Source: Calditrichales bacterium MX18-03
GTDB lineage: Bacteria > Bacillota > Clostridia > Lutisporales > Lutisporaceae
Direction of reading: 5' to 3'
Length of the DNA stretch: 64,000 nucleotides
Assembly (NCBI GenBank): GCA_021083345.1
Contig: JAJGRE010000003.1
Coordinates: forward strand, 62,001-126,000
In this document: positions 1-64,000 of the stretch, piece after piece
How positions within the stretch are numbered: position 1 is the stretch's first letter
How the letters are laid out: each line of letters opens with the position of its first letter
Position numbers and translations under genes: made by a program
Notes under the pieces: model-generated
What the model was told of the DNA's origin: nothing
Seen by the model: only the letters and a program-made list of their open reading frames with translations
The model's database searches: none

Positions 1-39
1 AATATTCTGAGTGTGAAATGCTTGTACAGCTCCATCATA

Positions 40-504
40 TCATAAGCAAGACTTCACATAATCAACCGGCACGTCCATTCTAATCGCAGTTTCTTCAATT
101 GATAGACCACTGTTTATGAAACGTCTGACTACCTTAATTATGTTTTCTCCGACTTCGATAATATGCTTATCAGGATCATAAAAGCGAACAACACGCTGTC
201 CCCAAGAGTGTTCTACCACAGGATGTAAATAGTCAATGTCTTTAATATCATCCAACTTATGAATAAAACCATCAAAATCATCTTCCTCAAAATATAACTC
301 TGCCGCATTTCCTCCAAAAACAATTTCACTATTCTGTTTGTGAATAAAAGCCGACCACGTAACTTTTGTCTGTAGTGCAATACCGCCTGTTAAAATTATA
401 TTTGCACCAAAATCAACATCAACTTCTAAACCAAGCACTTCCTTATAAAATCGCTTTGACTCTTCCATATTTGAAACAACGATCAATGGATTTGAGAATT
501 TCAT
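40..504 (-). CDS. VOC/glyoxalase-fold protein
   Basis: A 154-residue protein of the vicinal-oxygen-chelate (glyoxalase/bleomycin-resistance) superfamily. The N-terminal half opens with the typical SNMEESKRFYKEVLGL beta-alpha unit, and residues about 85-118 hold the paired strand region ending in RFYDPDKHIIEVGE, where a metal-ligand Glu usually sits. The last 25 residues (SIEETAIRMDVP) look like a small helix-turn-helix-like tail. The start ATG has a strong AAGGAGG site 6-7 bases upstream. It is the last gene of a four-gene minus-strand run (1544-2101, 823-1485, 586-765, 40-504). The substrate cannot be read from the sequence. Confidence 0.85.
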   Translation of the reverse strand: MKFSNPLIVVSNMEESKRFYKEVLGLEVDVDFGANIILTGGIALQTKVTWSAFIHKQNSEIVFGGNAAELYFEEDDFDGFIHKLDDIKDIDYLHPVVEHSWGQRVVRFYDPDKHIIEVGENIIKVVRRFINSGLSIEETAIRMDVPVDYVKSCL

Positions 505-585
505 TGCGCTCCTCCTTACGAAGATTATTTAGAATAGCTTTAGTTCGCTTTTCATTTTGCTTCCCCAATATCATTCAACGTGTCC

Positions 586-765
586 TTACTTCTTTTCTCT
601 TTTAAATACAAATATCATCATGGAACCAAATGCACCCGCGCATTGAAAGTTAACAAGCTCCCACCCTTCTTTTCCATGCTGTTCAAGCACTTTGTTACTT
701 TTTTTCTTCAAACTTCTTTCCGTGTCTAAAAGACTATTAAAAGTTACCGTTGTGTATTCGCACAT
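586..765 (-). CDS. small DUF4177-like protein (59 aa)
   Basis: A short gene: ATG at 765, stop at 586-588, with GAAAGGAG upstream. The protein starts MCEYTTVTF and contains the pattern HGKEGWELVNF followed by an FVFKREKK end. This pattern of an aromatic strand, an xKEGWELV turn and a final strand is typical of DUF4177-type proteins. No catalytic residues are apparent and the function is unknown. It lies between the two VOC-type genes in the same direction with short gaps, so it is probably cotranscribed with them. Confidence 0.7.
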   Translation of the reverse strand: MCEYTTVTFNSLLDTERSLKKKSNKVLEQHGKEGWELVNFQCAGAFGSMMIFVFKREKK

Positions 766-822
766 AATTAACTCCTTTCAATATACCATTCGATTTTCGC
801 TTTCATCTGCTACTGCAGCAAT

Positions 823-1485
823 TTACCATTTAATTATTAACGGCAGATCAGGTCTGAAATCCTTTGATTGATTTGTTGTACCATCATCAAACTCAATTTC
901 TATTAAATGCTCTCTAGCCTTTTCAATTAATACATTCTGTAGTCGATTAATTATGCAACCTGATTCTGACAAAGCACCATTTTGATTCACTAGAATTCTT
1001 ACAAATGTCACTTCTCTTAAAGGCACTTTGTGTTCCATTGGCGCTCTCTTCTCAACAGGAACCCTATCCTGCCTTCCAGCGAAGGATAGATAAAAATACA
1101 TTGGTTCACTGAGAGGCGTATTATTTGCCACTTGAATTCTAAGAAAGTCTGGCAAATAAACAGGGTGATAATCCCAAGTCGAAAATGGTAATGTTTCATC
1201 CTTTCCCGATGTAGGTCTGAATGCAATTCCAAATGGGGAAACGGTGTCTGTGTCTAACATGCACCGCTCGTATAACCTCATCGGTTTAGTACGCTCACTT
1301 TGTGCCTCTTCAATATTTTCAATCCATAAAAGCTCTAACATAAGGTTATGAAAGTAGAACCTTCGATTTGCTGTTCCTTGTCCGGGGTGGGTGTTTCGAG
1401 GCCCTTCTTCCAACCCAAACTCTATCAGACGATCTCCTGCTGGCGCTTTTGTTTCGGTGCATATAAAAATATGATCGATTTCCAA
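823..1485 (-). CDS. glyoxalase-like domain protein
   Basis: About 220 residues. The N-terminal MEIDHIFICTETKAPAGDRL and the following GPRNTHPGQGTANRRFYF and LELLWIEN segments fit the Glyoxalase_3/VOC family. I prefer the TTG at 1485, which follows GGGGGTG by 6 bases; a longer reading opens at 1500 but then the start overlaps the ribosome site. Family knowledge suggests an uncharacterised VOC protein; substrate and metal use are not evident. It sits 58 bases after the nitroreductase gene and upstream of the DUF4177-like gene. Confidence 0.75.
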   Translation of the reverse strand: MEIDHIFICTETKAPAGDRLIEFGLEEGPRNTHPGQGTANRRFYFHNLMLELLWIENIEEAQSERTKPMRLYERCMLDTDTVSPFGIAFRPTSGKDETLPFSTWDYHPVYLPDFLRIQVANNTPLSEPMYFYLSFAGRQDRVPVEKRAPMEHKVPLREVTFVRILVNQNGALSESGCIINRLQNVLIEKAREHLIEIEFDDGTTNQSKDFRPDLPLIIKW

Positions 1486-1543
1486 CCGGCCCACCCCCAA
1501 TATTATTTATATAATTTGCTTACTCACACAAAAGGAATGATTC

Positions 1544-2101
1544 CTACAAATGCTTCAGGTTCTTTGGTCTTGCTCTATGCTTTCTTGTTGTAGCATATTG
1601 CTGGTTGTATACTCTCTTCTCATTGTATTGCGTTCTAGGTTCTTTGTTTTCATCAGTATATCCAACATATGCTATACCAAGTGGTATTACATACTCGGGA
1701 ATATTCAATACTTCTCTCACCGGCTTTATTACACTTGGTAATGGATATACTCCAATCCAAATGGAACCTAGTCCAAGACCTGAAGCAGCCAAGAGAATAT
1801 TCTCCATTGCAGCACTGCAGTCCTGAACCCAATAGTTCTCATAACCACCTTTTGCTAGTTCCATGTTACCGCAAACTACAATTGCTAAAGGCGCATTGTA
1901 TTTTCCAAAGGTTAGCTTATTTCTTAGTTTATTGAGTATTTCCTTGTCATTGACGACAATGAATTCCCATGGTTGGTTGTTGCACGCAGTCGGTGCAGCC
2001 ATAGAGGCCTGGAGTAATTGTGTGATCTTCTCTTCTTCGACTTCTATATCGAGATAACTTCTAATACTGCGTCTCATCATTATATGTTCTAATATATCCA
2101 A
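1544..2101 (-). CDS. nitroreductase family protein
   Basis: A 185-residue FMN-dependent nitroreductase-fold protein. The opening MRRSIRSYLDIEVEEEKI and the AAPTACNNQPWEF motif (FMN phosphate and ring contacts) are diagnostic, and the C-terminal half has the usual GLGSIWIGVYP and VIPLGIAYVGY segments. The start is TTG at 2101, preceded by GGGAGGT at 7 bases. It follows a partial attC and a cassette-type leader (2272-2333), so it occupies a cassette position (C20), but no attC is seen downstream of it within the window. The substrate is unknown. Confidence 0.9.
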   Translation of the reverse strand: MDILEHIMMRRSIRSYLDIEVEEEKITQLLQASMAAPTACNNQPWEFIVVNDKEILNKLRNKLTFGKYNAPLAIVVCGNMELAKGGYENYWVQDCSAAMENILLAASGLGLGSIWIGVYPLPSVIKPVREVLNIPEYVIPLGIAYVGYTDENKEPRTQYNEKRVYNQQYATTRKHRARPKNLKHL

Positions 2102-2271
2102 CGTAGATACCTCCCTCTATAATCTCTTGAAAACTACCCTAGCATAGGAAGTAGTCAGTCATATTCCTTTATCCCTCTCTTCTTGTTCATTGCAAACTGT
2201 ATATACATTTATTGATTTAATCCAATTCATACTGGACCTGCTTTCGCTTTTAAAGTTCATTCTAATCTACC

Positions 2272-2333
2272 AATGCACAATATAAGAATTGTACTTTTTA
2301 CATAAATTGATCTGCATTATCTGTCGGTAAACG
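2272..2333 (-). repeat. conserved cassette 5' leader, copy 1
   Basis: A roughly 60-bp leader shared by several cassettes, next to the recombination boundary. On the minus strand it reads CGACAGATAATGCAGAT, then an A/T-rich stretch with TTCTTATATTGTGCAT. Related copies are at 3074, 5432, 9654, 12306, 20821 and 23190. The TATATT element could serve as a -10 box (inference). Confidence 0.6.
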
Positions 2334-2376
2334 GTCCCGTACTCACGACGCCCCTGAGCCGGCTTCCCACCAAAAT
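2330..2376 (-). other. partial attC (3' half only)
   Basis: Only the L'/R' half of a cassette recombination site is present. It directly follows the stop codon of the DUF4256 gene and contains the conserved ACGACGCC...CTGAGCCGG part and a GTTTACC boundary. The R''/L'' half is missing, so the DUF4256 cassette is probably immobile through its own site. Confidence 0.65.
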
Positions 2377-2958
2377 TTAAACTCTTAGCGAGCCACGGAA
2401 ACCCCTAGCAGCATAGTAGGATTCTGCTCCATTGTGGTACACAAAGACAATGTCGTAACGACAATCACAAAAGATGGCCCCGCCGAGTTTTCTAATATTA
2501 GCAGGTGTTTTCACCCAACTCGATGTTTTCGTATCGATATTTCCAAGCTTCTGCAGTTCTCGGTATTGTTCTTCCGTTAATAGCTCAATGCCCATGGCAG
2601 CAGCCATATCTATAGCGTTATTTTCTGGTTTATGCTCTTTCCTTGACTCCAGTGCTTCACGATCGTAACAGACACTTCTGCGGCCTTTAGGACTTTCCGC
2701 TGAACAATCATAAAAAATGTATTCGCCTGTCTCTTTATCATGACCAACAACATCCGGCTCACCGCCAGTTCTTTCCATTTCATTCAGCGACCACAGTTTT
2801 TCAGTATTCGCTTCCAGCTTTGCTTGTATTTTAGCCCATTCAAGACCTTTATGGCAGTTCATATTTTTCTCAAAACGAGCTTTCAATGTTCTGAGTAGTT
2901 CTTCGCGTTGTTCTGGTGACAACTCCTTTTTATTGCTGATTTTATTATCATATGTCAT
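2377..2958 (-). CDS. DUF4256 domain protein
   Basis: A 193-residue protein matching the DUF4256 family, with blocks GGEPDVVGHDKETGEYIFYDCSAESP (seen at about residues 66-91), SVCYDREALESRK, AAAMGIELLTEEQYRELQ and the C-terminal FVYHNGAESYYAARGFRG. No enzymatic function is established for the family. ATG start with GGGGAGG at 6 bases. Cassette C19 of the array. The coding region runs directly into a truncated attC, so a few 3' bases may have been lost during the deletion. Confidence 0.85.
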   Translation of the reverse strand: MTYDNKISNKKELSPEQREELLRTLKARFEKNMNCHKGLEWAKIQAKLEANTEKLWSLNEMERTGGEPDVVGHDKETGEYIFYDCSAESPKGRRSVCYDREALESRKEHKPENNAIDMAAAMGIELLTEEQYRELQKLGNIDTKTSSWVKTPANIRKLGGAIFCDCRYDIVFVYHNGAESYYAARGFRGSLRV

Positions 2959-3073
2959 ATTAACCTCCCCTTTTTGCTTTTACTCACTCTGAAAACATGA
3001 AATATGATACAAAATCCATACTGATTAGAATTATTAAACCGTTCATATTCTTTACATCCTACCTTTCCAAAAG

Positions 3074-3112
3074 TTCTTATATAAGCCAATCTGCACCATC
3101 TGCCGTATAACG
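3074..3112 (-). repeat. conserved cassette 5' leader, copy 2 (short)
   Basis: The boundary-proximal part of the shared leader: GGCAGATGGTGCAGATTGG, then TTATATAAGAA on the minus strand. It matches the leader of cassette C9 (12306-12379) most closely. Confidence 0.55.
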
Positions 3113-3165
3113 TCCTGCATTCACAACGCCGACCTAGTCCCGTCAGTGTGAGGGCATTGTTATCT
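3106..3165 (-). other. attC-like recombination site (short form)
   Basis: A site of about 60 bp downstream of the flavin reductase gene. ATAAC and GTTAT ends pair, with a short central hairpin (GACTAGGTC). It is similar in length to the shortest known attC sites. The sequence outside the outer box, TGTTATCTGATGTGTGGTGGA, continues as an inverted match to the 5' end of the same cassette at 3838. Confidence 0.8.
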
Positions 3166-3221
3166 GATGTGTGGTGGACATCAGGGCCCAACCCTAGCAA
3201 TTTCGTGCTCTATATAAATAG

Positions 3222-3758
3222 TTATTTTCTGAGAATATCATTATTCGCTGCACCCTCGATTACTTGTCCGACTGTTCTAAACTGTCCAAGCCAAAACATT
3301 AATGAATCATCACGAACATAGTCTTCATCTATGTACACTTCTTTTATTTCTCCAATAAACCACCTATGGCTACCTTCGTAATCAACCTCATGTACAACTT
3401 TACATTCAATACTAACTGGACATTCTTCAATAATGTAGCTATCAATCATGTTCCCTTTTCGAGGTGTCAAACCTGCTTTCCGATACTTTTCTACATCTCT
3501 CCCAGAAAGTGTACCGCAAATATGTATCTTCTCTAGTTGATCCTTTGTTGGGATGTTTATTCCAAACTCCTTTTTCTTTGAAATTAGTTCATATGTGTAC
3601 TTTTCTGGTTTAATTCCAACCATTATTGATGGAGGCTTAAATGAATAAAAATGAAATGCACCGGCTACCATTATATTCATGTCTACCGTAACAAGAACTA
3701 CAGGAAAAGAAGGTAGTGCAATTATTCCATCGAATAAATCGCCATGAACCACTTTCAT
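3222..3758 (-). CDS. flavin reductase-like split-barrel protein
   Basis: A 178-residue protein of the flavin reductase / FMN-binding split-barrel family. Visible features are the N-terminal LPSFPVVLVTVD strand, the PPSIMVGIKPEKYTYELI flavin-site region, FGINIPTKDQ, and the C-terminal FIGEIKEVYIDEDYV pair of strands. Members bind FMN and reduce it or pass electrons to a partner; no partner gene is adjacent, as expected for a single-gene cassette (C18). ATG start with GAGGAG upstream. The cassette's two ends carry a near-perfect 20-bp inverted repeat. Confidence 0.85.
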   Translation of the reverse strand: MKVVHGDLFDGIIALPSFPVVLVTVDMNIMVAGAFHFYSFKPPSIMVGIKPEKYTYELISKKKEFGINIPTKDQLEKIHICGTLSGRDVEKYRKAGLTPRKGNMIDSYIIEECPVSIECKVVHEVDYEGSHRWFIGEIKEVYIDEDYVRDDSLMFWLGQFRTVGQVIEGAANNDILRK

Positions 3759-3831
3759 AGAAGATCTCCTCTCTGATAAAGCTTAATCAAACAAATACTT
3801 AATGCAAACAAAAATGTGAATCCACCACATG

Positions 3832-3996
3832 TCAGATAACGTCCCTGCATCTCCAACGTCACTGAGCCGGACTTACAGAGCCCTTCTCCCTGGCGGAGCT
3901 TGACCCGGTAAAATGGTGTGGTGAATAGCTCAAGAAAATAGCGTTAGCCATCTATTAGCCAGATTTCCCGTCAGTGTGAATGCCATGTTAGTTGAT
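3832..3996 (-). other. attC-like recombination site
   Basis: A 165-bp site with GTTATCTG at the right-hand (R') end in cassette orientation and a TAACATGGCATTCACAC R''/L'' arm. The interior carries the common CCGGGTCAAGCTCCGCCAGG block. Confidence 0.85.
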
Positions 3997-4020
3997 GCAG
4001 GCTGTCCCCAGAGACCAGAG

Positions 4021-4038
4021 GCTGGCAAGGAGGCCAGC
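4021..4038 (-). repeat. cassette-end stem-loop
   Basis: Minus strand GCTGGC-CTCCTT-GCCAGC: a perfect stem with the conserved loop. It lies between the GNAT stop codon and the attC. No T-tract follows, so it is not an ordinary terminator. Confidence 0.7.
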
Positions 4039-4048
4039 CCCTTACAAA

Positions 4049-4546
4049 TTAATCCAGATCTTTTTGCATATAAACCACATCAAAGTTGCGATTGAACTTA
4101 TTTCCAACGTTTTTCGCTGAACCACAAGTTTCAAATCCATGCTTGCTGTGAAATCCCAGACTTTGTTTATTGTCCGATGAAATCTGTGCAATTATATGCG
4201 TGATACCCATTTGAATTGCATCATTTTCCAATTTCTTAAGGCACTGTTCACCAATACCTTTACCAACATAATCCTGAGAAATAAAATATGTGATGTTTGC
4301 CGTCTCTTTAAATGATGAAGCAGGGTGATAAGCACTTAAAAAACAGAATCCCGCAATTTCAAAAGTCTCCGGATTTAAGACTGCATATGCAGGATAGTCC
4401 TTCGTCTTTTCCAATACTCCCATAAAGAACTGTTCAGGTACAGTAGATACTGGAAAAGCGGCCGTACTATTGACAACATAATAATTGTATATTTGCATTA
4501 CTGAGCTTTGATGTTCCATACCTAACTTTTCAAACTTTACATTCAC
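4049..4546 (-). CDS. GNAT N-acetyltransferase, phosphinothricin-acetyltransferase-like
   Basis: A 165-residue GNAT protein. The N-terminal region (MQIYNYYVVNSTAAFPVSTV) and the middle LSAYHPASSFKETANITYFI resemble the Pat/phosphinothricin acetyltransferase group, and the acetyl-CoA loop is seen as QDYVGKGIGEQCLKKLE. The C-terminal SSDNKQSLGFHSKHGFE segment matches the usual N-x-x-S-hydrophobic-x-x-HGF end. Start GTG at 4546 after AAGGGGGA. Cassette C17. Family members acetylate small amines, but the substrate here is unknown. Confidence 0.85.
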   Translation of the reverse strand: MNVKFEKLGMEHQSSVMQIYNYYVVNSTAAFPVSTVPEQFFMGVLEKTKDYPAYAVLNPETFEIAGFCFLSAYHPASSFKETANITYFISQDYVGKGIGEQCLKKLENDAIQMGITHIIAQISSDNKQSLGFHSKHGFETCGSAKNVGNKFNRNFDVVYMQKDLD

Positions 4547-4633
4547 TGTTGAATCCCCCTTATAATAAAAAATTTCATTTCACTATGTTGATGCTATAAA
4601 GAAACTACTGAGCCCATCCCTAAAATCAATTTG

Positions 4634-4651
4634 AGGCACGATGCCGCGGCA
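4634..4651 (-). repeat. cassette 5' stem-loop (imperfect)
   Basis: Minus strand CCGCGGC-ATCGT-GCCTC: the ATCGT-loop variant of the stem-loop family near the 5' boundary of cassette C17. Confidence 0.5.
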
Positions 4652-4664
4652 ATCCAGCCTATTT

Positions 4665-4855
4665 CAGCTACGTCCCGTATTCACGAAACCACTGATTCGG
4701 ACCCGCAAAGCCTGTCCCCATAGCGGAGCTCCACTCCCGGTGAAGGGGTGTGGTTGCCCTGCTCCCACTTCGAAGCAATTGCATCCGGCGACCCAAGGCA
4801 CGCTTGCTCCTTGATCTTACCCGCCGTACCGCTGCGTGAGGGCATTGTTATCTGA
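4665..4855 (-). other. attC-like recombination site (long type)
   Basis: About 190 bp, downstream of the YkvA-type gene. The R'' arm is GATAACAATGCCCTCACGC. The R' box reads GTAGCTG, missing one T compared with other copies (GTTAGCTG). The interior has the long-type block with GTGCCTTGGG/CCAAGGCACGC that recurs at 6803, 11707, 19691 and 22404. Confidence 0.8.
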
Positions 4856-4864
4856 CGTATGGTT

Positions 4865-5003
4865 CCCTACAGAGCATTACTCTAATACCTTTTTATATCG
4901 TTATCGGTACCCGGAACCTTACATGAGTCGACTAAGTGAATATTGTCTCTCTCGGGTTCAAATTCCTAACAAACTCCGCATAGGCGTTTGCACATTATAA
5001 GAA
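4865..5003 (-). repeat. conserved cassette 3' module, copy 1
   Basis: A roughly 140-bp sequence between the YkvA-type stop codon and attC. It has GTGCAAACGCC TATGC GGAGTTTG near the gene (hairpin with one mismatch), then GAGAGAGACAATATTCAC, a GTCGACTCATGTAAGG-type block and GGTACCGAT. Related copies follow four other genes. Confidence 0.8.
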
Positions 5004-5021
5004 GAGTACGAAATAAATAAA

Positions 5022-5390
5022 TCATATAAATGCTTTAATTATTAAGGCAAAGATTATTAACCAAACCAAAACTATAGGTATTGCGAAATACCACTTTTTA
5101 GGCTTGCCGACTTTCCAGAGTTGCTCAGACTCAGTACGGCATTGTTCAATTATCTCTTTTGGAACTAACTTTATCGTGACTGTTATCAATAGAGGGAGTA
5201 TTATTACATCATCAAGGTAGCCAAGGACAGGAATGAAATCTGGGATAAAATCAATCGGGGATAACGCATACCCTATCGTTAAAATTGCCAATACCTTAGC
5301 ATACCATGGAGTCTCCTTTTTCTTTAGTGTTAAAAAAATAGCTGGTATATCTTTTTTTAATTGTTTTGCCCTTTCTATGAGATTCATCAT
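5022..5390 (-). CDS. YkvA-family (DUF1232) membrane protein
   Basis: A 122-residue protein with the DUF1232/YkvA core: PWYAKVLAILTIGYALSPIDFIPDFIPVLGYLDDVIILPL (residues about 25-65), then a second hydrophobic stretch at the C-terminus (AIPIVLVWLIIFALIIKAFI). The SPIDFIPDFIPVLGYLDD signature is diagnostic. These small membrane proteins have no settled function. ATG with GAGGA upstream. Cassette C16; it has the conserved 3' module downstream and the conserved leader upstream. Confidence 0.9.
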   Translation of the reverse strand: MMNLIERAKQLKKDIPAIFLTLKKKETPWYAKVLAILTIGYALSPIDFIPDFIPVLGYLDDVIILPLLITVTIKLVPKEIIEQCRTESEQLWKVGKPKKWYFAIPIVLVWLIIFALIIKAFI

Positions 5391-5431
5391 AATCCTCGAT
5401 TCTATGAAGATAATTGTCTACTTCGCATTTT

Positions 5432-5495
5432 TCGACTGATATGCATTTCAAAATAGTCCTTCTTAAATAAACATCTGCATTATCTGTCAGCTAAC
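5432..5495 (-). repeat. conserved cassette 5' leader, copy 3
   Basis: GTTAGCTGACAGATAATGC followed by AGATGTTTATTTAAGAAGGA on the minus strand, leading into cassette C16. Nearly identical at the boundary to the copies at 20821 and 23190. Confidence 0.65.
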
Positions 5496-5623
5496 GTCCC
5501 GCATTCACGAAACCGACGAACCGGACCTGCAGAGCCTTTCCCTTAAGCGGCGTAAGCCCGGTGAGACGGTTTGGCAGCGACGACCCATGAGCACGCCCAA
5601 CGCGTGAAAGCATTGTTAGTCGT
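5489..5623 (-). other. attC-like recombination site
   Basis: A 135-bp site downstream of the APH-like gene: R'' side CTAACAATGCTTTCACGCG, R' side GTTAGCTG. The inner part is shorter than in the standard sites. Confidence 0.8.
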
Positions 5624-5736
5624 AGTTTCTTGCCCCTCGAAGCCAGATTCAAATAAGGACTGCTGACCCTATTTTTCTGCGCATTATATAAACATACTGC
5701 AGTAGTTCTGGTACAGAAAATGCTTATTTTCTACAA

Positions 5737-6666
5737 TTACAACAATCCGAAATTTTGCATCTGTTCTTCCAGCTCTTTTGCTAGAGCGGCCATAAATGGA
5801 AAATCTATCTCTACATTGGCATCATAAAAACCTGTTATATGGTCAAACAGCTCATAAAAACTTAATTTCAACGGAAAATTTTCACTTAAAGGAAACTTGG
5901 ACGCATAAATGTCCAGCAATTTATAATCCTTACCGTTAGCATGATTAAGTTGATACAAGTCCATTTCGGAATCCGCAAAGCAGCTGTTGAGTGGGTCGAT
6001 TACAGCACTTACATGCGTCAAGTTTTCATCAAGCAGTATATTCCATGTGTTGTAGTCGCCATGGATTAGGCGCGCTTCCTTAACAGGCAAATAAAATATC
6101 CTGTCATAAAGTTCGTGAGCTTTTCGTATAACAGAAAAAATAACATCGTCGATTTTTCCACTGACATAGAAAGACTCAGCCTTTGATAATGCACCGTCCG
6201 CTTTGGTTTTGTACCATTTTTTCCAGTCGGGCTCAAAAGAGTTTGCCCCAATTTCGCCAAATCCGTCAGGGTTAATGACTTTGTGGTACGAAAGCAGATT
6301 GTCCACTATCTGTTCAGCAATTGCAACGCGGTTTTTTTCTTTTATTTTAAGAAGATTATGGTTGCCGGCATTAAACCCCGGAATATATTCCATAATGATA
6401 GCGTCGTTCGGAATATCAGGGGTTGCCTTGTGAACAAAAAACACATCCGGCATTTTTACAGTTGCATGTGTTGCCAATACCTCGAGCTGGCAAGCCTCTT
6501 TTTCCGCAAGGTTTGGAAATAGATGTATCTTAATAATTACTTTAGTCGGTTCGGCGATCATTTCCGCCAAAAAAACACGGCCATACCAACCGCCGCCCAG
6601 TGACTTGATTTTTTGCGGATTTGTCCCAAAATATCTGTTTACAATTGCTTCAGCTATTTGTTGCAT
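5737..6666 (-). CDS. aminoglycoside phosphotransferase (APH)-fold kinase
   Basis: About 309 residues of the APH/choline kinase-like superfamily. Visible are the nucleotide-loop region SLGGGWYGRVFLAE, the ATP-binding Lys in TKVIIKIHLF, the catalytic LIHGDYNTWNILLDE (HGDxxxxN) and the metal-binding AVIDPLNS Asp, followed by the usual C-terminal helices. ATG at 6666 has GGAGG 5 bases upstream; the TTG at 6678 would include that site. Cassette C15. Whether it modifies an antibiotic or a metabolite cannot be decided. Confidence 0.85.
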   Translation of the reverse strand: MQQIAEAIVNRYFGTNPQKIKSLGGGWYGRVFLAEMIAEPTKVIIKIHLFPNLAEKEACQLEVLATHATVKMPDVFFVHKATPDIPNDAIIMEYIPGFNAGNHNLLKIKEKNRVAIAEQIVDNLLSYHKVINPDGFGEIGANSFEPDWKKWYKTKADGALSKAESFYVSGKIDDVIFSVIRKAHELYDRIFYLPVKEARLIHGDYNTWNILLDENLTHVSAVIDPLNSCFADSEMDLYQLNHANGKDYKLLDIYASKFPLSENFPLKLSFYELFDHITGFYDANVEIDFPFMAALAKELEEQMQNFGLL

Positions 6667-6802
6667 AAATTCCTCCAATGTGTTCGTTAAAACAACGCAT
6701 TATATAAATGACAGTACTACACAACATCCAACAAATGTGTTTCAGCCCCAAAGCCTATTCTATACTGCTACCGGATGAGACACCTATGCAAGAAATTTCG
6801 TC

Positions 6803-6956
6803 TATCAGGATCGCGCTCACGACGTCCCTGAACCGGACCCGCAAAGCCCTTTCCCCTGGCGGAGCTTGCATCCCGGTGAAGGGGTGTGGCAACGCCCAAG
6901 GCACGCACACTCCTTGCTCCATCCCGCCGTGCCGCAGCGTGAGGACATTGTTATCT
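6803..6956 (-). other. attC-like recombination site with degenerate R' box
   Basis: Downstream of the 310-residue hydrolase gene. The R'' side is regular (GATAACAATGTCCTCACGC), but the boundary reads GATAGAC instead of GTTRRRY. The next cassette's 5' end (GATAGACGAAATTTCTTGC) still matches its own 3' end at 5615, so the boundary can be placed despite the mutated box. Confidence 0.7.
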
Positions 6957-7001
6957 GATGGCGGGGTGCTCACATTGTCAGCGCTGCACTAATGTAATGT
7001 C

Positions 7002-7934
7002 TCAAATCTCACTTGTAACTTTCACTATCCAGTCAATAATATCTTCAAACTTCTCTTTGGTTAATGCATGCCCACCATTATATCTTTTATGCTCTAAATT
7101 GTTACCAGCATTAAGTTCTTCAAATGCCTTACGCGATTTGAACTCAATGTCATATGCATCCATTGAATATTTATCATCAGTTGAAGATACTAATAATATC
7201 TGCCTAGGTGCTATGCATTTTATCAAGTCTTGAATATCAAACTTCATAGCAAACCCCGGTAATACTTCAGCCATTTCAATACCAGTTTCACGCTCCATCT
7301 TGTTCTTAAATGAACATGCCGCTCCGCTTGCACATGCATACCTAATTTCTTCATTTACCGCAGTTTGAAAAATTACAGTATTTCCTCCATATGAATGTCC
7401 TAAAACTCCAATCCGATTTTTATCAACTCTCTCATGATTCTTGAGCAGATCAAATCCTATATTGGCATCATCAATGACTTTCTTCATCAATGAACTACCT
7501 CTTAACAGGCGATAGCACATTTCATTATAATGCTGGGAAAAGTCATTCTCCTCATCAGGGGTTATACCTTTTGTATTCTTTCTCCTATCTTCAAAGCAAA
7601 TTGAATCAGGAGCAAGCACAACAAATCCTTTCTTCACTAATTCAACACCGAAAGCTTGTAATGGATCACCCGCAAGTCCACATACTTCACTCTTACCTAA
7701 ATGTCTTTCTCTATTATGCTGGTGATGGACTATAATCGCAGGATAAGCTCCTTCACCATTAGGAATTAGCAAATAAGCTGGAATAGTGTCGTCTTCACTA
7801 CCTTTATAGTGAATTAAAGCTTGTGTGTATTCATCATATTCAATTTCATCAATAACCTTATACTCCTTTGAAAAGCTTTGCATATTAATTCCTAAATAAT
7901 CTATTATTTGTTTCCGTAATACATCAGTAATCAT
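7002..7934 (-). CDS. alpha/beta hydrolase, dienelactone hydrolase-like
   Basis: A 310-residue alpha/beta hydrolase. The substrate-side opening is IPAYLLIPNGEGAYPAIIVHH; the nucleophile elbow is GVLGHSYGGN (Ser); a likely acid is the Asp in VSSTDDKYS; the His is in YNGGHALTKE. The order and length fit the dienelactone hydrolase/acetyl-xylan esterase-like group. The substrate is unknown. ATG start with a TGAGGT site. Cassette C14; its two ends form an inverted repeat (GTTATCTGACAGCCGGGTG versus GTTATCTGATGGCGGGGTG). Confidence 0.88.
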   Translation of the reverse strand: MITDVLRKQIIDYLGINMQSFSKEYKVIDEIEYDEYTQALIHYKGSEDDTIPAYLLIPNGEGAYPAIIVHHQHNRERHLGKSEVCGLAGDPLQAFGVELVKKGFVVLAPDSICFEDRRKNTKGITPDEENDFSQHYNEMCYRLLRGSSLMKKVIDDANIGFDLLKNHERVDKNRIGVLGHSYGGNTVIFQTAVNEEIRYACASGAACSFKNKMERETGIEMAEVLPGFAMKFDIQDLIKCIAPRQILLVSSTDDKYSMDAYDIEFKSRKAFEELNAGNNLEHKRYNGGHALTKEKFEDIIDWIVKVTSEI

Positions 7935-8014
7935 ACAAATAAAACCTCACTTCTTTATGACTTTCCTTAAATATAAGATAAGAGTCAGGTAGGAAAGTAG
8001 CTTACACCCGGCTG

Positions 8015-8177
8015 TCAGATAACGGGTTCGCACTCACGAAGCCACTGAACCGGACCACAGAGCCATTCCCCTCGGCGGTGCTTGCCACCCGGTGAAGTGG
8101 TGTGGTGATGGCTTTGTGAATAAACGTTAGTTCTCGAAGCCGAGTAAGACCCGTCAGCGTGAATGCATTGTTATTCG
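8015..8177 (-). other. attC-like recombination site
   Basis: A 163-bp site downstream of the LUD gene: AATAACAATGCATTCACGC (R''/L'') and CGAACCCGTTATCTG (R'). The interior contains the TTCACCGGGTGGCAAGC block. Confidence 0.87.
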
Positions 8178-8190
8178 TAGTCAAAAAACC

Positions 8191-8805
8191 CTAGAATCCT
8201 ATACTCTCATTTACAATGAATACCTTCATCCTGCCTATATTATCCTGTCCTTCAATTATGACCAAGCTATTGCATACTCTCTCTTTCGACTTGCAATCAA
8301 TGCACTTGTTAAGCTCTACACAAGGTGGATTATAACCTGCTCTTCTGGCATTCATAGGAGATGCAATATTTTTAACCCTTTGAATTGCGTCTTCCACAGT
8401 GTCAACGATCTTATTAATACCTGCTACAATTACAACATTATCTGGTCCAAAAACCATTGCTGCTACTCGATTGCCACTATGATCTACATTTACTATATGG
8501 CCTTCCAAAGAAATAGCATTCGTTCCTGTTATGTACCAATCTGCAGTTAATGCTTTCTTCTTAATCTGCATAATCTCATCTTTATTATTTAGCATTGTTT
8601 TATCATAAACAATGCTTCCTCTACCTATTAGACTATGAACAATACCCATTTTCTCAATTGTTTTTGAATGTCCAATCCCAACTGTACATTTTTCAGGTAT
8701 TATCTCTAACAATCTATTTCTTACTTCAGTAAGGCTTTCGAAATAGAAACCATCAATACTCCTGAGTGATAGATTGCTAATTAACTTTTCTATTCTACAA
8801 TCCAA
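8191..8805 (-). CDS. LUD-domain protein (DUF162)
   Basis: About 204 residues of the LUD family (lactate-utilisation proteins LutB/LutC and relatives). Visible are CTVGIGHSKTIEKMGI, ADWYITGTNAISLEGHIVNVDHSGNR (about residues 88-113) and GPDNVVIVAGINKIV, the usual LUD core. A C-terminal Cys group (PPCVELNKCIDCKSKERVC) could bind metal. A TTG start at 8805 after AAGGAGG is favoured; an ATG at 8826 would place that site inside the gene. Cassette C13. No partner LutA/B genes are present. Confidence 0.85.
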   Translation of the reverse strand: MDCRIEKLISNLSLRSIDGFYFESLTEVRNRLLEIIPEKCTVGIGHSKTIEKMGIVHSLIGRGSIVYDKTMLNNKDEIMQIKKKALTADWYITGTNAISLEGHIVNVDHSGNRVAAMVFGPDNVVIVAGINKIVDTVEDAIQRVKNIASPMNARRAGYNPPCVELNKCIDCKSKERVCNSLVIIEGQDNIGRMKVFIVNESIGF

Positions 8806-8858
8806 TATAAGAAAACCTCCTTGCATGACCCCTATTACCTACTTTGATATTTTGATTA

Positions 8859-8925
8859 CGCATAACGATTCCGCACTCACGACGTCCCTGAACTGGACTG
8901 GCAGAGCCTGTTCTCTTGGCGGAGC
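8859..8925 (-). other. truncated attC (L'/R' half)
   Basis: Only the 3' half of an attC survives, with GTTATGCG at the boundary and the CGTCGTGAGTGCGG inner arm. It joins the 3' module directly at GGGCTCC. The R''/L'' arm expected next to the AAC(6')-like gene is deleted. Confidence 0.75.
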
Positions 8926-9063
8926 CCCGCAGAGCCTTGCTCTAATCCCTTTCTATAACACTTCCGGTGCCCAGAACCGGAAATGTGTCGACTATGTGAA
9001 TATTGTCTCTCTTGGGTTTAATCCCTAACAAACTCCGCATAGGAGTTTGCGCATATTAGAAAG
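8925..9063 (-). repeat. conserved cassette 3' module, copy 2
   Basis: After the AAC(6')-like gene: GCAAACTCC TATGC GGAGTTTG hairpin (perfect), GGGATTAAACCCAAGAGAG, then GTCGACACATTTCCGG. It abuts a truncated attC. Confidence 0.8.
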
Positions 9064-9125
9064 AATGTGCCGTATGAACTGCATAAGATAATGCTCATTT
9101 TCTTCTTTCTAATAGCAACCCAAAA

Positions 9126-9605
9126 CTATAGTTGTTTTTTATATGTTTCTGTTTTTTCATCATATAAAAATCCATTTGCTTCAAGGATTTTTATAGAAGC
9201 TATGTTTCTTCTTTCTACTTCTATGGTCGGATCAGCAACTAGCTGTGTGACATTTACTTCCGACTCAACTACTTTATCACAAATAATTTTTACAATTTCT
9301 TTGCCTATACCTTTTCCAAGTAGTTCCTTGCTTCCAATCAAATAATCAATGCCGTATGTGCCAGCAAGCTCGTATTCTTCCTCATTTTCAACTGTGTTAT
9401 TCCAATTATAATACTGGCAGAAACCAATAGGCTCCCCATCTTTCTCTGCAATAAAATGCTTAATATAGCTATATTTATCATTTCGCCCTTTCAGCTCTTC
9501 TTCCCAATCTGATACATCCCCAAACCATTGGGATATATAGTCCTGCATAATCCAATTTTTCACAGTGCTTATATCTTCATCTGTTAACTTACGCAAGCAT
9601 ACCAT
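9126..9605 (-). CDS. GNAT acetyltransferase, AAC(6')-Ib-like
   Basis: About 159 residues. The layout resembles AAC(6')-Ib-type aminoglycoside acetyltransferases: an N-terminal LRKLTDEDISTVKNWI with a WFGD segment, IAEKDGEPIGFCQYY, an acidic EEYELAGTYGIDYLIG, the acetyl-CoA loop LLGKGIGKEIVKII, then VADPTIEVERRNIASIKILE and ANGF, matching the TDPSPSNLRAIRCYEKAGF block of known enzymes. ATG at 9605 or GTG at 9608; GGGGG upstream. Cassette C12. Real aminoglycoside activity is unproven; the attC behind it is truncated. Confidence 0.8.
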   Translation of the reverse strand: MVCLRKLTDEDISTVKNWIMQDYISQWFGDVSDWEEELKGRNDKYSYIKHFIAEKDGEPIGFCQYYNWNNTVENEEEYELAGTYGIDYLIGSKELLGKGIGKEIVKIICDKVVESEVNVTQLVADPTIEVERRNIASIKILEANGFLYDEKTETYKKQL

Positions 9606-9653
9606 CACATAACCCCCTCGTAGTTAAATAAATTATATTTATTTCGCATTATC

Positions 9654-9716
9654 CTACCGATGCACAAATAGGAATCATACTCTTATATAAACTAATCTTC
9701 ACCATCTGTCGCCTAA
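9654..9716 (-). repeat. conserved cassette 5' leader, copy 4
   Basis: GTTAGGCGACAGATGGTGAAG then TATAAGAGTATGATTCC and TGTGCATCGGTAGG on the minus strand, in front of the AAC(6')-like gene. The downstream half matches copies 1 and 5. Confidence 0.65.
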
Positions 9717-9871
9717 CTGTTCCGTACACACGACGTCCCTGAACCGGACCAACAGAGTCTGTCTCCTTGGCGGAGCTTCGCTCCCGGTGAAGGGGTGTGG
9801 TGATGGCTCAGCAAGACAGCGGCAGCTTTCTATAGCCAGATTTTCCCGAAGCGTGAATACTTTGTTCTATG
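9709..9871 (-). other. attC-like recombination site
   Basis: A 163-bp site downstream of the hydrolase pseudogene: AGAACAAAGTATTCACGC (R''/L'') and GTTAGGC (R', a perfect GTTRRRY). Confidence 0.82.
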
Positions 9872-9896
9872 ATGTACCGCACCTCACAGAGCAAGA

Positions 9897-9912
9897 GCAC
9901 CACGGATGGTGC
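9897..9912 (-). repeat. cassette-end stem-loop
   Basis: Minus strand GCACC-ATCCGT-GGTGC: perfect 5-bp stem with the conserved loop, between the hydrolase pseudogene and its attC. Confidence 0.7.
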
Positions 9913-9949
9913 GCCCCAACAACTTCATTATTTGATTAATATTAAATCA

Positions 9950-10741
9950 CTTGCCTAATTCATAAATCTTAATATCTCATTTGTGAAAAAATCTGGCTTT
10001 TCCATAATCGCCATGTGTCCATACCCTTCTAATATAGATAACTTACTATTTTAATAATTGATTGCATCTCATAAGCACCTTTTACCGCAACCGTTTTGTC
10101 ATTTGAAGCCCAAAGTATTAATGTGGGTATATCTATAAGTGGTAACTTCTCTCTCCAATCTTTCCTTGCAGTACCACCCTTTATTTAAATTTTAGAAAAA
10201 TTATACCTTATTGAATCACAACTCATTATTTAATAAAAATATTCAGCACATTGCTTAAATACTTCACTTTCCTTATCCATAAAATCATCAGGGTTTAGTT
10301 TCAGCATATTTCTGGGGTTTCTTAAAATTAGTTCTAATAGAATAGAAAAAACATCTCTAATTACTGGAAATTTAAAAATACACCCATATCATTAAGTGCA
10401 ATTGAATCAATTATAACTAAATTTGAAACAAATTGAGGATGTTCTAATGTATAATTGACAACTGTACTACCTCCCATTGATAAACCTGCTAAAGTAAACT
10501 GTTTTAAATTAAAGCATTTTCTTAATTCTTCCAAAAAATCAATGTACAATTGGTCAGTATATTGGATTTTTCCGTCTCTTTTAAGATAGCCCGGAAATGT
10601 AGGTATAATAACAGTAAAGTATTCTGTTAATGTGTCAATTATTTATTCCCAAACAATTGGTCCACCCATCCCATGAACTAAAACTATGGGATTTCCTTTT
10701 CCCTTGATTTTACAACGCTCTTTTATATTAACCCAATCCAT
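9950..10741 (-). pseudogene. alpha/beta hydrolase pseudogene
   Basis: Translating the minus strand in pieces gives MDWVNIKERCK, then an oxyanion region with IVLVHGMGGPIVWE followed by an in-frame stop, then an open piece (10361-10549) with FTLAGLSMGGSTVVNY, the nucleophile elbow of an alpha/beta hydrolase. Farther on, a different frame shows LPLIDIPTLILWASNDKTV and more stops. At least one stop and two frame changes disrupt it. It is notably AT-rich. It is the cargo of cassette C11, so a cassette can persist after its gene dies. Confidence 0.8.
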
Positions 10742-10838
10742 AACTTTTTTCCCCCAATTTTTTAAATCAACTTTTGCAAATAAATATGTTTCTTCATTTT
10801 TATAATAAATCTACAACGCACTGCCTTTAAAATCCGCC

Positions 10839-10856
10839 TATGTACGGGCGGTCTTA
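10839..10856 (-). repeat. cassette 5' stem-loop
   Basis: Minus strand CCGCCC-GTACAT-AGGCGG: a stem with a diverged loop, at the 5' boundary of cassette C11. Confidence 0.5.
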
Positions 10857-10866
10857 TGCGTGGTAT

Positions 10867-11043
10867 TTCTTAGAACGGCCCGCATCTGCGACGCCGATGA
10901 ACTGAACCATCAGAGCTCTTCTCCCTGGCGGTGCTTGCACCCAGTGAATCGGTGTGGTGCAGCCCTTCTTCATGCTCCAACTCCTTGAACCCGCTTCGTG
11001 ACTTTGCTATCTGCACCCTTGCGCTAGATGCATTGTTATACGC
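10867..11043 (-). other. attC-like recombination site
   Basis: A 177-bp site downstream of the GNAT gene at 11153: GTATAACAATGCATCTAGCG on the R''/L'' side and GTTCTAAG on the R' side; it has its own inner variant with GGGTGCAGATAGC. Confidence 0.8.
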
Positions 11044-11152
11044 CGTCGAAAGCCCCTTATCTCAGAGGGCGACATGTACGTCTCACCCTTAAAAATCCAC
11101 TTTATATTTACATAAAAAGTATTTGGTAGAAGTAAAATTTTTCACTTAATCT

Positions 11153-11596
11153 TCAGAAATCTTTCTTTAAATAAACCATATCAACCAATTGAACTCCATC
11201 CTCATAAATAGGGTGGTCATAGTTATTAGTAAAGAAATTTTCAACTTTATGTGATACTTCAAATCCACAATGTTCATAAAATGAAATTATCCACGGAATG
11301 TCTCCTGTACCAACTAAAAGTGTTTTACACTTATCCTTGTAGTACTCAAATATATAACTTATTAGGTATCTTCCATAACCTTTTCCACGATATTTTTCAT
11401 ATGTAGCTATGTTTTTCAGTTCACAGATATTTTCATCCTCCTGCGTTACTATACAAATGCTTTTTAAATCTCCATCATATAGGGCAAATACTTCTCCCCG
11501 TTCTAAATATTTATCAATCATATCTTCTTGTTCATCTGCTAGTAGTAATAAATCTAAGAAAGACTTTTTATTTCCTTTAATATGTTTGACTTCCAT
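11153..11596 (-). CDS. GNAT N-acetyltransferase
   Basis: About 147 residues. Starts [17 protein letters not shown] with AGGAGGT 6 bases before the ATG at 11596. GNAT landmarks are [26 protein letters not shown] (acetyl-CoA loop, residues about 63-88), [22 protein letters not shown] and the C-terminal MVYLKKDF strand. It resembles uncharacterised Firmicute GNATs. Cassette C10, whose two ends match at 18 of 19 positions (GTTATACGCCATCGAAAGC and GTTATACGCCGTCGAAAGC). Substrate unknown. Confidence 0.85.
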
Positions 11597-11671
11597 TCTT
11601 GACCTCCTATAAGACAAATATACTCTGTAGTACCTTGTAAATGTTCTTTCTTCAAAGCCTTACTTACATTA

Positions 11672-11689
11672 TCCGCGACACGATGTCGC
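11672..11689 (-). repeat. cassette 5' stem-loop
   Basis: Minus strand CCGCGAC-ATCGT-GTCGCGG: perfect 7-bp stem with the ATCGT loop. Identical to the copy at 22371, and close to those at 13186 and 19656. Confidence 0.7.
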
Positions 11690-11706
11690 GGTAAATGCTT
11701 TCGATG

Positions 11707-11897
11707 GCGTATAACGGTTTCGCACTCACGACACCACTGAACCGGACCACAGAGCCTGTCGTCCTGGCGGAACTTCGCTCCCGGTGAAGGGGTGTGGTTG
11801 CACTGCCCTTACTTCGAAGCAAATGCGTCCGGCAACCCAAGGCACGCATGCCCTCTAACCCTACCCGCCGTGCCGCAGCGTGAGCGCATTGTTTTGC
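11707..11897 (-). other. attC-like recombination site (long type)
   Basis: A 191-bp long-type site downstream of the HhH gene: AAAACAATGCGCTCACGC and GCGAAACCGTTATACG. The R'' box has one substitution (AAAAC), still paired in part with R'. Confidence 0.84.
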
Positions 11898-11908
11898 GGT
11901 GGATGGTG

Positions 11909-12049
11909 CCCTACAGAGCTCTGCCCTAATTTTTTCTATAACAGTTCCGGTACCCGGAACCTGACATGTGTCGATTATGCTTCTATTGCATCTCTTGGGT
12001 TTAAATCTCTCACAAACTCCGCATAGGCGTTTGCACATTATTAGAAGAA
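11909..12049 (-). repeat. conserved cassette 3' module, copy 3
   Basis: After the HhH gene: GCAAACGCC TATGC GGAGTTTGTG (one mismatch in the stem), GAGATTTAAACCCAAGAG, GTCAGGTTCCGGGTACCGG. Same order as the other copies. Confidence 0.8.
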
Positions 12050-12074
12050 TGCGAACTAATTTACAATTAATTCT

Positions 12075-12275
12075 TTATTTCTTTTGAGAAAATGATAATC
12101 CATTCTCGCTCATAGTTTGCTTAACAATATTCATTGCATTTTTTCCTATTCCATGTAGTTGAGAAAATTCTTTTTCACTATATTTTGATAACTGTTCCAT
12201 TGTTGTTATCCCTTCATTTTGGATAGCTCTTTGTGCTGGTTTAGCAAGTTTTTGAAGTAAAATATCAATGCCCAT
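12075..12275 (-). CDS. small helix-hairpin-helix DNA-binding protein
   Basis: 66 residues. LAKPAQRAIQNEGITTMEQLSKYSEKEFSQLHGIGKNAM is a helix-hairpin-helix of the type found in the RNA polymerase alpha C-terminal domain and in small Firmicute DNA-binding proteins; LHGIGKNA is the hairpin. It could bind DNA without sequence specificity (family inference). ATG with TAGGAGAG upstream. Cassette C9. Confidence 0.82.
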   Translation of the reverse strand: MGIDILLQKLAKPAQRAIQNEGITTMEQLSKYSEKEFSQLHGIGKNAMNIVKQTMSENGLSFSQKK

Positions 12276-12305
12276 ATATCCACTCTCCTAATCAAATTTA
12301 ATTCA

Positions 12306-12379
12306 TACTTTTCTACCAATACGCAACGTAGGAATCATACTTCTTAAATAAAACAATCTGCACCATCTGCCGTATAACG
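12306..12379 (-). repeat. conserved cassette 5' leader, copy 5
   Basis: GTTATACGGCAGATGGTGCA followed by TTTAAGAAGTATGATTCC and GCGTATTGGTAGAAAAG on the minus strand, in front of the HhH gene. Confidence 0.65.
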
Positions 12380-12532
12380 TTCCTTGTTTGCGACATCAGT
12401 GAATCGGACCCCAGAGCCCTACTCCCTGACGGTGCTTGCCACCCGGTGAACTGATGTGGTGCTAGTGCTGCACAATTAACATGGTCATGTAGCACGACTC
12501 GAGCTACCCGTAGCGCAAACATTTTGTTATCT
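12372..12532 (-). other. attC-like recombination site
   Basis: A 161-bp site downstream of the ICMT-like gene: GATAACAAAATGTTTGCGC and GGAACGTTATACGG. The L arms read TTTGCG/CGCAAA, differing from the usual ATTCACG yet still pairing, which is compensatory change. Confidence 0.84.
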
Positions 12533-12558
12533 GTCGGACCGAGTCTTCGAAGCTAAGA

Positions 12559-12574
12559 GCGGCAAGGATGCCGC
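12559..12574 (-). repeat. cassette-end stem-loop
   Basis: Minus strand GCGGC-ATCCTT-GCCGC: perfect stem, conserved loop, between the ICMT-like gene and its attC. Confidence 0.7.
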
Positions 12575-12578
12575 GGCC

Positions 12579-13097
12579 TTAAATATAACGTCTAACCTTA
12601 TTCATATATCTCATATATTCTTCTCCAAACTTCTTGATACACCATCTTTCTTCTGATAGGATAATCCAATGAGAAGATATTTGAAAAATTATCAGTAATG
12701 CAAATAACGTCCATGATTTTGATATAAGTACACATCCAAACAAACAAATGAAATATGCAATGTACATAGGGTTACGCGATATTCGATATAAGCCATTTAC
12801 ATTTATTCCACTTGTTTTAGGTCTCGCGTAATCCAACATCGATATAGCATATAAAATAAGCCCAAAACCGTATATTACTGCACCTATGTAAAACCAATCC
12901 GAATCAACTCTGATTTTTAGTAATATCAAATCCACGATAATGAACAGTGTTGTAACTTGATATACCCAATATGCTGTTCTTTCCCCCGCTACTAATGGTG
13001 CAAAGTATGCTGCACGTTTGAGAGCTTCTTTGTTGAGTATGTTTAAAAAAGCATATCTTATAATAATTATCGGTATAACAATTACGAACGCACTCAT
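12579..13097 (-). CDS. isoprenylcysteine carboxyl methyltransferase (ICMT)-family membrane protein
   Basis: About 172 residues with four to five hydrophobic segments. The C-terminal half holds the ICMT/PEMT signature: GLYRISRNPMYIAYFICLFG (NPMY region), then WIILSEERWCIKKFGEEYMRYMNKVRRYI, where the EE(R) and Y-x-x-Y end bind SAM in the family. ATG at 13097 has GGGGGA 6-7 bases upstream; an ATG at 13112 is possible. Bacterial members methylate varied small substrates; the target here is unknown. Cassette C8. Confidence 0.85.
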   Translation of the reverse strand: MSAFVIVIPIIIIRYAFLNILNKEALKRAAYFAPLVAGERTAYWVYQVTTLFIIVDLILLKIRVDSDWFYIGAVIYGFGLILYAISMLDYARPKTSGINVNGLYRISRNPMYIAYFICLFGCVLISKSWTLFALLIIFQISSHWIILSEERWCIKKFGEEYMRYMNKVRRYI

Positions 13098-13185
13098 TTG
13101 AATCCCCCACACATAGTTTCTAATTGTTTATTTTGACACCTAACCGTTCACAACAATATACTTACAAAGTCTTTCCTCAAAATAC

Positions 13186-13202
13186 ACGACACGATGTCGC
13201 GC
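13186..13202 (-). repeat. cassette 5' stem-loop
   Basis: Minus strand GCGCGAC-ATCGT-GTCGTGT: the ATCGT-loop hairpin at the 5' end of cassette C8. Confidence 0.6.
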
Positions 13203-13218
13203 CAATTGCTCGATCTGT

Positions 13219-13366
13219 CCGATAACGTCCCGCATCTACGACGCCCCAGAGCTTACAGCCTTTTGAGAATTCTTAGATAGCTCTCTTATCTCCAATTGTC
13301 AAAAGCGACTCGGTTAGCGAAGGGGATGTGCCCTGTCACGACAGTATAGATGCATTGTTAGCTGAA
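13219..13366 (-). other. attC-like recombination site (divergent interior)
   Basis: A 148-bp site that closes the ATC-hydrolase/IS cassette: GCTAACAATGCATCTATAC and GCGTCGTAGATGCGGGACG. Its interior (GAGCTATCTAAGAATTCTC) lacks the usual CCGGGTG block and resembles the interior of the site at 23219. Confidence 0.82.
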
Positions 13367-13389
13367 GTATACCGACCCCTTGTTCAGAG

Positions 13390-13408
13390 CCAGCCACGGA
13401 TGGTCGGC
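13390..13408 (-). repeat. cassette-end stem-loop (imperfect)
   Basis: Minus strand GGCCGACC-ATCCGT-GGCTGGC: conserved loop with mismatches in the outer stem. It sits between the IS21 left end and the attC of cassette C7. Confidence 0.55.
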
Positions 13409-13415
13409 CCTTTAT

Positions 13416-13425
13416 AACTCCCACA
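13416..13425. repeat. probable IS21 target duplication, left
   Basis: AACTCCCACA, repeated identically at 17235-17244 on the other side of the element. A 10-bp duplication is at the long end for this family. Confidence 0.6.
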
Positions 13426-13497
13426 TGTATTTGGCAATACAAAAATGCATAATTCGGCAGCTTTTTTCTGTAGAAAGCAATTGCCAACTCCGAAGTA

Positions 13498-14217
13498 TTA
13501 AGTTCTGTTCATAGCTTCCTTGAGACGGAAGCTGTCACCGGTAAAAGTCAGTATGTGGGCGTGGTGAACCAACCTGTCAATAAGCGCTGCAGTCAGCTTG
13601 TTATCTCCAAATATGCTGGTCCATTGTCCAAATTCCAGATTAGATGTTACGATTACGCTTTGCTGCTCATAACAGTCAGCAATAACATTAAACAGCAGCT
13701 CTGATCCAGTCTGGCTGAAAGGTACATAGCCGACTTCATCCAATATCAGGAGCTCAGCCTTCTTCAGTTTGGCTTGAAAACGGGTTAGAAGCCCCTGACC
13801 GAATTTCTCCTGTAATATTGATACCAGTTCAGCTGCTCGATAAAATTGAACCCCTATCCCCCTTTGGCAAGCCAGTACGCCAAGCGCAATAGCCATATGG
13901 GTTTTCCCTGTACCAACTGCACCCAGCATCAATATGTTTTCTTTTTTCTCAATCCATTCAAGGGACTGCAGCTTATCACGGTTGCAGCTTGCCGGGAAAC
14001 CAATATTGCCATACTGATATCCATCAAAGGTCTTCAGATGCGGAAACATCGCCTGATGAACCAGCTTGTTAAGCTTGGAGCGCTTTCTGCCTTCCAGCTC
14101 TGCTGTGAGTATCTCTTCAGCCAGACGAATCAGCTGTTCATCTTTCTGAATCTCCAAGGCTTCAGTAACATGTGCAAGTCTTAGTTGACGGCACATCTCT
14201 GTAAGTGTCTGAGTCAT
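13498..14217 (-). CDS. istB: IS21-family helper ATPase IstB
   Basis: A 239-residue AAA+ transposition helper. Walker A is GAVGTGKTHMA; Walker B is LLILDEVGYVPF; the sensor region is VIVTSNLEFGQW, and RLVHHAHILTFTGDSFRL is the typical IstB C-terminus. It overlaps istA by 4 bases (ATGA-type junction), as in IS21 elements. The protein is full length; without IstA the element cannot move on its own. Confidence 0.95.
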   Translation of the reverse strand: MTQTLTEMCRQLRLAHVTEALEIQKDEQLIRLAEEILTAELEGRKRSKLNKLVHQAMFPHLKTFDGYQYGNIGFPASCNRDKLQSLEWIEKKENILMLGAVGTGKTHMAIALGVLACQRGIGVQFYRAAELVSILQEKFGQGLLTRFQAKLKKAELLILDEVGYVPFSQTGSELLFNVIADCYEQQSVIVTSNLEFGQWTSIFGDNKLTAALIDRLVHHAHILTFTGDSFRLKEAMNRT

Positions 14218-15504
14218 ATATTTTCACCTCCCTTCGCAAGCAGATCATATCTGCTTAAGTCCATAGTCAGCTTCCTGACTTCCGGAGGTGTATAGGACTC
14301 GTTAAGGGTATCTTTGTATGGGCTGGATAAAGGCTTTAAGAGCGCAAGTCTGGCGGTTATCAGCTCAACTGGCGGTTCATCCCCAAGGTATTTAAGAACT
14401 TGCTCGATCTCATTGACTGTATAGTTACCGCACCAATGGAATACAGCCTGAAGACGTTCTTTGCGCAGATTGATGACTTCGGTTTTAATATATGTACGCA
14501 ATCTTTCAGGAAGCATCTTAACCAAGTGGGCATGATTGATGCTTCGCGGTTTATGTATGTAATTTCTGAAGGCTTCCTGCCAGGGTATCTCTGTTTTCTT
14601 TCCGGTATATGCCCGTGGGAATGTGGCTAATACATGATGATACTCGTCCAGTACATCCACACGATTCCACCAAAACCTTAGTATCACAGTGTTCTCCGGC
14701 TTCACCTGAAAGAGCGGGACATTGGTCTTGTCAACCTTGACTTCACCATAGGCATTCACTTTGGCACTTTCAAGGCGACAGACTAAGAAGTCTGTCGGAG
14801 GAAGCTTTAGCAGCTTAGTTTGCTCCTGCTGCCATAGATCACGGATTAAAGTTCCTTTAACATAATGTGGACGATCCATGTCGGACAGTGCTGCTGCATC
14901 CAGTTGCGCCGCCAGTTTCTCTTGAGATTCGAATAATGGGATAGGAACGCACCAGTTACGCTTACTATAGCCACACTTGCTTTCAACATTGCCTTTCTCA
15001 TTACCACTATTGGGATTGCAGAATATGGCTTCAAAACGATAGTGTGAAGAGAAGCGCATGAAAGCATCTGTCAGTTGCCTTTTCCCTTCAGGTTTCACGG
15101 AAATTACTGCGGCTGAGAGATTGTCAAACCAGATACGTTCAGGAACACCACCAGCTTTTTCAAACAGGATCTTTAAACCTTCCAGGAAGCATTCCTGGTT
15201 CTCCGATGGAACAGGATGTACGAAAGCAGCATTGCTGAATGGAAAGGATAGAACCAGCAGCTTGTACTCCAAAAGAGTGCCGTCATGGCTTACCTGAATC
15301 GTAGTAAAGTCAGCCTGAGCTTCTGCTTCAGGGTGATCCAAGCGTTGATATGTCATCGCCTTGTCCAGCTGCATCTCACTTTTTCGTCTGCTGACATAAG
15401 CACTTACTGTCCTTATTGAGCCTTTATATTCATGCTGTTCAGTAAGTATCCGATATATCTTGGCACCGGTGTGGCGCTGCTTTCTAGGCAGAAGGCTATC
15501 TTCT

Positions 15505-15513
15505 AGCAGTATG
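15505..15513. repeat. 9-bp target duplication of IS256-family element, left
   Basis: AGCAGTATG, repeated at 16878-16886. Collapsing the two copies restores the istA frame exactly. Confidence 0.92.
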
Positions 15514-16877
15514 ATAACGTATAATAAATTGCGCACATTTTAAAACAAAAAAGTTGCACGGATATAACTCCAAGTGTAAATTTAAGTTGCGAGACAAAAA
15601 TCCAACACTAAAGGAGGAATATCCGTGTCTGACAACATTATACACCTGAATGAGAATCTGTTAAAGAACCAACTTAGCGAATTGGTGCGCGGCACCGTAG
15701 AGGAAACCCTGAATAACCTGCTCGACCAGGAGGCGGACAGGCTTACCAATGCCAGTCGCTATGAGCATACCGAAGCCCGAAAAGACACGAGAGCCGGCTA
15801 CTACAATCGTAAGCTCCTAACTAAAGCAGGAGAGGTTGATCTTAAAGTGCCAAAGCTGCGGCATCTTCCCTTCGAAACTGCCATCATCGAGCGCTATAAA
15901 CGTCGTGAAAGCAGTATCGAAGAAGCATTGATAGAAATGTACCTTGCCGGCGTTTCAGTCCGTAGAGTCGAAGATATTACCGAAGCTCTATGGGGGACCA
16001 AGGTATCCCCTGGCACTATCAGCGAGCTTAATAAGAAAGCATATAGTCATATTGAAGCCTGGCGAAACAGACCGCTATTGGCTACTTATCCTTATGTCTA
16101 TCTGGATGGCATCTTCCTGAAGAGATGCTGGGGCGGCGAAGTAGAAAACGTTTCTATTCTCGTAGCTATTGCTGTTGATAATGAGGGCTTCAGAGAGATC
16201 ATTGGTGCTGCCGAAGGCGGTCGTGAGGATAAAGCCAGCTGGCTTCAATTTCTTAGAAACCTTAAAGAGCGAGGCCTTTCCGGTACTCAGCTCTTTGTCG
16301 GTGACAAATGTATTGGTTTGGTTGAAACCATCGGCGAAGTATTTCCGGCAGCCAAATATCAGCGCTGCATCGTCCATTTCTATCGGAATGTATTTTCCGT
16401 CGTCCCTCATGGTAAAATGCGGGATGTAGCAGCAATGCTTAAGGCAATCCATGCCCAAGAAGACTTGGAAAGTGCGCGGGAAAAAGCTGCGGCAGTTGCA
16501 GAAAAGTTACGCAGTATGAAGCTGGCTGAGGCTGCAAAGAAGGTTGAAAATAGCATAGAAGAAACCCTTACCTATATGCATTTCCCTAATGAGCATTGGA
16601 TCAGGATCCGGACGAACAATGGAATTGAACGGATCATGAAAGAGATCCGCCGCCGGACCCGCGTCGTCGGAAGCTTTCCTGATGGAAACTCTGCGCTCAT
16701 GCTTGTCTGTGCCCGTCTGCGCCATGTAGCCTCAAGTAATTGGGGCACAAAGCGTTATCTTAATATGAACCTACTAATAGGCGGAAATCTGGCTGCCGAT
16801 CAGCACGATGTCGGATAATGAGCCGGAAGTTACTTGGAGATATCCGTAAAAATGTGCGAAAGATTCTTGACACTACC
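15514..16877 (+). mobile_element. IS256-family insertion sequence
   Basis: 1364 bp with imperfect terminal inverted repeats of about 28 bp (shared core CGCACATTTT at 15532-15541 and its complement at the right end), one transposase gene and a flanking 9-bp direct repeat. It is inserted in istA in the opposite transcriptional direction. Confidence 0.92.
15625..16818 (+). CDS. IS256-family (mutator) transposase
   Basis: 397 residues, full length for the family. N-terminal zinc-free region with RAGYYNRKLLTKAGEVDLKVP, then DDE residues at D161 (YLDGIFLKR), D227 (LFVGDKCIG) and E335 (NNGIERIMKE), plus the family signature YQRCIVHFYRNV and IRRRTRVVGSFPDGNSALML. GTG start with AAAGGAGGA upstream. 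Apparently intact, so probably able to act. Confidence 0.95.
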   Translation: MSDNIIHLNENLLKNQLSELVRGTVEETLNNLLDQEADRLTNASRYEHTEARKDTRAGYYNRKLLTKAGEVDLKVPKLRHLPFETAIIERYKRRESSIEEALIEMYLAGVSVRRVEDITEALWGTKVSPGTISELNKKAYSHIEAWRNRPLLATYPYVYLDGIFLKRCWGGEVENVSILVAIAVDNEGFREIIGAAEGGREDKASWLQFLRNLKERGLSGTQLFVGDKCIGLVETIGEVFPAAKYQRCIVHFYRNVFSVVPHGKMRDVAAMLKAIHAQEDLESAREKAAAVAEKLRSMKLAEAAKKVENSIEETLTYMHFPNEHWIRIRTNNGIERIMKEIRRRTRVVGSFPDGNSALMLVCARLRHVASSNWGTKRYLNMNLLIGGNLAADQHDVG

Positions 16878-16886
16878 AGCAGTATG
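16878..16886. repeat. 9-bp target duplication of IS256-family element, right
   Basis: AGCAGTATG, the partner of 15505-15513. Confidence 0.92.
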
Positions 16887-17234
16887 GTATCAATGAGTTC
16901 TTTGTATGGATCAATGACTGGCATTTTATATTGTTTGCGTGTAGTCGGCAGGTTCCAGTCATCCTTATCCGCGTACTTTTTGGCAGTACGCCAATCAATA
17001 CCGATAGTCTCGGCAATCTCTGTAATATTTGCTCCTTCAATTTCTCGAAGGAATCGGATATACTGTTGTTGAGGCACTTTCAACATCCTTTCAAACCCCT
17101 CTCGTTATTTGCTTCGAACACAAACAACGATAAGGTAAATTGATGGAGTTGGCAAGTGCCTTCCTATTAGGCTAAACTGGTAATTCTACTCTGTAGATTT
17201 TGGCTGCCGGTCTCTGTATTTCTATTTTGCCATA

Positions 17235-17244
17235 AACTCCCACA
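17235..17244. repeat. probable IS21 target duplication, right
   Basis: AACTCCCACA, partner of 13416-13425. Confidence 0.6.
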
Positions 17245-17303
17245 CGTCTCATACCTCGCAATATATAAAGATAGCCAAGCAGGACAATTTTATATTGTAC
17301 TCA

Positions 17304-17918
17304 TTATCTGTATTTTCCATTTGTAAAATGAAAATCACATTTACTTTGTCCTCTACCAAGGGTTTCAGTTCGTTCAAATATAATGTTAGGACTGTATCCA
17401 GCTAAAGTTATATCATCATTAGTACAGAACAAAGGACATAGTTCAAGACAATTATACCTTTGGGTAGTCTCCAAATATATACAACTCGTAAAATCAAAGT
17501 GTACTTCCTTATTACTATATTTTACCCATTCAATATGCCATCCTTCTTTGGGATATTGATTTGTAATAGTTAATTTGCAAAACATCTTAAATATATAGTA
17601 GCCAAATGGCATTTTGCCAAGAAGGCGATTTTTCTTTTGAACTTTTTTACATGCAATTTGCAATAATTCTGAAGTGAAATCATAAGCCCCTTCACGAGTA
17701 ATTCCAAGCTCCTTAAAAGCCAAATACATTGCTATGGTTGGTAGCATGTTTTTTTCCATGTGCCATTTTATAGCTTTGCTGTTTTTATAATCAGATTCAT
17801 TTATCATTTTTGCTAATATATTTTCAGCAGTTTCATATATCTTGTTTCCTGTATCTTTACCAAGTTTACTTATACAGTATTTATAAAAAAACTTAAATTG
17901 AGTTTTATTGAAGTTCAT
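17304..17918 (-). CDS. L-2-amino-thiazoline-4-carboxylic acid hydrolase-like protein
   Basis: A 204-residue protein matching the ATC hydrolase family by its C-terminal half: FDFTSCIYLETTQRYNCLELCPLFCTNDD (about residues 137-165) and NIIFERTETLGRGQSKCDFHF. The conserved Cys in ELCPLFC and the final GxGxxxCDFxF are family hallmarks. The biochemical activity of most members is unproven. ATG with GGGAGA upstream. Cargo of cassette C7, whose 3' side was later split by the IS elements; the cassette ends still match at 18045 and 13357. Confidence 0.85.
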   Translation of the reverse strand: MNFNKTQFKFFYKYCISKLGKDTGNKIYETAENILAKMINESDYKNSKAIKWHMEKNMLPTIAMYLAFKELGITREGAYDFTSELLQIACKKVQKKNRLLGKMPFGYYIFKMFCKLTITNQYPKEGWHIEWVKYSNKEVHFDFTSCIYLETTQRYNCLELCPLFCTNDDITLAGYSPNIIFERTETLGRGQSKCDFHFTNGKYR

Positions 17919-18007
17919 ATCTTATCTCCCATTTTATAAATGATTCTAGTTCGCACTATTAAAATAATATGCATTTAGCCATCAAAGACTTGCCCTAGCA
18001 ACAATTA

Positions 18008-18026
18008 GCGCCATGGAGGGCGCGCC
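18008..18026 (-). repeat. cassette 5' stem-loop
   Basis: Minus strand GCGCC-CTCCAT-GGCGC: perfect 5-bp stem with a CTCCAT loop, near the 5' boundary of cassette C7. Confidence 0.55.
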
Positions 18027-18040
18027 CTTTCGGAGTATTT

Positions 18041-18201
18041 CGGCTAATGTCCCGCATTCACGGCGCCACTGAACCGGACCCCAGAGCCCTTCCTCCTGGC
18101 GGTGCTTGTCACCCGGTGAAGTGGTGTGGTGAATAGCTCAGGAAAATACGTTAGTACACGAAGCCGACTTTGTTCCGTCAGCGTGAATGCATTGTTATAC
18201 G
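18041..18201 (-). other. attC-like recombination site
   Basis: A 161-bp typical site. R''/L'' reads GTATAACAATGCATTCACGC; L'/R' reads CGCCGTGAATGCGGGACATT. L'' GCATTCACG pairs perfectly with L' CGTGAATGC, with unequal spacers between L and R. R' is ATTAGCC instead of GTTAGCC. Confidence 0.88.
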
Positions 18202-18226
18202 TAGTTCAGCGTCCCTCAATGCAAGA

Positions 18227-18242
18227 GTGGCACGGATGCCGC
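18227..18242 (-). repeat. cassette-end stem-loop
   Basis: Minus strand GCGGC-ATCCGT-GCCAC: conserved loop and stem with one outer mismatch, between the P-loop kinase gene and its attC. Confidence 0.65.
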
Positions 18243-18261
18243 GGCCTTTAATCATTCCTTT

Positions 18262-18801
18262 CTATTCAACCACACTTAATAATATATTTAGACGCTCTTC
18301 TACATTCTTGTCTCCTTCAATTCTTAGTACAGGGCAATTCAAATTTGATAACCAAATGCTGTGTAAAGCTTTACTCCTCATATGAAGCCCAGCTTCATCA
18401 TATTGAGAAGCCCATTCCAAAAATTCCTTATGAAGTTGATGCCTTGAACCATCTGGTTCAATCTCTGCACCGTACCGCTGTATTTCTCTCTCTATCAGTC
18501 GTTTTATTCGAATTTCCTTTGGTAATGTCAAGTATACAACTAACTCGAAATCTGGAATAAAAATATCTCCCCACCGGCATAACGATCCAGATAGTACCCA
18601 TTTAGAAGCACTTTCCAGATCTCTACTTAAGAGGCCATTTCTTTCTTCTACCTCTCTTTTTCGAATAAATGGAATAGTTGTGGGAGCCCAGTAGTAATTA
18701 TCCGAGTCAAAATGACAATATCCGGTTCTCTCAGAAAATGCTCTAGCCAGTGTAGTTGTACCTGAACCTGATGCTCCCATGATGTGTATTCTCTTAATCA
18801 T
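18262..18801 (-). CDS. P-loop NTPase, adenylate-kinase-like
   Basis: About 179 residues. Walker A GASGSGTTTLARAF near the N-terminus, a YCHFDSDNYYWAP substrate segment with an Asp that often plays the Walker-B-like role, SKWVLSGSLCRWGD, and an LID-like LPKEIRIKRLIEREIQRYG. This is the layout of bacterial adenylate-kinase-like or DNA-topology-modulation-like kinases found next to resistance genes. ATG at 18801 (GTG 18804 possible), AGAGGT upstream. Cassette C6. The phosphate acceptor is unknown. Confidence 0.82.
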   Translation of the reverse strand: MIKRIHIMGASGSGTTTLARAFSERTGYCHFDSDNYYWAPTTIPFIRKREVEERNGLLSRDLESASKWVLSGSLCRWGDIFIPDFELVVYLTLPKEIRIKRLIEREIQRYGAEIEPDGSRHQLHKEFLEWASQYDEAGLHMRSKALHSIWLSNLNCPVLRIEGDKNVEERLNILLSVVE

Positions 18802-18849
18802 CACGCACCTCTATGTAAACAATATTTATCTTCGAATCACTTCTAGAAA

Positions 18850-18870
18850 ATCCGCCCACGGATGGGCGGC
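18850..18870 (-). repeat. cassette 5' stem-loop
   Basis: Minus strand CCGCCC-ATCCGT-GGGCGG: perfect stem and the same loop as the 3'-side stem-loops, at the 5' end of cassette C6. Confidence 0.7.
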
Positions 18871-18887
18871 TATTTGCGCTGTATTTC

Positions 18888-19026
18888 GTGTAACGTCTCG
18901 TATTCACGACGCCACTGAACCGAACCCCGAAGACCTTCCTCCTGGCGGAGCTTGTCTTCCGGTGAAGAGGTGTGGTGAATGGCTTCTAGTAGCCAGTTTT
19001 CCGTCAGCGTGAATGTCGTGTTCTAC
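18888..19026 (-). other. attC-like recombination site
   Basis: A 139-bp site downstream of the GNAT gene at 19115: TAGAACACGACATTCACGC and GAATACGAGACGTTACACG. The L arms pair; the R'' box is AGAAC. Confidence 0.83.
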
Positions 19027-19053
19027 GTCGGACTGAGCCCCGCCGAGACAAGA

Positions 19054-19069
19054 GCAGCACGGATGCTGC
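19054..19069 (-). repeat. cassette-end stem-loop
   Basis: Minus strand GCAGC-ATCCGT-GCTGC: perfect stem, conserved loop. Confidence 0.7.
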
Positions 19070-19114
19070 GACCTTAAACTAACTCTATTCGTTTTATATA
19101 AAGTTTGAGAATCG

Positions 19115-19579
19115 TTATTCTTTTGACTTCATCATCAAACATTCCGTTATACCTTTTCTGTATAAGTTAGGTATATCACCAATTATTGAATATCCTATAT
19201 CTTTGTACAATCTTTTTGCATCTGGATTAAAATCGGCTACTACTAAAAAAAGTTTTGAATATTTTTTATAATAAACATCTTCAATAAATTTTAAGAGTAT
19301 TTTACCTATCCCCTGACCACGACTTTCACTATTGACAGCAATAATATGTATATAAGGAAACGAATGAAAGATTCCATTTAATATAACCCATACAAACCCC
19401 TTACAGTTGTTATTATTGTCTATTGCGACATATATATCGTTTTCATTAAATCCTTCTTCTAATGATTTTCGAGCACTTCCCTTTTCTGAAAAATATCTTT
19501 TCCCCAGTTCTGAATTTACTAATGCATCCTCGCAATCATCAATATAATTTATACTTCCCTTTATAACTGTTATTTCCAT
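19115..19579 (-). CDS. GNAT N-acetyltransferase
   Basis: 154 residues. N-terminal MEITVIKGSINYIDDCEDALVNSELG, then VAIDNNNNCKGFVWVIL, the acetyl-CoA site IIAVNSESRGQGIGKILLKFIE (about residues 79-100), VADFNPDAKRLYKDIGYSIIGDIPNLYRKGITE. The final YRKGITECLMMK end is seen in RimI-like Firmicute acetyltransferases. ATG with TTAGGGGG upstream. Cassette C5. Substrate unknown. Confidence 0.87.
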   Translation of the reverse strand: MEITVIKGSINYIDDCEDALVNSELGKRYFSEKGSARKSLEEGFNENDIYVAIDNNNNCKGFVWVILNGIFHSFPYIHIIAVNSESRGQGIGKILLKFIEDVYYKKYSKLFLVVADFNPDAKRLYKDIGYSIIGDIPNLYRKGITECLMMKSKE

Positions 19580-19655
19580 ACAAATTCACCCCCTAATCTT
19601 AAGCTTACTTCGCAATAATCTACATATATGTACTTCTAAAGCCAATCCCTAAAAT

Positions 19656-19672
19656 GCGCAACACGATGTTGC
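19656..19672 (-). repeat. cassette 5' stem-loop
   Basis: Minus strand GCGCAAC-ATCGT-GTTGCGC: perfect 7-bp stem. Compared with the copy at 11672 a C-G pair is replaced by an A-T pair, a compensated change. Confidence 0.7.
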
Positions 19673-19690
19673 GCCAATTGCTCGGTCTGT

Positions 19691-19881
19691 TGTAGAACGG
19701 TTTCGCACTCACGACACCACTGAACCGGATCTCAAAGCCCTTCCCCCTGGCGGAGCTTCGCTCCCTGTGAAGGGGTGTGGTTGCCCTGACCCTACTTCAA
19801 AGCAAGTGCATCTGGCAATCCAAGGCACGCAAGCTTCTTGCTCCTGCCCGCTGTGCCGCAGCGTGAGGGCTTTGTTAGTTG
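19691..19881 (-). other. attC-like recombination site (long type)
   Basis: A 191-bp long-type site downstream of the hydrolase at 20060: AACTAACAAAGCCCTCACGC and GCGAAACCGTTCTACA. Confidence 0.85.
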
Positions 19882-19890
19882 ATGATAATG

Positions 19891-20027
19891 CCTGCAACGC
19901 CCTGCTCAGTTATCTTTATATATCACTTTCGGTACCCGGGACCTGACATGAGTCGATTATGTTAATTTTGTCTCTCTTGGGTTTGAATCACTAACAAACT
20001 CCGCATAGGAGTTTGCACCTTATACAA
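19891..20027 (-). repeat. conserved cassette 3' module, copy 4
   Basis: After the hydrolase at 20060: GCAAACTCC TATGC GGAGTTTG perfect hairpin, TTCAAACCCAAGAGAGAC, GTCAGGTCCCGGGTACCG. Confidence 0.82.
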
Positions 20028-20059
20028 ATAAAATGAGTTAGTTCAATTTCCCATTATAT

Positions 20060-20770
20060 TCAAAACTCAAAGATATTATTTCTCAGCCACTGCCTAAAAC
20101 AATGCAATTGTTCGTCAGTATGAAAATAATGCTCCGTATTTTCCAATACTTGCAACTTGCAATGGTAACGTTTCACAAATTCGGAAACCACATTAAGTTC
20201 AGAAAGATTATCATCTGAACCGTATAGAATCGCAGTTGGTATATCCCAAGCGTCAACAGGATGAGATTTTACATAGCAGTAATAATCCCAATAGAGTGTT
20301 TGTCCGATTGGTGTTTCAATTTCTTTTTCTACCTCTAACCTGTCCTCACTAATATTGAACCATGCCATCATGTTATTTATAATTCGTTCCATGTTTAACA
20401 CAGGAGAAAGGAACAGACATTGTTCAAGGGGCAAACCTCTGTACGCTAGCAAGCTAAAATAGGAACCCATACTACAAGCAAATATACTTATATTATCTGA
20501 AATAGATTGCGCATACCCAATAATAGTAGTAAGGTCATTAACACAGTTTTGAACCTTGCAAGCATAATCATCGCCTTTACGTTCCCCATGTTCAGGTAAA
20601 TCAAAGCTGAGTACCTGATACCCTTTGTCAATTGCTTCTTCTGCAAAAACTGCAATTGCATTATCATCCTTGCTGGACATATTTCCATGAACAGCTATGA
20701 ATAGTTTATCCGATGGTTCTCCCCACATAATTGCAGGAATGTCTTCAATCTTAAATTTAATTTTTCTCAT
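20060..20770 (-). CDS. alpha/beta hydrolase
   Basis: 236 residues. KLFIAVHGNMSSKDD opens the fold with an HGN oxyanion strand; FDLPEHGERKGD follows; the nucleophile is the Ser of SIFACSMGSYFS (GxSxG variant CSMGS); the acid is likely in AILYGSDDNLSEL, and the His is in ENTEHYFHTDEQ. This is the pattern of small serine hydrolases such as the UMTA/Axe-like groups. ATG with GAGGA upstream. Cassette C4, with the conserved leader and 3' module. Substrate unknown. Confidence 0.87.
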   Translation of the reverse strand: MRKIKFKIEDIPAIMWGEPSDKLFIAVHGNMSSKDDNAIAVFAEEAIDKGYQVLSFDLPEHGERKGDDYACKVQNCVNDLTTIIGYAQSISDNISIFACSMGSYFSLLAYRGLPLEQCLFLSPVLNMERIINNMMAWFNISEDRLEVEKEIETPIGQTLYWDYYCYVKSHPVDAWDIPTAILYGSDDNLSELNVVSEFVKRYHCKLQVLENTEHYFHTDEQLHCFRQWLRNNIFEF

Positions 20771-20820
20771 AATTTTTTCCTCTTCGTCAAATATGAATGA
20801 TATTTACTTTGTCTCTTCAA

Positions 20821-20885
20821 ATGGATACGCAATATAAGAAACGTGCTTCTTACGTAAATTAACCCGCATTATCTGTCAGCTAACG
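20821..20885 (-). repeat. conserved cassette 5' leader, copy 6
   Basis: GTTAGCTGACAGATAATGCG then TTTACGTAAGAAGCACG and TTTCTTATATTGCGTATCC on the minus strand, in front of the hydrolase at 20060. Closest to copy 1. Confidence 0.65.
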
Positions 20886-21038
20886 TCCCGCATTCACGAC
20901 GCCACTGAACCGGACCACAAAGCCCTTCTCCTTGGCGGTGCTTGCCACCCGGTGAAGTGGTGTGGTGAATGGCTGAGTGGAAAAACGTCAGTATTCGAAG
21001 CCGACATAGTCCCGTCAGCGTGAATGCATTGTTATCGG
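20877..21038 (-). other. attC-like recombination site
   Basis: A 162-bp typical site downstream of the Ser/Thr kinase: CGATAACAATGCATTCACGC and CGTCGTGAATGCGGGACGTT. L'' and L' pair perfectly. Confidence 0.9.
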
Positions 21039-21062
21039 ATGGATGAAGCCCTACAGAGACTA

Positions 21063-21082
21063 AAAATGGCATGAAGGCCATT
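21063..21082 (-). repeat. cassette-end stem-loop
   Basis: Minus strand AAATGGC-CTTCAT-GCCATTT: a perfect 7-bp stem of different sequence with a diverged loop, at the same position relative to attC. Confidence 0.6.
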
Positions 21083-21204
21083 TCCCCAGATTATAAGAGT
21101 ACCTCTTAACCGTAAGTATTACTACTGCGCCTACCATGAAATGATTACAAATTCAATGAAAAATGTTCATAGGTATGATAAGTATAATTTCAAATAAAAG
21201 ATTT

Positions 21205-22329
21205 TTAGAACGGCAAGTCATCATCTATTTCAATTTTTATTGCCGATAACCTCGTATATATATTATCAATCACGATTTTCTGTCTATAAGGAGATAATCT
21301 AATTAATAGCTCATAGAAATTCTTTACGCACTCAACTTCAACAGATTTTCTAGAACTATAATAGTACCTACCCGACACAAAACAATTTAATAATTTTTCA
21401 TTCGCCTGAATATATTCTTCTAACGAGTTATCACGAATTAATGCAGATAATAAACTTAACGTAGCAGATAAATCATTTAATGGATTGAATCGATCAATGA
21501 ATTTGCTAATTACATTACATAGTTGATTTGCAAACCTTAAATATATTTCTTTCTCAGATTCGTTAAAGTCTACTTGGCTTAAAATCCCTGTTGAAATCTC
21601 TTTGGAAACTTCAAAAAATGACTTGTATCTTTGACTTGGTTTAGGTTTAATCATTTTGTCAATTATATGATTAAAGCTAAATTTTTCTATTTCTTCACCA
21701 AGTAAGTCTTGGAACAACTTCCCAATAAAATAGACTTCGGTTTGATGATTGTACGTGCCATCATTATAGACTTCATCTGGAAGTTCTGTAACTGGCCAAT
21801 TTAAGATTACACTTTTTCCACCTTTTTCATCACTTTTGAGCTTTTTCCCAAACCCAAAATCAATTATTTTAACGTTCTCGTACTTATCAATAAGAATATT
21901 AGCGGGTCTTATATCTCTATGTAAGATATCATTATTCTCTAAATATTCAAATGCGCCTACTACTTCAATAAAAATGTCATTCCACTCTTTCCCCCACCCA
22001 CAAGGTTCAAATTTATCAATTGTCTCGCCATCAACATATTCCATCTGGAGATAGCCAAGTTTAGCTTCTGGATATAAGTAATAGTTATAAACCCTAACAA
22101 TATTAGGATGAGATATTTTGAAAAGTATCTTAATTTCTTCAACAAAACGAACATAGTATTCGTCAATATAATCCAAATCCTTTGGAGCATACTTTTTAAA
22201 GGCGAATAGCATATCTGTGGTCTCATCCTCAAATAAGTGAGTATCACCAGTCCCACCTCCACCAAGTGGCCTAATGTATCTAAATTGTTTCTTCCTGTCA
22301 AACTCAACTATATCGCCCGTCTTCAACAT
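21205..22329 (-). CDS. eukaryote-like Ser/Thr protein kinase
   Basis: About 374 residues. The kinase domain spans residues about 15-250: glycine loop PLGGGGTGDTHLF, ATP Lys in MLFAFKKYA, catalytic loop ILHRDIRPANILID, metal-binding IIDFGFGKKL, and a C-lobe with YNHQTEVYFIGKLFQDLL. The C-terminal 120 residues are helical with no recognised domain; there is no membrane segment. ATG at 22329 has GGAG 8 bases upstream (TTG at 22344 less likely). Cassette C3. It has the catalytic residues of an active kinase; targets unknown, a defence or stress role is only a possibility. Confidence 0.9.
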   Translation of the reverse strand: MLKTGDIVEFDRKKQFRYIRPLGGGGTGDTHLFEDETTDMLFAFKKYAPKDLDYIDEYYVRFVEEIKILFKISHPNIVRVYNYYLYPEAKLGYLQMEYVDGETIDKFEPCGWGKEWNDIFIEVVGAFEYLENNDILHRDIRPANILIDKYENVKIIDFGFGKKLKSDEKGGKSVILNWPVTELPDEVYNDGTYNHQTEVYFIGKLFQDLLGEEIEKFSFNHIIDKMIKPKPSQRYKSFFEVSKEISTGILSQVDFNESEKEIYLRFANQLCNVISKFIDRFNPLNDLSATLSLLSALIRDNSLEEYIQANEKLLNCFVSGRYYYSSRKSVEVECVKNFYELLIRLSPYRQKIVIDNIYTRLSAIKIEIDDDLPF

Positions 22330-22370
22330 ATATCTCATCTCCAATCTTATTTTCCGTTAGGTATTCTAAT

Positions 22371-22388
22371 CCGCGACACGATGTCGCG
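22371..22388 (-). repeat. cassette 5' stem-loop
   Basis: Minus strand CCGCGAC-ATCGT-GTCGCGG: perfect stem, near the 5' boundary of cassette C3. Confidence 0.7.
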
Positions 22389-22403
22389 GCCTGCTTCATC
22401 TTT

Positions 22404-22596
22404 CCGATAACGGGTTCGCACTCACGACACCTCTGAACCGGACCTGCAGAGCTTGTCTCCCTGGCGGAGCTTCGCTCCCGGTGAAGGGGTGTGGTTGCCC
22501 TGACCTACTCCAAAGCAAATGCATCCGGCAACCCAAGGCACGCATGCCCAATGCCTCAACCCGCCGTGCCGCAGCGTGAGGGCATTGTTAGCTGAT
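22404..22596 (-). other. attC-like recombination site (long type)
   Basis: A 193-bp long-type site downstream of the 122-residue unknown: AGCTAACAATGCCCTCACGC and GTGAGTGCGAACCCGTTATC. Confidence 0.87.
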
Positions 22597-22604
22597 GGAT
22601 AATG

Positions 22605-22742
22605 CCCCGCAACGCTTTACTTAATAACCGTTCTAAAACGCTTCCGGTACCCGGGACCTGACATGCGTTGCTTGTGTAAGTATTGCCTCCCTTGGGTTTA
22701 AATATCTGACAAACTCCGCATAGGAGTTTGTACCTTACAAGA
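22605..22742 (-). repeat. conserved cassette 3' module, copy 5
   Basis: After the unknown gene at 22761: ACAAACTCC TATGC GGAGTTTGT perfect hairpin, TTTAAACCCAAGGGAGG, GTCAGGTCCCGGGTACCGG. Confidence 0.82.
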
Positions 22743-22760
22743 ATGAATTTAACCATATAT

Positions 22761-23129
22761 TTAGTATGCAGGTGAACCCATCGTAAGGCTTCCAGTATCT
22801 AGGTCAATAGAATACCACCAACCGGAAAGAGGAGACTTTATTGCTAAACTATCTGCTTCGTTACAAGCAATTTGTTTTCCGCTCAAGTACCAGAAACTAT
22901 AATGCTCTGGAGGTGCAACTTTAAACAACAAATTGCCTTCTAAGTTGAATCCATACAAATAGTCAGTATCTCGGGAATCTCTTGTCAATATCAATACCCT
23001 ATCTTCTTTTGAAAAAACGCTTACAGTTTCAACTTCACCCAATTCATACCTAGCATTGTCGCTTGTAACATAATTAAAATCCTTACCTTCTGTTGAGAAA
23101 TGGAACTTATCATTTACTCCAAAGAACAT
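22761..23129 (-). CDS. unrecognised protein (122 aa)
   Basis: Starts MFFGVNDKFHFSTEGKDFNYV with GAGGGGT upstream of the ATG at 23129. It has a beta-rich look with alternating hydrophobic strands (RVLILTRDSRDTDYLYGFNL, GNLLFKVAPPEHYSFWYLSG) and ends WYSIDLDTGSLTMGSPAY, like part of a beta-propeller or a WD/PQQ-type repeat unit. No signal peptide or membrane segment. I do not recognise the family. Cassette C2, with the conserved leader and 3' module. Confidence 0.65.
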   Translation of the reverse strand: MFFGVNDKFHFSTEGKDFNYVTSDNARYELGEVETVSVFSKEDRVLILTRDSRDTDYLYGFNLEGNLLFKVAPPEHYSFWYLSGKQIACNEADSLAIKSPLSGWWYSIDLDTGSLTMGSPAY

Positions 23130-23189
23130 TCTTTCACCCCTCATATAAAAGCAGTTCTTGTTTTATTGTATATAATACAAAAGTAATGT

Positions 23190-23225
23190 CTCTATAGTAG
23201 ACCAATCTGCATTATCTGTCAGCTA
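23190..23225 (-). repeat. conserved cassette 5' leader, copy 7 (short)
   Basis: GTTAGCTGACAGATAATGC then AGATTGGTCTACTATAG on the minus strand, in front of cassette C2. Confidence 0.6.
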
Positions 23226-23363
23226 ACGTCCCGCATTCACGACGCCCGAGCGCCTTAGATAGCTCTTATCTTAGGTGGTCGGGCGTGGTAAATGGCTGAG
23301 TGAACAAGCGTTAGTTTTCGAAGCCGACTTAGTCCCGTTAGTGTGAATGCACTGTTAGGCGTC
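23219..23363 (-). other. attC-like recombination site (divergent interior)
   Basis: A 145-bp site downstream of the first cassette's gene: CCTAACAGTGCATTCACAC and CGTCGTGAATGCGGGACGTT. Its interior GAGCTATCTAAGGCGCTCG resembles the site at 13219. Confidence 0.87.
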
Positions 23364-23385
23364 GTATGGTGTCCCTGACTTCAGA

Positions 23386-23405
23386 GGCTGGCAAGGAGGC
23401 CAGCC
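23386..23405 (-). repeat. cassette-end stem-loop
   Basis: Minus strand GGCTGGC-CTCCTT-GCCAGCC: perfect 7-bp stem, conserved loop. Same sequence as the copy at 4021. Confidence 0.7.
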
Positions 23406-23422
23406 ACCTGCTGTTTACATAT

Positions 23423-23857
23423 TTAAATTTTTGATAGTTCCTTTTTCATATAATATCGTATTATACCATCAGGATAACCTTTTAGTTCACCAAATACCGA
23501 ATAGCCATTCTTTATATAAAATTCTTGTGCTTGAAAACTTAATGTATCCAAGTGTATGAAACTACAGTTATTCTCTTTTGCAATTTCCTCAGCCTTTTTC
23601 AATAGTTCAGTGCCATAACCTTGTTTTCTGCGCTCCTCATCAATCCATAAAATGTCTATATGGAAACAGCCCCAGTATATACAGCCTAGCAAACCTGCAA
23701 TAATAGAATCATTTTCTTTTAGTACTAGATTAACAGCTGAAGGTTTTGAAAAAGGAATTGAAGAAGTGAATTGAAAATTATAACTTTTGAGATTTTCCCT
23801 AACATATCTAATATCTTCACTATCCCAGTCCTTTACTACTTGCAATTCAATACCCAT
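23423..23857 (-). CDS. GNAT N-acetyltransferase
   Basis: 144 residues. MGIELQVVKDWDSEDIRYVRENLKSYN, then KENDSIIAGLLGCIYWGCFHIDILWIDEERRKQGYGTELLKKAEE (acetyl-CoA loop RKQGYG, residues about 75-80), FIHLDTLSFQAQEFYIKNGYSVFGEL and the YYMKKEL end. The FQAQEFYIKNGY core is typical of a common Firmicute GNAT group. ATG with GAAGGG upstream. It is the first cassette (C1), nearest the attI-like site, so it would be the most recently inserted under the usual integron model. Confidence 0.88.
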   Translation of the reverse strand: MGIELQVVKDWDSEDIRYVRENLKSYNFQFTSSIPFSKPSAVNLVLKENDSIIAGLLGCIYWGCFHIDILWIDEERRKQGYGTELLKKAEEIAKENNCSFIHLDTLSFQAQEFYIKNGYSVFGELKGYPDGIIRYYMKKELSKI

Positions 23858-23956
23858 AAAAACACCCTTCTATTAGCTGTAGTTTGTTTTATATATTCAC
23901 TCTCTTTGCAATTTGAATATATGTATCATACTTCGCACAATCCGCTTTTTAATAAT

Positions 23957-23972
23957 CCGGGCAAGGATGCCC
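23957..23972 (-). repeat. cassette 5' stem-loop
   Basis: Minus strand GGGC-ATCCTT-GCCC: perfect stem and conserved loop between the attI-like boundary and the gene of cassette C1. Confidence 0.65.
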
Positions 23973-23989
23973 GACCTGCACCATATGTC

Positions 23990-24067
23990 GTCTAACTACC
24001 GACTTATCGAAACTGTAGTTTCGTTAATCCGCCCATTTCGGAGTTATTCCCGAACCTGTTTCGTTAA
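23990..24067 (-). other. attI-like site
   Basis: The boundary of the first cassette is a perfect GTTRRRY (GTTAGAC, 23990-23996). Between it and the recombinase stop codon are two direct copies of TTAACGAAA (minus strand; 24019-24027 and 24059-24067), 40 bp apart, and an inverted GAAAC..GTTTC pair. Paired direct repeats beside the exchange point are seen in some known attI sites. No inner L'/L'' hairpin like that of the attC sites is present. Confidence 0.65.
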
Positions 24068-25170
24068 ACCCCTTTTTGGTTGATTAACGGTTTCATTCCG
24101 TTTATCCTGTCCAGTGGGCTTTTGATCCGTCCGATGCTGGCTTCGCTCACATGCGTGTAGATCTCTGTTGTCTTGGAGCTGGCATGCCCCAAAAGCTCCT
24201 GTATATACCGGATATCCACACCATCCTCCAACAGATGCGTCGCAAAGGAATGCCGCAATGCATGCACGCTCACATCCTTCTTGATACCCGCTGCCGCTCG
24301 AGCATTCTCAAATACCCTTTCCACCGACCGCTCCGTAAGATGGTCGCCTTCCTTTCCACCCGCAAAAAGCCAGCTATCGGGTCGGTATTTCTTGAAATAC
24401 TCACGCAGAACCTCCAGAGCAGTATCAGACAGCAGTGTATACCGGTCCTTTCTGCTCTTCCCCTGCCTGATATGGACAAACCCTCGCCTGCTGTCGATGT
24501 CATCTACCCGCAGCCTTACCACTTCACCAACGCGCAGCCCTGCGGAATACGTCATCAGCAGAATAGCCCGGTGCTTCAGGTTTTCAACTGAAGACAATAT
24601 GCCGACAACCTCTTGCCTGCTCAGCACCACAGGAAGTTTTTTCTCCTTTTTACATCTTGATACAGTTATTATAGCATTTTCTTTCTTAAAAACATATTTA
24701 AACATGAACTTGATAGCACTATGAGCTTGGTTGATGAAAGAGTGGGAATTTTGTTTCGTCTCATTTAGGAACAGCAAATATTTACGGACATCGGACTCGT
24801 TCAAATGATCAGCGGGCTTGTCGCAAAAGGAGATAAAATTCCGGCAGTGGCTCAGATAAGCTTTCATGGTCCGCCATGAATAACCTTTCAGCTTTATTTC
24901 CTCTTTAAGTCTTCCAAGAACTTGTTCCAGATCCATTTCAACAGAATGACGGCCTGGCTGCTTATCAGTTCTGATTGTCGCACTGCTAGGGATTTGAAAT
25001 ATATCATTCAACCGCCCTATATTTTCCGCAGAATTGGGAAAGCTCCAGTATTTCTCATCCGGATGCCACATTCGTCCGCTGATTGTCTTTAATTGCAGCA
25101 CTTTGTCAGCATCATAGTGAAATCTTGCTATTATTCTGCCGCTCTCGCCAATGGATAAGATATTATCCAA
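24064..25170 (-). CDS. tyrosine recombinase of the cassette array (integron-integrase-like)
   Basis: 368 residues. Catalytic residues R213 (SAGLRVGE), K238 (QGKSRKDR), H303/R306 (HALRHS), H329 (LLGHAS), Y338 (YTHVS). The end RIKSPLDRI aligns with the RSPLDAL end of IntI proteins. The IntI-specific insertion (the ALERKYPNAGHSWPW-like patch) between the K and HxxR boxes is absent. Residues about 10-60 (IARFHYDADKVLQ, WHPDEKYWSFP) form an extra domain resembling HARP-type modules. TTG start at 25170 with AAAGGAGGT at 7 bases. It reads toward the array, the reverse of most integrons. Family relatives include XerC/D-like recombinases. Confidence 0.9.
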   Translation of the reverse strand: MDNILSIGESGRIIARFHYDADKVLQLKTISGRMWHPDEKYWSFPNSAENIGRLNDIFQIPSSATIRTDKQPGRHSVEMDLEQVLGRLKEEIKLKGYSWRTMKAYLSHCRNFISFCDKPADHLNESDVRKYLLFLNETKQNSHSFINQAHSAIKFMFKYVFKKENAIITVSRCKKEKKLPVVLSRQEVVGILSSVENLKHRAILLMTYSAGLRVGEVVRLRVDDIDSRRGFVHIRQGKSRKDRYTLLSDTALEVLREYFKKYRPDSWLFAGGKEGDHLTERSVERVFENARAAAGIKKDVSVHALRHSFATHLLEDGVDIRYIQELLGHASSKTTEIYTHVSEASIGRIKSPLDRINGMKPLINQKGV

Positions 25171-25207
25171 AACGATTACCTCCTTTGCTCTTCACTTCGC
25201 CCGATAC

Positions 25208-25219
25208 AAACATATGTTC
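25208..25219 (-). promoter_or_regulatory. LexA/SOS-box-like operator of the recombinase gene
   Basis: Minus strand GAACATATGTTT, one mismatch from the Firmicute LexA half-site pattern GAAC-N4-GTTC. It begins about 6 bases after the -10 box, where a bound repressor would block initiation. Confidence 0.65.
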
Positions 25220-25225
25220 TGTTTC

Positions 25226-25254
25226 ATTCTAGCATATATGAATACAAATTTCCA
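25226..25254 (-). promoter_or_regulatory. promoter of the recombinase gene
   Basis: -35 TGGAAA (25249-25254), 17-bp spacer, -10 TAGAAT (25226-25231), minus strand. The -35 is weak, the -10 good. Confidence 0.6.
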
Positions 25255-25363
25255 TATATTACAAATTATTATCAATAACAATAGCATATGGCAAAAAGAA
25301 AAACAGCGGTTAACTGCACAACTTATAAAAAGCCGATCGAACGCTTAAGAAGTTCTCTCATAT

Positions 25364-25394
25364 ATAAAAAAGCCCCTTACCGCAGTAAGAAGCT
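25364..25394 (-). terminator. terminator of the atp operon
   Basis: AGCTTCTTAC-TGCG-GTAAGGGGCT hairpin (10 pairs, two G-U) followed by TTTTTTA, just after atpC. It separates the atp operon from the recombinase gene. Confidence 0.9.
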
Positions 25395-25410
25395 TCAAGT
25401 CTATTCTTAT

Positions 25411-25812
25411 CTATTTCCTGAACCCAAACGTCTTTTTCCTCGCAAGGGCTCGCTGAAGCGCCATCTCCACCTTCGCTTCGTTTGATACTCTGCCTTCCCG
25501 CAACTGCTCGCGTGCTCTCTGCTCTGCCTCCTCAGCCCTTTCAATATCGATTTCGTGAGGCCATTCGGCAGTGTTCACGATGATGGTGGCATTGTCACCC
25601 TGAACCTTGATGACCCCCTTACTGATAAAGGCATACTTGTTCCCTTGGGATGTCTTTATGGTTATGGCTTCCGGCATCACTGTGGCAATATAATCTGCAT
25701 GCCGGGGCAAAATCTCGAAATATCCATCTAGGCCCTTCAGCTTGACAGCTTCCACTTCTCCTTTGAAAAAAACATAATCCAATGTAACGATTTCCAGGTT
25801 TAAAGTCGGCAT
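25411..25812 (-). CDS. atpC: ATP synthase epsilon subunit
   Basis: 133 residues. N-terminal beta-sandwich (MPTLNLEIVTLDYVFFKGEVEAVKLKGLDGYFEILPRH is the usual opening, residues 1-38) and a C-terminal helical pair (ERAEEAEQRAREQL). Part of the F1 central stalk; regulates ATP hydrolysis. Last gene of the operon, 11 bases after atpD. Confidence 0.96.
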   Translation of the reverse strand: MPTLNLEIVTLDYVFFKGEVEAVKLKGLDGYFEILPRHADYIATVMPEAITIKTSQGNKYAFISKGVIKVQGDNATIIVNTAEWPHEIDIERAEEAEQRAREQLREGRVSNEAKVEMALQRALARKKTFGFRK

Positions 25813-25823
25813 AATCTTCCCAC

Positions 25824-28071
<2,248 letters not shown>

Positions 28072-28089
28072 TGGTATCACCCCAGTTTG

Positions 28090-29601
28090 CTATGCGAATT
28101 TTTTCTTGAAAGCCTCGATGACCCCTCTCAAGCGGCCTTCCACTTCGGGATCCAGATCCTTCAATTCTCGGATGGAATTCAAGATATCCGGGTGATAACT
28201 TCGTATATAATGCACCAGTTCACTGATAAAATCTTTCACCTGAGACACCTTTATATCCTTAACATAACCGTTGGTCACCGAGAAAATACTGATGACCTGC
28301 ACCTCGATGTCCACCGGCTCGTATTGAGGCTGTTTGAGAAGTTCCTGAATCCTTTCGCCCTGATCCAGGATCTGCCGTGTTTCATTGTCCAGCTCCGATC
28401 CAAATTGTGCAAAGGCAGCCAGCTCCCTGTACTGTGCTAGACTCAGCCGCAGCTTTCCTGCCACTTTTCTCATGGCCTTGATCTGGGCGCTTCCGCCTAC
28501 ACGTGATACCGAGATACCCACGTTCATCGCAGGCCGGATGCCGGAGAAGAAAAGCTCCGACTCCAGAAAGATCTGTCCGTCCGTTATGGAAATAACATTG
28601 GTCGGTATATAGGACAGTTCTCCGCCCAGGGTTTCTATAATGGGCAATGCTGTCAGGGAACCGCCGCCCAGCTCATTGGACAGCTTGGCAGCCCTTTCCA
28701 GCAGCCTCGAATGCAAATAAAAAACATCGCCGGGGTAGGCTTCGCGACCTGGCGGACGTCTCAAAAGAAGCGACATGGACCTGTAAGCTACCGCATGCTT
28801 TGACAGATCATCATAGACGATCAGAACATCCTTGCCGTTATTCATGAATTCTTCAGCCATGGTGCAGCCTGAATAGGGTGCCATATACTGCATTGGTGCA
28901 GGTTCGCTGGCAGCAGCAGATACGATAATGGTATAATCCATAGCGCCTCTGCTTCTGAATGTCTCAGCGATCTGAGCCACAGTCGACGCCTTCTGTCCGA
29001 TAGCCACATAGACGCAAATGACATCCTTTCCCTTCTGGTTCAGAATGGTATCCACAGCCAGAGCCGTCTTTCCCGTCTGCCTATCTCCTATGATCAGCTG
29101 TCTTTGTCCCTTTCCGATGGGGGTCAAAGCATCAATGATCTTGATGCCGGTCTGCAGCGGCTGCTTTACCGGCTGCCTGGCCACAATGCCGGGCGCTTCC
29201 GTTCTTATTGAACGGTATTGCTCGCATTGCACAGGCCCTTTTCCGTCTATAGGCTGACCCAGCGCATCAACGATCCTCCCCAGCAGTGCACCGCCTACCG
29301 GCACTTCAACAACTTTCCCGCTGCTTTTGACCATATCGCCTTCTTTGACATCCTTATCCGATCCCAACAGAACGCAGCCGATATTGTCCTCTTCCAGGTT
29401 CAATGCCATACCGTATATCCCATTGGGGAACTCGATCAATTCGTTGACCATACAGTTCCTCAGGCCGTATATTCTGGCAATACCGTCACCCACCTGTATG
29501 ACCGTGCCGATCTCGTTGGATTCCAGCCGCTGTTCAAAATGCTTGATCCGTTCCTTCAATATTCCGCTGATTTCTTCCGGTCTAATGCTCAATCCGCTCA
29601 C
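28090..29601 (-). CDS. atpA: ATP synthase alpha subunit
   Basis: About 503 residues. [16 protein letters not shown]-loop, [15 protein letters not shown], and the arginine finger region ([17 protein letters not shown]). The GTG at 29601 overlaps the end of atpH; a TTG at 29592 with GAGGTGA upstream is an alternative start. Non-catalytic nucleotide subunit of F1. Confidence 0.97.
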
Positions 29602-30146
29602 CTCAATTTATCATCGCCTAATAAGCTGTCCTTCATTTTATCCAATCTGCCCTTCAACGAGGCATCTATCACTTTGTCCTTAGCTTTTATATAAAGACCG
29701 CCTATGATATCGGCGTCGACGGTGTTATCGATGACAACCGTCTGGCCGAACAACGCTCCCAGCTTTTCCTCCAGCCTTTGCCTGACTTCTCCCGTCAGGC
29801 TTATTGCCGAGACGACCTGTGCTTTTATAATTCTTTTATGATCAAAATATAATTCCTCAAAATCCGCTATGATTTCATATATCAGATAGATTCTGTCCTT
29901 TTCCACCAGAAGCTTGAGAAAATCGCATATCAGGACATCAAAACGGGTACAGAACACTTCTTGAATCAGGTAATACTTCTCGTGAAGTGTAACCATCGGA
30001 TACTCCAGAACCTTAAAGAATGCTTTGTTCTCTGTGAGGATCTGCTTGATGGCGCCAAGCTCCTGAAATACTTTTTCCAGGTTATCCTGCTCCAACGCTG
30101 CCTCGAAAAGCGAGCGACTATATCGCTTAATAGCTATGTCGATCAT
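29598..30146 (-). CDS. atpH: ATP synthase delta subunit
   Basis: 182 residues. N-terminal helical bundle ([19 protein letters not shown]) and the C-terminal [29 protein letters not shown] signature in parts. Connects F1 to the b subunits. Overlaps the atpA start by a few bases, indicating coupled translation. Confidence 0.95.
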
Positions 30147-30155
30147 ATATACACC

Positions 30156-30665
30156 CTATACCTTCACTTCTGATAATTCCTCAATCATCCTGTTGATGAG
30201 CTTTTCATGGGTATTGCCGTCTATTTCCTTTTTCATGATCTCTTCTGCAATACCGACTGACAGTAGAACCGTTTCTGTCTTAAGCTGCTCTTTTGTCTTC
30301 TCATACATCAGCTTCCGCTCTTTTTCCGCATTCCTCAGAATCCTGGTTTTCTCGTATTCTGCTTCCTGCTTGCCTTTTTCCAGTATAAAGCTGCTGATCT
30401 CTCTGGCTTCTTCGATAATAGCTTTCTTCTCATCCTGAATGCCTGCCAGCCGGTTTTCATACTGCTCCTTCAGGGAAACGGCTTCATGCTTAACCTGGTC
30501 GGCCGTATCGAACTCTTTACGTATTGCCGCCTTTCGGTCCTCGATGAACTTCATGACCGGTTTGAATAGCAGAAAACGCATGATGATAAAAAGGACAAGG
30601 GCATTGAAGAGCGTAAAAACAATGGTCCACATATTCAGGTTTAAATCCACTACGTTTCCATGCAT
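30156..30665 (-). CDS. atpF: ATP synthase b subunit
   Basis: 169 residues. One N-terminal membrane helix (MWTIVFTLFNALVLFIIMRFLLF) followed by a long charged coiled coil from about residue 40 to the end. Peripheral stalk of Fo. ATG with AAGGGGA upstream. Confidence 0.95.
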   Translation of the reverse strand: MHGNVVDLNLNMWTIVFTLFNALVLFIIMRFLLFKPVMKFIEDRKAAIRKEFDTADQVKHEAVSLKEQYENRLAGIQDEKKAIIEEAREISSFILEKGKQEAEYEKTRILRNAEKERKLMYEKTKEQLKTETVLLSVGIAEEIMKKEIDGNTHEKLINRMIEELSEVKV

Positions 30666-30677
30666 AAAATAATCCCC

Positions 30678-30932
30678 TTAGCCAATTTTTGCGGCCAGAA
30701 CAAACATGATGAGCAGTGAAACCAACAAGCCGTAAATGGAGTTGGATTCTGTGATTGCGTTACCGATGATCAATGTTGACAGGATTTCCTTTTTTGCTTC
30801 AGGCTGTCTGCCCACGGCTTCAACAGCCTTTGCAGTTGCCAATCCTTCCGATATGGCGGCTGCTGCTGCGACTAGAATTGCGATTGCAGCTGCTATTGCA
30901 CAGCCGACGATGACATATGCTTTGGGGTCCAT
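30678..30932 (-). CDS. atpE: ATP synthase c subunit, two-carboxylate type
   Basis: 84 residues, two membrane helices with the polar loop GRQPEA. Helix 2 carries E62-S63-N64 (NAITESNSIYG), matching the E-S-T ion site of Na+ rotors. Helix 1 has E29 at the position of the Na+-ligand Gln of Ilyobacter, as in the two-carboxylate rotor of Fusobacterium. Most of the GxGxGxG glycines of helix 1 are alanines here (AIAAAIAILVAAAAAISEG). Na+ coupling is inferred, not shown. ATG with GAAGGAGG upstream. Confidence 0.95.
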   Translation of the reverse strand: MDPKAYVIVGCAIAAAIAILVAAAAAISEGLATAKAVEAVGRQPEAKKEILSTLIIGNAITESNSIYGLLVSLLIMFVLAAKIG

Positions 30933-31025
30933 AATGATCCTCCTTCAATTTGCTATCCCTCATTTTATTGTTTACGGTGCATTGCATTTATTGTGGCTTT
31001 CATCACCCCTCTCATTTAGATTCCG

Positions 31026-31724
31026 TTAATGTTCGGCTTCCATCACCGCTGTGGCATTTGCCGTCAGCTCCATCGTCAGGATGATATATACCATGGTCTG
31101 GAGAAAACCGTCAAATATATCAAAGTAAAAGTGCAGCGGCACCGGTATGAATGCCATGGCAGGTATCCAAAGGTTCCTCAGCGACTCATATATAAGCTCC
31201 ATAATGATGACACCTGCTGTAATGTTTCCAAAGAGACGCAAGCTCATGGACAGTACCGGCGTGATTTTTTCCAGTATATTCAGAGGCAGCATGACCGGAA
31301 AAGGCATGAACAGCTCCTTGGCGTATCCGGAAAGCTTGTGTGCCCTTATCTGATATGACTGTACCAGGATGAAGGTAGCCAGAGCAAAACCCAATGCAAC
31401 GGAAAAGTCCGTCGTCGGCACTTTTCTGATGCCGAACAGGCCTACCATGTTGGAGAGCAGAAGGAAAACGGAAGTGGAGCCGATAAAGGGCGCCAGATCC
31501 ATATTCTTTTCGCCCATGGTGTCTTTGGAGATATTATAGAAAAACTCCACAAAATACTCGACACCGATCTGGAATCCATTTTCGGGTATCAGCTTGAAGC
31601 CGCCAGCCCGCATGTACAAGTTAATCCCAATGGCAATCATCGTCAGTACCAACATGATATACCACATGTTGATAATGGATTGCGCGACCTGTACTTCGAT
31701 CCCCAGAATATGCAAATGATACAT
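31026..31724 (-). CDS. atpB: ATP synthase a subunit
   Basis: About 232 residues, five to six membrane helices. The essential Arg is in VLSMSLRLFGNITAG; the C-terminal helix has ILTMELTANA. ATG at 31724 is preceded by GGAGAG at 6 bases; a start at 31742 would overlap atpI by four bases. Forms the ion half-channels against the c ring. Confidence 0.95.
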   Translation of the reverse strand: MYHLHILGIEVQVAQSIINMWYIMLVLTMIAIGINLYMRAGGFKLIPENGFQIGVEYFVEFFYNISKDTMGEKNMDLAPFIGSTSVFLLLSNMVGLFGIRKVPTTDFSVALGFALATFILVQSYQIRAHKLSGYAKELFMPFPVMLPLNILEKITPVLSMSLRLFGNITAGVIIMELIYESLRNLWIPAMAFIPVPLHFYFDIFDGFLQTMVYIILTMELTANATAVMEAEH

Positions 31725-31738
31725 ATGACACTCTCCGA

Positions 31739-32110
31739 TCAATCATTTTTTTGCAATACTTTCAATGTCCCTATAAAGATTGAGATCTTCACCCACATCA
31801 GCCCCAGGACAGCGGTAAAAAGGTTGATTGAGCGGAGCCGGATAGCAAACATCAGCACCAGCACCGTGATCAGAAGCCTCAACAGGTAAAAAAGGCCGAA
31901 AAAAAGTGGGAAGTTTACATTCCCATCAAAAAGCCTTTCGGTGGAGCTGATCATCAATCTGTAATTTAAAAGACTTGCAATGCCGCCCAAGAACAAGCCC
32001 ATTGCGATGGAAGTGTCCTTAATGTATATTGCAAGCGTTAAGATCCCACACACCAATAAATTTTTAATTGCAGCCGTAAAAACGGCGTAATGATCGGTAT
32101 TATTTACCAC
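31739..32110 (-). CDS. atpI: ATP synthase subunit I
   Basis: 123 residues, four hydrophobic segments (AIKNLLVCGILTLAIYI, MGLFLGGIASLLNYRLM, FGLFYLLRLLITVLVLMFAI, FTAVLGLMWVKISIFIG). Length, topology and first place in the operon fit AtpI, a c-ring assembly factor. Start GTG at 32110 with AGAGG upstream. Confidence 0.85.
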   Translation of the reverse strand: MVNNTDHYAVFTAAIKNLLVCGILTLAIYIKDTSIAMGLFLGGIASLLNYRLMISSTERLFDGNVNFPLFFGLFYLLRLLITVLVLMFAIRLRSINLFTAVLGLMWVKISIFIGTLKVLQKND

Positions 32111-32149
32111 GATAACCTCTGGCTCAATGTATTCTCACACAATGAGATA

Positions 32150-32178
32150 ATTATAGTCCTCTGATTTTTCTTTTACAA
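32150..32178 (-). promoter_or_regulatory. atp operon promoter
   Basis: -35 TTGTAA (32173-32178), 17-bp spacer, -10 TATAAT (32150-32155), minus strand; about 40 bases before atpI. Confidence 0.85.
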
Positions 32179-32337
32179 CTTGACTATAGGCCCTAATTAT
32201 TCGAAATAAGGATGAAAAGCATAATGGCTATGAGTTAATTTACATAGCATATTTGGTCCTCTGATTAGCTCATATTTCATCAGGTTATCTTTCTCTTGCA
32301 AAAACATAAGATAATTATTAATAAAAATGCAAAAAAT

Positions 32338-32362
32338 AAAAAAACGCAGTTTCGCAACTGCG
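32338..32362 (-). terminator. terminator after tRNA-Val
   Basis: CGCAGTT-GCGA-AACTGCG hairpin followed by a T-rich run on the minus strand. Confidence 0.9.
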
Positions 32363-32373
32363 TATTTTTCAAA

Positions 32374-32450
32374 TGGTGGGACCGGCTGGGATCGAACCAG
32401 TGACCCCTACGATGTCAACGTAGTACTCTAACCAGCTGAGCTACGGTCCC
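32374..32450 (-). tRNA. tRNA-Val (GAC)
   Basis: 77 nt including an encoded CCA. Acceptor GGGACCG/CGGTCCC, anticodon stem CTACG/CGTAG with loop TTGACAT (anticodon GAC), T arm with GGTTCGATCC. Single tRNA gene between the atp operon and mocA, followed by its own terminator. Confidence 0.97.
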
Positions 32451-32498
32451 GTGTCGTACTTTCATATTATAGCTTATTCTTTTCTTTTTTTCAAGAGC

Positions 32499-33104
32499 CT
32501 ATTCAATTTTGTTTAAAATTTCTATTTTCAAAGCGCTTTCGTAGTCTTCCGACGTATCAATATCAAACCCTGCAGCCTTATTATCGTTCTTTACGAAAAC
32601 CACTTTTTCCCGGTGTTTTTCAATGATGCTTCTGCCGCCCGAATCTCCTTCTACTGATAGTAGCTCGTCTCTGAAGCTTGCCGGGAAAATAGTGGGCATT
32701 CCTCTTTTTTCACGGTACAGCGGAACAATGATGTACTCTTTGCTTTTTTTGTATTCATTTGTTAAAGCTTCCAGCCACTCTTCTGAAATCAGAGGCTGAT
32801 CACCGGAGAAAAACATATAAGCCTCCGTATCTGCATTGCAGCTCTTGACACCGGCAATGACCGACGTGCTGAGCCCCATATGGGCATTGAGGTTCATGGC
32901 AGTTCTTATGCCCAGCTTTTCCGCGGTCTCTCTTACAGCGGAGTCCCGGTAAACAACCACTATGTCATCAAAAAGTTCAGACGCCTTAACGACACGCATG
33001 ACACATTCTACAATGGTGCAGTTACCAAAGGGCAGCAGCAGCTTTTGAGTACCCATTCGCTTTGCACTGCCAGCAGCCAGTATAATGGCCGTAATCATCA
33101 GCAT
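32499..33104 (-). CDS. MocA-like molybdenum cofactor cytidylyl/nucleotidyltransferase
   Basis: 201 residues. N-terminal IILAAGSAKRMGTQKLLLPF is the NTP-transferase signature, FSGDQPLISEEW carries the metal-binding Asp, and KRGMPTIFPASFRDELLSVEGDSGGR is typical of MocA (CTP:molybdopterin cytidylyltransferase). It lies 9 bases after yqeC; that pair usually serves molybdenum hydroxylases, none of which is in this window. The nucleotide specificity is inferred. Confidence 0.88.
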   Translation of the reverse strand: MLMITAIILAAGSAKRMGTQKLLLPFGNCTIVECVMRVVKASELFDDIVVVYRDSAVRETAEKLGIRTAMNLNAHMGLSTSVIAGVKSCNADTEAYMFFSGDQPLISEEWLEALTNEYKKSKEYIIVPLYREKRGMPTIFPASFRDELLSVEGDSGGRSIIEKHREKVVFVKNDNKAAGFDIDTSEDYESALKIEILNKIE

Positions 33105-33112
33105 ACACTTCC

Positions 33113-33859
33113 TTACAAGAGATTCATTTCCTTTTTTTCATTGCGCGCAATCAGAACAGGCAGACCCTGTTCACGCATTCTTTCCCTGATTCTATAAGCA
33201 TGCACCGCTCGTTCACCATCATCAGCCTTATTCAGAAGCAAGAATCGCTTTGAGCTTTCCGGAGCTGCTTTGAAGAGTCCCATCGGGTGCATGATCAGTC
33301 TGATCAGATGATCATCCGTGATGATGTCTCCAAGGCTGCAACCGGTTATCCTGCAGAATGCATGAACCCTGTGAACCATGCTTTCGTCCGCCGGCCGGCC
33401 TAGGCAGTCGAGTCCGATAACGCCTACAACCAAGGTCGCGGAACTGGGAATGACAGGTTCAAAATCTGCAGGCGCTTTTACAGGCAGCCCCCTTGAACCG
33501 TCAGCCTCAACAAGGATATGATCCGGCTCAGGGTTCCAGAAAAGATTGTCCACCCAGTGCGGCTCCAGGCCGATCAGTTTGTTGTCCGAGTCAACGCCTT
33601 GTGCCGCTAAGTGGATGCCAGGGCGTACAAGCTGTTCCAATTCCGCCTGCAGTTCCTCTTCATTGCATGATAACATTATGGTGTCGTAGCAATGACTTTC
33701 CGGTCTGTATATCTTAGTCGTAGTCGTAACGATGAGGCAGCTGCCTTTTAGCTTCATTTCTTCGGCAAGCCGGAACATGCTGGTGGTCTTGCCGCCGGCA
33801 CCGACAAAGGCGATGCATTCTCTACTCATTTTGCCTAGACCCAATGCTTCAAACAACAT
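33113..33859 (-). CDS. yqeC: YqeC, selenium-dependent molybdenum hydroxylase accessory protein
   Basis: 248 residues. Walker A FVGAGGKTTSMFRLAEE, LIVTTTTKIYRP, ILVEADGSRGLPVKAPADFEPVIP and GVIGLDCLGRPADE are YqeC hallmarks. ATP-binding accessory factor by family knowledge. First gene of a two-gene unit with mocA. Confidence 0.92.
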   Translation of the reverse strand: MLFEALGLGKMSRECIAFVGAGGKTTSMFRLAEEMKLKGSCLIVTTTTKIYRPESHCYDTIMLSCNEEELQAELEQLVRPGIHLAAQGVDSDNKLIGLEPHWVDNLFWNPEPDHILVEADGSRGLPVKAPADFEPVIPSSATLVVGVIGLDCLGRPADESMVHRVHAFCRITGCSLGDIITDDHLIRLIMHPMGLFKAAPESSKRFLLLNKADDGERAVHAYRIRERMREQGLPVLIARNEKKEMNLL

Positions 33860-33909
33860 CTCGTTGCTCCTTAGCTTTTATTATCTATCATAACACATTC
33901 TGCCCGTCG

Positions 33910-33948
33910 AAAAAAAGAATAGCGCCGTTCCTTTTGTGGAACCGGCGC
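33910..33948 (-). terminator. terminator of the gerW operon
   Basis: GCGCCGGTTCC-ACAAAA-GGAACGGCGC with one bulge, then TATTCTTTTTT on the minus strand. Confidence 0.88.
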
Positions 33949-33956
33949 ACAGCTTC

Positions 33957-34346
33957 TTAATCTTCTTTGTCTTCAGTACAGCAGCCCTTGTCATCCTTCT
34001 TGAATTTGATCTTCTTGACGATTTCAGGGACCATATTGACCAGACGGTCCAGGTTGGACTTATTCTTTACGGGCAGCATGGTTACCGAGTCATTCTTGAT
34101 GACCAGCAGTGCATCCGGAGAAATCTTGGCGCCTACGCCGACACCGGCTCCGCTTCCATCCATTCCCTTATCGTCTTTGCCGCCGCCACCGCCGCCGCCG
34201 CAGCCAAAGGCTACCGTAATAATGGGAATGATGGTGGTTTCACCAACAACAATGGGTTCACCGACAACCGTTTCGGTTTTCAGGAATTTCTCCAGGTGGT
34301 TGAATAAGGTTTCCAGGCTTTCGTTTACAGGTGATTTGCTTTCCAT
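33957..34346 (-). CDS. GerW/YtfJ family sporulation protein
   Basis: 129 residues. NESLETLFNHLEKFLKTETVVGEPIVVGETTIIPI, a glycine-rich FGCGGGGGGGKDDKG, GVGVGAKISPDALLVI and VPEIVKKIKFK are the family pattern. Needed for spore germination in Bacillus. It follows a DUF2953 gene, the same pair as ytfI-ytfJ. Confidence 0.93.
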   Translation of the reverse strand: MESKSPVNESLETLFNHLEKFLKTETVVGEPIVVGETTIIPIITVAFGCGGGGGGGKDDKGMDGSGAGVGVGAKISPDALLVIKNDSVTMLPVKNKSNLDRLVNMVPEIVKKIKFKKDDKGCCTEDKED

Positions 34347-34425
34347 TTTGTTTTCCTCCTTTTGATATACCTTTTAATCAGGTTTATTCATCACTTAACA
34401 TTACCCGCGTTGTATGGTAATTGTT

Positions 34426-35091
34426 TCACTTATTTTTTTTGAAAATCAGGGTTCTTACCGGTTTTTTCAGAAGCGTCCTGATGGTTTCATAGGTCAATGC
34501 CCCCACCAGCATGCTGCCTTCTGCCTCTATTTCCACTTCCAGCACCTCCTCGGTAAAGGAGGGCTGCATGTTGATCCTGCCATGAGGGATAAAGCTTTGC
34601 AGGGCTGATAGTCCGCCGCAGACCATGCCCGTCAGGGATGGATCCTCGAAGCCGTAGATGCCATCCATACGGAAGTAGTCGGGCCTTGCAAGCCGCAATA
34701 ACTTCTTCAGGTAAGCCAGCATCTCGTTTAACAGGCTCCTGTCCATCAGGTCCTTCAAACCGGTTCTTCTTTTTTCTTTCTTTTCCTCATGCTTCTCATC
34801 GGGTTTTTTCTTGTCTGCCTGCTGATCCTTTGCCTCTGTGGACCTCTGCCTGAATTTCATCACGCGTCTGTCAAACAAATAGACAGCTGCATCACTTTCT
34901 CCGTCTTCCATTTCAATGCCGATACGAATCAGACGCCATGCCCATCCGACGCTGCACCTCACACGCATGCCGTCAGCAAGCCTGAGCTCTCCTGCGTAGT
35001 TGAAGGGGATGCAAAGCAACAGGATCAATAAGCCGATAATAAAGAGCAGTATATATAAAATTATTTTCAACAGGATAAATAGCCAAAACAT
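34426..35091 (-). CDS. DUF2953 protein (YtfI-like)
   Basis: 221 residues. One N-terminal membrane helix pair (FWLFILLKIILYILLFIIGLLILLLCIPF), then a Lys-rich linker and a C-terminal DUF2953 domain with IYGFEDPSLTGMVCGGLSAL and INMQPSFTEEVLEVEIEAEG. Adjacent to gerW as in Bacillus, so likely sporulation-linked. Confidence 0.88.
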   Translation of the reverse strand: MFWLFILLKIILYILLFIIGLLILLLCIPFNYAGELRLADGMRVRCSVGWAWRLIRIGIEMEDGESDAAVYLFDRRVMKFRQRSTEAKDQQADKKKPDEKHEEKKEKRRTGLKDLMDRSLLNEMLAYLKKLLRLARPDYFRMDGIYGFEDPSLTGMVCGGLSALQSFIPHGRINMQPSFTEEVLEVEIEAEGSMLVGALTYETIRTLLKKPVRTLIFKKNK

Positions 35092-35126
35092 ATTGATTCC
35101 CCCGTTACGGTATTCTTGAACCAGGA

Positions 35127-35564
35127 TTATTCAGAAGTCAGCAGCTTCCTCACTTCCCTCATGAAGGAAGCTTTGATCAGCTGGCCTGCTGCCGCGGCTG
35201 CTTTTTTTGATCCGGCAGAGATCAGCTTATTTCCCGGTAAATAATGGGTAAAGCGGGTGGTATTTTCGACAACATTGACACTTACTTCTGCAGCTTTTTT
35301 CAACGCAAACCGCAGTTTTTTCTTTTTTTCCGACTCGTATAGACAGTCTTCAACGACTTTCCCAATCATCGCTTCCATATCCATATGGCAGGGAATTTCC
35401 TCAAATACGCAGTATAAGGCTTCGTCAATCCTGCTCAGCACTTCCAATTCCTCTTTGCATTCGCTGCAGTACGCCAGATGCTCCTTCAGAAAGATGTATT
35501 CCAAAGGTTCAATGGTGTTGTCAATATATTTCTGTATGATATTCCGATCAAACCGGCAGTCCAT
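35127..35564 (-). CDS. anti-sigma factor, zinc-finger type
   Basis: 145 residues. N-terminal zinc-binding anti-sigma motif EHLAYCSECKEELEVLSRI (HxxxCxxC). No obvious membrane helix; the C-terminus is basic (KASFMREVRKLL). Seventeen bases after the sigma gene stop, so likely cotranscribed and acting on it. Confidence 0.85.
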   Translation of the reverse strand: MDCRFDRNIIQKYIDNTIEPLEYIFLKEHLAYCSECKEELEVLSRIDEALYCVFEEIPCHMDMEAMIGKVVEDCLYESEKKKKLRFALKKAAEVSVNVVENTTRFTHYLPGNKLISAGSKKAAAAAGQLIKASFMREVRKLLTSE

Positions 35565-35581
35565 ATGAATCCTCCTTCCGC

Positions 35582-36145
35582 TTATTGCTCCAGTTCCCGC
35601 TTCAGTTTATCCTTCAGTGCGTTTCTGGCCCGGTAAATATCCGTTTTGACAGTCCCCAGAGGTTCCTTCAGGACTGTGGCAATCTCGTCATAGCTCAAGC
35701 CCTCATAATACCTGAGGATGATGACCATCCTGTGCTTTGGCGAAAGAGTGTCCAACTTATGCCGGATCAGCAGACCCAGATCATTGTTTTCAATTTCGCT
35801 TTCAACATCCATGGTGGAAGCCACCATATCCTCAAGGGACCGGTCATCCTCGTCCCTGCTGTTCAGGGAGACGGCATTGATTCTATTGGAACGCTTGAAA
35901 TTCAGGCAGGTATTGACGGCTATAGTGCGAAGCCACGGATGAAAGGGCATTTTTTCATCAAAGCGCTGGATGCTGCGGAAAACCTTGATATAGATTTCCT
36001 GAGACAGATCCAGAGCGTCCTGTTCATTCTGCACATAACTGTAGCAAAGCTTGTATAAGTACCTCTCATAGTGCTTGAACAGTTCGACATACGCCGCTTT
36101 TTCATTTTTTTTGCACCTCACAATGAGCTGCTTGTCAATATACAA
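35582..36145 (-). CDS. ECF-type RNA polymerase sigma factor
   Basis: About 187 residues. Sigma-2 region YVQNEQDALDLSQEIYIKVFRSIQRFDEKMPFHPWLRTIAVN (about 41-82) and sigma-4 region SPKHRMVIILRYYEGLSYDEIATVLKEPLGTVKTDIYRAR. The TTG at 36145 with GGGGGTG upstream is the likely start. Faces the divergent CBS gene. Confidence 0.9.
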   Translation of the reverse strand: MYIDKQLIVRCKKNEKAAYVELFKHYERYLYKLCYSYVQNEQDALDLSQEIYIKVFRSIQRFDEKMPFHPWLRTIAVNTCLNFKRSNRINAVSLNSRDEDDRSLEDMVASTMDVESEIENNDLGLLIRHKLDTLSPKHRMVIILRYYEGLSYDEIATVLKEPLGTVKTDIYRARNALKDKLKRELEQ

Positions 36146-36314
36146 GCCAACACCCCCAGCCTCGTAAAATAATACCCCTTCATTTTGAAATTGTTTCATT
36201 TTTTGCAACTTTTTTTTGCTTCTAAAAAAACAGAAAAGGGCAAACATAATACCAGACACCGATTTTTTTGAAACTGAGCCGTATTGAAGATAAAATTTTG
36301 AAAGGATGATTGTA

Positions 36315-36734
36315 TTGAAGGTTAAAGAAATTATGACAACAGACGTCAGAACCGTTACCTCAAACGATACCGTAGCTTCAGCCGCTTCCCTCATGCAGCA
36401 GGTCAATGTGGGATCCGTACCCGTACTGGACAACAACAAGGTCGTCGGTATCATCACAGACAGGGATATCGTCGTCAGGAACGTTGCCAAGGGGCAGGAT
36501 CCCAACATGAAGGTTTCCTCCGTCATGACGACGAATATTGCTTATGCTACACCGGATATGGACGTTCATAAGGTAGCGGACATTATGGCCCAAAACCAGA
36601 TCCGCAGGCTGCCGGTAGTCGATAACGACAAGCTGGTGGGCATCGTAGCAATCGGGGACCTGGCTGTAGAGACGATATTTGAAAATGAAGCAGGCGAGGC
36701 CCTGCACGACATTTCCCAAGGCACCAGACACTAA
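36315..36734 (+). CDS. CBS-domain protein
   Basis: About 139 residues of two CBS domains. Domain 1 MTTDVRTVTSNDTVASAASLM...VGIITDRDIVVR; domain 2 MTTNIAYATPDMDVHKVADIM...LVGIVAIGDLAV. TTG at 36315 follows AAAGGA by 8 bases; the ATG at 36306 overlaps that site. CBS pairs bind adenosyl ligands; a stand-alone stress or redox sensor role is possible. Confidence 0.9.
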   Translation: MKVKEIMTTDVRTVTSNDTVASAASLMQQVNVGSVPVLDNNKVVGIITDRDIVVRNVAKGQDPNMKVSSVMTTNIAYATPDMDVHKVADIMAQNQIRRLPVVDNDKLVGIVAIGDLAVETIFENEAGEALHDISQGTRH

Positions 36735-36747
36735 TCAGGAAACCGAG

Positions 36748-36783
36748 GCTCCGGAACAGCCTCTATGCCGTCCGGAGCTTTTT
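36748..36783 (+). terminator. terminator after the CBS gene
   Basis: GCTCCGGA ... TCCGGAGC hairpin followed by TTTTTC. Confidence 0.87.
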
Positions 36784-36803
36784 CTATTGACTTCAGCTTA
36801 ATC

Positions 36804-36820
36804 ATACCACTAATTGGTAT
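36804..36820 (+). promoter_or_regulatory. palindrome overlapping a possible -10 box
   Basis: ATACCA-CTAAT-TGGTAT inverted repeat, overlapping TATAAT (36818-36823) before the DUF421 gene. An operator is possible but no clear -35 is seen. Confidence 0.45.
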
Positions 36821-36871
36821 AATATGAAATGTCCCTGATTCCATCATAAAAAAAATTTACAAGGAAATCCT

Positions 36872-37621
36872 ATGAGTAACCAAATTGCGCACAGAGGACT
36901 TAAACCGGCTGGAGGGAACCTTTTGCTGATTGTTTTTATACGGACCGTTATTCTTTATACCGTCATCATCATCATCATGAGGTTGATGGGCAAAAGGCAG
37001 ATAGGCCAGCTTCAACCCTCTGAGCTTGTGGTGGCCTTGGTCATTGCCGATCTGGCAGCCGTACCCATGGCTGAAGTAGGCATCCCCCTCATCAACGGCA
37101 TTGTCCCTATCATAACACTGTTCGTGGCTGAAGAGCTGCTGTCATACATATCCCTCAAGAGTGATAGGGCCCGGGGCATCATCTCCGGAAAGCCCAGCAT
37201 TATAGTTGAAAAAGGGATCATCCTAGAGCAGGAGCTGAGGCGGCTCCGGTACAATATCAATGATCTCCTGGAGCAGCTTCGCCTATCCAATGTTTTTGAT
37301 ATTGCAGATGTGGATTTTGCTATCCTGGAGACCAGCGGCCAGCTCAGCATCATCCCAAAACCGGAAAAAAGACCACTGACCCCCAGGGATATGGATATCC
37401 AAGTGCCATATTCCAGCCTCCCGGTTACAGTAATCATAGATGGTAAGGTCAACAGCGCTAACCTGTACAAAGTCGGTCTGGATGAAGCCTGGCTTCATTC
37501 CGAGCTGAAAAAGAACCGTATCCGGGACATCAGGGATGTCTTTTTCTGCTATCTGACAACTGATAGAACACTGCATTACCAGATAAAGAGCAAGAAAACA
37601 GCAAACCGATTTGGGAAGTGA
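36872..37621 (+). CDS. DUF421 (YetF-like) membrane protein
   Basis: 249 residues. Two to three N-terminal membrane helices (IFIRTVILYTVIIIIMRLMGKRQIGQLQPSELVV seen in parts), then the soluble domain with GKPSIIVEKGIILEQELRRLRYNINDLLEQLR. The MGKRQIGQLQPSELV signature is characteristic. Spore-associated YetF relatives exist. Five bases before the DUF4363 gene: an operon. Confidence 0.92.
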   Translation: MSNQIAHRGLKPAGGNLLLIVFIRTVILYTVIIIIMRLMGKRQIGQLQPSELVVALVIADLAAVPMAEVGIPLINGIVPIITLFVAEELLSYISLKSDRARGIISGKPSIIVEKGIILEQELRRLRYNINDLLEQLRLSNVFDIADVDFAILETSGQLSIIPKPEKRPLTPRDMDIQVPYSSLPVTVIIDGKVNSANLYKVGLDEAWLHSELKKNRIRDIRDVFFCYLTTDRTLHYQIKSKKTANRFGK

Positions 37622-37625
37622 GACA

Positions 37626-38006
37626 ATGAAACCTATCCTAATCATCTTCTTAACCGTACTGGCAGTTATCTCCATAGGTATCTATACGCTGAACTATCTG
37701 AAGAATGAGTCTGCCGGGATTTCACATCAACTGGACACCCTTGAGGAAAAGGTTCGTTCCGGACAATGGGAGCAGGCAGAAGCGCTTTATGCTGTTCTCT
37801 CCAAGAGCTGGAAGCAATCAAGGGTCATCTGGTCAACGCTGATTGACCATTTTGAGATAGACAGCATCAATATAGAGCTTGCCGAGCTTGGTTCCTATAT
37901 TGAGACCGGAGAACGCAGCGACGCTTTGTCGAAAATCGCATCGTTGAAGATCCTTGTGGATCATATCCCTGAAAAAGAAGCCTTCACGCTGAGCAATGTT
38001 TTTTAG
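37626..38006 (+). CDS. DUF4363 protein
   Basis: About 126 residues. N-terminal membrane anchor (IIFLTVLAVISIGIYTLNYL) and a helical outer part with TLEEKVRSGQWEQAEALY, LIDHFEIDSINIELAELGSYIETGE. ATG at 37626 uses GGGAAGTGAG from the previous gene. DUF421-DUF4363 pairs are common in Clostridia. Confidence 0.88.
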   Translation: MKPILIIFLTVLAVISIGIYTLNYLKNESAGISHQLDTLEEKVRSGQWEQAEALYAVLSKSWKQSRVIWSTLIDHFEIDSINIELAELGSYIETGERSDALSKIASLKILVDHIPEKEAFTLSNVF

Positions 38007-38027
38007 TATCCCAATGCCGTAGGACTT

Positions 38028-38069
38028 CCAAAAACGGACATAATTCTGTTGAATTATATCCGTTTTTGG
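38028..38069. terminator. bidirectional terminator
   Basis: CCAAAAACGGACATAATT and its near-complement AATTATATCCGTTTTTGG around a CTGTTG loop. Ends the DUF421-DUF4363 unit. Confidence 0.85.
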
Positions 38070-38122
38070 AATAGAATTGTCTTATGACAGGGCATGGCAG
38101 CTCTGCTGGGGGGAGAAAAAGA

Positions 38123-40102
38123 ATGCTAAAGGCTATAGAGATCATTTTCGGCATGATTTATGAGAAAAGTGCAAGCGCACTGGGTATCTTTTCAGATAAT
38201 TTCGATTGGTATGCCACCTTTGTCATGGTTGCATACCTATTTGCATTGTTCATGGTGCTGTATATTACTTTCAAAATGGAGAAAAACCAGCTCTATTACG
38301 GCTTCTTTTTTGCACTTGGCCTTCTGGCGCTGTGGCTTTATGCCGATCTGAAAAAGTACCTGTCCGTCAATCCGGAGGAAATTGTCTTCTGGATCCGTAT
38401 CGAATATTTTTCCAGGATCATGAGTGCACCCTCCTGGTATGCCATAGGCAATCTCTATACCAGGAGAAATGAGAAAATCAGGCTCAAGAAGTTCATGCTG
38501 ATCCTCATCCTTTACATTTCCATCTATTCGGCCTTCAACAGCACCTTAAGCTTTCACGGCATCCGGTCATCCCGTATGCTGCAGGTGCATGGCCCCATGT
38601 TCTCAATTTTTTATTTCGTCAACTATGCCACCATTCTGTTCAGCATTTATAAGCTGAACCGGTTTGCCGCCCGCCAGAAGGGAGTTTTTATCAAGCAGGT
38701 GAACCTGATCTCCTGCGGCATTTGCCTTGTTTTTATTTCGGACATGCTCTGCCTTTTCAACATCATCCGTCCGGATTTTGATATTCTTCCCTTCTCCTTG
38801 TTCCTTTGCCTCCTTTTCATATGGAGGGGCATTACCAAGTACCGGCTGCTGGAGGTAATCCCCATAGCACTCCGGGAAGTCTTCAACAATATGGATGACG
38901 GTGTGGTGGTGCTGAATGAAGACGGCAGCATCATTGATATGAATCATGCAGCAAAGTGCTATCTGGGAGATCATTATCATCCCAACAGGGATGTCTCCAT
39001 TCTGGATATTGTCAAAAACCTTTCCGATAAGATCGATAATGCTGCCCCATTGGCGGAATCCTTCCGAAGCCTGATCCGGCATCCCGACTCCAATTTCCAT
39101 ACCGAGATCTGTATCAGGACAGAGCCGCCAAGATATTTCAACATCAAAATGGGACCCATCTTCGACAGCCGGAGGCGCATCATCGGTCATATTGCCGGAA
39201 TCGATGATATCACAGACTATAAGACCCTGCTTATACGGAACGAGGAGCAGAATTTCCTGCTGCACGAGCAGAATGATGAATTGGAAGCTCAAAAGGAAGA
39301 GTTGGAAGCTCAACGGGACGACCTGGAAAACGCATACAGGCAGCTGCAGGAAGCGCAGTCGCAGCTGGTCCAGTCCGAGAAAATGGCTGCACTGGGCAAC
39401 CTGGTAGCCGGCGTTGCCCATGAAATCAATACCCCGCTTGGCTCCATCAACAGCAATCTGGATACCGGCCGCCTCATTATGGACAAGCTTTCAAAGATAG
39501 CCGAAGCCGATGGCAATGAAGACATCCGCAAGCTGGTAGAAAAGTACAACAAGCTGAACGAGATCAACAACATTGCTTGCCGGCGCATTCTGGAGATTGT
39601 TCAAAGCCTGAAAAATTTCTCCCGGCTGGATGAAGCAGCGTTCCAGAAAGCAAATATACATGACGGCATCGACAGCACCTTGATCCTCATCAACAATCAG
39701 ATAAAGAACCGGATAACTGTCCATAAGAATTATGGCAGCATTCCGGAAATCCAATGTTATCCCAACCAGCTGAACCAGGTTTTCATGAATATCCTGGTCA
39801 ATGCGGCCCAGGCCATTGAAGGCACAGGTGAAATCCATATCCGGACAGTTCTTCAGGATCAGCATGTCCGTATCGAGATCACCGATTCGGGAAAAGGTAT
39901 TAAACCTGAAAATTTGCGAAAGGTTTTTGATCCCGGCTTTACCACCAAGGGTGTTGGTGTGGGAACCGGATTGGGCCTCTCCATTTGCTATAAAATCATC
40001 GAAAAGCATAACGGCAGAATATACGCTGAAAACGTACCAGGCATGGGTGCCAGGTTTGTCATCCAACTACCCATTGCGAATGCAACACAAGATAAAGTAT
40101 AG
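38123..40102 (+). CDS. sensor histidine kinase with N-terminal 7TM-type region and PAS domain
   Basis: About 659 residues. Seven hydrophobic segments (residues about 25-235, like the 7TM histidine-kinase module), a PAS domain (LREVFNNMDDGVVVLNEDGS..., about 255-370), a Glu/Gln-rich coiled coil, the DHp domain with phospho-His H433 (GVAHEINTPLG), and the ATPase domain with VNAAQAIEGTG, ITDSGKGIKPEN and GTGLGLSICYKIIEKHNG. ATG at 38123 has GGGGGGAG upstream. Cotranscribed with the response regulator 17 bases later. Confidence 0.93.
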   Translation: MLKAIEIIFGMIYEKSASALGIFSDNFDWYATFVMVAYLFALFMVLYITFKMEKNQLYYGFFFALGLLALWLYADLKKYLSVNPEEIVFWIRIEYFSRIMSAPSWYAIGNLYTRRNEKIRLKKFMLILILYISIYSAFNSTLSFHGIRSSRMLQVHGPMFSIFYFVNYATILFSIYKLNRFAARQKGVFIKQVNLISCGICLVFISDMLCLFNIIRPDFDILPFSLFLCLLFIWRGITKYRLLEVIPIALREVFNNMDDGVVVLNEDGSIIDMNHAAKCYLGDHYHPNRDVSILDIVKNLSDKIDNAAPLAESFRSLIRHPDSNFHTEICIRTEPPRYFNIKMGPIFDSRRRIIGHIAGIDDITDYKTLLIRNEEQNFLLHEQNDELEAQKEELEAQRDDLENAYRQLQEAQSQLVQSEKMAALGNLVAGVAHEINTPLGSINSNLDTGRLIMDKLSKIAEADGNEDIRKLVEKYNKLNEINNIACRRILEIVQSLKNFSRLDEAAFQKANIHDGIDSTLILINNQIKNRITVHKNYGSIPEIQCYPNQLNQVFMNILVNAAQAIEGTGEIHIRTVLQDQHVRIEITDSGKGIKPENLRKVFDPGFTTKGVGVGTGLGLSICYKIIEKHNGRIYAENVPGMGARFVIQLPIANATQDKV

Positions 40103-40119
40103 AAAGCGGGGCGGAAAAG

Positions 40120-41199
40120 TTGAACAAAGAGAATCCGTTTATTGTCATCGTAGATGATGACGATATCATTACCGACAGTATCTCCACCTACCTTGAACTA
40201 ACCACCGATTACAGGATCGCTTCTTTCAACCATCCTGTTGAAGCCCTTGACGCGCTGAAGGATCAAAGCATCGACGTGATTATTTCCGATTTCATGATGC
40301 CGGATATGAACGGCCTGGACTTCCTGTCTAAAATCAAAAGGCTTTCACCCAGTACCGTCATGATCCTCCTGACGGGCTATGCCGATAAAGAGAATGCCAT
40401 TCGTGCCATCAATGAACTGGAGCTTTTTCAATATGTGGAAAAGCCCTGGGACAATGAAGAATTGAGCTTGATCATCAAGAATGGTCTGGATAAGAAAAAC
40501 CTGGTGCTGGAACTGACCAGCAAGATTGAAGAGCTTCAGGAAACCCACAAACAGATTGCAGATCAAAAGGATGAGATCACACATCTATATGAGCTGCTGC
40601 AAAAGGAATATGAAGCCGAAAAGGAAAATGTGGAAAATGTTATCGTGGCTTTGGCAAAAGCCATTGAAGCCAAGGATAAGTATACCGAAGGGCATACCGA
40701 CCGGGTAAGCCATATAGCCGTCAAGATTGGTGAGCGCTTGAAACTGTCCAAGGAGCAGCTGAAGGTTCTCAAAATTGGCGGGATCGTTCATGATATCGGA
40801 AAAATAGGCGTACCGGAGCACATTCTGAATAAACCGGACAAGTTGGACCTGCTGGAGTTCGAGATCATCAAAACCCATCCCATCATCGGGGAAAATATCT
40901 GCAAGCCTTTGAAATCCTTGAGCTTTGTCCTGACTACTGTTCGGCAGCACCACGAGAAGCTCAACGGAAGCGGTTATCCGGATGCTTTGACCAGCGATGC
41001 CATCAATATCGAGTCCCGCATCATTGCAGTAGCGGATATTTTCGACGCGGTTTCCAGCGAAAGACCATACCGTGGAAAAATGACTCCCAAGCAGGTACGG
41101 GAAGTGCTTTACCGCGAAAAAGAAGCGGGCAGCCTGGACCCGCTTGTTATAGATACCCTGTTCAGTTTGATTGACGAAGGTGAGATCAATCTTTTATAA
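40120..41199 (+). CDS. response regulator with HD-GYP domain
   Basis: 359 residues. Receiver domain (IVDDDDIITDS, phospho-Asp D57 in ISDFMMPDMNG, TGYADK, EKPWD), a coiled coil (about 130-185), and HD-GYP: GHTDRVSHIAV, VHDIGKIG (H224/D225), RQHHEKLNGSGYPDAL, VADIFDAVSSERPYRGKM. HD-GYP proteins hydrolyse cyclic di-GMP. The signature GYP is intact. Overlaps the convergent RluA gene by 14 bases. Confidence 0.95.
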   Translation: MNKENPFIVIVDDDDIITDSISTYLELTTDYRIASFNHPVEALDALKDQSIDVIISDFMMPDMNGLDFLSKIKRLSPSTVMILLTGYADKENAIRAINELELFQYVEKPWDNEELSLIIKNGLDKKNLVLELTSKIEELQETHKQIADQKDEITHLYELLQKEYEAEKENVENVIVALAKAIEAKDKYTEGHTDRVSHIAVKIGERLKLSKEQLKVLKIGGIVHDIGKIGVPEHILNKPDKLDLLEFEIIKTHPIIGENICKPLKSLSFVLTTVRQHHEKLNGSGYPDALTSDAINIESRIIAVADIFDAVSSERPYRGKMTPKQVREVLYREKEAGSLDPLVIDTLFSLIDEGEINLL

Positions 41200-42073
41200 A
41201 TCCCTTTATATCCTCGGGTATGGGTGCCATAAGGCTTATGTGCGCCCCGGTAAAAGGATGGATAAAGGACAAGCGATAGGCATGCAGCGCATGCCTATTT
41301 ATTTTTTCCGACTCCTGTCCGTATAAGAAGTCTCCCATCAGCGGATGTCCGATATGTGCCAAATGGACGCGTATCTGATGGGTCCTTCCTGTTTCAATCA
41401 GAATTTCCAGAACCGTATATGCTGCACTGCGTTCGAGTACGTGGTAATGGGTAACAGCCCTGTCGCCGCCATCTCTGACGACCCGTTTCATGCGCTGAGG
41501 CTGCTCCCTGGCAATAGGCGCGTCAATGGTCCCCTGCATTTTTTCAACCTGACCCTCCACCACTGCCAGATACACCTTTTCCATGTGCACCCTTGCTTCC
41601 TCCAGTGACATCAGGTGCTGCACATGGGCGCTTTTCGCAAAGATGACAAGTCCGGAGGTATCTTTATCCAGTCTGTTCACAGGTCTGATCCTGGCACTTT
41701 TGCCTCTGTCCATCAGATAATACATCAGACCGTTGGCCAGGGTTCCCATAAAATGCTTCCGGGTAGGGTGGACGGGAACACCCGGCCTTTTGTTGATGAC
41801 GATCAGATGGCTGTCCTCAAAAACAATGTCCAGCGGCATTTCTTCCGGCAGGATGCCTTCGGAGTCCTCCTCCAGTTCCCGCAGCCGTACGACATCCCCT
41901 TCCCTCAGCGTCATATCCACAAAAGCCTTCTCTCCGTTTACCGTGATGCTTTCCGCCTTTTTATAGGCCACCAGGTTCCTGTGAGACAGCCTCAGGTTGT
42001 CCCTGAGAAAATCCCGCAGCTTCTTTCCGGCCATTTCCTTATCGATCAGATAGCTTCCATTATCCTGCATCAT
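41186..42073 (-). CDS. RluA-family pseudouridine synthase
   Basis: 295 residues. N-terminal S4-like domain (GKKLRDFLRDNLRLSHRNLVAYKK), catalytic PVNRLDKDTSGLVIFAKS with the active-site Asp, and GRTHQIRVHLAHIGHPLMGDFLYG. The protein modifies RNA uridine; which site is unknown. Immediately downstream of a second paralogue. Confidence 0.93.
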   Translation of the reverse strand: MMQDNGSYLIDKEMAGKKLRDFLRDNLRLSHRNLVAYKKAESITVNGEKAFVDMTLREGDVVRLRELEEDSEGILPEEMPLDIVFEDSHLIVINKRPGVPVHPTRKHFMGTLANGLMYYLMDRGKSARIRPVNRLDKDTSGLVIFAKSAHVQHLMSLEEARVHMEKVYLAVVEGQVEKMQGTIDAPIAREQPQRMKRVVRDGGDRAVTHYHVLERSAAYTVLEILIETGRTHQIRVHLAHIGHPLMGDFLYGQESEKINRHALHAYRLSFIHPFTGAHISLMAPIPEDIKGFIKD

Positions 42074-42074
42074 A

Positions 42075-42980
42075 TCAAGCCTCGAACTTTCCGCCGTTTT
42101 CCAATAAGTCGATCATCTTCTCCATGTCCTCCGGCATTTTTGCTTTCAGCACCAGCAGTGCCTCTGTTACCGGATGGTTCAATGTCATTTCACAGGCATG
42201 CAGCGCCTGCCTGCCGATCTGGGTGCTGGCCGAACCATAAAGCGTATCGCCGACAATTGGGTGTCCGATATGGCTCAAATGTACGCGTATTTGATGGGTT
42301 CTCCCCGTCAGCAGCTTTAAACGAAGTAGCGATACGCTGCCAAAGCACTTTATGGTCTTATATTCAGTCAGTGCCGCTTGACCGTCTTTTATGACAGCCC
42401 GCTTGAATGGTTCTTGAGGGTCTGCGCCTAAGGGAAGCTCTATACGTCCTTGGTCCGGTTCCACGCAGCCCACAACCAACGATAAGTATTCCTTGGTGAT
42501 GAGGTCCTCCGTCATCCTTTTTCCCAGGGAGCTGTGTATCTCCCCGGATTTGGGAACCAGAACGATGCCTGAGGTATTCATATCCAGCCGGTTCAACAGG
42601 CGAACCTGGGTCCTGACCCCCGCCAGCCGGAAATGATGTGCAATACCGTTTGCCAGCGTACCATCTGGATGATTCTTTGTCGGATGTACCAGCATGAAAG
42701 CAGGCTTATTCACAGCTAGCAGGCAGTCATCCTCATAAATGACCTCCAATGGCATCTCCTGCGGTACTATCATATCCTCTTCGTCTTCAGAAAAATCAAT
42801 GACCAGACGGTCACCATTTTTCAGCCGGCTGTCCCTATAGCCCGTCTTCCCGTTAACGGCCACCTTCCGCTCTTTTATCAAGGCCTTGCTTTTTCTTGTA
42901 CTCAAGCCAAGCTGACCTGTCAGATAGTCCACTATATTCATTTTCTCTTCAATATTCGCAAGCTCAATTTCTTTTATCAT
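42075..42980 (-). CDS. RluA-family pseudouridine synthase
   Basis: 301 residues. S4 part (LGLSTRKSKALIKERKVAVNG), catalytic RLLNRLDMNTSGIVLVPKS (DMNTSG in place of DKDTSG), GRTHQIRVHLSHIGHPIVGDTLYG. One base after it the next RluA gene starts, a tandem pair of paralogues. Confidence 0.92.
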   Translation of the reverse strand: MIKEIELANIEEKMNIVDYLTGQLGLSTRKSKALIKERKVAVNGKTGYRDSRLKNGDRLVIDFSEDEEDMIVPQEMPLEVIYEDDCLLAVNKPAFMLVHPTKNHPDGTLANGIAHHFRLAGVRTQVRLLNRLDMNTSGIVLVPKSGEIHSSLGKRMTEDLITKEYLSLVVGCVEPDQGRIELPLGADPQEPFKRAVIKDGQAALTEYKTIKCFGSVSLLRLKLLTGRTHQIRVHLSHIGHPIVGDTLYGSASTQIGRQALHACEMTLNHPVTEALLVLKAKMPEDMEKMIDLLENGGKFEA

Positions 42981-42989
42981 CCCAACCTC

Positions 42990-44249
42990 CTATAGCCCTG
43001 CTTTCAATGCTTCCTGGTGTCTGACAATCAGTTTGTACCTTGACAGAATGATCGACGATACCAGTATTATGCCCAAAACGCCGCTGATTTTGAAGGTAGT
43101 GCTGACTCCGAGGCTTTCGCACATGCTTCCGGCATAGATGCTGCCGATGGGGACTGAGCCTCCCAGGACCAGGGAGTATACGCTCATGATCCTGCCGCGC
43201 ATGCCATCGGGAGAGTTGGCTTGTATGGTGGTGTTGGAGCAGGATAATGCGGTGGTCATGCACCAGCCTGCAAAAATGAAGATAATAAAGGCAAAACTAA
43301 ACTGCCTCTGGAAGCCCAGTATGAAAATGAACAGGCTAAGTGCCAGATAAGCGCCCATCAACAGCTTAAGCCTGAGCCCTTTGTGGCTGTTGACTGCCAA
43401 GGATAGAGCGCCTACAAAGGCACCGGTACCCAGCGCGGTCATCAGGAAGCCGTAGGACTTTGAATCCCCTTGAAGTACAGTTTTTGCCATAACAGGGATC
43501 ATGACATTGAAATTCATCACCAGCGTATTGCACAAGGCAACCAACATCATGGTGGTGCTGATGGTAGGGTTCTTGATGACATAGGTCAACCCATCCAACA
43601 CCTCCGATAATATTTTTCCCCTTGTCTTGCCCTCTGCCGGTCTGCCATCCGCCTGAATGCGCTTTATATTATACAGTACCGGAATAAAAGAAATACCGTT
43701 CAGTAGAAAGCAGACCGTAGGACCAAAATAGCTGAAGACCAGCCCCGAAACCGCAGGACCGATTACTCTTGCCGCATTGAATACCGTAGAGTTCAAAGCA
43801 ATGGCATTCATCAGATGCTGCTTTGAAGCCAGTTCTGCCATAAAGGACTGCCTGACAGGCATATCGATGCTGTTCAGCAGTCCCAGTACAAAGGCCTGCA
43901 AGGCAATGCTGCCGTACGTAGCCTTTCCTGTCCATACCATCAGTGCCAGAACCATCGCGTTGACCATCATGATGAACTGTACCCAGAACAAGATCTGCTT
44001 TTTTGAGTGACGGTCAATGATAGCACCTATAGGCAGGCAGAAAAGCATCATCGGAAGAAATTGCAGGGTTCCAACCAACCCCAAGAGGAAGGAAGAGTCC
44101 GTCAGCTGATAGACCAGCCACGCCTGACCGACGGTCTGCATCCAGGTTCCGATCAACGAAATACACTGACCTGTCCAGAAAAGCCGGTAGTCCCGCTGCC
44201 CCAATGCCGGGAAGTGCTTATCCCTTATAGCCTTCAATTGTGCATGCAT
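42990..44249 (-). CDS. MFS transporter (MFS_3/EntS-like)
   Basis: 419 residues, about 12 hydrophobic segments. N-terminal DYRLFWTGQCISLIGTWMQTVGQAWLVYQLT and the GAIIDRHSKKQILFWVQ loop fit the efflux MFS group seen next to many Firmicute genes. Substrate unknown. Confidence 0.9.
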   Translation of the reverse strand: MHAQLKAIRDKHFPALGQRDYRLFWTGQCISLIGTWMQTVGQAWLVYQLTDSSFLLGLVGTLQFLPMMLFCLPIGAIIDRHSKKQILFWVQFIMMVNAMVLALMVWTGKATYGSIALQAFVLGLLNSIDMPVRQSFMAELASKQHLMNAIALNSTVFNAARVIGPAVSGLVFSYFGPTVCFLLNGISFIPVLYNIKRIQADGRPAEGKTRGKILSEVLDGLTYVIKNPTISTTMMLVALCNTLVMNFNVMIPVMAKTVLQGDSKSYGFLMTALGTGAFVGALSLAVNSHKGLRLKLLMGAYLALSLFIFILGFQRQFSFAFIIFIFAGWCMTTALSCSNTTIQANSPDGMRGRIMSVYSLVLGGSVPIGSIYAGSMCESLGVSTTFKISGVLGIILVSSIILSRYKLIVRHQEALKAGL

Positions 44250-44322
44250 TTCGATACCCCGCTTATTTCATTAATGTCTAATCATACATATTATAACACA
44301 ATTTCCTTTTCTCTTTCAGGCT

Positions 44323-44354
44323 CAAAAAAAAGAAAACAGCCCTTTCGGACTGTT
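44323..44354 (-). terminator. terminator of the 55-residue gene
   Basis: AACAGTCC-GAAA-GGGCTGTT (one mismatch) followed by a T-rich run on the minus strand. Confidence 0.85.
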
Positions 44355-44521
44355 TAGATTATCGGATTTAATGACGTATTGCTTTCAACCTTTTCTTTGT
44401 TAGCTTTTGCGTTCTGTATCACTTTATTGCTTGCCAACTGTTCTTGAACTCTTACAAGTCTTTCAAGATTCGGATAGTATTTCAGGTTCGAAAGCAGTTC
44501 TTTATTATTATCCTTCATCAT
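44354..44521 (-). CDS. small unrecognised protein (55 aa)
   Basis: Starts MMKDNNKELLSNLKYYPNLERL with AGAGGTG upstream of the ATG at 44521. Helical, Lys/Asn-rich, no membrane segment or Cys. Followed by a terminator, so a real small gene, probably monocistronic. Function unknown. Confidence 0.65.
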   Translation of the reverse strand: MMKDNNKELLSNLKYYPNLERLVRVQEQLASNKVIQNAKANKEKVESNTSLNPII

Positions 44522-44782
44522 AACACCTCTTTCTTTCAAATTTGGCTGCGATAATAACAAGCTTTCTTTCTCGCTTGATCAACACCTCCACTGTTATTAA
44601 CAAGACCCTAAGGTCACCACCTTAAGTCTTCAATCGCTTAACCTCTATATCTATTATACCTTAAAATCCAGTCTTTTTCCTGACGTCCAGACGCCTTATA
44701 ACCCTTTTAACCATGACTAATCATCCCTATCTGTATTTAAACCATATAGCCTATTGACTTTGCTGGAAGTCCTCCTGTTTCG

Positions 44783-44812
44783 GCAATTTTCCATATGCAT
44801 CCGAAAATTGGC
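44783..44812 (-). repeat. inverted repeat downstream of the DUF362 gene
   Basis: CAATTTTC and GAAAATTG separated by 11 bases. No T-tract follows; a weak terminator or structural element for the DUF362 transcript. The rest of 44561-44825 shows nothing else I can support. Confidence 0.4.
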
Positions 44813-44825
44813 ATCATTTATGCAA

Positions 44826-45749
44826 CTAATCTCCATGCATGGATATAATGTGTTTTTTATCTATCGCAATGCTTTGACCCATTGCAGCCATACTGTACAT
44901 TTCTTCTGCCTGTGCCAGCGGAATGCCTTTGAGGAGCACCTTTTTCAAATCTGCTTGACCGATTCCCCGTCTATGCAATTCAAAAAGGTATTGCACGGCC
45001 TGCGGCAGAAAACCCATCAGCCTGCAGGCAACGGTATCGGCTGCAACCGGATCGGTCCCAGCCACGATCAGCTTTGAATCCACCGGCTTGCCGTCACTGG
45101 GTCCTGTTCCTGTCATGCCCATCATCCCGGTCAATATTGTGATATCAATGGGCACCGCTTCTCCCATTGCAGTAATGAATGAATGCAGCGCTTCGTGTAT
45201 CCCCAGCTTTTTTTTGGGGATACCGTGGATTTCTCCCGGCGGCCAGGACAAAGCTACATTTTTTATTCCCAGGGATACTGTTGCTTCTTTATGCATTTTC
45301 ATCGGGGTAAAGGAAAGGTGTATATCCATGTCTTCCAACAGCTTGTTGATTTTGGTCGTAGTAACGATATCGTGATTCAACCGGATTTCGGTATATGGAC
45401 CGAAATTCAGGTCCACAAAACGAACCTGTTCTTCGGTGATAATCCTGCTGAAGCCGATTTCTTCGAAAACCTGTGCTGTGGTCACGCCGCCGGAGCCTGC
45501 AGCCACTGTGATGCTGCCGGGATTGAACTGCTTCAGGTAACGGATGATTTTCCGGAGCAGTTCCGGATGGACCACCGTCCCTGTGCTGGGGGGCTTTTTG
45601 TCTACCATATTGGCTGTAATGACGACCCTGTCACCGCTTTTTATCATTTTATCGGCATCAATGAGCCTCAATGCATCCTCAATGCAGTTTCCGCTTTGCT
45701 GTGCATCGACAATGCCTACGACAGCTGCTTCATTTCTTCTTTTACGCAT
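44826..45749 (-). CDS. DUF362 protein
   Basis: 307 residues. VVITANMVDKKPPSTGTVVHPELLRKIIRYLKQ, the ITVAAGSGG and TTKINKLLEDMDIHLSFTPMKMHKEATVSLGIKN blocks fit DUF362 (a domain sometimes with iron-sulfur clusters, absent here). KPVDSKLIVAGTDPVAADTVACRLMGF is also typical. ATG at 45749; its ribosome site GGAGG lies inside the terminator hairpin at 45750-45801. Confidence 0.88.
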   Translation of the reverse strand: MRKRRNEAAVVGIVDAQQSGNCIEDALRLIDADKMIKSGDRVVITANMVDKKPPSTGTVVHPELLRKIIRYLKQFNPGSITVAAGSGGVTTAQVFEEIGFSRIITEEQVRFVDLNFGPYTEIRLNHDIVTTTKINKLLEDMDIHLSFTPMKMHKEATVSLGIKNVALSWPPGEIHGIPKKKLGIHEALHSFITAMGEAVPIDITILTGMMGMTGTGPSDGKPVDSKLIVAGTDPVAADTVACRLMGFLPQAVQYLFELHRRGIGQADLKKVLLKGIPLAQAEEMYSMAAMGQSIAIDKKHIISMHGD

Positions 45750-45801
45750 AAAAAAACCTCCGGTCCATACTATTCTCTAGTATATTCTTTCTCCGGAGGT
45801 T
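45750..45801 (-). terminator. terminator hairpin enclosing the DUF362 ribosome site
   Basis: AACCTCCGG ... CCGGAGGTT with a long loop that can pair internally (ATACTA/TAGTAT), followed by TTTTTT. The descending arm contains GGAGG, the ribosome site of DUF362, and the T-run is its spacer. The structure ends the giant gene upstream and can mask the next start. Confidence 0.7.
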
Positions 45802-45825
45802 CAAATGCATTCAATTTTTTTCAGT

Positions 45826-48800
45826 TCATGGCGTTTCGTAGTACCGGATGCGCTTCAAAAGCTCCAAATCGTTTTCAAGGTAGTGGGACGGGGTCAGATT
45901 CAGGTTGTACTCCATATCCTTTCCTTGATCGGGACAGCGCGGCGTGGCAAAGACATTTCCCAGGGATGCTAGCGTCAAGCTCCTTTGGCTGACCTCCTGG
46001 TATTCTTCTTCCAGGATTTTCAGTAAATCCATGGCGTTTTGCAGGCACACCTCCGAAAGCCGGTATACGGCATCCTTCGAAGTCCCTTTCAGGAAGTTGG
46101 GCGATGTATACGGCAATATCAGATTCACAGAGGGCAGCAGATTGCGCTGCGGATAACTGCCCCTCCACAAAGCGTCTCCCCCGATGAAAGGATACTGCAG
46201 ACTTTCATTGAACCACGCTCTGAGCCTCGGTATGAAATAGGCACAGTCCACTTCCCGGTTCTGGATGTCCATCAGCTCTTTTCCCCGGTTGGAGAGGATG
46301 CCGACGATGATCTTCTTGACTTCCATTGGCTCCTGCTTGAGAAGCGGGTCCAGCGCCTTCATGCGGTAGCCTTTGCTCAGCAGGTCGTCCACAAGGATGA
46401 TGGGCCTGTCAAATGAGCGGATCAGCTTTAGCTGGGTTTCCATATCCAGATAGTGCGGGAAGGCGCCTATGTGGTAGCCCTTCATGTCCGGCCTGAAATA
46501 TTTCTCCGTATGTAGGGATTTTGTAACCGTGTTGGGCACAATGGATTTATGCAGAATGTTGCCGAAGGGGACACAGATATAAGGTCCCAATCCGGCATCG
46601 CTCAGCTGCTGTGTAGGAACACCGTTCTCCCTGCAAATCTTCTTGATAAGAGATTCATGCAGCATGCGCCTGTCAAAGGGCAGAACCAGATGCCCCGGAT
46701 ACAGGTCCACCAGCGCTTTCATCAGAAGCTTCCGTGTCTGTGAGATGACCTGCCTGACATTGGCATTGCTCCGGTACGGCTCCTTGATGACCGAGCGGAT
46801 ATCCAGGTACAGCGTGCAGGGATTGCCTGCATATACGGTGTAAACAGGTGCATGGGCAGGACCGCCGCTGATTTTCTTAAAACCGCAGAGTTCAAGGAGT
46901 TCCTGCAGTGAATCCTCTATTTGCCCTTCGATGCCATTCCTGCAGATGATATAGTCATAATCATGGGCCAGACAATAAGCCAGGGTCTCGGCCAGGAGGA
47001 CCTGCTCCAGGTTGTCAAAGGCTGGGGAAGGCTTGCAATATATTCCGTCAATGAGTACCATGCTGCCTACGGCATTGTCGTAAATATACTTGGAAAGCGT
47101 GCTGCTTTTCAGTTCATCATAAACACTGCTGGTCTTTAACCAGTGGAAAACCGAAAAACCGATGATGCGTCCGTCTCCCTTGGCATCCCTGAGCAGGATG
47201 ATCCGCCCGAACTGGCGTTGTGAGACCTCCTGCATATGCCTTAATGCAGCAGCCGGGTTTTTGCAGAAGGCGGCCGCCAGCTCCTCCAAAAGCGCCTGGT
47301 CAAAATCCCTTATCACTTCCACATCAATGGAAACACCGCCGCCCAGGGCTTTGTACTGAGGTTCCCGCTGATACAGTCCGTTTTCATAGATGTATTTCTG
47401 TGCCAAAGGATCGATATAGCTTGAAATCTCCCGATTCTCATCGATATAACTCCGGATCTGCGCCGGGCTGGCATCCTCGTAATGATGCGGCAGATCCAGC
47501 CGGATCACCTTTCCTTCTATCCGCTTCAACGCCTTCTCAAAGGCATTTTGGTCCTGCTTTTCCCCTTCTTTCCGAAAATCGAACACAACATGGTTGGCGC
47601 GCTGCAGTGCATTTTTGGTCTTACTGCGTCGGTACGGCTCCTCATTCAATATGACATCACTGCCGGCTACAAGGTACAGCTCCGAGTTGGGGAAGTTCCC
47701 CTTCACAGCCGATAGGTCCGCCGTGTTGGCAATGTTGACTGAAAAATCCTCGGGATACGCATAGATGCCCAGTTCATCCGCAATCGTCATATTGATGATG
47801 TTGCGCCTGATGAGATTGGGAAGCGCCTGCCGCTGCCAGGAGAATTCATCAACTGCCAGATAGACCTCAAAGCCTTTATCCCGGATAGCCACGGCGATTT
47901 GTTTGTGGCTCAGGGAGAAGGGGTCGAAGGTCCCCGGAAAAAAGGCTACTTTCTCCGGAATGGCGATGTCCAGAGCGCCATAAGTAAAGACATACTCCGA
48001 GATGAACCGGTATATATGGTTGAAGGCAGCCGAATTGCTCAGAAACTGCAGCTCCCTCTCCTTGTTGTCTGAAATCAGGTAAAGCACTTTTTTGGCAATC
48101 AGCCTGAAGGCATCCGCCTTCTGCTCAAGGGTCAACCGCTTGGAACCGAAAATCTCCTTGCCGATGACCGAAAAAGCAAATTGCTTTATTTGGAGGTTAT
48201 AATCCGCCAGGGCGTTGATGATGACCTGCAGCAGCCTGACCGCCGTCTTCTCGATGGCAAGCCCGCCCTGTTCCTTCTCATAAGCCTCCTGGATCCTGGT
48301 CACCACAAAGATCCCAATGGTCTTCAGCACCAGCATGTTAAGCTGTGGGTTGGAGTGCTTGACCTTCTCCACCAGGTCCTTCACCATCTCCTCCAATTCC
48401 ACGGGTGGCAGGTATACCAAGATCTGCCCCAGATAATACGGGATATAGCTGGAAAACTGATAGCCGTCCAATTCAAGCGCCCTCAGCAACTCGACAGACA
48501 CATCATTGCGCTGTTCTACAGTCAGATGCGGTATGATGGTGACCAATGCTGCGCCTGCACTGTTTCTGACACCTTCCACAGCGCTGACCTTCAGCAGGTT
48601 GCAAAAATGCAGTGCTGTATAGAACCCGTTTGACTCAGGATTAGAAAGGGCGTTCATGGTCAGCATGTCGATCTGTGCTTTTTTGATCACCCAATGGGTC
48701 TCTGCCTTCAGGTTTTTAAGAAACACATTCGACAGCTCTTTATTTGATACCTTGTATAGCTGCTCCAGCTCCATGACACTGCCTGCATCGACCCCCATCC

Positions 48801-50721
48801 CCCGAAGTATCTTTTTTACAAGGTATTCCTCCACCGGTGCTGCCGCCTTTCCCTGGCTTTCCTTCAGATATATCCCTAATTCACCGGTAATGCCAATGCC
48901 GCCTTTCAGCTTGGGCAACAAAGTATCTATCATTTCCAGGGCTGAGATCCTGGCTATGTCATTTCTGCTTTTCAGTAAGTGCATCAGATAATCATACAAT
49001 ACCTGCAGCCCGGAATCCCCATCGGAAAGCGGTATATGCTTGGCTGTCTGCAGGAGATAAGTATCGATTTCATCCGTATGATGTTCCGAGAGTTCCAGAT
49101 ATGACAGCACAATCCGCCTAAACTCATTGACCTGGCTTGCCCTGCACCTTGAGAACAAGCCTGAGATCATGATGCCGGTGCTGTATCCGATCCACTGCTT
49201 ATGGGAGGGAATAACCTTGTGATCCGGGTACAGAAAGCTTTTCATGTACTGGTCAAGCAGTTCACAGCCGGTGACTTCCGGCTTCTGGATCACCTCGTCC
49301 TTGGGTACCTCCTTGCGGTAGTCTTCATCAAATATGGCTATGAGGCTGCCGATCATCTCGGCGCAGTGTCTTCTGATATCTTCTTCAGGATGAATCAGCT
49401 GATCAAAGAGGAATTTCAATACGATCAGCTTCTGCCTTTGGGTCAGGTAAGTGGAATATTCTTCAAAAATGCGGATGTATTCCCGCAGGTTCTTCCAATC
49501 CTTTTCATTCCGGGCTTCTTCCAGGATCTCATTCATGGCATGCTCATTCCTCAGCCGGTACATGAGCCTTATGTTGTGATCAATGGATGAAAACTTCATC
49601 TGCTCGATGATGGCATCACCCTGCAGCATCGCATAATAACATTTGGTAGCCGTCAGCCGCAGCTTCTTCTTTTTTTCGGTATTCAGGTCGGTCTCTATTC
49701 CAAGATAAGCCATATAGGCTTCAAAATCCGCCAGCTTCATATAGACGCGCCGGTACCGCCTGTTCTTTTTCTCATCCACATTGTCCAGCTTGCCCAGAAT
49801 AATATCAAAAGCTTCAGCCAGCGTATAGATATGCATGACCTTCCTGCCATCCGTTCCCTTGATGCTCTTTACCCTGAAATCAGCATAGATCAGGATCAGG
49901 GATTCCAGCGGCAGGTTTTCCAGCTCCAAGTCCCAGGTGGAGTGGTTGACGGCAATATGGCCGATATAGGGGATATCGTGGCGCTTGAACCAATAATCGG
50001 TATAATAATAATGCAGGTATGGGACCCTGTTGTACTCCGACTCCTTGCAGCCATATTTTCCTATATCATGACCGGCTGCCCCACCTGATACCCGCCCCAG
50101 GTCGATGGGAATTCCCGCATTTTTCAGTTGACGGCCGATATGCAGCGCAACATAGTGCACCCCTGTAATATGGTCAAGGGTCTTATGCCCGGTCACTTCC
50201 TCCGACAACTTCATCATCTCGTATATATATTCCTTCTCGAAGGCTTTGACGAATTTTCTGTATTCTGTAGGGTTTTCCAGCTGCGCCTCTTCGTTTTGAT
50301 TCAGAAATGCAAAGGTATTCCGGTTCTGCCAGTCAGCATCGTGCTTTTTTTTCTGCTGGTTCAGAACCTCTCTGAGTATATCCATGAAGAAAAGGCAGAC
50401 ACACTCATATTCAGGGTTCAGCTCAACAGGCACTGCGTCCGGAAATGACTTATCCAGTGCATAATAATAAAAATAGGAAAGCCATCCTGCTTCGGGCGCA
50501 TCCCATTGCATGCTTTCAAGCATAGGCCTGAAAAGCTCATAGGTGCGGCTGCAAATCGACTCTTCCTCCTCCCATAGGTCCCTCATGATGAGAAGAAATG
50601 TCTCTGACTGGATATAATCCACCGCAAAGCCCTTCTCCAGACCGCATGCTGCCAGATGTCCCGGCTCAAGAAAAGCTTCCCGCAATACCTTATGAAGCTT
50701 CATTGTGTCAGCTGTTTTCAT
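45826..50721 (-). CDS. giant multidomain protein: HD + helical repeats + NadD-like + GNAT-like + phosphoribosyltransferase
   Basis: 1631 residues, one open frame. Residues about 165-330: HD-type domain (VTGHKTLDHITGVHYV, GGAAGHDIGKYG with H218/D219, AVNHSTWDLELENLPLESL). About 380-910: helical HEAT-like repeats. About 925-1115: nicotinate-nucleotide adenylyltransferase-like (AFFPGTFDPFSLSHKQIA, YLVAGSDVI, ASPAQIRSYIDENREISSYI). About 1130-1300: GNAT-like region. About 1300-1500: phosphoribosyltransferase with the PRPP loop IILVDDLLSKGYRM. No membrane segment. Start ATG at 50721 or MKLH at residue 7. NAD-related or nucleotide signalling is an inference. Confidence 0.85.
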   Translation of the reverse strand: MKTADTMKLHKVLREAFLEPGHLAACGLEKGFAVDYIQSETFLLIMRDLWEEEESICSRTYELFRPMLESMQWDAPEAGWLSYFYYYALDKSFPDAVPVELNPEYECVCLFFMDILREVLNQQKKKHDADWQNRNTFAFLNQNEEAQLENPTEYRKFVKAFEKEYIYEMMKLSEEVTGHKTLDHITGVHYVALHIGRQLKNAGIPIDLGRVSGGAAGHDIGKYGCKESEYNRVPYLHYYYTDYWFKRHDIPYIGHIAVNHSTWDLELENLPLESLILIYADFRVKSIKGTDGRKVMHIYTLAEAFDIILGKLDNVDEKKNRRYRRVYMKLADFEAYMAYLGIETDLNTEKKKKLRLTATKCYYAMLQGDAIIEQMKFSSIDHNIRLMYRLRNEHAMNEILEEARNEKDWKNLREYIRIFEEYSTYLTQRQKLIVLKFLFDQLIHPEEDIRRHCAEMIGSLIAIFDEDYRKEVPKDEVIQKPEVTGCELLDQYMKSFLYPDHKVIPSHKQWIGYSTGIMISGLFSRCRASQVNEFRRIVLSYLELSEHHTDEIDTYLLQTAKHIPLSDGDSGLQVLYDYLMHLLKSRNDIARISALEMIDTLLPKLKGGIGITGELGIYLKESQGKAAAPVEEYLVKKILRGMGVDAGSVMELEQLYKVSNKELSNVFLKNLKAETHWVIKKAQIDMLTMNALSNPESNGFYTALHFCNLLKVSAVEGVRNSAGAALVTIIPHLTVEQRNDVSVELLRALELDGYQFSSYIPYYLGQILVYLPPVELEEMVKDLVEKVKHSNPQLNMLVLKTIGIFVVTRIQEAYEKEQGGLAIEKTAVRLLQVIINALADYNLQIKQFAFSVIGKEIFGSKRLTLEQKADAFRLIAKKVLYLISDNKERELQFLSNSAAFNHIYRFISEYVFTYGALDIAIPEKVAFFPGTFDPFSLSHKQIAVAIRDKGFEVYLAVDEFSWQRQALPNLIRRNIINMTIADELGIYAYPEDFSVNIANTADLSAVKGNFPNSELYLVAGSDVILNEEPYRRSKTKNALQRANHVVFDFRKEGEKQDQNAFEKALKRIEGKVIRLDLPHHYEDASPAQIRSYIDENREISSYIDPLAQKYIYENGLYQREPQYKALGGGVSIDVEVIRDFDQALLEELAAAFCKNPAAALRHMQEVSQRQFGRIILLRDAKGDGRIIGFSVFHWLKTSSVYDELKSSTLSKYIYDNAVGSMVLIDGIYCKPSPAFDNLEQVLLAETLAYCLAHDYDYIICRNGIEGQIEDSLQELLELCGFKKISGGPAHAPVYTVYAGNPCTLYLDIRSVIKEPYRSNANVRQVISQTRKLLMKALVDLYPGHLVLPFDRRMLHESLIKKICRENGVPTQQLSDAGLGPYICVPFGNILHKSIVPNTVTKSLHTEKYFRPDMKGYHIGAFPHYLDMETQLKLIRSFDRPIILVDDLLSKGYRMKALDPLLKQEPMEVKKIIVGILSNRGKELMDIQNREVDCAYFIPRLRAWFNESLQYPFIGGDALWRGSYPQRNLLPSVNLILPYTSPNFLKGTSKDAVYRLSEVCLQNAMDLLKILEEEYQEVSQRSLTLASLGNVFATPRCPDQGKDMEYNLNLTPSHYLENDLELLKRIRYYETP

Positions 50722-50862
50722 CCTTTATCCTCCTTAGCCCCTTCACTGCCGTTATACCTGAAAAAACTGTAAATCATCAACGATTTTAACTTTACTTTCA
50801 TATGGAAACGTACTATAATCTATTAATTATAGCATGAATTCAGATAATTTTGAATTCATTTG

Positions 50863-50878
50863 TCCTATTTCGATAGGA
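50863..50878 (+). promoter_or_regulatory. palindrome in the divergent intergenic region
   Basis: TCCTAT-TTCG-ATAGGA perfect inverted repeat upstream of the APH-like gene. A second repeat, GAATTC..GAATTC, lies just left of it. It could be an operator for one or both divergent genes; no regulator is identified. Confidence 0.4.
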
Positions 50879-50903
50879 ATAGGGTAAAATACCGATTGGG
50901 TGA

Positions 50904-51842
50904 GTGATTTCTATGATCTGCTATCAGGAAGAAAAAGTGAAGGAAGTCGTGCAGCAGCTGACCAGTAAAAGGGTATCGCTGCAGCCCGTAGGCAATCACG
51001 AGCTCGACAGGCATCTGGTCTATCACATCAGCTGCGAGAACGGCACCTCGGCAATATTCAAGCTGTATTTCAAAAAGAACCGCTGGAACCGGGAGGTGGC
51101 ATCATTGAAGCTGCTTTCGGAAAGTGGGGTGCTCTGTCCCAAACTACTGGGCTTCGGCATTCTGGATGATGAGACGGAGTGGATCCTGATGGATTATTTC
51201 AAGGGCAAGCCCTATCAACAGGTCTACCATCTGATCGATGAAGAGAACAAGTCTGCTGTCTACAGTCAGCTGGGCAGGGAACTTGGCAGAATCCATGCCT
51301 ACAAGACCTTTGATTTTTTCGGCAACTGGGACGCTCAGGGAAAGAGCCTAACACACATAAAACAATTCTGTGACTTTTTCATCCCCCATGTCAATACTGT
51401 ATACGCGGAAATATACAAGCAGTCGCTGCCTGACTTTGATTTGCTGCAGCGCGGCATCGATTTCCTGACAGGCAGCTATCACCTGCTGGATGCTGTGGAG
51501 ACATCTGTTCTCTGCCACAACGATTATGGCGAAAGAAATGCGCTGGTCTGCTGGGAACGCGGCAAATGGCGGCTTTCAGCCGTTATCGATTTTGAGCAGA
51601 GCCTGCCGGCCGACCGGGACAAGGATTTGACCTACTTCCTGGATATCCTGGAAAATAAAAGCATTGCCTACGCGGATGCCTTCAAGGAGGGATACCAGTC
51701 TATCCTGCCCATTCAAGACTCTTACTATCAGAAAAGGGAGTTTTATCTCATCTATACGGGATTGTATATCTGCAGTTGGGCTTACAAACAGGCTCCCGAG
51801 CACTATGCCGAAGGGATTTCGCTCTTGAAGCGCTTTCTATAG
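50904..51842 (+). CDS. aminoglycoside phosphotransferase (APH)-fold kinase
   Basis: 312 residues. ATP Lys in GTSAIFKLYFKK, LMDYFKGKPY hinge, catalytic VLCHNDYGERNALV (HND in place of HGD), AVIDFEQSLPADRDKDL metal site, C-terminal helices. An ATG with GGGTGAG upstream. Chromosomal kinase of unknown substrate; divergent from the giant gene. Confidence 0.85.
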   Translation: MISMICYQEEKVKEVVQQLTSKRVSLQPVGNHELDRHLVYHISCENGTSAIFKLYFKKNRWNREVASLKLLSESGVLCPKLLGFGILDDETEWILMDYFKGKPYQQVYHLIDEENKSAVYSQLGRELGRIHAYKTFDFFGNWDAQGKSLTHIKQFCDFFIPHVNTVYAEIYKQSLPDFDLLQRGIDFLTGSYHLLDAVETSVLCHNDYGERNALVCWERGKWRLSAVIDFEQSLPADRDKDLTYFLDILENKSIAYADAFKEGYQSILPIQDSYYQKREFYLIYTGLYICSWAYKQAPEHYAEGISLLKRFL

Positions 51843-51845
51843 CAT

Positions 51846-51884
51846 AAAACCTTCTGAATCGATTCATTCAGAAGGTTTTATTTA
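51846..51884. terminator. bidirectional terminator
   Basis: AAAACCTTCTGAAT and ATTCAGAAGGTTTT around a six-base loop, T-rich on both sides. Shared by the convergent APH-like and methyltransferase genes. Confidence 0.9.
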
Positions 51885-51893
51885 TTTTGCATC

Positions 51894-53054
51894 TTATATG
51901 CTTAAAAGTCTACCCAGAGCCGGATCAATGCCCAGCGCTTCTTTCAGGTTCAAGTATTCTTCGTAGGCCTTTCTGTTCTTCCCGCTTTTCTTAAGCGCCC
52001 GTATCATCAGATTCTTCGGCGTATCCAGAGGTGAAATATATTCCACTACCGACACCTCATAGCCCATTGCTTCCAATATGAGACCTCTGACGCCGTCGGT
52101 CAATGCATCTGCAATCCGAGCCTTCAGGACCCCATACTTCAGTACCTGGTTAAAGGGCTTATAGTCGTATTGGTTCAGAAGTTCCCGATGGCAGCACGGA
52201 ATGACGATCATGGCCCCGGCCTCATACCGGACGCCCGCTGCTATGGCCATATCCGTGGCCGTGTCGCAGCCATGGAGGCTGATGACGATGTCTATCTTCC
52301 GGCCGGGCTGGTAGTTCTGGATATTCACCTGATGGAATTCCATGTTCTTGTAGCCCAGATTGGCAGCCATCTTTTTCGAAGACTGTATAACTTGCTCTGA
52401 GATATCCAGTCCGATAAAGTGACAGTTCCGCTTCAGTTTTTCTTTGATGAAGAAGTTCAGCACAAAGGACAGATAGGATTTGCCGCAGGCGCAGTCCAGT
52501 ATCGTAATGGTCTCCTTGCCTGCCTGTTCCTTCAGGATACCATCAATCAGTTCTACAAAATGGTCGATCTGGTTGTATTTTCGGATCATATCGTTTTTGA
52601 CCTTACCCTCTGCCGTCAGGATGCCGATTTCCCGAAGCACACTGTCTGCCTCTCCTACTTTCACCAGATAGTTCCGGTTGGAGCGGACTGTTACATCATC
52701 ATGGGGTATGGCTGCATCCTGCTCCCTGTCGCTGTACTTGACCTTTACATTGCCTTTTTCGGTCCAAACGGCAATACTGCTGCCCCGCTCATGGTATTCC
52801 AGGCTGCAGTCGTCATATTCCTTTCCACATTCCAGCAGTACGCCGGATAATGCATCCGCTTGTATGATTTTTTTTGCCTTTTTGAACTCGAAAACCAACT
52901 GTTCCGTCTGGTCCGGATACAGTTTTGCCTTGACGCTGCGATTCCCTGCCTTGTATTCGATCTCCATGCCTTTGAAATAAAGCAGGTTCTCCTGCAGACG
53001 CGCTTCTACGCTTTTCAATATGCTTTCAAGCTTTTTTTCCAATGCTCCCAACAT
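51894..53054 (-). CDS. class I SAM-dependent methyltransferase (Methyltransf_32-like)
   Basis: 386 residues. An N-terminal domain of about 160 residues, then SAM motif I ITILDCACGKSYLSFVLNFF, FIGLDISEQVIQSSKKMA, IVISLHGCDTATDMAIAAGV and the IVIPCCHRELLNQYDY segment. HGCD and CCH are typical of the Methyltransf_32 (RRM/DUF-type) group. Substrate unknown. Four bases after the RluA gene: an operon. Confidence 0.88.
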   Translation of the reverse strand: MLGALEKKLESILKSVEARLQENLLYFKGMEIEYKAGNRSVKAKLYPDQTEQLVFEFKKAKKIIQADALSGVLLECGKEYDDCSLEYHERGSSIAVWTEKGNVKVKYSDREQDAAIPHDDVTVRSNRNYLVKVGEADSVLREIGILTAEGKVKNDMIRKYNQIDHFVELIDGILKEQAGKETITILDCACGKSYLSFVLNFFIKEKLKRNCHFIGLDISEQVIQSSKKMAANLGYKNMEFHQVNIQNYQPGRKIDIVISLHGCDTATDMAIAAGVRYEAGAMIVIPCCHRELLNQYDYKPFNQVLKYGVLKARIADALTDGVRGLILEAMGYEVSVVEYISPLDTPKNLMIRALKKSGKNRKAYEEYLNLKEALGIDPALGRLLSI

Positions 53055-53058
53055 ACCG

Positions 53059-54048
53059 CTACACTCCTTCGTAAAAAAGATCTCTCATCATCCGGTCCGG
53101 CTTCTGTGGCAGCGGACACTCAAAGCGCAGCCCGGTAAGGTATTCCAATGCCTCTTCCATCTTCTGAAATTCCAGTTTGTATGCAAAAAGGAACTGGCTT
53201 CCCAGGCCGTATCGCTGCCTGCAATAGTCATTCAGCCTTTTTTCACCGTACTTAACGTCTCCGGCTATAGGATGCCCCAGACCGGCGAAATGCACCCGGA
53301 TCTGGTGGGATCTGCCTGTGATCAGGTCCACCTGCAGCAGGGAAAACACATCTTTCAGTTCTTCCAGCTGCCTTGATACGCCAAGTGTCTCATATTTTGT
53401 ACGGACAGGCTTGCTTTCTGCTTCCGCTCTATCGGATATGGCTGCTTTGTTTGCCGCTCTATCCTTTACAAGATAGCCGTCCAGCTCACCCCTCCGGTCC
53501 AGCTTTCCTTTGACAATGCAAAGATACAGCTTTTTTATCTTGCGCTCCCGTATGGCTTCATTGATCAGCTTTAGGCTTGTGTAATTCTTTGCAATGATAA
53601 CCAGTCCTCCGGTGTTGCGATCTAAGCGGTTGCAGGGCGCCGGGGAAAAGGTCCTGGAATGCGCATAGCCGCCTTGCTGCTCCAGATACGCCAATGCACG
53701 ATCAATCATCGTATCGGTGTCGTCCGGCTTATCTGGGTGCGTCAAAACACCTGCCGGCTTGTTGACAATCATGAGGTTGTCGTCCTCATAGATAAGCTCC
53801 AGTTCTACCTGTTTTTTCGGTTTCACAACCACCTTTTCAGCTGGCCGGTCGATTTCTCCGATATAAAGCTGAACGGCATCTCCCAATGCAAGCATTTGGC
53901 TTTCCTTCACCTTGCCACCGTTGAGCTTCACTTTGTTCTTTCTGAAAAGCTTGTATATATCTCCAAGGGAATATTCCTTCAGATACTTTCTTAAAAAACG
54001 GTCCAGCCTTTGTCCGGCCTCATTTTCGGTAATTCTTATTTCAATCAC
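53059..54048 (-). CDS. RluA-family pseudouridine synthase
   Basis: About 329 residues. N-terminal S4 (GQRLDRFLRKYLKEYSLGDI), catalytic PCNRLDRNTGGLVIIAKNY (DRNTGG), GRSHQIRVHFAGLGHPIAGDVKYG. A GTG at 54048 has GGGAGGG upstream. The third RluA-type gene in the window. Confidence 0.92.
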   Translation of the reverse strand: MIEIRITENEAGQRLDRFLRKYLKEYSLGDIYKLFRKNKVKLNGGKVKESQMLALGDAVQLYIGEIDRPAEKVVVKPKKQVELELIYEDDNLMIVNKPAGVLTHPDKPDDTDTMIDRALAYLEQQGGYAHSRTFSPAPCNRLDRNTGGLVIIAKNYTSLKLINEAIRERKIKKLYLCIVKGKLDRRGELDGYLVKDRAANKAAISDRAEAESKPVRTKYETLGVSRQLEELKDVFSLLQVDLITGRSHQIRVHFAGLGHPIAGDVKYGEKRLNDYCRQRYGLGSQFLFAYKLEFQKMEEALEYLTGLRFECPLPQKPDRMMRDLFYEGV

Positions 54049-54085
54049 GGTGTTCCCTCCCGCCTTGCCGTACGCTGCAAAAGGC

Positions 54086-54107
54086 ACAAAAATGGGCCGC
54101 AGGCCCG
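54086..54107 (-). terminator. terminator of the MaoC gene
   Basis: GGGCC-TGC-GGCCC hairpin followed by ATTTTTG on the minus strand. Confidence 0.75.
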
Positions 54108-54206
54108 ATACCTGATTAAAGCTTGCCCACTTTTACAGGTTTTTATCAGGCTGCGCCCAGCCACTGTCTTAAGTAAATTCTACTTCGTTGGAACCGTCAC
54201 CTCTGG

Positions 54207-54620
54207 CTATGCTCTCGGTGCTATGACCAGCGCCTCGCCATCCAGCACCTGCATCCCATCTTGGTTAAAGCAGGTGGTTTTCAGCCGGATACGCCCTTTT
54301 TCCAGCTTTTCTACTACTTCTGCAACCGCTTTTATCGTATCTCCGATTTTGACAGGTCCTTTAAACACCAATTGCTGGGATAGATAAATAGTTCCGGGTC
54401 CCGGCAGCTGCATTCCCAAAACCGCAGATACGAAGCCGGCTGACAGGATGCCGTGTGCGATCCTGCCTCCGAATTTGGTGTCTTTTGTGGCTTCATGGTT
54501 GATGTGGGCTGGGTTGAAATCCCCTGTAATGCCTGCAAAAAGGTACACGTCGGATTCTCCGACGGTCTTTTCCATGAAAGCCATATCGCCTATATTAATC
54601 TGGTCATATGTTTTTCCCAT
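54207..54620 (-). CDS. MaoC-family (R)-specific enoyl-CoA hydratase
   Basis: 137 residues, hotdog fold. Catalytic D34 and H39 in ITGDFNPAHINHE; GGRIAHGILSAGFVSAVLG and LPGPGTIYLSQQLVFKGPVKIGDTI are family marks. Hydrates 2-enoyl-CoA. ATG with TAGGAGG upstream. Confidence 0.92.
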   Translation of the reverse strand: MGKTYDQINIGDMAFMEKTVGESDVYLFAGITGDFNPAHINHEATKDTKFGGRIAHGILSAGFVSAVLGMQLPGPGTIYLSQQLVFKGPVKIGDTIKAVAEVVEKLEKGRIRLKTTCFNQDGMQVLDGEALVIAPRA

Positions 54621-54686
54621 GATCGTGCCTCCTAGATTTTGATATTTACAATAATACTATAGCATAACGTTGGTCCTAAGATAAAG

Positions 54687-54736
54687 CAAAAAAACACTGA
54701 ACTGTCCCTATCTGCTCGATTGGGCAGTTCAGTGTT
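54687..54736 (-). terminator. terminator of the DUF4914 gene
   Basis: AACACTGAACTG ... CAGTTCAGTGTT 12-bp stem followed by a T run on the minus strand. Confidence 0.9.
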
Positions 54737-54758
54737 CTGATTCACATAGAAGCTCTTT

Positions 54759-56639
54759 CTACAGCTTTATTGGGATATGCTCCAGGTAATCCTGCAGCTT
54801 GCCGTCGTTGATGCAGCATTCGATAATCTTCTTGCCCAGCGGGTTCAGACGCCTTGACAGGTACTGATCCAACTCCCGCTTGAAGAACTCTGTCAGGATC
54901 CTGGCCCCTGCATCATAGCCCTCATTGCCTATTTCCGACTGGAAATTGGGCTGCAGGAAGCCTTTACGCAGGTACTTACCATCGATCTTCAGCGTCTCCA
55001 GGGAGTATCCCAGAAGCGGCGTTCTGGATTCCACCAGATGCTCCGGCCTGAAGCTGGCACTGCCTCTTCTGGCCAGGTACTCTCTGGCGATCCATTGGGG
55101 CATGAAGCCCACCTTGTATGCGCCTATATGCTGGTTGGGTATCAGGATATACCTCGTATTTGATGTCTTCATGATCTGCTCAAGCAGCAGGTTTGCCTGG
55201 TCAACCCTTTTGCCGGTAGCAAAAGGCCAATAGGAGCCGACCCCCTCACTGCTCATTCCGCCGCTGTCTGTGATGCTGGGGTTGTCATGGCCTCTGGGCG
55301 CTACCAGCCTCCAGAGCCAAGCCAAAGCCGGCGGCAATATGTGCAGCAGCCCGATGATGCCATATGTCGGACTCTCCTTGGTACAGGGCGGTGTTCTGAC
55401 CCCAAAACTTCTTACGTCGATTTCCACAGAGTCATTGACAACGTCCGGGACAAAACGCCTGGGCATTATGACTCTGGGATTGGGACAAGGCTTTCCTGGT
55501 TCATCCATGGTATGCTCCCATATCAGACAGGTTGAACCGGGCATTGCCTGCAAATTCAAAAATATCAGCGGCTCCTGCGGATGGATGCAGAGTCTTTCAT
55601 AATGCGGATCGATACCGTACTGGTTGATGTGGTTGATCCTCAAGAACCAGCCCTGCTCCGCATCCTTGACGCCCAGCTTCTTGCTGCCGTTCTGAAGGGT
55701 AGGATGGCAAAGTGCCATGTCATCGGTTACCGGCTGCAGATCGCAGGTTTCGTTCAATTCCAGCAGATATCTTTCACCGGTGACGGTATTCCTGGCCAAC
55801 TGGATCCGACCGTCCGGCTCTCTGTGTATCTGCTCCAGCATTTCACTCTTTCCGCCGCCGCTGGCGCCTTCATGCATGATGGTCAGGACATTGTCGTACG
55901 GTGTTATGACCTTGACGGTTGACGCATGGGCAGTAAGCCAGCCTTCGAACTCGCCGATGTTCAGCAAAACGCTGTATATCCCCTTCTTGGCACTGGGTCC
56001 GGGATACAGGTTGTATGAAAATAACTCATGCATGTCCCTCAATCGGTTGTGAACCACAACCTGCTTGGAATTGAAATGTGTATGCCTAAAAGGCGGTGCC
56101 AGGTAAATAACGGCATTGGGCTTAAAATGATTGGGCAGCTTGTCTTTGGGAATAAACCCCTGTATGTCTGCAAGTGCAGCTGCAAAGAAACCTGAATTCA
56201 TGGGTGCAACCAGCAAAGCCGGATAGCCCAGTTCAAAGCCCCCTGCCATAAAAGGCATGACGATCAGCTCCTGCTCCTTCAACCAGTCAAATGTGGTTTT
56301 GCGCAGCGGTTCAAAATCCGCACCGTAAACATCATTGTACCGCGGCTTGTCTGTTTCCTCATCGTCTGCAATCACCATGCACTCAGGATCCCTTCTTCGC
56401 ATATAGACATCCGTGTAATTGATTGCAACACCGTTTTTGCACTTTGCTACAGTGGCTTCCAGTATCCTGCCGTTTCCCGGAATATCATAGGATACTTCAT
56501 AAACCATATTGTCATCATTGCCCATAGCAAGTGTGAGGAGGTGGTTCCTGCTCTCCGGCACGACACATTTGATATCGCCAGAAAGGATATCGGCCAGCTC
56601 AGGCGGCAGGATCATTTTCTGCAAAACCTTCTTATCCAT
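54759..56639 (-). CDS. DUF4914 protein with a PEPCK-like P-loop
   Basis: 626 residues. No characterised function. A nucleotide-loop candidate EGASGGGKSEM (residues 257-267) resembles the P-loop of phosphoenolpyruvate carboxykinase/HprK-type kinases. Other blocks: VVHNRLRDMHELFSYNLYPG, RFVPDVVNDSVEIDVRSFGVR, GGMSSEGVGSYWPFATG, LIPNQHIGAYKVGFMPQWIAREYLARRG. Soluble. ATG at 56639 with GGGGTC upstream. Monocistronic, with its own terminator. Confidence 0.8.
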   Translation of the reverse strand: MDKKVLQKMILPPELADILSGDIKCVVPESRNHLLTLAMGNDDNMVYEVSYDIPGNGRILEATVAKCKNGVAINYTDVYMRRRDPECMVIADDEETDKPRYNDVYGADFEPLRKTTFDWLKEQELIVMPFMAGGFELGYPALLVAPMNSGFFAAALADIQGFIPKDKLPNHFKPNAVIYLAPPFRHTHFNSKQVVVHNRLRDMHELFSYNLYPGPSAKKGIYSVLLNIGEFEGWLTAHASTVKVITPYDNVLTIMHEGASGGGKSEMLEQIHREPDGRIQLARNTVTGERYLLELNETCDLQPVTDDMALCHPTLQNGSKKLGVKDAEQGWFLRINHINQYGIDPHYERLCIHPQEPLIFLNLQAMPGSTCLIWEHTMDEPGKPCPNPRVIMPRRFVPDVVNDSVEIDVRSFGVRTPPCTKESPTYGIIGLLHILPPALAWLWRLVAPRGHDNPSITDSGGMSSEGVGSYWPFATGKRVDQANLLLEQIMKTSNTRYILIPNQHIGAYKVGFMPQWIAREYLARRGSASFRPEHLVESRTPLLGYSLETLKIDGKYLRKGFLQPNFQSEIGNEGYDAGARILTEFFKRELDQYLSRRLNPLGKKIIECCINDGKLQDYLEHIPIKL

Positions 56640-56989
56640 ATTAAGACCCCTTTTTCTGTTTATTTCCTACATTCTTTTTTTCATCTTTCTTAGTATATAA
56701 AACCACAAATGTATAATTATTCATTTTTTCCAGTCTTATCCCACCCGAAGGCGTTCTCACTCTATTATTTAATATGATACCATATATGCGTTGCAATTGC
56801 AATATTCTCACATTATGTCAATGTGCTATGATATCCAAAATCAGGCTTCGCACCGGGTGTTCAAATGTTAATAATTTATTGTATTTTATTTGTATTTATA
56901 CATCATATTAATACTATTTGCAGCATATTTGGGTGAATTTTAGGCATAACAGGTCAATAGTACGCACAAATCATGAAAAGAGCTTACTG
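56640..56989. other. non-coding stretch
   Basis: AT-rich gap of about 350 bases between the DUF4914 start and the Cys-rich gene's terminator. No gene or convincing structure is seen; the DUF4914 promoter should lie here. Confidence 0.5.
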
Positions 56990-57043
56990 AAAAAATAAAA
57001 GCTATTTATAAGACGATGATTTAATACCGTCGTTATAAATAGC
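56990..57043 (-). terminator. long-stem terminator after the Cys-rich gene
   Basis: GCTATTTATAACGACGG and its complement with a TTAAATCA-type loop, then TTTTATTTTTT on the minus strand. Confidence 0.88.
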
Positions 57044-57056
57044 CTTTCACTTTTTA

Positions 57057-57215
57057 CTAAGTCAGCGAGTGCCTTTCAAAGAATCCGTTCCTGCAGGTAT
57101 CGCTGTCTTTGCAAACAGAGCCGCTCATGCCGCAGGTGCCGTAGTATGCCGATAGTTCCCTGCCGGCATCAATGTTTTTATTGCGTTTGAAATTGATGCA
57201 ATCATTGCATCTCAT
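57057..57215 (-). CDS. small cysteine-rich protein (52 aa)
   Basis: Starts MRCNDCINFKRNKNIDAGREL with GGAGGTGA upstream of the ATG at 57215. Five Cys (C3, C6, C28, C35, C41) in a pattern that could bind metal. Short, no membrane segment. Ends at a strong terminator, so a real small gene. Function unknown. Confidence 0.7.
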   Translation of the reverse strand: MRCNDCINFKRNKNIDAGRELSAYYGTCGMSGSVCKDSDTCRNGFFERHSLT

Positions 57216-57262
57216 TCTCTCACCTCCAGACTGCCTTGTTATTTTTTGCAGTTCCAATGGAT

Positions 57263-59863
57263 TTATTCAATTTTTTTGAATTGCAGGTCATGGGAATCCG
57301 TATCGATCATCACCCTGTCGCCGTCGCCGATCTCACCCGCAATCAAGGCTCTGCCGATAAATGTCTCCATCTTTTTCTGTATAAAGCGTTTCAAGGGCCT
57401 TGCCCCATAAACAGGATCATAGGCGTTCCGGAGAATATAGTCCTTGGCTGCCTCACTCAAGCTGATATCGATGTTCCGGTCTTTTAAGCGCAAAGCAACC
57501 TGTTGGAACAACATCTCAATGATCTGCTTGATCTGCTCTCTGGAGAGCGGCTTAAAGAATACGATGTCGTCAATGCGATTCAGGAACTCCGGTCTGAAAT
57601 GACGCTTCAACTCTTCATTGACTTGCTTCTCTGCGTCGGGCTTCAACTCTCCATTATTGTTCACGCCTTCCAGCAGGTACATGCTGCCGATGTTGGAAGT
57701 CATGATGATGACGGTATTCTTGAAATCCACAGTCCGCCCTTGGCTGTCGGTAAGCCTGCCGTCATCTAGTATCTGCAGAAACACGTTGAAAACGTCATGA
57801 TGCGCCTTCTCAATCTCATCAAACAATAGTACGGCATAAGGCCGCCTCCTGACTGCTTCGGTCAACTGACCTCCTTCATCATACCCCACATAGCCTGGAG
57901 GTGCACCGATCAGCCTGGCCACAGTATGCTTTTCCATATACTCCGACATGTCGATGCGGATGATATTGTCTTCACTGTCGAAAAGCGCCTGTGCCAGCGC
58001 TTTTGCCAGCTCGGTTTTTCCTACGCCTGTGGGTCCCAGGAATACGAAAGAACCGATGGGGCGTTTGGGATCCTTAAGCCCGCTTCTTGCACGGATGACA
58101 GCATCCGCAACTGCAGATACGGCTTCCTCCTGCCCCACCACCCGCCGGTGCAGAATTTCGTCCAGCCGCAGAAGCTTCTCCCGCTCATTTTCAATGAGCT
58201 TCTTCACAGGTATCCCAGTCCACTTGGAGATGATGTCTGCAATTTCCTCCTCTGTGACCTCCTCCTTCAAGAGACGCCCTTCCTGCTGCATTTTTTCCAG
58301 CTTTGCCTTCTCTTCGTTCAGTTGTTTCTCCAAACTGATCAGCTTTCCATATTTCAGCTCCGCCACCTTGTTCAGGTCGTATTTCATTTCCGCTTTTTCT
58401 ATCTCAGATTTCACACCTTCGATCTGCTTCTTGATTTCGCGGATATTCTTTATGTTGTTCTTCTCCAGCTCCCATTGGGCTTTCATTGCGTCACTGCCGG
58501 ACTTCAGCTCCGACAGCTCCTTATTCAAAACCTCCAGCCGCTCTAGGGATTGCCGGTCGCTCTCTTTTTTCAGCGCTTCCTTTTCAATTTCCAGCTGCAT
58601 GATCCGCCGCATGATCACATCCAGCTCCCCGGGCATGCTGTCTATTTCCGTACGCAGCATGGCAGCCGCTTCATCTATAAGGTCAATGGCTTTATCCGGC
58701 AGGAAACGGTCGCTGATATATCTGTTGGAGAGTATTGCAGCAGAAATCAGTGCATTGTCCTGGATCCTTACGCCGTGATGAACCTCGAACTTTTCTTTCA
58801 GTCCCCTCAGGATGGAGATGGTGTCCTCAACATCGGGCGCATCGATCATAACCGGCTGAAAGCGCCTTTCCAGTGCCGCATCCTTTTCTATATGCTTTCG
58901 GTATTCATCCAGCGTCGTAGCTCCGATACAGTGCAGTTCTCCCCTGGCAAGCATGGGCTTCAGGAGATTGCCGGCATCCATGGCGCCTTCTGCCTTTCCG
59001 GCGCCCACAATATTATGGATCTCATCGATAAACAGTATGATCCGGCCGCTGGATTTTTCGATTTCCTTCAGAACAGCCTTCAGCCGCTCTTCAAACTCGC
59101 CCCGGTACTTTGCCCCGGCAATCAACGCTCCCATATCAAGGGAAAATACCGTTTTGTTCTTCAAACCCTCCGGCACATCCCCCTTCATGATCCGCTGTGC
59201 CAATCCTTCCACTGCGGCTGTCTTGCCTACACCGGGCTCTCCGATCAGAATGGGATTGTTCTTGGTCCTTCTGGAGAGGATTCGGATGATCCTTCGTATT
59301 TCATCATCCCGGCCGATGACGGGATCCAGCTTGCCTTTTTTAGCATCCTCCACCAGGTCCCTTCCGAAACGCTTTAAGGCTTCATAGGTACCTTCCGGGT
59401 TCTGGTTGGTGATTCTCTGATTGCTTCTGACAATTTTCAATTCTTTAAGAAATTTATCCCTGTTCGTGTTATATTTTTTGAATACTCTTGCGGAAGCCGT
59501 GCCGCTTTCATCCAGCAGCGCCAGGAACAAATGCTCGACGCTGATGTAATCATCCTGAAACTTCTTTGACTCTTCCTCCGCCTTGACAAAGGTCTCTTCA
59601 AATCGTCTGGATACATAAGGCGACGCGGTTGTGGAACCATATACCTTAGGAAGCTTGCCGAGCTCGTCAGTCAGATCTTTAATATAAAGCTCCACTGGTA
59701 CGCTCATTTTGACCAGCAGTCTGGGTATCAAGCCTTCCTGCTGTGAAACCAAGGCCAAATGCAAATGCTCGCTTTCGATTGTCTGCTGATTATGTTTGAC
59801 CGCCAGGCTCTGCGCTTCCATTACCGCTTCCTGGGCTCTTTCGGTCAGTTTATTGATATCCAT
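57263..59863 (-). CDS. clpB: ClpB disaggregase
   Basis: 866 residues. N-terminal double Clp repeat, first AAA+ with [15 protein letters not shown] and [13 protein letters not shown], a middle coiled coil (about 410-530), second AAA+ with [16 protein letters not shown] and [16 protein letters not shown]-terminal [10 protein letters not shown]. Full length and complete. Rescues aggregated proteins with DnaK. CtsR-type operator and sigma-A promoter upstream; the third heptad overlaps the ribosome site. Confidence 0.98.
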
Positions 59864-59877
59864 ATTTATCCGGCTCC

Positions 59878-59900
59878 TTTGACTTTGACTTTCTTTGACT
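59878..59900 (-). promoter_or_regulatory. CtsR operator with three heptads
   Basis: Minus strand AGTCAAA-GAA-AGTCAAA followed at once by GTCAAAG. The pair spaced by 3 matches the CtsR pattern RGTCAAANANRGTCAAA; the extra heptad runs into the ribosome site. Confidence 0.85.
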
Positions 59901-59909
59901 TTTAATTAT

Positions 59910-59938
59910 TTTATATCATAATTTCGGCTGGAAGTAAA
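59910..59938 (-). promoter_or_regulatory. clpB promoter
   Basis: -35 TTTACT (59933-59938), 17-bp spacer, -10 TATAAA (59910-59915), minus strand. Confidence 0.75.
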
Positions 59939-60001
59939 GACATTAAATTACACTAATATTATTTCCGAATCAGCACACTATAATATCAGGAGGTGATATG
60001 A

Positions 60002-60202
60002 ATGGCAAGACAGAATCAGAAAGTTGTACCTCAGGCAACAGCAGCTCTCGACAGGATGAAGTATGAAGTCGCTTCTGAAGTGGGTGTAAGCTTAAAGGAC
60101 GGCTACAACGGAGACATCTCCGCCAGAGATGCCGGCAGGATCGGCGGAACGATGGTAAGGAAGTTGATCGAGCAGGCTGAAAGAAGCATGTCCGGTAGAT
60201 AA
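60002..60202 (+). CDS. alpha/beta-type small acid-soluble spore protein
   Basis: 66 residues. KYEVASEVGVSLKDGYNGDISARDAGRIGGTMVRKLIEQAE: EVASEVG is the GPR protease cleavage motif, and GRIGGTMVRKLIEQ the DNA-binding helix. Coats spore DNA. ATG with CAGGAGGTG upstream; a CACACTATAAT just before it could belong to a forespore (sigma-G-type) promoter, weakly supported. Confidence 0.97.
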   Translation: MARQNQKVVPQATAALDRMKYEVASEVGVSLKDGYNGDISARDAGRIGGTMVRKLIEQAERSMSGR

Positions 60203-60213
60203 TTATAAACAAA

Positions 60214-60248
60214 TAAAAGCACTCCGTTTTTCGGAGTGCTTTTATTTG
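60214..60248. terminator. bidirectional terminator
   Basis: AAAAGCACTCCG-TTTTT-CGGAGTGCTTTT. Shared by the spore-protein gene and the convergent MFS gene. Confidence 0.92.
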
Positions 60249-60265
60249 TAGATTGCTCTTATTTG

Positions 60266-61531
60266 TCATACGGTTTTGATGCCTTCCACCTTGAACATGG
60301 CAATGCAGGCCGCACCCATGCAGATACCGGCTGCAAGGCAAATCCAGTAAGCCGGCACCAGGTCTGAGATAATACCGGCAGCACCCATCGCTACTGGCAT
60401 GAGACCCTGGTAGAAAGTTCCCTGCAGTGCGAAAACACGTCCGCGGAACTCATCCGGTGTCAGCTTCTGATTCACTACCTGCATCGGAACGTTGGTAAAC
60501 CCGAATGCAAGGCCTCTGATCAGTGCGATGGCACAGTAAATGAAGAAAAAGTCTCTCGGTTTGAGAAGCATCATCATGAACGGCAGGATCGGCACCGCCA
60601 GCAGAATCAGTCCCATAGACTGGCTGAACATGCTCCAGAGCATGAACTTATGCTTCTTTTTCGGCTGTGGCATGACATTGAGGATCAAAGTACTCAGCAG
60701 ATAACCGAAGGGAAAAAAGGCAATAATGGTTCCATATTGCTCTACGCTCAGGTTCAAGACATTTTTGATGATGATAGGCTGGATGACATCCTGTATGGGA
60801 AAAAAGAAAAAATTCACGACGCAGCCGAATATCAGCATCGCAAAAAGCGCTTTTGTTCTGTAAACAAAGACAAAACCTTCCTTCAGGTTGTGAAAAAATG
60901 CTTTTGCCTTCACATTCATGTGCTTTGCCAGCCTGGGTGCAACGATAAACACTTCACAGACCGCAGAAAACAAAAACGTTGCGCCGTTAATGGCGAAAGC
61001 CCCCTGTGTTCCTGCCATACTGAAAAAGAAGCCTCCCACAACCGGTCCCATTATCGAAGACAAGCCCAGTAAGAAGCTGTTGACGGAATTGGCTTTCATG
61101 AGCTGTGATTCGTCTACCAGGTTGGGAAACATGGCGGCACCGGTGGGAAAATAAAAGGCACTGCAAATAGTCAGCAGGCAGGTTGCCACGTAAAGGACCC
61201 ATAGGGGTGCACAATCGATCCATACCAGATACCCCAGTCCAAGGGCTAATATTGCCCGGACAGCATCCATCCATATCATGATGGTCCGCCGGTCGAAACG
61301 GTCGGCCAATACACCGGTAAACGGCCCGATCAGCACGCTGGGTGCCGTAGCAAAAATCATGATCACCCCCACAGCACTGCCTTTGCCTATCCTATTCAGT
61401 ATGTACCAGGTCAAAGCAAAGAAATGGATCCGGTCCCCCATTTGAGATACGAAACGTGCTGCCAGCAGCAGGACAAAGTTCCTGTTCAGATAAAGCGGTT
61501 TCACAGCCGTACCTTGGTTCAACTCCAGCAT
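60266..61531 (-). CDS. MFS transporter
   Basis: 421 residues, about 12 membrane segments. NRNFVLLLAARFVSQMGDRIHFFALTWYIL and GVLADRFDRRTIMIWMD are typical of the MFS_3 efflux group. Its ATG overlaps the end of the GNAT gene by 13 bases, indicating coupled translation. Substrate unknown. Confidence 0.9.
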   Translation of the reverse strand: MLELNQGTAVKPLYLNRNFVLLLAARFVSQMGDRIHFFALTWYILNRIGKGSAVGVIMIFATAPSVLIGPFTGVLADRFDRRTIMIWMDAVRAILALGLGYLVWIDCAPLWVLYVATCLLTICSAFYFPTGAAMFPNLVDESQLMKANSVNSFLLGLSSIMGPVVGGFFFSMAGTQGAFAINGATFLFSAVCEVFIVAPRLAKHMNVKAKAFFHNLKEGFVFVYRTKALFAMLIFGCVVNFFFFPIQDVIQPIIIKNVLNLSVEQYGTIIAFFPFGYLLSTLILNVMPQPKKKHKFMLWSMFSQSMGLILLAVPILPFMMMLLKPRDFFFIYCAIALIRGLAFGFTNVPMQVVNQKLTPDEFRGRVFALQGTFYQGLMPVAMGAAGIISDLVPAYWICLAAGICMGAACIAMFKVEGIKTV

Positions 61532-62118
61532 TGTTCCTCCGCATCTGCATCCGTTAAGGCTGGTGCATCTCCTATATGCTCATCCCTCAACAGGCTCATG
61601 GTATATTCATCATGATAGCGCCCGAAGCGATACATGGCTTCCCGTCCCACAGCTTCCAGCCTGAACCCGCATTTCTCATAGCTTTTCACCGCTCTCTTAT
61701 TGTAACCGAAAACATTCAGTGTGACTTTATTCATATTCATTTCCTTGAATAGAAAATCCACCAGCAGCCGCATCGCCTCAGAACCGTAGCCCTTGCCCAG
61801 GTTCTCCCTTGGTCCGATGAAGATGCCCACCTTTGCAACCCTGTTCTTGAAATCGATTTCGTTGGTCCCGCAGCAGCCTATGTATCGTCCATCCTTGGTT
61901 TCGATTGCAAACTCAACCCCGTCCTTGACACCCTTTGCCTTGTTGTAGCCTGCAAACCATTCCTTCTGTTTTTCGAGACTGGTCGGCATAGCCGGATCAT
62001 CATCGGCATTCAGAATAATTTCAGGGTCATTCAAATATTCCACAGCCAAGGGCAGATCCTCTTCCTTAATGGCCCTTAAATTAATACTGACGCCTGCAAA
62101 TAGGATTCGATCATGCAT
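61519..62118 (-). CDS. GNAT acetyltransferase, RimJ/RimL-like
   Basis: About 199 residues. MHDRILFAGVSINLRAIKEEDLPLAVEYLNDPEI, GRYIGCCGTNEIDFKNRVAKVGIFIGPRENLGKGYGSEAMRLLVDFLF (acetyl-CoA loop LGKGYG), MNKVTLNVFGYNKRAVKSYEKCGF. The ATG at 62118 overlaps the stop of the upstream paralogue (ATGCATGA). Part of a GNAT-GNAT-MFS operon. Confidence 0.9.
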   Translation of the reverse strand: MHDRILFAGVSINLRAIKEEDLPLAVEYLNDPEIILNADDDPAMPTSLEKQKEWFAGYNKAKGVKDGVEFAIETKDGRYIGCCGTNEIDFKNRVAKVGIFIGPRENLGKGYGSEAMRLLVDFLFKEMNMNKVTLNVFGYNKRAVKSYEKCGFRLEAVGREAMYRFGRYHDEYTMSLLRDEHIGDAPALTDADAEEQCWS

Positions 62119-62668
62119 GCTTATTCCCCCAAACCATTTCGTCATATTCTCTTTTCAGAATGCTCATCTGCACCACATCGTGGTACCGGCCGTTCCTGTA
62201 CAGCTCCTGCCTTAGGATGCCTTCAACCCGGAAGCCGATTTTCTCATAGCTCCTGACTGCTCTTTGGTTGAATGCAAATACATACAGACGGACCCTATTC
62301 AGATTCATCTGATCAAAGATAAACCCCACCAGCAGCCGCATGGCTTCTGTACCATAACCGCAGCACCTGTTTTCGGCACCGCCGATATAGATATAAACCG
62401 TAGTCTCACTGGTCATCCACTTTGTGTCCATGGTCCCGCACTTCCCAATGACGGTACCGTCCTGCTTTTCAATCACAAACTCCAGGTTATCGCGATGCTT
62501 TTTCTTATATTTCTCAGCATAGCTTTCCTCTTCTGCCGCTACCGGTATAGGATAAGGAATCTTGGAAACCAGATTCAAAAGCACCTCTTCCTCGTTCCTC
62601 AGCCTTGAGAGTACCGGTATATCTTCCTTTTCAACGGCTCTCAGACTAATATTTGCTCCCTTTAACAC
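62111..62668 (-). CDS. GNAT acetyltransferase, RimJ/RimL-like
   Basis: 185 residues. MLKGANISLRAVEKEDIPVLSRLRNEEEV, TVYIYIGGAENRCCGYGTEAMRLLVGFIF (acetyl-CoA loop CCGYG), LNRVRLYVFAFNQRAVRSYEKIGF. A clear paralogue of the next gene (tandem duplication). First gene of the operon; GGAGGT upstream. Confidence 0.9.
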   Translation of the reverse strand: MLKGANISLRAVEKEDIPVLSRLRNEEEVLLNLVSKIPYPIPVAAEEESYAEKYKKKHRDNLEFVIEKQDGTVIGKCGTMDTKWMTSETTVYIYIGGAENRCCGYGTEAMRLLVGFIFDQMNLNRVRLYVFAFNQRAVRSYEKIGFRVEGILRQELYRNGRYHDVVQMSILKREYDEMVWGNKHA

Positions 62669-62825
62669 ACTCTGACCTCCTACTATAAAAAAACTTATAT
62701 TGGCTAACCCCTATTTACATACTATATAGTAACTTTATTGGTTATCATTGTCAACGAAAGGTTTCCCAGCTTTGCCGGTACAGTTGGAAACAAAAAAGCC
62801 TACCTTTCGGTAAGCTTTCTCAGGA

Positions 62826-63449
62826 CTATTCAACTTGCTTATGATAAATCAGGTCAGTGTACAAGGTTCCCTTATACTGCTCATACCGGACCCCTGCCAG
62901 ATTGTAGCTCTGCTTCTTTCTAAACTGCAGCGATGCAAAGTTGGGAGCAGGACTGATAATCGTCTCTGCGAATATGTTATTGATCTCCTTGGCCTTCAGG
63001 TCCTCCATCAGCCGCTTATAAATCAAGCTGCCGATGCCCATGCCCGTCATATCGGCCAGAACGGCCGTCTTGTCAACCACAATGAACTGATTGATTTTTC
63101 TCATATCAAATTCCGGGCTCCAATAGACTTCTTCCACCCACTTGGGATTGTCATGCAGCCATTCTTCTTTGTTGTAGGCGATCATGAAGGCATATATCCT
63201 GTCATATTCGGCAACATAAAAATGCTCAAGGCTGTTGATGCCTTTTCTGATTTTCATTTTGTAGTAATTGGGATCCGACTGATAGTCGTCTACCAGAAAC
63301 CCCTGCTCCGATACCTTTTCACAGGTTCCTACCGAGCATGCAACTTCATAAATCGCTTCAGCATCTTCTGCCTGCGCCTTCCTGACCCTCAGGAGCTTTC
63401 TCAGTAAATACGGATTGATATTCTGTTTTATCTTGTTTGCAACCGCCAT
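62826..63449 (-). CDS. GNAT acetyltransferase behind a c-di-AMP riboswitch
   Basis: About 207 residues. MAVANKIKQNINPYLLRKLLRVRKAQAEDAEAIYEVA, then INQFIVVDKTAVLADMTGMGIGSLIYKRLMEDLKAK (acetyl-CoA loop MGIGSLIY), IFAETIISPAPNFASLQFRKKQ. ATG at 63449, AAAGGAGGT 6 bases upstream; a second ATG at 63455 has no spacing. The leader carries a ydaO-type riboswitch and a terminator, so expression should fall when c-di-AMP is high. Confidence 0.88.
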   Translation of the reverse strand: MAVANKIKQNINPYLLRKLLRVRKAQAEDAEAIYEVACSVGTCEKVSEQGFLVDDYQSDPNYYKMKIRKGINSLEHFYVAEYDRIYAFMIAYNKEEWLHDNPKWVEEVYWSPEFDMRKINQFIVVDKTAVLADMTGMGIGSLIYKRLMEDLKAKEINNIFAETIISPAPNFASLQFRKKQSYNLAGVRYEQYKGTLYTDLIYHKQVE

Positions 63450-63493
63450 ATTCATACCTCCTTTAAAATCGATTAAGGAAGCATATGAATGTA

Positions 63494-63521
63494 ATAAAAA
63501 AACCGTAGAACATCTACGGTT
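63494..63521 (-). terminator. intrinsic terminator of the c-di-AMP riboswitch
   Basis: AACCGTAG-ATGTT-CTACGGTT hairpin followed by TTTTTTT on the minus strand, between the aptamer and the GNAT gene: the expression platform. Confidence 0.88.
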
Positions 63522-63529
63522 ATCTTGGT

Positions 63530-63716
63530 ACGCCAAATAAAGCGCAACAAAATTACACCCAGACCTCCTCTTCCCACGCTTACGAGGTTAGCTGACGGAT
63601 TCGGACCGAAAGAAGAATGGCCCTACCTTAGGGCAGCAGGTGCTGCCTTACCGGATTCACCCCAAAATATGGTTCCCCCGTTCCTGCACTTGCAGGACTC
63701 AGCGATCATTGGCGGA
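63530..63716 (-). ncRNA. c-di-AMP riboswitch (ydaO/yuaA)
   Basis: Minus strand shows the ydaO conserved blocks in order: GCTGAGTCCTGC, GGAACGGGGGAACCA, TTTTGGGGTGAATCCGG, TAGGGCCATTCTTCTTTCGG, TCCGAATCCGTCAGCTAACC, TCGTAAGCGTGGGAAGAGG. The family binds cyclic di-AMP and usually turns genes off. Confidence 0.93.
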
Positions 63717-63738
63717 TTGGTATATAGTTGTATAGTAT

Positions 63739-63767
63739 ATTATATTAGAATGAGACACAAATTACAA
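63739..63767 (-). promoter_or_regulatory. promoter of the riboswitch transcript
   Basis: -35 TTGTAA (63762-63767), 17-bp spacer, -10 TATAAT (63739-63744), minus strand, just upstream of the aptamer. Confidence 0.88.
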
Positions 63768-63840
63768 CGCAAATCAAAAATTTGTTACGATTTTTTTACA
63801 TAAACGGTTATGGATTCCTGCAAGGCTTATCGCAAATCCA

Positions 63841-63869
63841 TAGGCATTTTACGGAAATAATGCTATACT
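63841..63869 (+). promoter_or_regulatory. promoter of the XRE regulator gene
   Basis: -35 TAGGCA (63841-63846), 17-bp spacer, -10 TATACT (63864-63869). Confidence 0.7.
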
Positions 63870-63912
63870 ATTGAGGACAAGAACATTGCATATGACGCAG
63901 GGAGGTATAACA

Positions 63913-64000
63913 ATGAGTGTAGTCGGTACCAATATCAAAAATATCAGACTGAAGAAAAACATGAGCCTTAAGGATGTAGCAAAGAAATGCGGCGTTTCGG
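63913..64000 (+). CDS. XRE-family helix-turn-helix regulator (partial, runs off the window)
   Basis: Only the first 29 codons are present: MSVVGTNIKNIRLKKNMSLK then DVAKKCGVS. This is the start of an XRE/Cro-type HTH (helix 1, turn, recognition helix). GGAGGTATAAC upstream of the ATG. The rest lies beyond the window. Confidence 0.85.
   Translation, partial: MSVVGTNIKNIRLKKNMSLKDVAKKCGVS

Follow-up and report, generated by a model that had tools for sequence, protein, structure and literature searches.

A five-domain protein of Clostridia co-inherited with two redox-type partners, and a partnerless paralog in a Lutisporaceae genome

Introduction

A single minus-strand reading frame in a 64,000-nucleotide stretch of a Lutisporaceae genome (the whole stretch is called the window here) raises two questions: whether parts that resemble five different protein types really belong to one protein, and what such a protein would do. 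The preliminary description of the locus had read the frame as an HD domain, helical repeats, a NadD-like nucleotidyltransferase, a GNAT-like segment and a phosphoribosyltransferase (PRTase) part. It had pointed to the known fusion of NadD with YqeK, and had suggested a link between NAD or dinucleotide metabolism and nucleotide salvage or protein modification. The answers given below differ in strength from domain to domain.

Results

The gene at 45826-50721 (minus strand) is a single intact frame of 1631 codons that starts with ATG, preceded by the Shine-Dalgarno sequence AGGAGG at a spacing of 7 nt (50722..50735, minus strand). Fifteen homologs align with its translation across the entire length, at 35-52% identity, and the frame is therefore neither a chance ORF nor an assembly chimera; full-length homologs in many genera rule out both. 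Searched alone, the window sequence gave 0 matches above the Pfam cut-offs, and a PDB sequence search with it found no chain that matches the whole protein. The domains were found by sequence, profile and structure comparison, bearing out the claim of five parts in one frame. Two of the motifs originally quoted, GTFDPF and H218-D219, stand as described, while SPAQIR, the PRPP loop and the motif content of the GNAT-like segment needed correction.

The HD domain (residues 140-345; 49687..50304, minus strand) is the most conserved part of the giant, as we call this protein and its full-length relatives. All 37 sequences have H184, H218, D219, K222, H237, H260 and D281, and Pfam HD matches 11 of 16 family members (best E 5e-5). 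The ligand order H...HD...H...H...D is that of dinuclear YqeK, and H...HD...H...HH...D that of HD-GYP enzymes (PMC8177086). All 37 giants carry the dinuclear set, metal binding itself being a prediction. In HHalign comparisons of the HD part, a profile built from 20 clostridial YqeK sequences gave a probability of 6.6%, compared with 63% for dGTPase and 49% for HD-GYP, which served as controls. A scan of the giant's own genome with TIGR00488 (YqeK) gave no match at either giant locus. Like the YqeK (COG1713) Ap4A hydrolase, the giant has the H...HD...H...H...D order and a Lys four residues past the HD His; unlike it, the giant is much larger, lacks a TIGR00488 match and shows a profile similarity that is not specific. 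The motif order makes a YqeK-like mechanism plausible, but the low profile probability leaves membership in YqeK unsupported. Assignment of the domain as a true YqeK (TIGR00488, COG1713) was rejected, as its support lies at the level of the motif and HHalign does not favour it.

Residues 360-915 (47977..49644, minus strand) form the helical repeats, put at about 500 residues in the preliminary description and confirmed here. An AF2 model from seven sequences is all helical (pLDDT 80, pTM 0.76), and its best structural matches are HEAT/ARM proteins. HEAT proteins also filled the list when the N-terminal half was compared by structure; the HD fold is assigned from sequence.

The NadD-type nucleotidylyltransferase fold spans residues 924-1120 (47362..47952, minus strand), as judged by profile and structure comparison. 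The single window sequence matches NCBIfam NadD over 924-1119 (E 5e-7), with a score of 26-29 bits (TIGR00482 / NF000840) that lies below the curated cut-offs of 112-150. Alignment to canonical NadD with hhalign gave E 1e-22 over 187 columns, and structure comparison gave Z of about 14 at 3.0-3.4 Å over 171-188 aligned residues. The FDPF...H motif and R972 occur in 37/37 giants, and an ISSTxIR-type motif in nearly all, solo copies excepted. The giants thus share with NadD/NMNAT (TIGR00482) the fold, GTFDPx...H, ISSTxIR in most members and the 187 homologous columns. They differ in the HxGH site, which reads S/T-x-[SG]-H (the second His is kept in 37/37, the first is S or T), and in the substrate pocket, where PED.PxNIAN.xD and Y1030, both conserved, take the place of the NaMN-binding SYTvDTL loop and the NadD Trp. 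This replacement by other conserved residues suggests that the acceptor nucleotide is probably not NaMN. The window copy departs further from NadD: GTFDPFSLSH is intact, but ISSTxIR has been damaged to ASPAQIR, and among the 37 sequences P stands at this site in the window copy alone.

Canonical nadD and yqeK are encoded side by side on contig C7 of the genome, and this rules out the giant as the housekeeping NadD or YqeK. The proposed link to NAD metabolism is weaker than the preliminary description had it: the replaced NaMN loop and Trp, the separate nadD and yqeK genes and the HHalign result for YqeK count against it.

The segment at residues 1130-1300 (46822..47334, minus strand) has the classical strand/helix order of a GNAT fold in structure comparison (Z 14.3, 2.8 Å, 148 aligned residues). 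No sequence search recovers this fold, and PDB sequence searches with the GNAT and PRTase profiles gave nothing usable. The CoA-binding motif Q/RxxGxG/A is absent, with no conserved Gly in the strand 4-to-helix loop (1230-1237), and of all the parts of the giant with an enzyme fold this one is conserved least. Lack of the CoA motif makes acetylation by this domain unlikely, and the suggestion of protein modification finds no support here.

In the type I PRTase-like domain (residues 1330-1560; 46042..46734, minus strand; loop ILVDDLLSKGYRM), PF00156 gave matches for 12 of the 16 giants searched, the best with E 7e-5; the window copy matched at 0.003, below the curated cut-off. The PRPP loop of the giants reads DD-x-x-[HN]-[KR]-G-[YHF]-R, versus the usual DDxxxTGxT: DD and G are retained, with mostly K/R and R in place of T. 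The stretch PNTVTKSLHTEK is strongly conserved. PRTase activity is uncertain, and the altered loop suggests that transferase activity may have been lost. The C-terminal AF2 model is weak (pLDDT 63, the PRTase part often below 50), and PRTase_2 gave one weak match.

Two genome sets were searched, a sample of 393 well-assembled clostridial genomes and a phylum sample of 398. The giant occurs in 25 of the 393 (about 6%), across 10 families, and in 8 of the 398. The remaining matches of the 393-genome search cover the NadD part only and are weak, as ordinary nadD genes would give. Full-length relatives (33-54% identity) have a domain order that is constant in every one. They come from Alkaliphilus, Lutispora, [Clostridium] symbiosum, C. 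transplantifaecale and Acetoanaerobium, from uncultured Lachnospiraceae and Oscillospiraceae, and from many further genomes. A search of the open-access literature found no description of the architecture or of the three-gene unit described below. The view that the full set had not been characterised holds for that literature, with a taxonomic spread over many clostridial genera. The parts are known; their combination and the co-inherited partners appear to be undescribed.

The giant normally heads a unit of three genes. Directly downstream of most giants lies a gene for a protein of about 416 aa with an LDH/MDH-type NAD-binding Rossmann domain, in which, by our reading of the alignment, Met stands where LDH would have the catalytic Asp. 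The second partner, encoded there as well, is an iron-sulfur-type flavoprotein of about 350 aa whose FMN_red domain is accompanied by four Cys that never vary (C-x2-C-x4-C-x8-C); a PDB search with its profile gave nothing usable. Across the 393 genomes, the 25 with the LDH-like protein are precisely the 25 with the giant. Such an overlap would have a chance of about 1e-39 if genomes were independent, an assumption that does not hold for related genomes. Of the genomes tested for the flavoprotein, 11 of 11 with a giant had it and 0 of 6 controls did. At 34 of 36 distinct external loci the LDH-like gene shares the locus with the giant, the exceptions being L085 and L092. Two loci (L006, L091) are cut by contig ends, two (L067, L068) have a few genes between giant and partner, and partners at the GC-rich loci L007 and L088 and at the genome's own operonic copy (L093) were located with tblastn. 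From the identical set of 25 genomes, the shared loci and the distribution of the flavoprotein, we infer a common pathway for the three proteins. The co-inherited trio would mark such a pathway in many Clostridia, including the gut species [Clostridium] symbiosum. The genes separating giant and LDH-like gene at L067 and L068 are, by eye, ammonium-transporter-like and glutamate-synthase-like. A role in defence was rejected, as PADLOC gave no match for the giant or its partners.

The genome encodes a second full-length giant about 33 kb away, outside the window, with 53% identity and in an intact unit. In a tree of 37 giants the window copy groups with one copy of a second genome (G007) with support of 100, apart from the giants that stand in operons in these two genomes. 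The window copy, the G007 copy and a counterpart in a further related genome (G008) have no redox partners beside them, and each is placed head-to-head with an APH-like kinase gene; in the window this divergent neighbour lies at 50904..51842 (plus strand, GTG start). Among 22 giant-family genomes the kinase gene is confined to G000, G007 and G008, and in every case a solo giant adjoins it. A DUF362 protein gene lies 76 nt downstream of the giant in the window (44826..45749, minus strand), an adjacency without a counterpart at the G007 solo locus.

In the solo copies the NadD site decays by stages. In the G007 copy PGTFDPF has become TDIFDPF and ISSTxIR has become ILSCETK; in the G008 copy the second half of the site is gone. 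HD and PRTase motifs are intact in these copies and in the window copy. Compared with the operonic paralog in its own genome, the window copy has an identity of 71% in the HD part, 63% in the PRTase part, 57% in the NadD part and 37% in the GNAT part. The best reading of this retention of HD and PRTase sequence alongside NadD decay is a paralog selected for what its HD and PRTase parts do, under relaxed constraint on adenylyl transfer. The probable role of the window copy is that of a hydrolase/PRTase, possibly in concert with the APH-like kinase encoded head-to-head. Solo paralogs of this kind reveal the domains that can do their work when the adenylyltransferase site has decayed.

Discussion

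The reading that we favour, while giving it somewhat less than an even chance, is that the giant and its redox partners form a pathway in which a multi-active-site enzyme makes or remodels an NAD-like dinucleotide, the window copy being a paralog outside the unit. The PRTase-like domain would make, bind or remodel a mononucleotide, which the NadD-type domain would join to AMP from ATP, giving an NAD-like dinucleotide whose base is not nicotinate. YqeK hydrolyses Ap4A and mis-made NadD products (PMC9426524); a YqeK-type dinuclear diphosphatase in the HD domain would cleave the wrong or surplus product at a pyrophosphate-type bond. The HEAT superhelix would hold the sites together, and the GNAT-fold segment would be structural or ligand-binding. 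The presence of the LDH-like protein and the FMN/4-Cys flavoprotein suggests a product that these partners would use or reduce in a redox step. The substrates and reactions are inferred, and the domains, motif conservation, co-occurrence, paralogy and neighbours observed. A more specific version is speculative: the trio would make and use a cofactor or signal, an NAD-like dinucleotide with a non-nicotinate base, with a single polypeptide both assembling and proofreading it, and the solo paralogs, as a natural separation of functions, would only degrade or sense it. If true, this would add a new cofactor or signal in anaerobic Firmicutes.

The closest precedent is the mycoplasma NadD-YqeK fusion JCVISYN3A_0380, in which the YqeK part hydrolyses mis-made NadD products (PMC9426524). 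The NadD-type part and dinuclear-type HD of the giant do recall that fusion, as the preliminary description noted, and the union of an adenylyltransferase with an HD hydrolase in the same chain suggests product proofreading. However, in the giant the HD domain is N-terminal with about 550 residues of repeats between the two, GNAT and PRTase-like parts are added, the nicotinate pocket is not conserved, and the genome keeps separate nadD and yqeK genes.

Alternatively, the giant could be a sensor scaffold with HD as the sole catalytic site; its NadD, GNAT and PRTase parts would serve mainly to bind nucleotides and so to regulate either the HD hydrolase or the redox partners. We hold this to be possible but distinctly less likely than a dinucleotide-making or -remodelling pathway. 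It would fit the strong conservation of HD, the solo copies that lose NadD motifs and retain HD, the GNAT fold without a CoA motif, the altered PRPP loop and the LDH-like partner without the expected catalytic Asp. Pure sensing would not need the NadD catalytic motifs, though, and these are kept by operonic giants in nearly all of 37 diverse sequences; the strong conservation of the PNTVTKSLHTEK loop of the PRTase part also argues against it.

A variant of NadD-YqeK NAD synthesis or quality control, in which the substrate would be NaMN/NaAD or damaged NAD(H), the PRTase would serve salvage and the redox partners would repair or use NAD, is less likely again. NadD and HD do stand together in one protein, as in Mycoplasma, and the LDH-like partner is of the NAD-binding type. 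Against this, the NaMN loop and Trp are replaced, the score is far below the NadD cut-off, canonical nadD and yqeK are present, and only about 6% of genomes have a giant.

We give little credence to the idea that the giant is part or relative of a Ter-linked nucleoside-metabolite pathway (C-C lyase, PRTase_2, TerD, TelA, YceG). One giant without redox neighbours, in G692, adjoins genes for C-C_Bond_Lyase, YceG and TelA and three TerD genes, and the weak PRTase_2 match points the same way. The Ter-linked PRTase_2 (PF15609) biosynthetic module likewise has a PRTase in a presumed nucleoside pathway. But the PRTase is a different one and the association is a single case among 36 loci; G194, G302 and G331 carry close C-C lyase/PRTase_2 homologs elsewhere, and most giant genomes have none. 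At the G692 locus (L085) the Ter-type cluster spans 1-8298, next to the giant at 8504-13372, and includes a P-type ATPase.

That the window copy is a pseudogene in the course of loss, as absent partners and a damaged NadD motif might suggest, is very improbable given its intact frame with a ribosome site, HD and PRTase identities to its own paralog above the protein average, and a solo clade that two genera, with three genomes between them, have kept together with the neighbouring kinase gene.

Some other genes in the window were assigned by eye. Three RluD-like pseudouridine synthase-type genes lie within 13 kb on the minus strand (41186-42073, 42075-42980 and 53059-54087), two of them in tandem. 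The region 38084-41199 (plus strand) encodes a histidine kinase and, after it, a response regulator whose C-terminal domain is of the HD-GYP type. A 626-aa protein is encoded at 54759-56639 (minus strand).
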